This document shows, piece by piece, positions 1-33,514 of a DNA stretch of 33,514 nucleotides (position 1 is its first letter; every line of letters starts with the position of its first letter). This DNA comes from an uncultured Acetobacteraceae bacterium. GTDB lineage: Bacteria; Pseudomonadota; Alphaproteobacteria; Acetobacterales; Acetobacteraceae. A model generated the notes under the pieces. The model made no database searches. It saw only the letters and a program-made list of their open reading frames with translations, and was not told the DNA's origin. A program made the translations under genes and the position numbers. The stretch lies in NCBI GenBank assembly GCA_903839965.1, contig CAIMEK010000523.1, positions 1 to 33,514 on the forward strand, written 5' to 3'.

Positions 1-63
1 AGATTCTAACCCTTCTATTGTTGGCCATAATCGCGATCGGTGGAAAACCGACAGGAGCGCCCG

Positions 64-702
64 ATGATCGTGGCGCTCCTCAACCAGAAAGGCGGCGTCG
101 GCAAGACGACGCTCGCCCTGCACCTCGCCGGCGAATGGGCCCGGAAAGGGAAAAGAGTCACCCTGATCGACGCCGATCCGCAAGGCTCGGCGCTCGACTG
201 GTCGGAGCAGCGGGCACGGGAAGGGCTGCCGAGGCTGTTCGGCGTCATCGGCCTGGCGCGCGACACCCTGCACCGCGAAGCCCCCGAGCTGGCGCGTGAC
301 GCCGACCACGTCGTCATCGACGGGCCGCCACGCGTCGCCGGGCTGATGCGCTCGGCGTTGCTCGCCGCTGACGTGGTGCTGGTCCCCGCCCAGCCTTCTC
401 CGTTCGATGGCTGGGCATCGGGCGAGATGCTCAAGCTGATCGCCGAGGCGCGCATCTTCCGGCCGCAGATCATCGCCCGTTTTGTCCTGAACCGCTGCGC
501 CGCCCGCACCATCATCGCCCGCGAGACCGCCGTGGCGCTCGCCGACCACGATCCGCCGGTGCTCGCGGCGACGATCGGCCAGCGTGTCGTCTTCGCCGAC
601 GCCGCGCAATCCGGTCGCCTCGTCTTCGACATCGACGAGACCAGTCCGGCCGCGCGCGAGATCACCGCTCTTGTCGAAGAAATCGGGAGCCTCGTTCGAT
701 GA
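64..702 (+). CDS. parA: ParA family ATPase (partition/ICE-associated)
   Basis: MIVALLNQKGGVGKTTLALHLAGEWARKGKRVTLIDADPQGS: deviant Walker A KGGVGKTT. ATG at 64 preferred over the GTG at 40. Confidence 0.93.
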   Translation: MIVALLNQKGGVGKTTLALHLAGEWARKGKRVTLIDADPQGSALDWSEQRAREGLPRLFGVIGLARDTLHREAPELARDADHVVIDGPPRVAGLMRSALLAADVVLVPAQPSPFDGWASGEMLKLIAEARIFRPQIIARFVLNRCAARTIIARETAVALADHDPPVLAATIGQRVVFADAAQSGRLVFDIDETSPAAREITALVEEIGSLVR

Positions 703-953
703 CCGCGCGCGCACCTAGGCGTGGCTTTGCTTCCCGTCCCGGCGACGCCGACAGCTGGGTGAAGGCGCCGGACGTGATCGCGGAGCGCGACCCGGATGCG
801 CAATCCTATACCGCCCGGCTGACCATCGACGTCACGCCCGAGTTGCGCGGCCGAATCAAGGTCACTGCTTTCCGGCGCGGCGTGACGGTCGCCGACATGC
901 TGCGCGCTCTGCTGCTGCGCGAGTTCCCCGAGGACGGGGGAGGCGCGGCATGA
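699..953 (+). CDS. Small ribbon-helix-helix-like protein next to ParA
   Basis: ORF overlaps the parA stop by 4 nt; C-terminal region LTIDVTPELRGRIKVTAFRRGVTVADMLRALLLREF is RHH-like. Confidence 0.7.
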   Translation: MTARAPRRGFASRPGDADSWVKAPDVIAERDPDAQSYTARLTIDVTPELRGRIKVTAFRRGVTVADMLRALLLREFPEDGGGAA

Positions 954-1426
954 GCCCAGCGCCTGACCCGTTCACCCATGTCGAACTGACCTGGATCGAG
1001 AAGCGCGTCGAGCACTGGATCCGGTTCGGCCACGACGTCAGCGAGAAGATTCTCGATCGCCGCCGCCGCGTCCTCAGCTTCGCGCCCGGCAGCGTCATCG
1101 CCTATATCCGCTGGGCCTCGAACGATTTCGGCACGGTGGTCTCGCGCATCGACATTCTGCGCGCCGTCCATCCCGGCGAGGCCTACTCGACCGTGCCCTT
1201 CGTGCGCCCCGGCGGCGAAATCCTCCTGCGCCTGTCCGGCTGGGCGAAGGTCGAGCGCGTGTTGCTGGCAATCGACGCCGTCGAAGCGCTCGGCATCGAT
1301 CCAACCGACGTCGCGCCGGATCACTGGCGGCATCTGCACAACCGCCTGACCGTCGGCCACGAGCCTCGGCCTTACACGCGCGAACGGCACGAAGCGTGGC
1401 TCAAACGTCGGAGGATCGCGTCATGA
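950..1426 (+). CDS. DUF2840 domain-containing protein
   Basis: 158 aa ORF in the ICE position and length typical of DUF2840 (THVELTWIEKRVEHWIRFG...); start overlaps the upstream stop. Confidence 0.8.
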   Translation: MSPAPDPFTHVELTWIEKRVEHWIRFGHDVSEKILDRRRRVLSFAPGSVIAYIRWASNDFGTVVSRIDILRAVHPGEAYSTVPFVRPGGEILLRLSGWAKVERVLLAIDAVEALGIDPTDVAPDHWRHLHNRLTVGHEPRPYTRERHEAWLKRRRIAS

Positions 1427-1935
1427 CGCGTTTCGGAGCAGTGATGGTGACGTATTTCGCGACGATGGCGATCGGCGTTTCCGCCTTCGTTCATCCCGCG
1501 CCGAGGCTGATCTGGAACGCCAGCGCCAGCGTGCCGATTGGGCTGTATCGCGTGCGACCCGTTGGTGACCTACGGGTCACCGAACTGGTCGTGGTGCGGC
1601 CGCCGCCGCCGCTGGCGAACTTCCTCGCCGAGCGCGGCTATCTGCCCAAGAGCGTGCCCCTCCTGAAACACATCTTGGCGCTCCCCGGACAAACGATGTG
1701 CCGCGCAGGGCGCACCATCACCATCGACGCCACCGCCATGGGCGAGGCGCTCGACAACGATCGGCGCGGTCGCCCGCTTCCTGTCTGGCAGGGCTGCCGC
1801 GTCATCGCCGAGGGCCAGGTTTTCCTCATGAACCGGCAGGCTAAGGACTCCCTCGACGGCCGGTATTTCGGGCCGCTGCCAGCGACAACCATCGTCGGCG
1901 AAGCGGCGCCGCTCTGGATCGAGGGGAGGCCGTGA
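1423..1935 (+). CDS. traF: S26 family signal peptidase (TraF-like conjugation peptidase)
   Basis: SASVPIGLYRV (Ser motif) and LLKHILALPGQTM (Lys motif) typical of TraF/S26C. ATG at 1423 overlaps the DUF2840 stop; the ORF track gives an alternative start at 1396. Confidence 0.85.
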   Translation: MTRFGAVMVTYFATMAIGVSAFVHPAPRLIWNASASVPIGLYRVRPVGDLRVTELVVVRPPPPLANFLAERGYLPKSVPLLKHILALPGQTMCRAGRTITIDATAMGEALDNDRRGRPLPVWQGCRVIAEGQVFLMNRQAKDSLDGRYFGPLPATTIVGEAAPLWIEGRP

Positions 1936-2777
1936 CCATGTTGAAATCGTCCCCGCGCACAGCCATTCAGCGCCAACCATCCCGCCCTGCCTCTTTCTCC
2001 TTTCCGGCCATACCGCCCGTCGTCGAGCGCTGCTCGATGGCCCGGCGCGCGCGCGGTTGGCGCCAGCTCCTTTGCGTCGGGATCGTTCTCGCGCTGTTGA
2101 CCGGCGGTGGCGTCGCCGACGCCGAACCGATCGCCGCGAAGCCTCCGAGCGTCGCCGTGACGGCCGATCAGGTTGCCGGCTTCGTGGCGGAAGCCTCACA
2201 GCGCTTCGGCATTCCGGCGTCCTGGATACGCGCGGTGATGCGAGCCGAAAGCCTTGGCGACGTGCGGGCGCTGTCGCCGAAAGGCGCCATGGGGTTGATG
2301 CAGATTATGCCGGCGACATGGGCAGGTCTGCGTCTTCGCTATGGCCTCGGCGCTGACCCATACAATGCGCACGACAACATCATCGCCGGCGCGGCGTATC
2401 TGCGAGAGCTGCATGACCGCTACGGCGCGCCCGGCTTCCTGGCCGCCTACAACGCCGGCCCGGCACGCTATGAAGATCATCTGGCGACAGGCCGGCCGCT
2501 GCCCGCCGAGACGCGCGCCTACGTCGCCGTTCTCGCCCCGCTGATCGCCGGCGGCTCGGTCGATGATGCGTTGGTTGTCGCCGTTGTGGCGCGCTCCTGG
2601 ACGGAAGCGCCCCTGTTCGCGGCGCGTGCGGAGAACAGCCCGGTGCGCCCCCAGCCATCATCCGCGCCGCCATCAGGACAGCCGTCGATCGGCGGCGCAG
2701 CGGAGGATTGGACCGCGCTCGCCCCGCAATCCGACGGCCTGTTCGTCAGGACGTCCGCCCGGAATCCGCGGCCATGA
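1932..2777 (+). CDS. Lytic transglycosylase (SLT domain)
   Basis: SWIRAVMRAESLGDVRALSPKGAMGLMQIMPATWAGLRLRYGLGADPYNAHDNIIAGAAYLRELHDRYG: classic SLT motif. Confidence 0.93.
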   Translation: MTMLKSSPRTAIQRQPSRPASFSFPAIPPVVERCSMARRARGWRQLLCVGIVLALLTGGGVADAEPIAAKPPSVAVTADQVAGFVAEASQRFGIPASWIRAVMRAESLGDVRALSPKGAMGLMQIMPATWAGLRLRYGLGADPYNAHDNIIAGAAYLRELHDRYGAPGFLAAYNAGPARYEDHLATGRPLPAETRAYVAVLAPLIAGGSVDDALVVAVVARSWTEAPLFAARAENSPVRPQPSSAPPSGQPSIGGAAEDWTALAPQSDGLFVRTSARNPRP

Positions 2778-3024
2778 GCAAAATCGGGCTTCAGCGCGGT
2801 CTGGCGGGCTTTGGCGTGGGTTTGAGTGTCGGACTGGGGGTGCAGGAGAACACGACCAACGGACGGCAAGGGAAAAGCGCCGCCTTCGGACGGGCGCATG
2901 TGGTTGGTTTTGTTAAGTATTTTTGGCATTCCGAGAGCTGGCCCTGCTGGCGCCCTGTCGAGAAACATCAACGATTTCAACGTTCCCAGCGCCGTCGCCC
3001 ATTCCTCGCCCCCGGAGATCAGCC

Positions 3025-4779
3025 GTGAACCGCCACGGTGACGACCTGCATATTCGCCCCGGCCGCATCCGCGACGGCGGGCGCGGCGGAGGGCGCCCCA
3101 AGAGCTTCGTCGGCGAGGTCATGCGGGCCGCGAAGAAGGCCGGCCATGTCGGCGAAAGCTTCGGCCGAGGCAAGGGCGGGGCCAGCCGTTCACGCTTCGG
3201 TCGAGGCCGGCGCGCGGCGCTGTCTCTCTCGCTGCGCTCGATCTCCCGCCGGGTGGTGATGAAGGCCCGCGTCGTCCGACATCACGGCACACGCTTCCGC
3301 TCCGCGCCGCTCCCGAAGCACATCGCCTATCTGAAGCGCGAAGGCGTCACGAGGGACGGTGCGGACGCGCGGATATTCGACGCGGCGTCGGACGCCGGCG
3401 ACGAGCGCGCCTTCGCCGGGCGGTGCGAGGATGATCGCCACCATTTTCGCTTCATCATCTCGCCTGAAGACGCCGCCGAGTTGGAGAATCTCCGCACCTT
3501 CACGCGCGAGCTGATGGCCGACGTCGAACGAGACCTCGGCACGAAGCTCGACTGGGTGGCGGTGGATCACTGGAACACCGACAATCCCCATGTCCACGTC
3601 CTCATCCGTGGCCGCGCGGACGACGGGCAGGATTTAGTGATCAGCCGCGACTACATCAGTCGCGGCTTTCGCGATCGCGCCGCCGAGCGCGTCACCCTGG
3701 AGCTCGGGCCGCGCAACGAACAGGAAATCCGATCCGCCCTGGGGAAGGAAGTCGAGGCCGAGCGCTGGACTAGCCTCGACCGGACACTGCGCAACATTGC
3801 CGACGACGGCGCCGGCGTCGCCGATCTACGCCCTGGAGCGCCGGACGAAGATCCAGACTTGCGGCGGTTGATGCTCGGCCGGGCGGCGAAGCTCGAACGG
3901 CTTGGGCTCGCGGAGCAGGTTGGCGCTGCGCGCTGGACGCTGAAGCCCGGTCTCGAGCAGATTTTGCGCGACCTTTCGATCCGCGGTGACATCATCAAGA
4001 CCATGCATCGAGCGATGACCGGCGCGGGTCGTGAGCCGGATGTGTCGGGTTTCGCCCTGCATGGCGATGATGCCGGTGACTCGGTGCTCGGCCGGCTGGT
4101 TGCGCGGGGGCTGCACGATGAGCTGAAGGGGACCGCCTATGCGATCGTCGCGGGCGTCGATGGGCGCACCCACCACCTGCGCTTCTCCGATCTGGAGATG
4201 ACCGGCGACGCCAGGCCCGGTGCGATCGTCGAGGCTCGGGCCTATGAGGGTGCGAACGGACGGAGGAGCCTGTCTCTCGCCACGCGGTCCGACCTGACGA
4301 TTGAGGCTCAGGTGACCGCACGCGGCTCAACCTGGATCGACCGGCAGCTTCTCGCGCGGGAACCGGCGACCAGCGGCGGCGGATTCGGTGCCGAGGTGCG
4401 CGAGGCGATGGACCGTCGTGTCGATCACCTCGTCGAGGAAGGTCTAGCGCGCCGGCAGGGGCAACGCATTGTCTTCGCGCGGGATCTTCTCAACACGCTG
4501 CGGCGACGGGATCTGGACGAGGCTGCGTCAAGGCTCGCTGCCGAGACGGGGCTTGGGCATCGCCCGTCAACCGAAGGCGAGCATGTCTCCGGCGTCTACC
4601 GTCAGCGGGTCACCCTCTCGTCCGGACGCTTCGCGATGATCGACGGCGGTCTCGGCTTCCAGCTCGTCCCATGGCGACCGGCGCTCGAACACCACATCGG
4701 CAAGCAAGTGTCCGGAGTCATGTCGTCGGCCGGCAGTGTCGAGTGGAGTTTCGGGCGAAAGCGCGGGCTGGGTATCTGA
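3025..4779 (+). CDS. Relaxase/mobilization nuclease (DUF3363 type, VirD2-like)
   Basis: GTG start at 3025 (VNRHGDDLHIRPGRIRDGGRGGGRPKSF); His-triad motif DHWNTDNPHVHVLIRG; long DUF3363-like C-terminus. Confidence 0.88.
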   Translation: MNRHGDDLHIRPGRIRDGGRGGGRPKSFVGEVMRAAKKAGHVGESFGRGKGGASRSRFGRGRRAALSLSLRSISRRVVMKARVVRHHGTRFRSAPLPKHIAYLKREGVTRDGADARIFDAASDAGDERAFAGRCEDDRHHFRFIISPEDAAELENLRTFTRELMADVERDLGTKLDWVAVDHWNTDNPHVHVLIRGRADDGQDLVISRDYISRGFRDRAAERVTLELGPRNEQEIRSALGKEVEAERWTSLDRTLRNIADDGAGVADLRPGAPDEDPDLRRLMLGRAAKLERLGLAEQVGAARWTLKPGLEQILRDLSIRGDIIKTMHRAMTGAGREPDVSGFALHGDDAGDSVLGRLVARGLHDELKGTAYAIVAGVDGRTHHLRFSDLEMTGDARPGAIVEARAYEGANGRRSLSLATRSDLTIEAQVTARGSTWIDRQLLAREPATSGGGFGAEVREAMDRRVDHLVEEGLARRQGQRIVFARDLLNTLRRRDLDEAASRLAAETGLGHRPSTEGEHVSGVYRQRVTLSSGRFAMIDGGLGFQLVPWRPALEHHIGKQVSGVMSSAGSVEWSFGRKRGLGI

Positions 4780-5030
4780 TTTATGGCGATGGCAGATACG
4801 GGCAGAACCCGGACCTTGAAGCATGTGCCGCCTCACCAGAGGCCTGGGACCAACCTCCATAGGATCAGGCGGCCATAGTCGCGATGGCCGGGCAACCCGG
4901 TCCACACCATCCGGTCCTCCCACGCAGCCTGTATAGCGAGGACAACCGATGCGAGCGGGGCGGGGATCAGCGCCCATAGCGAGCCAAGCGAGTGGCGGTC
5001 CGACCCGGATGGGACGGATCGAGCTGCGCA

Positions 5031-5753
5031 TTAGCGGACTGCCGCGACCGCACCCAGCACCAGTACCGTCCAGACCGCCACTACGCGGAAGAGACGTTCC
5101 GGGGCACGACGGAACAGCGCAGCACCGCCCCAGGTGCCGACCATGTAGAGCGGTGCGAGCCACACGGCGCGGAGCAATGCTTCCCTGTCCAGCACGCCTG
5201 TACCAGCTGCCACGGCCGCCGTCGCCGCCTGGGTCAGCACCACATATATGACCAGCCCAGCCCGGTCGCATGCAGCACCTCCGTCCCCGGCGAGCAGCCA
5301 TAGCGCCGCGGGCGGCCCACCGATGCCCGCGAGCCCGTTCAGCACGCCGCCGGCCACACCCACCACGAGCGTGCCGGGCAGCCGTGCCGGCCCCTGGCGG
5401 TGCCAGCCCACGAGCAGGAGCAAGCCGCTGCCGACCACGGCCCAGCCGACCAAGTGCCGCACCAGTTCCGGCTCGAGCCACAGCACCGCTGCCACGCCGA
5501 GCGGGGTCGCCACCGCGGCCGCGCCCGCCATTGGCAGCACAAGACCGCGCTGCATCGTCCGCCAGGAGGCCCCCAGCATTTGCCAAGCCGTGAGCAGGTT
5601 GACGGCCACCACTGTGCCGAGCGAGGCGGCCGGGCCGAGCAGGACGGTACAGACCGGCGCCGTCACCAGCGCGCCGCCGAAGCCGGTGAAACCGCGCAGC
5701 ACTCCTGCCGCCGCCGCCGTCGCGGCGAGCGCCCATGCCGTGCCCAGGCTCAC
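5031..5753 (-). CDS. TSUP/TauE-SafE family membrane exporter (putative sulfite/organosulfur exporter)
   Basis: GTG start overlaps the upstream TGA (GTGA); RGFTGFGGALVTAP and GLAGIGGPPAALWLL are the paired TauE/SafE half-repeat motifs. Confidence 0.8.
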   Translation of the reverse strand: MSLGTAWALAATAAAAGVLRGFTGFGGALVTAPVCTVLLGPAASLGTVVAVNLLTAWQMLGASWRTMQRGLVLPMAGAAAVATPLGVAAVLWLEPELVRHLVGWAVVGSGLLLLVGWHRQGPARLPGTLVVGVAGGVLNGLAGIGGPPAALWLLAGDGGAACDRAGLVIYVVLTQAATAAVAAGTGVLDREALLRAVWLAPLYMVGTWGGAALFRRAPERLFRVVAVWTVLVLGAVAAVR

Positions 5754-6760
5754 GCGCCGTCGCGCGCCAGGCCGGCGCGGTAGGCGAACAGGGCCGGTGC
5801 ACCCCCCGTGTGCACGAACAGCACGCGCTGTCCCCGCCCAAGCTCGCCGCGGCGGACCATCGCGACCAGGCCGGCCATCGCCTTGCCAGTGTACACCGGG
5901 TCGAGCAGCAGTCCTTCCGTCCGAGCCGCAAGGTGGATCACCTCGCGCACTGCCTCCGTGAGCACGCCGTAGCCCGGGCCGAGTGCCGCGTCGTCGGTCC
6001 GCACGGTCCCGGTCGGCGGTGGGGGATGGCCGAGCAGCGCGGAGATGCGGGACGCCAAGTCTTCGACGCGGACCTTCTGTGCCGCCGCGTTTCGGCGCAC
6101 GCAGATGCCCGTCACCGCCACGTGGGCGCCGAGAGCGTGCAGACCAGCGACCAGCCCGGCATGGGTGCCTCCGCTGCCCGAGCCGACGACCGCGTGGTCG
6201 AAGGCGACGCCCGCCGCATGGCACTGCTGCACCAGTTCCAGCGCTGCGGCGGCGTAACCGAGGCCGCCGACCGGACTGCCGCCGCCCTCCGGAACCTTGT
6301 AGGGCACCCCGCCCCGGGCACGGACGCGTCGCGCTACCTCTTCCATCGCGCCGTCCAGGTTCGCGTCGGCCTCGATGGGGAAGCGGTGTACGGTCGCGTC
6401 GAGCAGGTCGAGCAGCAGGCGGTTACCGGAGAGTAAGTAATCGCTATCCTGGCGCGCAACCCGCTCGATGAGGGCGAGGTCGCAGGCCATACCGGCCCGC
6501 CGGGCCGCAGCGGCGGTCAGGCGCGCGTGGTTGCTCTGCACCGCGCCGCAAGTGACCAGCGTATCGGCGCTGGCAGCGAGCGCGTCGGCCAGGATGAACT
6601 CCAGTTTGCGAACCTTGTTGCCACCCATCGCGAGGGGAATTGCATCATCGCGCTTGGCCCAGATCTCGGGCCCACCCAGGGCGGCGGAGAGGCGCGGCAG
6701 CGGTTCCAGCGGCGTGGGACCGTCGAATAAGCGGTGGCGGGGGTGATGCGCGAACAGCAT
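5750..6760 (-). CDS. PLP-dependent D-cysteine desulfhydrase / L-cysteate sulfo-lyase family protein
   Basis: GPTPLEPLPRLSAALGGPEIWAKRDDAIPLAMGGNKVRKLEFILADAL..GAVQSNHARLTAA and LLLDPVYTGKAMAGL..FVHTGGAPALFAY match the DcyD/CuyA/ACC-deaminase-like family. Confidence 0.88.
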   Translation of the reverse strand: MLFAHHPRHRLFDGPTPLEPLPRLSAALGGPEIWAKRDDAIPLAMGGNKVRKLEFILADALAASADTLVTCGAVQSNHARLTAAAARRAGMACDLALIERVARQDSDYLLSGNRLLLDLLDATVHRFPIEADANLDGAMEEVARRVRARGGVPYKVPEGGGSPVGGLGYAAAALELVQQCHAAGVAFDHAVVGSGSGGTHAGLVAGLHALGAHVAVTGICVRRNAAAQKVRVEDLASRISALLGHPPPPTGTVRTDDAALGPGYGVLTEAVREVIHLAARTEGLLLDPVYTGKAMAGLVAMVRRGELGRGQRVLFVHTGGAPALFAYRAGLARDGA

Positions 6761-6814
6761 GGGTCCATCCTGCCCGTCGTCCGCCGTCCTGGCGAGCGGA
6801 CAGGCGGCATGGGA

Positions 6815-7738
6815 TCATGCCGTCCCGGGATGGTCCGGCGACTCGCGGAGACGCTCGAACAAGCGGTCCGCCGCAGCGGACGGCGCCGTTGAGCGCACCA
6901 CGCGCAGCGCGAGCGGCACGTCCCACACGGCGTCCCCCGCACGCACCAGCCGACCGGCTGCGAGGTCGCCGGCGACCAGACTCTCGGGCAACCAAGCCAG
7001 GCCCGCACCTTCCAGCGCCAACGTCCGCAAGGCTGCAGCAAGGCCATTCTCCGCCACCGTGCGCAAGTGGTGCGGCGGAAAACGGCTTCGCCGCGCCGCG
7101 GCGACCGCGCGGCCAATGTAGGTGCCAGTGCCCAGGCTGAGCCAGTGCACCGGCGCACCGGGCCGGCCTGGCAGCGGATGGCGCGGTGCGACGCCGGTGC
7201 TACCGGGCGCCGAGACGGGTACCAGCCGGTCGCGGCCAACCTCCAACGCGGCGAGGGCGCCGGTGTCGGGCGGAGGAGGTTCGGCGGCGGCATAAAGCAA
7301 ACCGAGATGACAGATACCCTCGCGCAGGCGCCGGGCGATACCTTCCGCGTCATCGGCCTCCACCCGCAGTAGCGGCATCGGCCCGGTACCTGCCCCGTCG
7401 GCCGATCACATCAAGTCGGTTAGCTGGCCGATGGCCGCGCTATGTGGCGCCGCGACCACGACGGCGGCGGCCACGGCGGAGCCCACCGCCCGCGTCTGCT
7501 CGCGCACGCCCGCGAGGTCGCGCGCAGCGCGTTCGGCGACGGGCAGCAGCAGGCGGCCGGAATCGGTCAGCAGCACCGGGTGCGAGGCGCGGTCGAACAG
7601 CGTCGTCCCCGCCCAGTGTTCCAGCGCACGGACGCGCCGGCTCAGCGCGGATTGCGCGACGCCGCGCGCCTGCGCTGCCTGGGTGAAGCTGCCCAGGCGA
7701 GCCAAAGCCAAGAAATCCTCGATCCACGCCAGCTGCAT
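6815..7738 (-). pseudogene. LysR family transcriptional regulator interrupted by an in-frame TGA
   Basis: ORFs 7738..7406 (HTH: FLALARLGSFTQAAQARGVAQSALSRRVRALE) and 7378..6815 (effector domain) are in the same frame (360 nt between starts). They are separated by one TGA at 7408-7406: ...QLTDLM*SADGAGTGPMPLLRVEAD... Confidence 0.85.
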
Positions 7739-7766
7739 GCTGCGACTCTGGCCGCGTGGCGTGGGA

Positions 7767-8396
7767 TTAGTCCAGACCGGTGCCGTCCTGGGATATCAGA
7801 CCGTCGCCGACGTGGCGACGCAGGGCGGCAGCGTAGCGGCGGGTCAGCTCCGGCATGATCGTCTCGCCCGGTGGCGGCCGGTCGAGGCCCCACACCGTGC
7901 GCGGGAAGTCAAGCGGCTGCTGGATGGCCCAGATACGTTCGTGCTTGTCGGGTGACAAGATCTCGGCCGGGTCGCCCACCGCCACCCAGCCGATCGGCAC
8001 GATTGCGTCCGGGGGCACACGGGTGCGGATGTGGACGACGCCGTTGACGCGAACCTCAGCGCGCCGACCGATGATGGCCAAGTTGAACACGGTGCTGCCA
8101 GCGGCGAGAAAGACTTCGTCCTCCACTCGGCAGCCCGTGAGGTAGGCGCGTGGGCCGACCAGGACATGGTCGCCGATCCGCACCGTGGCGCGGCGACTCG
8201 CCTTGATCACGGCGTTCTCCATCACGACACATTCGCGGCCGAACTCGATCGTGCCGTCGCCGGCGTCGAGCACCGCACCGTGGCAGATCGCGCAACCAGG
8301 GCCGATCCGTACCTCGCCGCAGAGCACGGCGGTGGGCGCCACCCAGGCGGACGGGTCAATGAGCGCCGTGTGGCCGAGGTGTTGGAAATTGGGCAT
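7767..8396 (-). CDS. Gamma-carbonic-anhydrase-like left-handed beta-helix (hexapeptide) protein
   Basis: Hexapeptide-repeat pattern LIDPSAWVAPTAVLCGEVRIGPGCAICHGAVLDAGDGTIEFGRECVVMENAVIK; family-level call only (see finding on missing His ligands). Confidence 0.8.
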   Translation of the reverse strand: MPNFQHLGHTALIDPSAWVAPTAVLCGEVRIGPGCAICHGAVLDAGDGTIEFGRECVVMENAVIKASRRATVRIGDHVLVGPRAYLTGCRVEDEVFLAAGSTVFNLAIIGRRAEVRVNGVVHIRTRVPPDAIVPIGWVAVGDPAEILSPDKHERIWAIQQPLDFPRTVWGLDRPPPGETIMPELTRRYAAALRRHVGDGLISQDGTGLD

Positions 8397-8650
8397 GGGT
8401 GCACGCTACCCCATGAGGTCCATCGCCTGACAGGCTATAGGCGGCATGGAGTCAGACCGAAATCGCAAGCCCACTCGAGCTTTCGATTCTATTTCTTCCG
8501 GAGTCCTATACCCACGCCAACCAAGGGTCGCTTTGGATCGTGCGCAGACTCGCAAACCGTCCGATTTATACGCTCCTGCATCCGGGACCACGCGTCTCAG
8601 CAATTCAGACTTGCCGTTCATTTCCTGAGTCCTTCTGATCTTCAGTCGCC

Positions 8651-10630
8651 ATGAATGCGACCAAGATCCTCTGGGGCCAGGTGCTCCTCGTCAGTGCCGT
8701 CGTGCTCGCCTTCATCTGGGCGGCGACGGAATGGACCGCGTGGAAGCTCGGCTTCCAACCTCAGCTCGGCCACCCCTGGTTTGAGCTTTTTGGTTGGCCC
8801 GTCTATCAGCCCCCGGCTTTCTTCTGGTGGTGGTTCGCCTACGACGCCTATGCGCGTGATGTCTTCGTCGAGGGCGCCTACATCGCCGCATCCGGCGGAA
8901 TCGCCGCCGTCGTCGTGGCTGTCGCCATGTCGGTCTGGCGAGCGCGCGAGGCGAAGCGGGTCACGACCTATGGGTCCGCGCGATGGGCCGAGACGCGTGA
9001 AGTGCGCCAAACCGGCCTGCTCGGTGACAATGGCGTGCTTCTCGGCCGATGGGGCGGCGATTACCTCCGCCACGATGGCCCCGAGCATGTGCTGTGTTTC
9101 GCCCCGACCCGGAGTGGTAAGGGCGTTGGGCTGGTGGTGCCCACCCTGCTGACTTGGCCGGGCTCGGCGATCGTCCACGACATCAAGGGCGAGAACTGGA
9201 CTCTGACAGCCGGATGGCGGGCGCGGTTCGGCCGCGTCCTGCTGTTCGACCCGACCAATGCGCAGAGCGCCGCGTACAACCCGTTGCTCGAGGTGCGCCG
9301 TGGCGAATGGGAGGTACGCGACGTCCAGAACATCGCCGACGTGCTGGTCGACCCGGAAGGTGCGCTTGAGAAAAGGAGCCATTGGGAGAAGACCAGCCAT
9401 TCGCTCCTGGTCGGTACGATCCTGCACGTCCTCTACGCCGAGCGAGACAAGACGCTCGCCGGCCTCGCCAACTTCCTCTCCGATCCCAAGCGGCCGATCG
9501 AGACCACGTTGCGCGCGATGATGACCACGCCGCATCTGGGTGAGCGCGGCGTGCATCCCGTCGTCGCCAGCGCCGCACGTGAGCTTCTGAACAAGAGCGA
9601 AAACGAGCGTTCTGGCGTGCTGTCGACGGCGATGTCGTTCCTCGGTCTCTATCGTGATCCGGTGGTGGCGAGGGTGACGCGGCAATGCGATTGGCGCATC
9701 CGCGATCTCGTCGAGAACGCACAACCGGCGACCCTCTATCTCGTCGTGCCGCCGTCCGACATTAGTCGCACCAAGCCGCTCATACGCCTGATCCTGAACC
9801 AGATCGGCCGGCGGTTGACGGAGGAGCTGGAGTCGAAGCGCCGACGTCATCGCCTGCTGCTGATGCTCGACGAGTTCCCAGCACTCGGCAGATTGGACTT
9901 CTTCGAGAGCGCCTTGGCCTTCATGGCCGGTTACGGCTTGAAGAGCTTTCTGATCGCCCAGAGCCTGAATCAAATCGAGAAGGCCTACGGCCAGAACAAC
10001 TCGATCCTCGACAACTGCCATGTGCGGGTGAGTTTCGCCACCAACGATGAGCGAACGGCAAAGCGTGTATCGGATTCGCTCGGCACGGCGACGGAAATTC
10101 GCGACGCCAAAAACTATGCCGGCCATCGCCTGAGCCCGTGGCTTGGACACCTGATGGTTTCCCGCCAGGAGACCGCTCGCCCTCTGCTGACGCCCGGCGA
10201 GGTGATGCAGCTTTCGCCCGACGACGAGCTGGTGCTCGTTTCAGGCTGTCATCCGATCCGCGCCAAGAAAGCGCGTTATTACGAAGACCCGCAATTGCAG
10301 GCGCGGATCCTGCCGCCGCCCAAGCAGAACGCCGCAGTTCCGATCCCCGGCTCCGCCAATGCGTCGATGACCCAAGACGCGGGCGACTGGCAGGAATCGA
10401 TCGTTGCTCCGGCCTCTACTGACGATCCGGACAATGCCGGCATTCGGCGAGAACCGGAACTTCCCGAGCACGAAGAGATCGTGCCCGAACCACGCACGCC
10501 GGCACAGGAGTTTGAATTGGCGGAAGACGAACCGGATGACGACGCCCAGCGTCTCCAAATCCTGCGACGCAACGTCCGAACCATCGCGCGCCAGGTGACG
10601 CTCGATCCTGCCGACGACATGGGGCTCTGA
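8651..10630 (+). CDS. traG: Type IV coupling protein TraG/VirD4
   Basis: Walker A CFAPTRSGKGVGLVVPTLL; LLMLDEFPALGRLDFFESALAFMAGYGLKSFLIAQSLNQI; N-terminal TM segment. Confidence 0.96.
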   Translation: MNATKILWGQVLLVSAVVLAFIWAATEWTAWKLGFQPQLGHPWFELFGWPVYQPPAFFWWWFAYDAYARDVFVEGAYIAASGGIAAVVVAVAMSVWRAREAKRVTTYGSARWAETREVRQTGLLGDNGVLLGRWGGDYLRHDGPEHVLCFAPTRSGKGVGLVVPTLLTWPGSAIVHDIKGENWTLTAGWRARFGRVLLFDPTNAQSAAYNPLLEVRRGEWEVRDVQNIADVLVDPEGALEKRSHWEKTSHSLLVGTILHVLYAERDKTLAGLANFLSDPKRPIETTLRAMMTTPHLGERGVHPVVASAARELLNKSENERSGVLSTAMSFLGLYRDPVVARVTRQCDWRIRDLVENAQPATLYLVVPPSDISRTKPLIRLILNQIGRRLTEELESKRRRHRLLLMLDEFPALGRLDFFESALAFMAGYGLKSFLIAQSLNQIEKAYGQNNSILDNCHVRVSFATNDERTAKRVSDSLGTATEIRDAKNYAGHRLSPWLGHLMVSRQETARPLLTPGEVMQLSPDDELVLVSGCHPIRAKKARYYEDPQLQARILPPPKQNAAVPIPGSANASMTQDAGDWQESIVAPASTDDPDNAGIRREPELPEHEEIVPEPRTPAQEFELAEDEPDDDAQRLQILRRNVRTIARQVTLDPADDMGL

Positions 10631-10636
10631 AGCGGG

Positions 10637-11077
10637 ATGCGCACCAAGCACACCTTCCGCCTGCCGCCGGATCTCGCCGGCAAGCTCGCCAATTACGCCG
10701 CCAGGAAGCATGTGCCGCAGGCGCTCGTGGTGGAGACGGCGCTGGCCTCGCATCTGTCGCCCGACGGCGCCGACCGGCTCGAGGCCGCCCTGGCCCGACG
10801 GCTCGATCGCATGACGCGGCAACTCGATCGGTTCGAACGGCATGTCACGATCTCGAACGAGGCGCTGGCACTGTTCGTCCGGTTCTGGCTGACCAGCACG
10901 CCGCCACTTCCGGATACCGCCCAAGCGGCGGCCCAGGCGAAGGGTAAGGAACGCTATGACGGTTTCGTCGAAGCCTTGGGCCGACGACTCGCGCGAGGTC
11001 GGTCGCTCGCCGACGAGATCGTGTCCGACATAGACGCTGCCCAGTCGACCGAGGCCCGGGAAAGTCAGACGTCATAA
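10637..11077 (+). CDS. CopG family (RHH) protein between traG and trbB
   Basis: N-terminal MRTKHTFRLPPDLAGKLANYAARKHVPQALVVETAL RHH pattern; conserved ICE position. Confidence 0.8.
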   Translation: MRTKHTFRLPPDLAGKLANYAARKHVPQALVVETALASHLSPDGADRLEAALARRLDRMTRQLDRFERHVTISNEALALFVRFWLTSTPPLPDTAQAAAQAKGKERYDGFVEALGRRLARGRSLADEIVSDIDAAQSTEARESQTS

Positions 11078-11219
11078 GGATCGACATTGCCGATCGCATG
11101 TCTTTCTACGCCACGGCCCTACGATCCCATCAGCCTTGTTGCGCGTGCCCGTTTCCGGCTCTTTCTAATCAACCCTGCTGATCCATCCGCCTCGACGAGG
11201 CGAGTTTGCGGGGTTCGAT

Positions 11220-12185
11220 GTGACGACGCTCTCCTTCCGATCCGAAGCCTTTGCCCGTGGCGCGCGCATGCTGCGCACCGCGCTCGGACCAGCGATCGCC
11301 GGCTATCTCGAAGACCCCAGCATCGTCGAGGTGATGCTCAATCCCGACGGCCGCCTGTGGATCGACCGGCTATCAGGCGGGCTTGAGGACACCGGCTGCC
11401 GGGTCACGCCGGCTGATGCCGAGCGGATCGTCCGGCTTGTCGCCCATCATGTCGGCGTCGAGGTTCATGCCGGCTCACCGCGTGTCTCCGCCGAGCTGCC
11501 GGAAAGCGGGGAACGGTTTGAGGGCCTGGTCCCGCCCGTCGTCGCCGCGCCGTGTTTCGCCATACGCCGCCCGGCCGTCGCGGTCTTCACCCTCGGCGAC
11601 TATGTCGACGCCGGTATCATGTCCGGCGCGCAGGCCGAACTGCTGCGGATAGCGGTCCGAGAACGGAAAAACATCCTTGTCGCCGGAGGCACCTCGACCG
11701 GCAAGACCACGCTGGTCAACGCGCTCCTCGCCGAAGTCGCCAAGACCGGAGACCGGGTGGTGCTGATCGAGGATACCCGCGAGCTGCAATGCACAGCACC
11801 CAACCTGGTGGCCCTGCGCACCAAGGACGGGGTGGCCTCACTGTCCGATCTCGTCCGTTCATCGCTACGGCTGCGGCCCGACCGCATCCCGATCGGCGAG
11901 GTGCGTGGCGCCGAGGCGCTCGATCTCTTGAAGGCCTGGGGCACCGGCCATCCCGGTGGCGTCGGCACGCTGCACGCCGGTTCCGCCATCGGTGCGCTGC
12001 GCCGCTTAGAGCAGCTTATCCAGGAAGCGGTCGTCACCGTCCCTCGCGCCCTGATTGCCGAGACCATCGACCTCATCGCCGTGCTCACCGGCCGCGGTTC
12101 GGCGCGACGGCTCTCGGAACTCGCCCGCGTCGACGGGCTTGGGCCCGGCGGCGACTACGTCCTCACCCAAGCAGGAGAACAATGA
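11220..12185 (+). CDS. trbB: P-type conjugative transfer ATPase TrbB
   Basis: [15 protein letters not shown]; Walker [41 protein letters not shown]. Confidence 0.96.
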
Positions 12186-12508
12186 TGCTCATCCACGGCA
12201 TCCGCCAGCGTCTCGCAACGGCCTGCGCCGTCATCCTTTTCGCCGCACTCACCGCGCCAGCCTATGCCGCCGGCACCAACATGCCCTGGGAGCAGCCGCT
12301 GACACAGATCCTGGATTCGATCCAGGGTCCGGTCGCCAAGGTCATTTCGGTGATCGTGATCATCATGACCGGCCTGACGCTGGCCTTCGGTGAGAGTTCG
12401 GGCGGGTTTCGAAAGCTTATTCAGATCGTCTTCGGCCTGTCGATCGCCTTCGCCGCCAGCTCGTTCTTCCTGTCCTTCTTCCAGTTCGGCGGCGGGGCGC
12501 TGGTCTGA
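12182..12508 (+). CDS. trbC: TrbC/VirB2 pilin-like protein
   Basis: Inside the longer ORF 11552..12508, ATG at 12182 overlaps the trbB stop; signal peptide and two TM segments. Confidence 0.92.
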   Translation: MMLIHGIRQRLATACAVILFAALTAPAYAAGTNMPWEQPLTQILDSIQGPVAKVISVIVIIMTGLTLAFGESSGGFRKLIQIVFGLSIAFAASSFFLSFFQFGGGALV

Positions 12509-12777
12509 TGGCGCATGAAGAGCCTGTCCCCGGCTTCTATGCACCGGTCCATCGCGCCCTGACCGAGCCGATCCTGCTCGGCGGCGCGCCGCGGGCGGTG
12601 GCGATCGTCAACGGCACGCTCGCCGCCGCCGTCGGGCTGGGCCTTCGCCTCTGGATCGTTGGCGCGGCCATCTGGCTGATCGGCCATCTGGCGGCGGTCT
12701 GGGCCGCTAAGCGCGATCCCGCCTTCGTCGAAGTCGTGCGCCGGCATCTGCGCTACCCGCAACACCTGGTGGCGTGA
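12508..12777 (+). CDS. trbD: TrbD/VirB3 family protein
   Basis: EEPVPGFYAPVHRALTEPILLGGAPRAVAIVNGTLAAAVG typical TrbD; overlaps the trbC stop. Confidence 0.94.
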   Translation: MAHEEPVPGFYAPVHRALTEPILLGGAPRAVAIVNGTLAAAVGLGLRLWIVGAAIWLIGHLAAVWAAKRDPAFVEVVRRHLRYPQHLVA

Positions 12778-12787
12778 GGGCTCGCCG

Positions 12788-15223
12788 ATGATGAATCTCG
12801 CCGAGTACCGCCGCCGCAATCAAAGCCTCGCCGACTTCCTGCCTTGGGCCGCGCTGGTCGAGAAGGGCGTCATCCTCAACAAGGACGGCTCCTTCCAGCG
12901 CACCGCCCGCTTCCGCGGTCCCGACTTGGATTCGGCGACGCCCGCCGAACTCGTCGCGATTACCGGGCGCCTCAACAACGCGCTGCGTCGCTTGGGCTCC
13001 GGCTGGGCGATCTTCATCGAGGCCCAGCGCCAGCCCGCGAACCGCTATCCCGAGAGCGTTTTTCCCGACGCTGCCTCCAGTCTCGTAGATGCCGAACGCC
13101 GGGCGCAGTTTGAGGAGGAAGGCGCGCATTTCGAGAGCCGGTACTTCCTTACCCTGGTCTGGCTGCCGCCGGCCGACGACGCCGTCCGCGCGGAGGCCTG
13201 GCTTTATGAGGGGCGCACGCGGGAGGGCGCCGACTGGCGCGCCACGCTGACCGGCTTCATCGACCGCACCGATCGGGTGCTGGCGCTGATCGAGGGCTTC
13301 ATGCCCGAATCCTCCTGGCTCGATGATCCGGAGACGCTCACCTACCTTCACTCCTGCGTCTCGACCCGCCGCCAACGCGTGCGCGTGCCCGAGACGCCGA
13401 TTCACCTCGACGCCATCCTGGTCGATGAGGACCTGACCGGTGGCCTCGAGCCGCGTCTCGGCCGCGCCCATCTGCGCACGCTCACCATCATGGGATTCCC
13501 GTCGCAGACCTGGCCGGGTTTGCTTGACGACCTCAACCGGCTCGCCTTTCCCTATCGCTGGTCGACCCGCGCGATCTGCCTCGACAAGACCGACGCGGCC
13601 AAGGTGCTCGGCCGCATCCGCCGCCAATGGTTCGCCAAGCGCAAATCGATCATGGCGATCCTGAAGGAGGTCATGACCAACGAGGCGTCGGTGCTGATGG
13701 ACAGCGACGCCGCCAACAAGGCGCTCGACGCCGATGCGGCGCTGCAGGAACTCGGCTCCGACCTCGTCGGCCAGGCCTATGTCACCGCCACGGTCACGGT
13801 CTGGGACGAGGATCCCCGCATGGCCGACGATCGCCTGCGTCTGGTCGAGAAGACCATCCAGGGTCGTGACTTCACCTGCATGCGCGAGACGGTGAACGCC
13901 ATCGAGGCGTGGCTCGGAAGCTTGCCGGGCCACGTCTACGCCAATGTCCGCCAGCCGCCGATCTCGACCCTCAATCTCGCCCACATGATGCCGTTCTCGA
14001 CGGTCTGGGCCGGGCCGGAACGGGATGAGCATTTCCATGCGCCGCCGCTGTTCTTCGCGCGGACGGAAGGTTCGACGCCGTTCCGGTTTTCGCTGCATGT
14101 CGGCGATGTCGGCCACACGCTGATCGTGGGTCCGACCGGCGCGGGCAAGAGCGTGCTGCTGGCGCTGATGGCGTTGCAGTTCCGCCGCTATGCGGGCGCG
14201 CAGGTGTTCGCCTTCGACTTCGGCGGTTCGATCCGCGCGGCCACGCTCGCCATGGGCGGCGACTGGCACGATCTCGGCGGCGCGCTTGGCGACGACTCGG
14301 CCGAACCGGTGGCCCTGCAGCCGCTCGCCCACATCGACGAAGCCGGCGAACGCGCCTGGTCGGCCGAATGGATCGCGGCGCTGCTCGGCCGCGAGGCCGT
14401 GACCATCACCCCGGAACTGAAGGAGCATCTATGGTCCGCACTGACCTCGCTCGCCTCGGCCCCGATCGCCGAACGGACGATCACCGGCCTGTCGGTTCTC
14501 TTGCAGTCGAATGCGCTGAAGCAGGCCTTGAAGCCCTATACCGTAGGCGGTCCCTGGGGACGATTGCTCGATGCCGAGACGGAGCGGCTTGGCGACGCCG
14601 AAATCCAGGCCTTCGAGACCGAGGGCCTGATCGGCGCGGGCGCCGCGCCGGCCGTCCTCTCCTATCTCTTTCACCGTATCGAGGACCGGTTCGATGGGCG
14701 CCCCACGCTGCTCATCATCGACGAGGGCTGGCTCGCGCTCGACGATCACGGCTTCGCCGGCCAGCTCCGCGAGTGGCTGAAGACGCTCCGGAAGAAGAAC
14801 GCCTCCGTCATCTTCGCCACCCAGTCGCTCGCCGACATCGACGGCAGCGCGATCGCGCCAGCCATCATCGAGAGCTGCCCGACGCGGCTCTTCCTGCCCA
14901 ACGAGCGCGCGCTCGAACCACAGATCGCCACCATCTATCGCCGCTTCGGCCTGAACGACCGGCAGATCGAGATCCTCAGCCGCGCGACGCCGAAGCGTGA
15001 CTATTACTGCCAGTCGCGCCGCGGTAACCGCCTGTTCGAGCTGGGATTGAGCGAGGTCGCGCTCGCCTTCATCGCGGCTTCGTCCAAGACCGACCAGACC
15101 GCCATCGCAGAGACGATCGCCGTCCACGGTCGCGACGGATTCGCCGCCGCATGGCTTCGCGGCAAGGGCCTCGATTGGGCGGCGGACATGCTCGTCAACC
15201 GCAGCCAGGAGGTTTCCCCATGA
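12788..15223 (+). CDS. trbE: Conjugal transfer ATPase TrbE (VirB4-like)
   Basis: Walker A VGPTGAGKSVLLALMALQFRRY; LLIIDEGWLALDDHGFAGQLREWLKTLRKKNASVIFATQSLADI. Second ATG at 12791. Confidence 0.96.
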   Translation: MMNLAEYRRRNQSLADFLPWAALVEKGVILNKDGSFQRTARFRGPDLDSATPAELVAITGRLNNALRRLGSGWAIFIEAQRQPANRYPESVFPDAASSLVDAERRAQFEEEGAHFESRYFLTLVWLPPADDAVRAEAWLYEGRTREGADWRATLTGFIDRTDRVLALIEGFMPESSWLDDPETLTYLHSCVSTRRQRVRVPETPIHLDAILVDEDLTGGLEPRLGRAHLRTLTIMGFPSQTWPGLLDDLNRLAFPYRWSTRAICLDKTDAAKVLGRIRRQWFAKRKSIMAILKEVMTNEASVLMDSDAANKALDADAALQELGSDLVGQAYVTATVTVWDEDPRMADDRLRLVEKTIQGRDFTCMRETVNAIEAWLGSLPGHVYANVRQPPISTLNLAHMMPFSTVWAGPERDEHFHAPPLFFARTEGSTPFRFSLHVGDVGHTLIVGPTGAGKSVLLALMALQFRRYAGAQVFAFDFGGSIRAATLAMGGDWHDLGGALGDDSAEPVALQPLAHIDEAGERAWSAEWIAALLGREAVTITPELKEHLWSALTSLASAPIAERTITGLSVLLQSNALKQALKPYTVGGPWGRLLDAETERLGDAEIQAFETEGLIGAGAAPAVLSYLFHRIEDRFDGRPTLLIIDEGWLALDDHGFAGQLREWLKTLRKKNASVIFATQSLADIDGSAIAPAIIESCPTRLFLPNERALEPQIATIYRRFGLNDRQIEILSRATPKRDYYCQSRRGNRLFELGLSEVALAFIAASSKTDQTAIAETIAVHGRDGFAAAWLRGKGLDWAADMLVNRSQEVSP

Positions 15224-15963
15224 CCCATCGTCGCCTACGCACGGCGTTTACCGTCGGCGTCGCCGCCCTCACGCTGGCCACCGCCAGCGTCCCCGCGCAC
15301 GCGCAATGGATCGTCTTCGACCCGACCAATTTCACGCAGAACGTGCTGACAGCGGCGCGCGAGCTGCAGCAGGTCAACAACGAGATCCAAAGCCTGGAGA
15401 ACCAGGCGACCTCGCTCATCAACCAGGCCAAGAACCTGGCGAGCCTGCCGTATTCCTCGCTGGCCCAGCTCGAGCAGTCGATCACCCAGACCCAGCAGCT
15501 CCTCGCTCAGGCGCAGCGGATCGCCTATGACGTCACCACCATCGACCAGGCGTTCACGCGGACGTATCCGCAGGCCTATTCGAGTGCGACCTCGTCTCAA
15601 CAGCTCGTCGCCGATGCGCAGACCCGCTGGCAGAACTCGCTCGCCGGGTTCCAGGACGCCATGCGCGTCCAGGCAGGCGTGGTGCAGAATCTCGACAGCA
15701 CCCGCACCCAGATCGACGCGCTGGTCTCATCCAGCCAATCCGCGACCGGCGCGCTTCAGGCCGCCCAGTCCGGCAACCAGCTTGTCGCGCTCCAGACCAA
15801 ACAACTCGCGGACCTCACCGCCGTCATGGCGGCGATCGCCCGCGCCCAGAGCCTGGAAGGCGCGCGCAATGTCGAGAGCCAGGAGCAAGCGCAACAGCAG
15901 CTCTCCCGCTTCCTCAACTACGGTCAGGGCTACCAGCCCCAGACCGTGCAGATGTTCCACTGA
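15220..15963 (+). CDS. trbJ: P-type conjugative transfer protein TrbJ
   Basis: Signal peptide then QWIVFDPTNFTQNVLTAARELQQVNNEIQSLENQATSLINQAKNL. ATG overlaps the trbE stop. Confidence 0.94.
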   Translation: MTHRRLRTAFTVGVAALTLATASVPAHAQWIVFDPTNFTQNVLTAARELQQVNNEIQSLENQATSLINQAKNLASLPYSSLAQLEQSITQTQQLLAQAQRIAYDVTTIDQAFTRTYPQAYSSATSSQQLVADAQTRWQNSLAGFQDAMRVQAGVVQNLDSTRTQIDALVSSSQSATGALQAAQSGNQLVALQTKQLADLTAVMAAIARAQSLEGARNVESQEQAQQQLSRFLNYGQGYQPQTVQMFH

Positions 15964-16286
15964 TGCGCGGTAGGTTGCTCAATATCGCTGCGATCGGTCG
16001 CGCCGCCGGGTTCGTCGCGGTCGCGGCGGCGATCGTCGCGACCGCCATTCACTTCCGGCACGACGACACGGGCGCGGATGCGTCCCTGCGCAACCCTTCG
16101 ATCCACAATGATCCGCTCGCGCGTGAGCTGGCGCGCTGCCAGGTGATTGGCATGGCCGCGAAGGATGACGCAGCCTGCGAAGCCGCCTGGGCCGAGAACC
16201 GGCGACGGTTCTTCACCTACCGCAAACCAACGGAGACCTCGCAGGCGCCCGCGCCGTCCTCGACCACACCGACCAAGGGCAGGTAG
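15963..16286 (+). CDS. Putative entry exclusion protein TrbK-alt
   Basis: Single N-terminal TM, then DPLARELARCQVIGMAAKDDAACEAAWAENRRRFF; conserved trbJ-trbL spacing. Confidence 0.85.
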   Translation: MRGRLLNIAAIGRAAGFVAVAAAIVATAIHFRHDDTGADASLRNPSIHNDPLARELARCQVIGMAAKDDAACEAAWAENRRRFFTYRKPTETSQAPAPSSTTPTKGR

Positions 16287-16291
16287 GCGAC

Positions 16292-17554
16292 ATGGGCGGC
16301 ACCGGCGTCATCGACCGTTTCCTGGGGATATTCACCCAGTACATCGATTCCGACTTCGGTCTCGTACAGGGCGATGTGCGCTGGCTCGCCGGCGTGCTCA
16401 TTGTCATCGACATCACATTGGCCGGCCTCTTCTGGGCGATGGTGCCGGACGAAGACGTCATCGCACGCCTGATCAAGAAGACGCTCTATATCGGCGTCTT
16501 CGCCTTCATCATCGGCAACTTCAACAATCTCGCGCAGATCATCTTCAATTCGTTCGCCGGGCTCGGCCTCAAGGCTGGCGGCGGGACGCTCAGCCAGGCG
16601 CAGCTCCTTCAGCCGGGCCGTCTCGCCCAGGTCGGCATCGACGCCGGCAAGCCGATCCTCGACTCGATCTCGGGGCTGATGGGCTTCGTCAGCTTCTTCG
16701 ACAACTTCATCCAGATCGCCATCCTGCTGATCGCGTGGCTGATCGTCGTCATCAGCTTCTTCATCATGGCGATCCAACTCTTCGTCAGCCTGATCGAGTT
16801 CAAGCTCACGACGTTGGCAGGATTCGTGCTGGTGCCCTTCGGCTTCTTCGGCCGCACCGCCTTCCTCGCCGAGAAGGTGCTGGGCAACGTCGTCTCGTCG
16901 GGGGTGAAGGTCCTGGTGCTCGCCGTGATCGTCGGCATCGGCTCGACGATCTTCGGACAGTTCACCAGCGGCTTCAACAATCCGCCGACCATCGACGACG
17001 CGCTGACCCTGATCCTCGCGGCGCTGTCGCTGCTCGGCCTGTCGATCTTCGGACCTGCGATCGCCAACGGTCTGATCGCCGGCGGCCCGCAGCTCGGCGC
17101 CGGGGCGGCCGTGGGGACGGGACTGGCGGTCGCAGGCGTCGGCGCAGCGGGTGCGGCCCTCGCGGCCGGTGGTATTGGCGCTGCTGGCGGTGCCCTTGCT
17201 GGGACAGCGCGAGCGGGCGCGAGCGTCGCGGGTGGCGCCACCGCTGCCTATCGTGCAGGCGGCCTCTCCGGTGTCGCCGAGGCGGGCGTTTCGGCCGCAG
17301 CCAGTCCCCTCCGGCGCGCGGCGTCCAGCCTCCGCGAAAGCTTCGCGGCCGGGGGCCGGGCCGTGACGGGGGAGGCGAGCCCGGCGGGTGCGAGTGCTCC
17401 GAGCCAGACCGAGACATCCGGACCGCCGGCCTGGGCGCAACGGATGAAGCGCAACCAGACCATCAGCCGCGGCGCCTCCGCCGCTGACCATGCCGTCCGC
17501 TCCGGCGATCGTCCCAGCGGCGGCAGCGGCGTCGATCTCTCCGAAGGAGAATAG
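16292..17554 (+). CDS. trbL: P-type conjugative transfer protein TrbL
   Basis: Multi-TM protein, GGTGVIDRFLGIFTQYIDSDFGL; Ala/Gly-rich C-terminus typical of TrbL. Confidence 0.94.
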   Translation: MGGTGVIDRFLGIFTQYIDSDFGLVQGDVRWLAGVLIVIDITLAGLFWAMVPDEDVIARLIKKTLYIGVFAFIIGNFNNLAQIIFNSFAGLGLKAGGGTLSQAQLLQPGRLAQVGIDAGKPILDSISGLMGFVSFFDNFIQIAILLIAWLIVVISFFIMAIQLFVSLIEFKLTTLAGFVLVPFGFFGRTAFLAEKVLGNVVSSGVKVLVLAVIVGIGSTIFGQFTSGFNNPPTIDDALTLILAALSLLGLSIFGPAIANGLIAGGPQLGAGAAVGTGLAVAGVGAAGAALAAGGIGAAGGALAGTARAGASVAGGATAAYRAGGLSGVAEAGVSAAASPLRRAASSLRESFAAGGRAVTGEASPAGASAPSQTETSGPPAWAQRMKRNQTISRGASAADHAVRSGDRPSGGSGVDLSEGE

Positions 17555-17557
17555 AAA

Positions 17558-18238
17558 ATGTTCCGACGGCCAACCGTCCGCTACGGCGCGACCCCCAAAC
17601 CCGAGACGCCCTACCAGAAGGCCGGCCAAGTCTGGGACGAGCGGATCGGATCGGCGCGGGTACAGGCGAAGAACTGGCGGCTCGCCTTCTTCGGCATGCT
17701 CGTGCTCAGCTTCGGCCTTGCCGGTGGCCTCGTCTGGCAGTCCGCGCGCGGCACGATCACGCCGTGGGTGGTGCAGGTTGACAGGTTCGGCCAGTCGCAG
17801 GCCGTGGCGCCCGCCGTCGCCGATTACCGCCCGACCGATCCCCAGATCGCCTGGCACCTCGCACGCTTCGTCGAGGAAGTGCGCAGCGTGCCGGCCGATC
17901 CGGTTGTGCTGCGGCAGAACTGGCTCGATGCCTACAGCTACGTCACCGACAAGGGTGCGCTGGCGCTGAACGACTACGCGCGCACCAACGATCCCTTCTC
18001 CAAGGTCGGCAAAACACAGGTCTCGGTCGAGGTGTCGAGTGTGATCCGCGCCTCCGACGACAGCTTCCGCGTCGCCTGGACCGAGCGGCGCTATGCCGAC
18101 GGCTCGCTCGCCGCCACCGAACGCTGGAGCGCGATCCTCACCATCGTCGTGCAGACGCCGACCGACGCCGACCGGCTGAAGAAGAACCCGCTCGGCGTCT
18201 ACGTCCACGCCCTCAACTGGTCCAAGGAGCTCGGCTGA
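17558..18238 (+). CDS. trbF: Conjugal transfer protein TrbF (VirB8-like)
   Basis: TPYQKAGQVWDERIGSARVQAKNWRLAFFGML; WTERRYADGSLAATERWSAILTIVV. Confidence 0.95.
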   Translation: MFRRPTVRYGATPKPETPYQKAGQVWDERIGSARVQAKNWRLAFFGMLVLSFGLAGGLVWQSARGTITPWVVQVDRFGQSQAVAPAVADYRPTDPQIAWHLARFVEEVRSVPADPVVLRQNWLDAYSYVTDKGALALNDYARTNDPFSKVGKTQVSVEVSSVIRASDDSFRVAWTERRYADGSLAATERWSAILTIVVQTPTDADRLKKNPLGVYVHALNWSKELG

Positions 18239-19224
18239 TGCGCAAGCTACCCCTCGCAACCCTTCTGCTCGCCTCGGTCTCGCTCGGCGCCTGCTCGACC
18301 TGGAAGCCGCCCGAAATCAGCTACGACGACACGCCCCGGCAAGCCGTGCTGCAACCCGATCCGCCCAAGCCAGTGCAGATCGTCGAGCTTCCCAAGCTGC
18401 TGCCGCTGCCGGACCAGCTCAAACCGATCCCGGGCGCCAAGACCGCGCCGCCCGAAGCCGCCGATCCGCGCACGCGCGTTGCAGAGGCAAACGGGGCTGC
18501 GCGCGTGCAGCCGACCCGCGCCGGCTACATCAATGCGATCCAGGTCTATCCCTTCTCCGACGGGGCGCTCTATCAGGTCTATTCAGCACCCGGCGAGATC
18601 ACAGACATCGCGCTCGAGCCCGGCGAGCAGCTCGTCGGTTCGGGCCCCGTCGCCGCCGGCGACACCGTGCGCTGGATCGTCGGCGACACCGAAAGCGGTA
18701 CGGGCCAGACCAAGCGTGTCCATATCCTGGTCAAGCCGACCCGGCCGGACCTCATCACCAACCTCATCATCAACACCGACCGGCGCACCTATCACCTCGA
18801 GCTGCGTTCGGACGACAAGACCTATATGGCGTCGGTCTCCTGGGTCTATGCTCAGGACCAGTTGATCGCGCTGCGCCAGCAGAATGCGGCCGCCGTTGCG
18901 GCGGCGCCGATCGCCTCCGGCGTCGACATCAACGCGCTGAACTTCCGTTACCGCATAGAGGGCGACAATCCCGCCTGGCGGCCGCTGCGGGCCTTCGATG
19001 ACGGGCGGCAGGTATTCATCGAGTTTCCGGCTGGCATCAGCCAGGGTGAGATGCCGCCGCTCTGGGTCATCGGCGCGGAAGGCGGAGCCGAGCTCGTGAA
19101 CTACCGCGTCCAGGGCAACCACCTGATCGTCGATCGGCTATTCGCCGCAGCCGAGCTAAGGCTTGGCGGCGATCCGCAGAAGAAGGTCCGCATCGTCCGT
19201 ACCGACGGGAGACCGCAGTCGTGA
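18238..19224 (+). CDS. trbG: P-type conjugative transfer protein TrbG (VirB9-like)
   Basis: Lipobox-like LGACSTW; YPFSDGALYQVYSAPGEITDIALEPGEQL; TNLIINTDRRTYHLELRSDDKTYMASVSW. Confidence 0.95.
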   Translation: MRKLPLATLLLASVSLGACSTWKPPEISYDDTPRQAVLQPDPPKPVQIVELPKLLPLPDQLKPIPGAKTAPPEAADPRTRVAEANGAARVQPTRAGYINAIQVYPFSDGALYQVYSAPGEITDIALEPGEQLVGSGPVAAGDTVRWIVGDTESGTGQTKRVHILVKPTRPDLITNLIINTDRRTYHLELRSDDKTYMASVSWVYAQDQLIALRQQNAAAVAAAPIASGVDINALNFRYRIEGDNPAWRPLRAFDDGRQVFIEFPAGISQGEMPPLWVIGAEGGAELVNYRVQGNHLIVDRLFAAAELRLGGDPQKKVRIVRTDGRPQS

Positions 19225-20411
19225 CCGACGCGCCCCACGAAGAGGGGGCCGTGCCCGTGGAAGGCGAGCGGACGCCGCAGGAGATGAGGCTTCGGTCGAG
19301 CCGGGCTCCTGTGACACGGCTCTCCCGCAAGGTGCTCATGGGTCTTGGCGCTGTCGCGGCCGTCGGGATCGGCAGCGCGCTGTTCTTCGCCTTGCAGCCG
19401 CGTCACCAGACCGGCGGCTCCGAACTCTACAACACCGATAACCGTTCGACGCCGGACGGCCTCGCCAACCTGCCGCGAGATTATACGGGCCTGCCGCGGA
19501 ACGCGCCGCGGCTCGGCCCGCCGCTGCCCGGAGATCTCGGCCGGCCGATCGTCAACGCCGGCGCGCCGGCGCCAGGAATGCCCACGCCGGCCGCGCCACC
19601 CGATCCCGAGCAGCAGCGCATCGCCCAGGAACGTGAGGCGGCGCGCACGAGCCATCTCTTCACGCCCACCAACACGAGACAGGTCGCTGCCGCGGCCGTG
19701 CCGGGAGCAGCGCCGGCCGCCGACGGCACGGTGGCGCCCGCCGTCGCCGGTTCGAGCGATCTCACCTTGCAGGATCACAAGCTCGCCTTTCTGAACGGCG
19801 CCGTCGACCGCCGCACCGTCAGCCTCGATCGCGTGCAGGTGCCGGCGAGCCCCTATGTGCTGCAGGCCGGCGCCGTGATCCCCGCCGCGCTGATCACCGG
19901 ACTGCGCTCCGACCTGCCTGGCCCCGTCACGGCGCAGGTGACCGAAGATGTCTATGACAGCCCGACCGGCAAGTTCCTCTTGATCCCGCAAGGCGCGCGG
20001 CTAGTCGGTCAGTACGACGCCCAAATCGCCTTCGGCCAATCGCGCGCGCTCCTTGTCTGGAACCGCCTGATAATGCCGAACGGGCGATCGATCGTACTCG
20101 AGCGTCAGCCCGGCGCGGACCCGGAGGGCTATGCCGGTCTGGAGGATGAGGTCGACAATCACTGGGGCATGCTGTTCAAGGCCGCGATCCTGTCGACCAT
20201 CCTCAGCGTCGGGTCGGAGGCGGGCACCAGCAACAATGAAAATTCGCTGGTGCAGGCCTTGCGGCAAGGAGCCTCCGACAGCATCAGCCAGACCGGCCGG
20301 CAGGTCGTGCAACGCTCGCTCAACGTCCAGCCGACAATCACCATCCGGCCGGGCTTCCCGGTCCGAGTGCTGGTCACTCACGATCTCGTTCTCGAACCCT
20401 ATCGCGGCTGA
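19221..20411 (+). CDS. trbI: Conjugal transfer protein TrbI (VirB10-like)
   Basis: One TM, Pro-rich linker; SPYVLQAGAVIPAALITGLRSDLPGPVTAQVTEDVYDSPTGKFLLIPQGARLVGQYD. Confidence 0.96.
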   Translation: MTDAPHEEGAVPVEGERTPQEMRLRSSRAPVTRLSRKVLMGLGAVAAVGIGSALFFALQPRHQTGGSELYNTDNRSTPDGLANLPRDYTGLPRNAPRLGPPLPGDLGRPIVNAGAPAPGMPTPAAPPDPEQQRIAQEREAARTSHLFTPTNTRQVAAAAVPGAAPAADGTVAPAVAGSSDLTLQDHKLAFLNGAVDRRTVSLDRVQVPASPYVLQAGAVIPAALITGLRSDLPGPVTAQVTEDVYDSPTGKFLLIPQGARLVGQYDAQIAFGQSRALLVWNRLIMPNGRSIVLERQPGADPEGYAGLEDEVDNHWGMLFKAAILSTILSVGSEAGTSNNENSLVQALRQGASDSISQTGRQVVQRSLNVQPTITIRPGFPVRVLVTHDLVLEPYRG

Positions 20412-20421
20412 GGAGGCTGCC

Positions 20422-20697
20422 ATGGCGAAGCTGAAACTTGGAGCGATCGCGGACGACAAACCGGTGAGGATGACCGTGGAGCTGTCGGCGGTTCTTCATC
20501 GCGATCTCGTCGCCTATGGCCAGGCGCTTGCCCGCGAGACAGGCCAGGGCGCCGTCGAGCCCGCAAAGCTGGTCGGGCCCATGCTGGCGCGCTTCATCGC
20601 CAGCGATCGCGCCTTCACCAAAGTGCGGAATGTCAGGAAGCCATCCCAGGTGCTTGCAGCGCCGGCCGGCCCGACGACAACGATCGAGCCAGGCTGA
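20422..20697 (+). CDS. DUF2274 domain-containing protein
   Basis: MAKLKLGAIADDKPVRMTVELSAVLHRDLVAYGQALA; canonical position after trbI. Confidence 0.85.
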   Translation: MAKLKLGAIADDKPVRMTVELSAVLHRDLVAYGQALARETGQGAVEPAKLVGPMLARFIASDRAFTKVRNVRKPSQVLAAPAGPTTTIEPG

Positions 20698-21559
20698 GGA
20701 ACCGCCGGAACGCCGGATTATCATTGCCCGGTAACCAGACGGCGCTGTACGGCAGCACATCCTCGGCTGTCGTGAGAGGCCGGAAGACCACCTCGGGATA
20801 GCAAGTCACGGTCCCCGCCTCGCTGATGAAGCTGATGCCGAAGCCAAGAGCGACCAGATGCATCAAGGTCTCTCGTCCGACGCCATAGCGCTCGACAGAA
20901 GGATTGTGCCCCAGGTCCGCCAGCCGACGGACTATATTGTTATGAATCTCCGGCCCCGGTGCGTCACGGCTGACGATGAAGTGCTCGTTCTTCAGCGCTT
21001 CCCAGCCAATGTTGTCTTCGTCAGCGAGGGGATGCCGCTCCGGTAGGACAGCGAAGACGCGAGCCTCCCACAGGACGGCGGTGTCGCAGTGCGACACCGA
21101 GGGTGTCCCGGGGACGAAAGCAATGTCGAGCAGATGCTCGCTGATACGCGCCAAGTGCTCGCTTGCGGAGCCATCGACGATATCGATGGCGATCGCCGGG
21201 TGCGTTTGGCGATAGGTGCGAAGCAACTCGCGCACGAAACCGCCCGACAGCGACGACAGGATCCCGATCCGGATTGCGCCCTCCGCACCGCAGCCGGCAT
21301 TGGCGGCGGCCTTCACGGCGTGATCGACCTCGGCGAGCGCCGAACGCGACCGGTCCAGAAACCGGCGCCCGGCCTCTGTCAGCCGGACGCCGCTCACATC
21401 GCGCTCGAATAGGGAAACGCCGAGCTTGTCCTCCAACGCCCGCACCCGCCGGCTGACGGCGGATTGGTGGATGCCCAGAACCTGCGCCGCTCGGCTGAAG
21501 CTGAGATGCTCGGCGACCAGAAGCGCCTGAGAAATCGACACAAGCTTTACCACGCGCAC
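20633..21559 (-). CDS. LysR family transcriptional regulator
   Basis: HTH SISQALLVAEHLSFSRAAQVLGIHQSAVSRRVRALEDKLGVSLFER; GTG start with an upstream GGAGG; overlaps the DUF2274 3' end convergently by about 65 nt. Confidence 0.92.
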   Translation of the reverse strand: MRVVKLVSISQALLVAEHLSFSRAAQVLGIHQSAVSRRVRALEDKLGVSLFERDVSGVRLTEAGRRFLDRSRSALAEVDHAVKAAANAGCGAEGAIRIGILSSLSGGFVRELLRTYRQTHPAIAIDIVDGSASEHLARISEHLLDIAFVPGTPSVSHCDTAVLWEARVFAVLPERHPLADEDNIGWEALKNEHFIVSRDAPGPEIHNNIVRRLADLGHNPSVERYGVGRETLMHLVALGFGISFISEAGTVTCYPEVVFRPLTTAEDVLPYSAVWLPGNDNPAFRRFLSLARSLSSGRPALQAPGMAS

Positions 21560-21574
21560 GCCTCCTACCCATTC

Positions 21575-21607
21575 CGTATTCGCAATACGTCAGCGGAGTA
21601 GGCTGAC
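21575..21607. promoter_or_regulatory. Two adjacent inverted repeats upstream of the LysR gene (candidate operator)
   Basis: CGTATT-cgc-AATACG (21575-21589) and GTCAGC (21589-21594) / GCTGAC (21602-21607), directly 5' of the LysR start at 21559. Confidence 0.5.
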
Positions 21608-21957
21608 ACGTGTATTGGGCGAAAAAGCAGCAAAGCACGCCAAATCGATGTACTTTTGGATGCGCTCCGGCGAAACTGGCGTCCAAAGCAGCCTGTCTAT
21701 GGTCGACATCCTGCGTCAGTCGCTCGCCTAAAATGGTTATTCAAGGCGGCTTAATCAGGTCGTCGATATTCGTCGCCTCGACATACAATGCGGGGCTCTC
21801 CCTGTCCAAAGCTCCAAGTTTCATTCCCCCGCCTCCTCGTCGATCGCCCCGTAGCGGGGAAGGGAAACCACCGAGAGTTGACTCCGATCCGCGTAGCTTG
21901 CTGAGCGGTGGTAAGAACACGCAATCCAATCAGAGAAGACTCTCAAGCGATCACGCT

Positions 21958-22272
21958 CTACGAGAACTCCGTTGGTAGGCGCAGACGCAAGATCAGGTCT
22001 TCTTCCGCGAAGCCGAAGGTCTCGCGCAGCTGGGCCATGCGTTGTTCCAGCCGCAGCAGCGCGAGGCCCAGGCGCTCGATCTCCTCCTCGCTCAGGGAAC
22101 CACCTTCGACGCGGCGGATCGCCTGACGCTCGATGACCTGGCGGAGGGTCTCCACCACCATTAGCACGAGCTTCACCAGCCCCTTTTCGACCGTCTCCGG
22201 ATCGATATTGATCCTGCCGCCGAGCAGGTCGTCCAGGCTTGCATCAGGCGGCGTCATGTCGAGCCTGCTCAT
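21958..22272 (-). CDS. gvpK: Gas vesicle protein GvpK
   Basis: RINIDPETVEKGLVKLVLMVVETLRQVIERQAIRRVEGGSLSEEEIERLGLALLRLEQRM: GvpK hallmark. Confidence 0.95.
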   Translation of the reverse strand: MSRLDMTPPDASLDDLLGGRINIDPETVEKGLVKLVLMVVETLRQVIERQAIRRVEGGSLSEEEIERLGLALLRLEQRMAQLRETFGFAEEDLILRLRLPTEFS

Positions 22273-22976
22273 CGGTTTGCCTTTCTGTCCTTCAGTTCCG
22301 AAAACGCGTCATCCACGAAGGAATAGGGCGGCCAGGGCCCGGTGCAGGACACCAGCAGATCCTGCCGGTCGTTCTGAAACCCCGCCACTTCCCGCCGGAA
22401 AGCCTCGATCCCAGGCCTTTCGACCAGGAACGATGCGCGCAGATCCGATGACGGCGTGTCGCGCGGCCAAAGCACGCTCGCCACCGCCCAGGGTTCAAGG
22501 GCGCCGCACAAGGCGGCATCTAACGCAACCGGCCAGGCGGAAGACGTCTTCGCCAGCGCGCGAAGATAGGCCGTCCCCGGTCCGAGAGGTGCCAAGGGCT
22601 CTTCAGCCTGAACCGCCGCTTCACCGGTGCTCTCCCCGGAGAGCCGCAGCCCGAATTCGACGCGATCGCTCACCAGGGTCAACCGCGCCGTCAGCTGCCG
22701 GTAGTGCCGGGAAAGCAGTTGGCGGCAGGCGGCGAGGTCGGCGACGATAGTGCCGAAGCGCAGTGGAATCACCGCGATCTGCGCCATCACCGCCTCGATC
22801 ACATGCTCATGGCACCAGAGATTGGTCTCGATCTCCGGGACGTCCCAGGTTTCGATCGGGCTCGCCGCCACCGTGATGCCCCGCCAGCGCAGCATCTGCA
22901 CCGCCGCGCCGCCGATGCCCGGAACGCCGAGCGACAATCCCGGCTTCATTCTTGCGATCCCATACAAATAGAACAT
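22269..22976 (-). CDS. GvpF/GvpL family gas vesicle protein
   Basis: MFYLYGIARM...; IPLRFGTIVAD; CTGPWPPYSFVDD. Stop overlaps the gvpK start. Confidence 0.88.
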   Translation of the reverse strand: MFYLYGIARMKPGLSLGVPGIGGAAVQMLRWRGITVAASPIETWDVPEIETNLWCHEHVIEAVMAQIAVIPLRFGTIVADLAACRQLLSRHYRQLTARLTLVSDRVEFGLRLSGESTGEAAVQAEEPLAPLGPGTAYLRALAKTSSAWPVALDAALCGALEPWAVASVLWPRDTPSSDLRASFLVERPGIEAFRREVAGFQNDRQDLLVSCTGPWPPYSFVDDAFSELKDRKANR

Positions 22977-22994
22977 GGCGCCGGGACGAAATCC

Positions 22995-23219
22995 TCAGGG
23001 TTTGGCCACACTGGAAACGGCGGCCTTGCGCATCCGTTCCGCGGTGTCGGTCGATGCGAGCAGAACCTTCAGCCCGAGATAGACCAGGTCGACGCCCGCC
23101 ACCGAAATGGTCGCCTCCCCCCAGATCACCAGCCCCTTGTGCAGAGCCCGGTCCAGCAGATCGGCAAGGACGACGTCACCGCTCCCGGACGGTTCAGTGC
23201 GGCGGGGAAAGTTCTCCAA
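22995..23219 (-). CDS. GvpA/J/S/M family gas vesicle protein (gvpS/gvpM-like)
   Basis: VLADLLDRALHKGLVIWGEATISVAGVDLVYLGLKVLLASTDTAERM: GvpA fold signature. Start lies within the upstream gvpF/L 3' end. Confidence 0.88.
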   Translation of the reverse strand: MENFPRRTEPSGSGDVVLADLLDRALHKGLVIWGEATISVAGVDLVYLGLKVLLASTDTAERMRKAAVSSVAKP

Positions 23220-23994
23220 GGTGCAGCCTCGTGAAGTTGTAGGGCGCCCAGGGCCCGGTCAGGATGAAATCGAAGCCGCTGGGCGCATAGGCTTCCATCA
23301 GCGCGCGCACGCAGTCCCGCAGCGCTTCCTCGCCGCCTTCGGTCACCAGATAGGCGCCGTTCAGGGCCATTTCGTCTTTCCGCCCATGCAGCGCGGGCGA
23401 TTGCGGCGCGGCGGCGGCGGCTTCGCGGGCCAGGTCGGCCAGGCGGCGGTGGCTTTCCTCGGTGCAGTGTCGCACCGCCACCAAGACCTCCTGCTGTCGG
23501 CGCAACTCGTTCTGCTTGCGGGCGAAAAACGCCGCTCCCGCCGCCTTGGCTGCGGGCGCGGGCTCCGCCCCCGGTTCCGCGTCGAGCCAGCCGCGCAGCC
23601 GGGCGGGATCGTAGAACAGCTTGACCCCCCATTCCCGTGCGCCACGGACCTGCGCCAACGCCTGCCCGAGCGCCTCCTGGTGGCGTTCCATCACCCTGAT
23701 CAGGCTGTCGCGATCGGAAAACAGGGTGCAGAATTTGAGTGGCAAGAGCGTGTGCGCCGCCGCCAGCCCCGCCACCACCCGCTCATGCGCCAAGGCGCGT
23801 TCCTTGGTCCAGGCGGATTGCTCCAGCAGGACGCGCAGCGGGGCCTCGCCGAAGATCTCGACCGGAACCTCGCTGACGATGCAGGCCAACCCGCCGCAAG
23901 CAACCGTGCCGACCGCAATGCCGGGCAGAATCCCCTCCTCCGGAAGCTCCGCGCCGATCCCGGGTCCAGCGACGATGGCGTAGAGGTAGAACAT
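23194..23994 (-). CDS. GvpF/GvpL family gas vesicle protein
   Basis: MFYLYAIVAG; LLPLKFCTLFSDRDSL; MALNGAYLV; LTGPWAPYNFTRLHL. Confidence 0.93.
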   Translation of the reverse strand: MFYLYAIVAGPGIGAELPEEGILPGIAVGTVACGGLACIVSEVPVEIFGEAPLRVLLEQSAWTKERALAHERVVAGLAAAHTLLPLKFCTLFSDRDSLIRVMERHQEALGQALAQVRGAREWGVKLFYDPARLRGWLDAEPGAEPAPAAKAAGAAFFARKQNELRRQQEVLVAVRHCTEESHRRLADLAREAAAAAPQSPALHGRKDEMALNGAYLVTEGGEEALRDCVRALMEAYAPSGFDFILTGPWAPYNFTRLHLGELSPPH

Positions 23995-24006
23995 TGCCCG
24001 CCCCCC

Positions 24007-24954
24007 CTATGCCGCCCCACGCCGGTGTAGCGATACCGACAGGGCGCGCTGGCGCAGGGTCTCGTAGGAAGCGGCCAGCGCGGCCATCGCTGCGGTACGG
24101 TCCTCGACGGCATCGCCGGCCAGGTCGGGGTGGTTCCGCCGCGCTGCCTGGTAATAGGCGTTCTTGATCTCCTCGTCGGAAGCCGAGACGCTGACGCCGA
24201 GCAGCGCCTGCGCGCGCTCGACCTCGCCGGCGAGCGGCAGGTGGATTTGCACCGAGATGAAACTATAGGGCGCCATCGGGCCGACCATGCGGAAGGACAA
24301 TCCACCGGAAAACGCCTCGTCCAGCTTGCCCAGCGCGCTCTCCAGCGTGTCCACCGCGTCGCGGTCGAGCAGCAATGCGAGGTCGATAACCGCCTCCGGT
24401 TCGGGCGGCACGGTGGCGATGCTGTCCGCGGCAAGGGGGCGGAGCGCGTCGAGGATGTTGATTCCCACCCCCTCCCGCCGGTGCTGGATCTCGTGCATCA
24501 GCTCCTCCCCGGCCCCGCGCCGCACCGCTTCGGTGTTGGTGGCCGCCAGGCGCGCGGCAAGATCGCCGATCTGGGCGACTTCCCGCACCACCGTCTGCAC
24601 GTTCCACAGCACGCTGAGGTCGATCTCGATCCGCTCGCCCAGCTCGCTGAAGGCCCGCTCGAATAGCTTGGCCCCCTCGGTCAGGATGCGCCGCACCATG
24701 GCGTCGTCATCGGCGAGCGTGCCGAAGCTCACCGGCAGGACCGGGGCGAATACCATCACGGCTTCGACGATGCGCTGCACCGAAAGCAGCCAGGGGGCGA
24801 GCTCGGATCGGCTCCGCCCGCGCAAGCCCCCCGGCGGCGGGCTCATCACCACAGCGGCGAAGGGGCCTCGGACAATGGCCCCGGCATCGGGGGGAACGAC
24901 GCCGGCGCCCAGTCGCTCGGTCTGGATGACCGCCAGCATGGCAAGCCCGCTCAT
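24007..24954 (-). CDS. GvpF/GvpL family protein with C-terminal J-domain
   Basis: GvpF/L motifs LPVSFGTLADDDAMVRRIL and VGPMAPYSFISVQIHL, then ALLGVSVSASDEEIKNAYYQAARRNHPDLAGD...AASYETLRQRA (J-domain with HPD at about 24124-24132). ATG at 24954 overlaps the upstream stop. Confidence 0.88.
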   Translation of the reverse strand: MSGLAMLAVIQTERLGAGVVPPDAGAIVRGPFAAVVMSPPPGGLRGRSRSELAPWLLSVQRIVEAVMVFAPVLPVSFGTLADDDAMVRRILTEGAKLFERAFSELGERIEIDLSVLWNVQTVVREVAQIGDLAARLAATNTEAVRRGAGEELMHEIQHRREGVGINILDALRPLAADSIATVPPEPEAVIDLALLLDRDAVDTLESALGKLDEAFSGGLSFRMVGPMAPYSFISVQIHLPLAGEVERAQALLGVSVSASDEEIKNAYYQAARRNHPDLAGDAVEDRTAAMAALAASYETLRQRALSVSLHRRGAA

Positions 24955-27059
24955 TTGTTGCCTCCCCGGCCGGTGGTCGCCAGCGCCGCTTCGAAGTGCC
25001 TTGCTTCGACCAGTCCGTTCGACGCCGGCACCGCGCCGTTCACCACGTCGCGGATCGTCGCCATGCCGGCCCGGCGGCACAGCGCCTCTAACTCGGCGCC
25101 GACCATGCCGTCGGTGCGCTGTGCGAGACTTGCCAGATCGACGTCGTCCGCCAGCTTCATGCGCCCCGCATGCACCGCGAGAATCGCCGTCCGCTCCGAC
25201 AGATCCGGCCGGTTGAATTCGACCAGCAGGTCGAAGCGTCCCGGACGCACCAGAGCCGAATCGATCTGATCCAGCCGGTTGGTGGCGGCCACCACGGTGA
25301 CGCCGCGCAGATCCTCGATGCCGTCGAGTTCGGTCAGCAACTGGGCCACCACGCGGTCGGTAACCTCACCGCCATGCTGGCCGCGATTGGGCGCCAGGGT
25401 GTCGATCTCGTCGAAAAACACGATGCAGGGCGCGGTCTGGCGGGCCTTGCGAAACACCTCGCGCACGCCGCGTTCGGACTCGCCCACCCACATGCTCAGC
25501 AGCTGCGGGCCCTTGACCGCGATGAAATTGGCCCCGCTCTCGCCAGCCAGCGCCTTGGCCAGCAGCGTCTTGCCGGAGCCGGGAATGCCATGGAACAGGA
25601 TGCCCTTGGGCGGACGCACCCCGGTCTGGCGGAACAATTCGGCGTAGCGGACCGGCCACTCGATCGCCTCGATCAGCAATTGCTTGGTGGCCTCCAGCCC
25701 GCCGACATCGCTCCAGCGCTTATCCGAGACCTGGGTGACGATCTCGCGCAGCGCGCTCGGTTGGATATCGGCCCGGGCGGCGGCGAAATCCGCTTCCGTG
25801 ACCGCCAGCGCGGCGAGCTTCTCCGCCTCGATCCGCGCCTGGTTGAAGTCGATGTCGGGGATTAGGCGCCTCAACGCACTCATCGCCGCCTCGCGACACA
25901 AGGCGGCGATGTCCGCGCCGACGAAGCCCGGGGTCTGAAAGGCCAGGGCGGCGAGATCAACCTCGGCGGCGAGCGGCATGCCGCGGGTGTGGATGTCGAG
26001 AATCTCCCGCCGCCCCGCCGCGTCGGGCACGCCGATGACGATCTCGCGATCGAAGCGCCCGGGGCGGCGAAGCGCGGGATCGAGCGCGTTGGGGATGTTG
26101 GTGGCGGCGATGACGATCACCTGCCCGCGCGACTGCAACCCGTCCATCAAGGCGAGCAATTGTGCCACCACCCGGCGTTCGACCTGACGATCGCCGGTCA
26201 TCTCCTCGCGCTTGGGAGCGATGGAGTCGATCTCGTCGATGAAGATGATCGCCGGGGCGTGCTGCTCGGCCTCATCGAACATCTTGCGCAGCTGGGCCTC
26301 GGAGGCCCCGTACATCTTGTCGATGATCTCAGGGCCGTTGACGTGCAGGAAATACACCCCGGATTCGCGCGCCACCGCGCGGGCGATCAGGGTCTTGCCG
26401 GTGCCGGGCGGCCCGCACAACAGCACGCCCTTGGGCGGATCGATGCCGAGATGGAGGAAGACCTCTGGATGCTTGAGCGGCAGCTCGATCATCTCGCGGA
26501 TGCGGCGGACTTCCTTGCGCAGGCCGCCGACATCCTCATAGGTCACGGCGTTGGAAGGCTCGCCCCCGCCGACGCAGCGCACCGCGGTGCCGGGGCCGAT
26601 AATTACCGAACCGGCGGGATCGGCAGCTTCGACGGTGAACTCACGCGCCTGCATGCCGCCCAGAATGGCGCGCACCCGGTCGCCGTTCACCATCGGGATG
26701 CCGTCGAGCAGCCTTGCCAGGGTGGCGCCCTCGGCCGGACGCGCCCGCCCGCCGATCTCCTTCAGCGTCACCGAACGCGCGAGGCTCACCGCGGCGGGGC
26801 TGAGCGCGACCTGCTCGTCGAGCCCCGCACCGGCATTGACCCGCACCAGGCCATCCATCTGGATCAGCTTCTGCCGCCGCTGGGCGGCATGGGCCGGCAT
26901 CACTCGCGCCACCGTGGTCCGCTTGCCGGCGATCGCGACGGTGTCCCCGACCTGCAGGCCGAGCAGCGCGATATCCTCGGGATCGAGCCGGACCAAACCG
27001 CGCCCGACATCGCGTGAGGGCGCCTCCGAGACGCGGAAACCCGACGCAGCGTCCGTCAC
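24951..27059 (-). CDS. CDC48/VCP-type double AAA+ ATPase in gvp operon
   Basis: Two AAA modules (GPPGTGKT..FIDEIDSIAPKR; GIPGSGKT..FFDEIDTLAPNRG) plus a CDC48-N-like N-terminal domain. GTG at 27059 overlaps the gvpJ-like stop (GTGA). Confidence 0.92.
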   Translation of the reverse strand: MTDAASGFRVSEAPSRDVGRGLVRLDPEDIALLGLQVGDTVAIAGKRTTVARVMPAHAAQRRQKLIQMDGLVRVNAGAGLDEQVALSPAAVSLARSVTLKEIGGRARPAEGATLARLLDGIPMVNGDRVRAILGGMQAREFTVEAADPAGSVIIGPGTAVRCVGGGEPSNAVTYEDVGGLRKEVRRIREMIELPLKHPEVFLHLGIDPPKGVLLCGPPGTGKTLIARAVARESGVYFLHVNGPEIIDKMYGASEAQLRKMFDEAEQHAPAIIFIDEIDSIAPKREEMTGDRQVERRVVAQLLALMDGLQSRGQVIVIAATNIPNALDPALRRPGRFDREIVIGVPDAAGRREILDIHTRGMPLAAEVDLAALAFQTPGFVGADIAALCREAAMSALRRLIPDIDFNQARIEAEKLAALAVTEADFAAARADIQPSALREIVTQVSDKRWSDVGGLEATKQLLIEAIEWPVRYAELFRQTGVRPPKGILFHGIPGSGKTLLAKALAGESGANFIAVKGPQLLSMWVGESERGVREVFRKARQTAPCIVFFDEIDTLAPNRGQHGGEVTDRVVAQLLTELDGIEDLRGVTVVAATNRLDQIDSALVRPGRFDLLVEFNRPDLSERTAILAVHAGRMKLADDVDLASLAQRTDGMVGAELEALCRRAGMATIRDVVNGAVPASNGLVEARHFEAALATTGRGGNK

Positions 27060-27358
27060 GACGCGCTCAACGCACTGGCTTCCAGGCGCTCGATCCGGCT
27101 GCGCAACTCGCGGTTTTCCTCCTCCAGCCGATGGGCGTTGGAGGACAGGTAGGGATCGCTCTGCCACCAGTTGATGCCCATCGCCATCGCCCGGTCGACC
27201 GAGGCCACCACCAGGCGCACCCGGATGTTGAGCAGGTCGACCTCGACCAGGGAAATCGAGATATCGCCGGCGATGACGATCCCCTTGTCCAGCACCCGCT
27301 CCAGAATATCCGCCAGTCCAGACGCCTGGACCGAATGCTGCATGCGTTGCTCGTTCAT
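27056..27358 (-). CDS. gvpJ: GvpA-family minor protein, GvpJ-like
   Basis: LADILERVLDKGIVIAGDISISLVEVDLLNIRVRLVVASVDRAMAMGINWW, then a coiled-coil-like EEENRELRSRIERLE tail. Confidence 0.88.
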   Translation of the reverse strand: MNEQRMQHSVQASGLADILERVLDKGIVIAGDISISLVEVDLLNIRVRLVVASVDRAMAMGINWWQSDPYLSSNAHRLEEENRELRSRIERLEASALSAS

Positions 27359-27387
27359 CGCTCGATACTCCTGCCGTTAGTGGACGG

Positions 27388-27666
27388 CTAACCCGCCAGC
27401 CCCGCCGCCCTGGCGACCAGGGCGGCGGTCTGGTTGCGCAGACGCGAAAATTCGCGGCACAGACGGCAATTGATGTTGTCTTCCTGGTAGCCGGCGCAGG
27501 ACAGCAGCACCGCGGTCGCGTCGCGCAACTGCCCCGCCATTCCGGCCTTGGCCGCGGGATTCGTCGCCTGGTTGAGCGCCTCGGTCAGCCGGCCGATCTT
27601 CCGCTCGTGGCCGGCGAAAATGCCCAGCGGGCAATCGATCTTCGCCTCGTCCCCGTGGCGGATCAC
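27388..27666 (-). CDS. Small Cys-containing protein of unknown function in gvp operon
   Basis: 92 aa; four Cys including C-x9-C-x2-C (SCAGYQEDNINCRLCREFS). ATG overlaps the gvpO stop. Confidence 0.75.
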   Translation of the reverse strand: MIRHGDEAKIDCPLGIFAGHERKIGRLTEALNQATNPAAKAGMAGQLRDATAVLLSCAGYQEDNINCRLCREFSRLRNQTAALVARAAGLAG

Positions 27667-27929
27667 GACGCATCCTCCTCCAGGATCTGATCGCGCAGAT
27701 AGCGGCGCGAGCGCTGGTAGTTGGTGACATTCCCCTCGTCGTCCACGCTCACATCGAAGCAGGCGAGCATGTCGGTCGAGGGCGGAATGCGCTTGAGTTC
27801 GATCATGTTGACCACCAACTGCCAGCCGCTATCGACCTTGGTCAGGCTGGAAACGTTGTCACCGACCAGCCCGGTCATGTCCCCCAACTGCGCCATCGCG
27901 CTGCGCACCACTTCCTGTATCGACGCCAT
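27663..27929 (-). CDS. gvpO: Gas vesicle protein GvpO
   Basis: GWQLVVNMIELKRIPPSTDMLACFDVSVDDEGNVTNYQRSRRYLRD: GvpO signature. Confidence 0.93.
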   Translation of the reverse strand: MASIQEVVRSAMAQLGDMTGLVGDNVSSLTKVDSGWQLVVNMIELKRIPPSTDMLACFDVSVDDEGNVTNYQRSRRYLRDQILEEDAS

Positions 27930-27958
27930 TGCGATTCTCCACCCTGCAAAACTGTTGG

Positions 27959-28210
27959 TCAGCCCAGTCCACGGGCCCGGTCGCGAGCGATCTTCAACCG
28001 CTCCAACAGGACCTGCTCCTCGGCTTCGAAGGCCTCCTCGTCGATCTCACCTCCCTCGAAGCGCTGTTCGAGCTCCATCAGCGCCACGCGCAGGCCGTCC
28101 TCGTCGTAGAGCGTGCGCTCCGCCTGCTCGTTCAGCACCTGCGCCAGCCACAGCAGCCCCTTGAGCGGTCCGATCACCGGGCCCAGCAGGACGTTGGCAA
28201 GCAATCCCAT
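27959..28210 (-). CDS. gvpG: Gas vesicle protein GvpG
   Basis: GPVIGPLKGLLWLAQVLNEQAERTLYDEDGLRVALMELEQRFEGGEIDEEAFEAEEQVLLERL: GvpG signature. Confidence 0.95.
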   Translation of the reverse strand: MGLLANVLLGPVIGPLKGLLWLAQVLNEQAERTLYDEDGLRVALMELEQRFEGGEIDEEAFEAEEQVLLERLKIARDRARGLG

Positions 28211-28215
28211 GGCGG

Positions 28216-28983
28216 TCAGCCCCAGTTGACGACGATGTTGACGAAATTATAAGGCGGCACCGGGCCGACATATTTGAACCGGAAGCGCTCCCCCAGCTCG
28301 GCGTCCATCGCGCGGATGGCGGCGTCGAGTGCTGGCTCAACCGGTTGCTCGACCAGATAGGCGGCATTGATCACCATCTGCTCGCCGATGGTCTTGTTCA
28401 GCCTACTCTTATGGATGAAGCCGCGCAGGCGATCGTGGATCATCTGCTCGTCGGAGGTGCGCTTGCGCTCCATCGCCTGCGCGATCAGCTCGCCCAGCCG
28501 GACCCGATCGAAATGGGTCCGCTCGGCCGAGCGTCCGACCAGGCTGTCGCGCAGGGTGCGGATGGCGGTGTTCTCGGCGATGATCTCGGGGAAGATCACC
28601 CCGTCATGCCACGACGCCTTCAGCCCGAGCTCCACCCGTCCGCGCATCTGTTCCAGCAGCAGCGTCAGCTCGTCGTAGCGCCCGCGCAGCACCTTGGTGG
28701 CGATGGTGTGCACGTCGGGGGCGATTGTGCCGAAGCGCACCGGCAGCAGCACGAAGCGCTGCATCACCTCCTCGAGCACCAGGGTATGCGCCATCATGTT
28801 GCGCCTGGTGTTGTCGTATTCGATCATCGGGGAATCGCTGACCACCGCGCTCACCTGGCCCTCGGTGATGGTGTGCACCAGATCGCCGCGACCGCCGATC
28901 CCCTTGGTCTCGAAGCTAGCCGGGGCGGCGGCGTTGATGATGGCGTAGAGATACTTGCCCTGGGTCTGCTCGGTCACGCTCAT
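28216..28983 (-). CDS. gvpL: GvpF/GvpL family gas vesicle protein
   Basis: GKYLYAIINA; LLPVRFGTIAPD; MVINAAYLVE; YVGPVPPYNFVNIVVNW. ATG at 28983 overlaps the upstream stop. Confidence 0.94.
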   Translation of the reverse strand: MSVTEQTQGKYLYAIINAAAPASFETKGIGGRGDLVHTITEGQVSAVVSDSPMIEYDNTRRNMMAHTLVLEEVMQRFVLLPVRFGTIAPDVHTIATKVLRGRYDELTLLLEQMRGRVELGLKASWHDGVIFPEIIAENTAIRTLRDSLVGRSAERTHFDRVRLGELIAQAMERKRTSDEQMIHDRLRGFIHKSRLNKTIGEQMVINAAYLVEQPVEPALDAAIRAMDAELGERFRFKYVGPVPPYNFVNIVVNWG

Positions 28984-29999
28984 GACACGCCCCCGGCGCG
29001 CAGCGCGGTTTCCGTCTCGGCGCGGCGCAGCGTCACCGCATTCCCGCCCTCGCCGAGGCCAGCGGATAGCAAGGCCAGCACCTCGTCGCACCATGGCAGC
29101 AGCTGCTCGCTGGCCCAATCCGGGCGGGGGAGCAGATACAAATCGTTGAGGGCAAAGAACATCTCCCCGACCACCTTGTCCAATGACGGCAGGATCCGCC
29201 GGCGCAGGATGTCCTCGATTTCCCCCCCCTGCGCGGCGTGGTCGGTGCGGGTGAACGGCGCCAGTTCGAGGGCAAAGGCCAGCGTGGTCTGGGCATCGGC
29301 GAGGCGTAGCAGCAGGCTCTCCATCGCGGCACTCATGGTTCCCGCCGCCATCGCCGCACCCAGCCGGCGGCGCAGTTCCGGGCGCTGGGCGAGGTTGGCC
29401 GCCGCCCGCTCGACGGTGACCCGATCGAGATGCGTCATCGCCGCATCGAAGCCATTGGCGATGCAGGTATCGTTGGCGAACAACTCGCTGAGGGCACCGA
29501 TCGACAAGGTCTCGCCCAATCGGGCCAGCAGCGGCGCCACCTCGGCCGGCGCCTCGGCGACGATCTTCAGACCGCGCGCGGCGCCGGAGGCGGCGCATTC
29601 GGCCACCGGATGGGCGTGTTCGTGGGCCAGCAGCCCCTCCACCGCCAGCGCATCGCCCCAGTAGCCCTCGGCCAGCATCACTTGGCGGTTGACGAAGACG
29701 AAGCATTCCCGCTGGTGGCGCAGATCATAGAGGTTGACCATCGGCCGCTGCGGCAATTGCAGCGCCTCCGGCTCGCCCAGGCCGTGGAGCTGACGCAACC
29801 GCCCGACCAGCGGGGCGAGGTTCTCTAGCACGAACAGCGTGACTGCCTCGTGCGGCCAGAGGTCGCGCGCGACGTAGCCGCTGATCACCAGCCGCTCCGC
29901 CTCGACCACGGTTTCGATATCCCCGACGCAATCCGAAATCACCCGCACAAGCGTGGCGCCGACGGGAAACTCCCTGAACGCCTTGCCCGTGCCGTGCAT
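28980..29999 (-). CDS. Conserved-looking protein with HEXXH motif (putative zincin metalloprotease) in gvp operon
   Basis: GLLAHEHAHPVAE (HEHAH = HEXXH, 29610-29624) and downstream SIGALSELFANDTCIANGFDAAM; embedded between Hsp20 and gvpL genes. Confidence 0.75.
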   Translation of the reverse strand: MHGTGKAFREFPVGATLVRVISDCVGDIETVVEAERLVISGYVARDLWPHEAVTLFVLENLAPLVGRLRQLHGLGEPEALQLPQRPMVNLYDLRHQRECFVFVNRQVMLAEGYWGDALAVEGLLAHEHAHPVAECAASGAARGLKIVAEAPAEVAPLLARLGETLSIGALSELFANDTCIANGFDAAMTHLDRVTVERAAANLAQRPELRRRLGAAMAAGTMSAAMESLLLRLADAQTTLAFALELAPFTRTDHAAQGGEIEDILRRRILPSLDKVVGEMFFALNDLYLLPRPDWASEQLLPWCDEVLALLSAGLGEGGNAVTLRRAETETALRAGGVS

Positions 30000-30003
30000 C
30001 GGA

Positions 30004-30528
30004 TCAGGCCTTTCTGAGCTGGACCTGGAGAATGCCGTTGCGGAAGCTGCGCCGTAGCGAGGAAGCGTCCACCGGGACCGGCAGCGCGACCTCCTTGGCG
30101 TAGCGCCGCGTTCCGGTGGTCTCCAGCGACAGGACGGAGGCCGCGGCCGTCAGGGTCAGTTCCTCCTCCGCCACCCCGGGCAGTTCGGCGGTGACGACGA
30201 TCTCCTCGCCTTCGTCGAAGACATCCACCAGCGGCTCGCGCACATCGCTCACCACCGGGCCCTTCGGCGAGGGTCGGACATTGCCGAAGCGCCTGACCTC
30301 CGGCGCCCCGCCGAGGCCGGTGCGGATGGAGAAACCATACACCCCCTGCGCCTGGTCCCTCAGTCCCTTGACCTTGAACGCACCCTGGCGTTCAACTTGG
30401 TGTTCGCCCTGCTCGACCATGTTGCCCAGCAGCTCGACGAAACTGCCCAGGCCTCGGAAAACCGCACCAATCCCGGCCAGCGGTTCCGCCTCGTCGTCGT
30501 GAACGGGTTCCTTGGGCTTCTTCGTCAT
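30004..30528 (-). CDS. gvpH: Hsp20 family gas vesicle protein (GvpH-like)
   Basis: Alpha-crystallin domain VREPLVDVFDEGEEIVVTAELPGVAEEELTLTAAASVLSLET...RSFRNGILQVQLRKA; N-terminal LGSFVELLGNMVEQGE typical of GvpH. Confidence 0.88.
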   Translation of the reverse strand: MTKKPKEPVHDDEAEPLAGIGAVFRGLGSFVELLGNMVEQGEHQVERQGAFKVKGLRDQAQGVYGFSIRTGLGGAPEVRRFGNVRPSPKGPVVSDVREPLVDVFDEGEEIVVTAELPGVAEEELTLTAAASVLSLETTGTRRYAKEVALPVPVDASSLRRSFRNGILQVQLRKA

Positions 30529-30540
30529 CCTAGCCCCCTT

Positions 30541-30873
30541 TCAGTATTCGATCAGTGCTTCGGCCCGGCGCGCGGGTGGCCGAAAATTCGGCATGGCATC
30601 CGCATGCTTCCGAACGCGCGAGGCCGGCGTCGCCGGCTTGCCCAGCAGCGCGCGCTTGAGCGCGGCGAGTTCCGTCTCGAGTGCTGCCAGCTTGCGCTCG
30701 GCGGCGTCCTTGCGGGCGACCCAGGCGCCCAGTTCGCGCAGCAGCCGAGCCCGCTCATTCTCCAGCCTGGCGAAGCGGCTGACCGCCTGCGTCCGGTTGG
30801 CCGGAGCCGAGCGGTCGGAAAGCGTGCGCAGCGTCGTCACATCGCGCAGGCTGCGCCGCCGATCCTCCTTCAT
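30541..30873 (-). CDS. Small basic coiled-coil protein in gvp operon (GvpV-like candidate)
   Basis: MKEDRRRSLRDVTTLRTLSDRSAPAN...ENERARLLRELGAWVARKDAAERKLAALETELAALKRAL; start overlaps the gvpN stop. Family name tentative. Confidence 0.65.
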   Translation of the reverse strand: MKEDRRRSLRDVTTLRTLSDRSAPANRTQAVSRFARLENERARLLRELGAWVARKDAAERKLAALETELAALKRALLGKPATPASRVRKHADAMPNFRPPARRAEALIEY

Positions 30874-31874
30874 GACCTCGCCTCCTCACCGAACGCCACC
30901 ACCGCCAGCTGGGGGGCGTGGACACGCGACGGCGGCGGGCAATGGCGCGCGATCAGAGCGAGCAACACCCCGCGCCTGCGATCGAACTCGGCGGGGACGA
31001 TGCGCTCGCCGGCGGCCGCGCGCGACCCGAGGACGTCGATGCAGAGCTGAACAAAATCCTCGTCCTCGACACTCAGCATCATGGCGCCGCGCGCGGCCAC
31101 GCGGGCGATCATCAGGCTGGCGCGCATGGTCGGCGTCTGCCCGTATTCGCCGCTCTCGCGGAACTCCCGCACCAGATCGACGATCCTTGAAGCGGGCAGA
31201 GGCGCCATCCCGGTCCGTGCGGCGGTGATAAGAATCTCCATCTCGCGGTCCGGATGGCCGATATCGATGGTGGCCAACCGGTCCGATAGGGCGTCCTGGC
31301 TGGAATGCACGCCGGCATATTCCAGGGGATTGCTGGTCAGGATGGCCCGGAAGTTCGGATGCACCCGGATATAGGACTCATCGTGGCTCTGGGCCGGAAG
31401 CACCAGCATCTTCTCCTCGAACACGCTGAGCAGCACGTTGTGGGTTTCGGGGCGCGAACGGGTGAACTCGTCATAGACCAGCGTGTAGCCCTCACGGCAG
31501 GCGGTGGTCAGGCGATGGTCGGACCAACGCTGGTTGGAGGTTTCCTCGAACTTGGTGACGTTGTGGATGAAGCGGTCAACGACCTTGCGGTAGTGGTAGC
31601 CATGCTGGGTGCCGACCAGATCCGAGGTTCCCATCTCGTTGTCGCCGGTGATCACGATCGTCGGACGGCCGAGCTGGGCCGCGACATGCAGCGCCAGCGT
31701 CGTCTTGCCGGTGCCGGCGGGTCCACGAAGATGCAGCGGAAAGCCCGCGTCGAGGAAGCCGAGCGCCCGGCGCGTCAAAGCCTTAACGGCGTCGGTCTCG
31801 ACGAAATCGGCCCGAGGACGGGGCGTCAGCAGGGTCTGGACCGACCCGATCGGGGAAGCTGCTTCAATGGACAT
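30870..31874 (-). CDS. gvpN: Gas vesicle protein GvpN (AAA+ ATPase)
   Basis: Walker A LRGPAGTGKTTLALHVA; VYDEFTRSRPETHNVLLSVFEE; HPNFRAILTSNPLEYAGVHSSQDALSDRL. ATG at 31874 rather than the upstream ORF start. Confidence 0.95.
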   Translation of the reverse strand: MSIEAASPIGSVQTLLTPRPRADFVETDAVKALTRRALGFLDAGFPLHLRGPAGTGKTTLALHVAAQLGRPTIVITGDNEMGTSDLVGTQHGYHYRKVVDRFIHNVTKFEETSNQRWSDHRLTTACREGYTLVYDEFTRSRPETHNVLLSVFEEKMLVLPAQSHDESYIRVHPNFRAILTSNPLEYAGVHSSQDALSDRLATIDIGHPDREMEILITAARTGMAPLPASRIVDLVREFRESGEYGQTPTMRASLMIARVAARGAMMLSVEDEDFVQLCIDVLGSRAAAGERIVPAEFDRRRGVLLALIARHCPPPSRVHAPQLAVVAFGEEARS

Positions 31875-31956
31875 GGCGATCTCCTTTACCACGACGAAAT
31901 CGTACCGGCCGGCGACGCTATTGTCGTTGCGCCCAGCGTCCGTAAAGCAAACCGAG

Positions 31957-32029
31957 TTGTGAACGAACGCCCATTGAAAACATCGGAAGATTTTCCACGG
32001 TTTCAGTGAAAATGGGCATTCATTCACAA
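31957..32029. repeat. Long inverted repeat upstream of gvpN
   Basis: TTGTGAACGAACGCCCATT (31957-31975) versus reverse complement of 32011-32029, TTGTGAATGAATGCCCATT: 17/19 identical, 35-bp centre. Confidence 0.85.
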
Positions 32030-32060
32030 ACGCTCCTCGGAGGCCAGGCGTTGATTGCGG

Positions 32061-32816
32061 CTACGCCGGACCCTTGTGACCGGAGATCACCGATGCCGCA
32101 GCTTCGCGCTTCGCCTTCGCCTCCGCCTCGCGCTTTGCCGTCGCCTCGGCTTCGCGCTTTGCCGTCGCCTCGGCTTCGCGCTTCGCCATCGCCTCGGCCT
32201 CGCGCTTCGCCGTTGCCTCGACCTCGCGCTTCACCATCGCCTCGGCCTCGCGCGTCGCCGTCGCCTCGGCCTGGGCACTCTCCCGCCGCACCGACGCCGC
32301 ACCGACGCTCCCAGCCGCGTGCGAGTGCCAGATCTCCGCTGCGGCGCACCGATCCTTGGTCAAAGAGGCAAGGAAGGCGCGATGGTGCTTTCCTATGGCA
32401 GCAACATCGTTGCGCAGGGCTGTCTGGTACACCAGACGTTCCCGGCGGTTCTTCACCGCCGATGTTCTCCGGGTGACCGATTCCAGGCTCAGCCATTTGC
32501 GCGTCAGCACCCGCCGCCGCTTCGCGCCATCGGCAAGCGTCCGCTTCAACTCCGCAGTCTGTGCGACCCGCTGACGGCGAACATCGCCGATCATTTTATT
32601 CGCCGCGCCAAGCACTATCGCCGTGGCCAGGCGGGTGCTGCGCAACGCCTCGGAACGCAGCGCCAGTTGCGCCGCCGCCGTCCGGTGTCTGCTCGCGCGG
32701 GCATCAGCCAAGTGCCGCCCGGTATCGTCGCGGATGCAATCCAACGCCTGGCGCCGCGCGGAACCCGCCGACGCTAGCGAATGAACGACCGTGCTCATCT
32801 CGCTGCTCAATGACAT
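32061..32816 (-). CDS. Highly basic, Ala-rich helical protein with C-terminal 8-aa repeats (GvpC-like candidate)
   Basis: ATG at 32816 preceded on the minus strand by AAGGAGG. Lies between gvpA and gvpN, where gvpC sits in other clusters. C-terminus EATATREA/EAMVKREV/EATAKREA/EAMAKREA/EATAKREA/EATAKREA/EAKAKREA. Confidence 0.7.
   Translation of the reverse strand: MSLSSEMSTVVHSLASAGSARRQALDCIRDDTGRHLADARASRHRTAAAQLALRSEALRSTRLATAIVLGAANKMIGDVRRQRVAQTAELKRTLADGAKRRRVLTRKWLSLESVTRRTSAVKNRRERLVYQTALRNDVAAIGKHHRAFLASLTKDRCAAAEIWHSHAAGSVGAASVRRESAQAEATATREAEAMVKREVEATAKREAEAMAKREAEATAKREAEATAKREAEAKAKREAAASVISGHKGPA
32100..32267 (-). repeat. Seven in-frame 24-bp tandem repeats (8-aa units) in the GvpC-like gene
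   Basis: Consecutive units of about (gcttcgcgctttgccgtcgcctcg) on the + strand, encoding EAxAKREA. Confidence 0.9.
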
Positions 32817-32848
32817 TAACCGATCCTCCTTGTCCGCATGCTGTCCAG

Positions 32849-32919
32849 GCGCCCGACCCGGGGCGCGGGAGACGTCCGGTGAAAGCACGACGCCAGTGCG
32901 GCGAACGCCCTTTCACCGG
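32849..32919 (-). promoter_or_regulatory. Tandem hairpins between gvpA and the GvpC-like gene (possible attenuator/processing site)
   Basis: CCGGTGAAAG (32876-32885) / CTTTCACCGG (32910-32919), perfect 10-bp arms; GCGCCC (32849-32854) / GGGCGC (32861-32866). No U-tract. Confidence 0.6.
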
Positions 32920-32941
32920 TTCTTGCTCCACCCGGTATGGG

Positions 32942-33154
32942 TCAGGCGGTTTGCGGGCCGGCGGTAAGACCGACGGCTTCGGCGTATTTCAGGTAGGTAT
33001 CGACGCCGGCGATGACCACGCGGGCCTCGATGGCCAGCAGCTCGATGCCGACCAGGGAAACGCGAACCCAGGCGTCGACCACCACGCCCTTGTCCAGGAT
33101 GCGGTCGATGACCTCGGCCAGACTGCTGGACGCATTCACTTTTTCGACAGCCAT
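32942..33154 (-). CDS. gvpA: Gas vesicle structural protein GvpA
   Basis: [67 protein letters not shown]-like GGAGGACA upstream. Confidence 0.97.
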
Positions 33155-33347
33155 AGTTGATGTCCTCCAGATTGAGTGACCTGCTTGCCCAGAGATTCCA
33201 GGCGGGATGAATGGTGGTCGAAAGACTACTTGCCTGATAGGCAGGTCCTGCCCGCCGCGAGAGGCACCGATTCCGGGTCGGGTGCAGCGGACATGAGGGC
33301 CAGTACCGACGTATCCCCCTGCCACGGCGGGGATATCCCGCCATCGA

Positions 33348-33357
33348 GGGGGGGGGG
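33348..33357. repeat. G10 homopolymer tract upstream of gvpA
   Basis: ccatcgaGGGGGGGGGGaacact. Confidence 0.95.
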
Positions 33358-33458
33358 AACACTCATGCGGGTGGTATTTTCCGTATCCTCAGGCTTCCGA
33401 CGCTGCCGCGGCAGCCTAAGGAGACATTGACTTTCCAATCAAAGCATGCTTGAATTTT

Positions 33459-33493
33459 TAGTCAATAGTCAATAGTCAATAGTCAATAGTCAA
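33459..33493. repeat. Five perfect tandem heptamers TAGTCAA (TTGACTA on the minus strand)
   Basis: Read directly: tagtcaa x5, then AT-rich sequence to the window end. Confidence 0.95.
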
Positions 33494-33514
33494 TAATTAT
33501 ATAGTAATTAGCAT

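Follow-up and report, generated by a model that had tools for sequence, protein, structure and literature searches.

The window analysed here, a stretch of 33,514 nucleotides from an uncultured Acetobacteraceae bacterium, carries on its minus strand a gas-vesicle (gvp) cluster that begins with gvpA, a helical protein in the GvpC position, gvpN, a 110-aa coiled-coil protein, hsp20 and the gene for a 339-aa protein. It continues with gvpL, gvpG, gvpO, a 92-aa protein, a GvpJ/A paralogue and a CDC48-type AAA ATPase, and ends with a GvpF bearing a C-terminal J-domain and two more GvpF/L paralogues. The GvpC-position protein (275 aa, 32061-32888) is without a Pfam match and bears a long tail of KREAEA-type repeats, and the coiled-coil protein of the gvpN-hsp20 interval (30541-30873), which reaches the cut-off of no Pfam or NCBIfam family, is kept in related gvp clusters. 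The hsp20 gene is GvpH-like (30004-30528, Pfam HSP20 4.3e-5), the gvpL/gvpF gene (28216-28983) matches Pfam GvpL_GvpF at 2.5e-64, and the ATPase (24951-27167) includes the N-domain of its class (Pfam AAA 4.3e-91, CDC48_N 2.3e-23), all again on the minus strand. The J-domain protein (24007-25080, minus strand) is recognised as a GvpF/L paralogue (NCBIfam GvpL 3.7e-11), and at residues 292-342 it matches NCBIfam DnaJ models at up to 4.3e-6, with an HPD motif kept in most alphaproteobacterial relatives; it is a gas-vesicle protein with a DnaJ-type domain built in. Adjoining the cluster on the plus strand is a conjugation region (1932-20411) with genes for an SLT transglycosylase, a DUF3363 relaxase, a TraG/VirD4 coupling protein and TrbE, TrbL, TrbG/CagX and TrbI homologues, and because of this adjacency the gvp genes may be mobile, as cargo of a conjugative plasmid or an integrative element. 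On the GvpN tree the window's cluster groups more closely with Aquabacter and Stella than with the gvp clusters of its own family.

The gene for the 339-aa protein reads from an ATG at 29999 to 28980 on the minus strand, which the initial annotation had left unstated, and the features that drew the initial annotation to it, a HEHAH motif, a glutamate 42 residues past its second histidine, and a place behind hsp20 with an ATGA overlap onto gvpL, were all confirmed on the sequence. The codons for H126-E127-H128-A129-H130 occupy 29624-29610, inside the block LLAHEHAHP, and those for E172-L-F-A-N176, an ExxAN motif, lie at 29472-29486, the E172 codon being 29486-29484. Ahead of both, V101-F-V-N-R105 (29685-29699) is invariant and a candidate edge strand preceding the active-site helix. 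The hsp20 stop ends at 30004, leaving a gap of 4 nt before the start codon, and the TGA of the gene (28982-28980) overlaps the gvpL ATG (28983-28981); the gene is translationally coupled to gvpL.

Relatives of the protein are not readily found. The single sequence used as query returned no credible relative in genome contigs, viral contigs, plasmids or 150-299 genomes drawn from the family and order to which it belongs, even though GvpL/F genes are present in 25 of 398 genomes of the window's family and many of those clusters were read. Homologues were reached indirectly, by locating sister gvp clusters via GvpN and then searching with a profile. The sister clusters yielded homologues at the matching place in Stella vacuolata (L058) and Aquabacter spiritensis (L067), the profile added one more (L078) from a class-wide draw, and in the family of Aquabacter it found a further six, all in gvp clusters. 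Eight of these homologues span the HEXXH motif, and the ninth (L093), which lies downstream of hsp20, leaves its contig within the gene and before the motif. All homologues found sit in alphaproteobacterial gas-vesicle clusters, and in the genome sets searched none occurs outside such a cluster. The order hsp20, homologue, gvpL holds for all seven intact homologues, for the window and for the frame-broken L078; in each intact gene the start codon lies 3-5 nt past the stop of hsp20, and the ATGA overlap is seen in seven of the eight intact genes including that of the window (six of the seven homologues), L092 having GTGA there. The L078 cluster (2218-11702) has interrupted frames in the peptidase homologue, gvpL, cdc48 and gvpF, reflecting either decay of the cluster or indels introduced in assembly.

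Most related gvp clusters are without the gene, so that gas vesicles can in general be made without the putative peptidase; it is an accessory confined to one lineage of gvp clusters in the Alphaproteobacteria. On the GvpN tree the carriers of the gene are clustered but do not form a single clade, since L092 branches outside and the remaining eight carriers have as their sister a strongly supported group made up of ten non-carriers. Two changes are needed to explain this topology, namely a gain early on and a single loss, or else a transfer.

An alignment of nine members (the window protein, the seven homologues that are complete, and the initial part of L078, where the frame is unbroken), with identities to the window protein of 35-52%, indicates where the constraint lies. 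Conservation of the HEXXH and of E172 among homologues had been set beforehand as a refutation test for a metalloprotease, and both withstood it at identities reaching down to ~32-35%: HEHAHP is invariant in all nine rows, as are E172, A175 and N176 of the ExxAN. Across the eight full-length rows LLAHEHAHP is the longest invariant run, and its nine residues were equalled in 2 of 20000 column shuffles. The spacing from H130 to E172 is 42-46 residues across the family, and residues further from the motif (H50, D92, E98, N104, R105, E134 and H190) are also invariant. Between near relatives dN/dS is 0.15-0.21, and these proteins are under purifying selection. A HEXXH by itself is weak evidence, because it arises in 1.8% of shuffles of the 339-aa protein and because the J-domain GvpF of the same cluster carries a presumably chance HEIQH outside the family; the motif is counted as real here because each of the eight homologues that extend over it retains it unchanged. 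For the third ligand E172 is the preferred candidate, since E163 varies among relatives and E134, although invariant, is just 4 residues beyond H130; both of the latter were rejected.

Searches of Pfam and NCBIfam gave no family for the protein or any of its relatives, and sequence searches of the PDB with the protein or its profiles found nothing, which agrees with the initial annotation in that no named Gvp family could be recognised. Two AlphaFold models were made, from 3 and 4 sequences, with pLDDT of 72 and 71. In the second, strands at 7-13, 16-22, 52-58 and 99-104 are predicted, the HEXXH falls on a helix (117-133) preceded by a beta strand, and E172 lies on a further long helix (155-181) followed by a helical C-terminal domain. 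Compared with the PDB by Foldseek, this model has gluzincins of families M61, M1 or M9 in 15 of its 20 top places, which do not amount to fifteen independent votes because M1 structures are abundant in the PDB; the best match has E 0.06, probability 0.66 and a TM of ~0.24, and none is significant. The first model likewise places M61 and M1 on top, and a viral fold library returned near its top weak unnamed matches only. Of the zincin fold that had been put up for checking, the predictions bear out the helix with HEXXH and the long helix after it that holds E172, and the top matches are gluzincins, though none of them reaches statistical significance; a gluzincin-like fold is supported by the models but not proven.

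With the M1, M61 and M9 peptidases of clan MA(E) the predicted model shares the HEXXH helix, the glutamate on the following helix and the helical C-terminal domain, but sequence similarity is absent, fold scores are E 0.06 or worse with a TM of ~0.24, and those proteins are much larger. In M1 peptidases the spacing from histidine to glutamate is also shorter than 42. The order of motifs (a strand ending in N, then AHExxH, then E-x-x-A-N) is that of the M78 (ImmA/IrrE) peptidases, and an exploratory hhalign path pairs HEXXH with HEXXH, though at a probability of 0.7%; unlike M78, the 339-aa protein has another length, another C-terminal domain and no Pfam match. Tests of membership of M78 (PF06114) and of M61 (PF05299) found no support: neither gives a hmmscan match, and small alignments of the two families built from class genomes gave no significant hhalign score (probability 0.7% for M78 and 1.6% for M61). 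Like the Gvp accessories GvpF/L, GvpH/Hsp20 and GvpN, the protein is always encoded in a gvp cluster and its gene coupled to gvpL, but it matches none of their named families. It is best placed as a new, unnamed family of gvp accessories with a probable gluzincin-type site.

Many of the accessory proteins on which the assembly of gas vesicles depends are of unclear role, and a dedicated protease is absent from the literature searched. Among the named Gvps none is a protease in the sources as searched for such terms (PMC9501494, PMC11445434), and in the titles, abstracts and term counts of gas-vesicle papers mentioning metalloproteases or peptidases no such gene is described. In another system it has been proposed that GvpF and GvpG chaperone the shell protein and that GvpN, an AAA+ protein, serves in folding or proofreading (PMC11445434), and for this reason a quality-control peptidase would fit a gvp operon.

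On balance, and with some reserve, we favour a soluble cytoplasmic zinc metallopeptidase of gluzincin type that is dedicated to gas-vesicle proteins and acts with the chaperones of the cluster. Solubility is in keeping with the absence of a long hydrophobic segment, the top 19-residue Kyte-Doolittle mean being 1.3 in the window protein and no higher than 1.66 in the relatives tested. H126 and H130 are predicted to bind zinc, with E172 of the ExxAN as candidate third ligand, and E127 would be the general base in zinc-dependent peptide hydrolysis. The enzyme would most likely trim or remove a gas-vesicle client in the cytosol, for maturation or for quality control, and would work alongside the Hsp20, the J-domain GvpF and the CDC48 ATPase encoded by the same cluster. 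Candidate clients include an aggregation-prone GvpA/J shell protein, the helical protein in the GvpC position or an assembly factor; GvpC as the only client is unsupported, helical GvpC-position proteins being found in clusters both with and without the gene. A conserved putative peptidase between hsp20 and gvpL would make proteolytic shell maturation or quality control testable by a single E127A mutant, and such a peptidase could serve in the engineering of switchable acoustic reporters.

A zinc-binding protein of zincin fold that does not cut, serving GvpL/GvpF-type proteins as a scaffold or chaperone stabilised by metal and retaining its HEXXH for structural purposes, is rather unlikely, though likelier than the other alternatives. 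The position of the gene between hsp20 and gvpL would suit it, a substrate or cleavage site is not evident, and the invariance of so many residues beyond the motif, from H50 to H190, would be as natural in a scaffold. The glutamate that follows the first histidine of a HEXXH has no zinc-binding role in zincins, and a drifting scaffold would be expected to lose E127 in some members, whereas it is invariant in 9/9. That the HEXXH is a chance or structural feature of a non-peptidase, one that has a wholly different fold and another part in the assembly of gas vesicles, is improbable: the lack of significant matches in sequence and fold searches and the moderate confidence of the AlphaFold models leave room for it, but no block of the family is more conserved than the HEXXH, and a second helix carries a co-conserved glutamate whose spacing is gluzincin-like.

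CDC48/p97 has metalloprotease partners of the Wss1/SPRTN type, and the presence of a CDC48-type ATPase in the same cluster as the putative peptidase recalls that pairing, by analogy only. A cdc48 gene is found in every carrier cluster whose contig reaches far enough; unlike the known pairing, many gvp clusters carry CDC48 without this peptidase. The ATPase is proposed, by inference, as an unfoldase partner of the 339-aa protein. An extension of the preferred peptidase reading, which we regard as doubtful, is that this would be the first gas-vesicle-dedicated protease and would form with the CDC48 unfoldase, Hsp20 and the J-domain GvpF a self-contained machine for maturation or take-down. If so, the cell would proofread or dismantle its vesicles and in that way regulate buoyancy. 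In the other gvp lineage cdc48 lies at the far end of the cluster (e.g. L060, L061, L064 and L065), and in the Octadecabacter gvp cluster (L055) a CDC48 gene was not found.

Since HEXXHPL looks like the H-box of a histidine kinase, a DHp-like protein with LLAHEHAHPLSE as its H-box and H126 as phospho-acceptor was also considered; the pattern H-E-x-x-[HNQ]-P-L does resemble such a box, and VAAYVAHEINHPLGTI, of the same form, occurs in kinase-like proteins encoded close to other gvp clusters, but this reading is highly improbable and was rejected on domain searches and on the strand-helix order of the AlphaFold model, there being no HisKA or HATPase_c match in any member (at E up to 10 in one search and up to 1 in another), a beta strand ahead of the helix in the models, fold matches that are peptidases, an ExxAN whose invariance it leaves unexplained, and an invariant H130 at a position where H-boxes vary, accepting N, Q, H or T. 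Proteins with a histidine-kinase-like H-box (e.g. AHEINHPLGTI) are encoded near gvpA in gvp clusters without the peptidase, at L059:257-1093, L064:5617-6465, L065:6701-7525, L066:7042-7917, L068:7080-7913 and L069:6993-7775, and these may represent a sensor for gas-vesicle genes.
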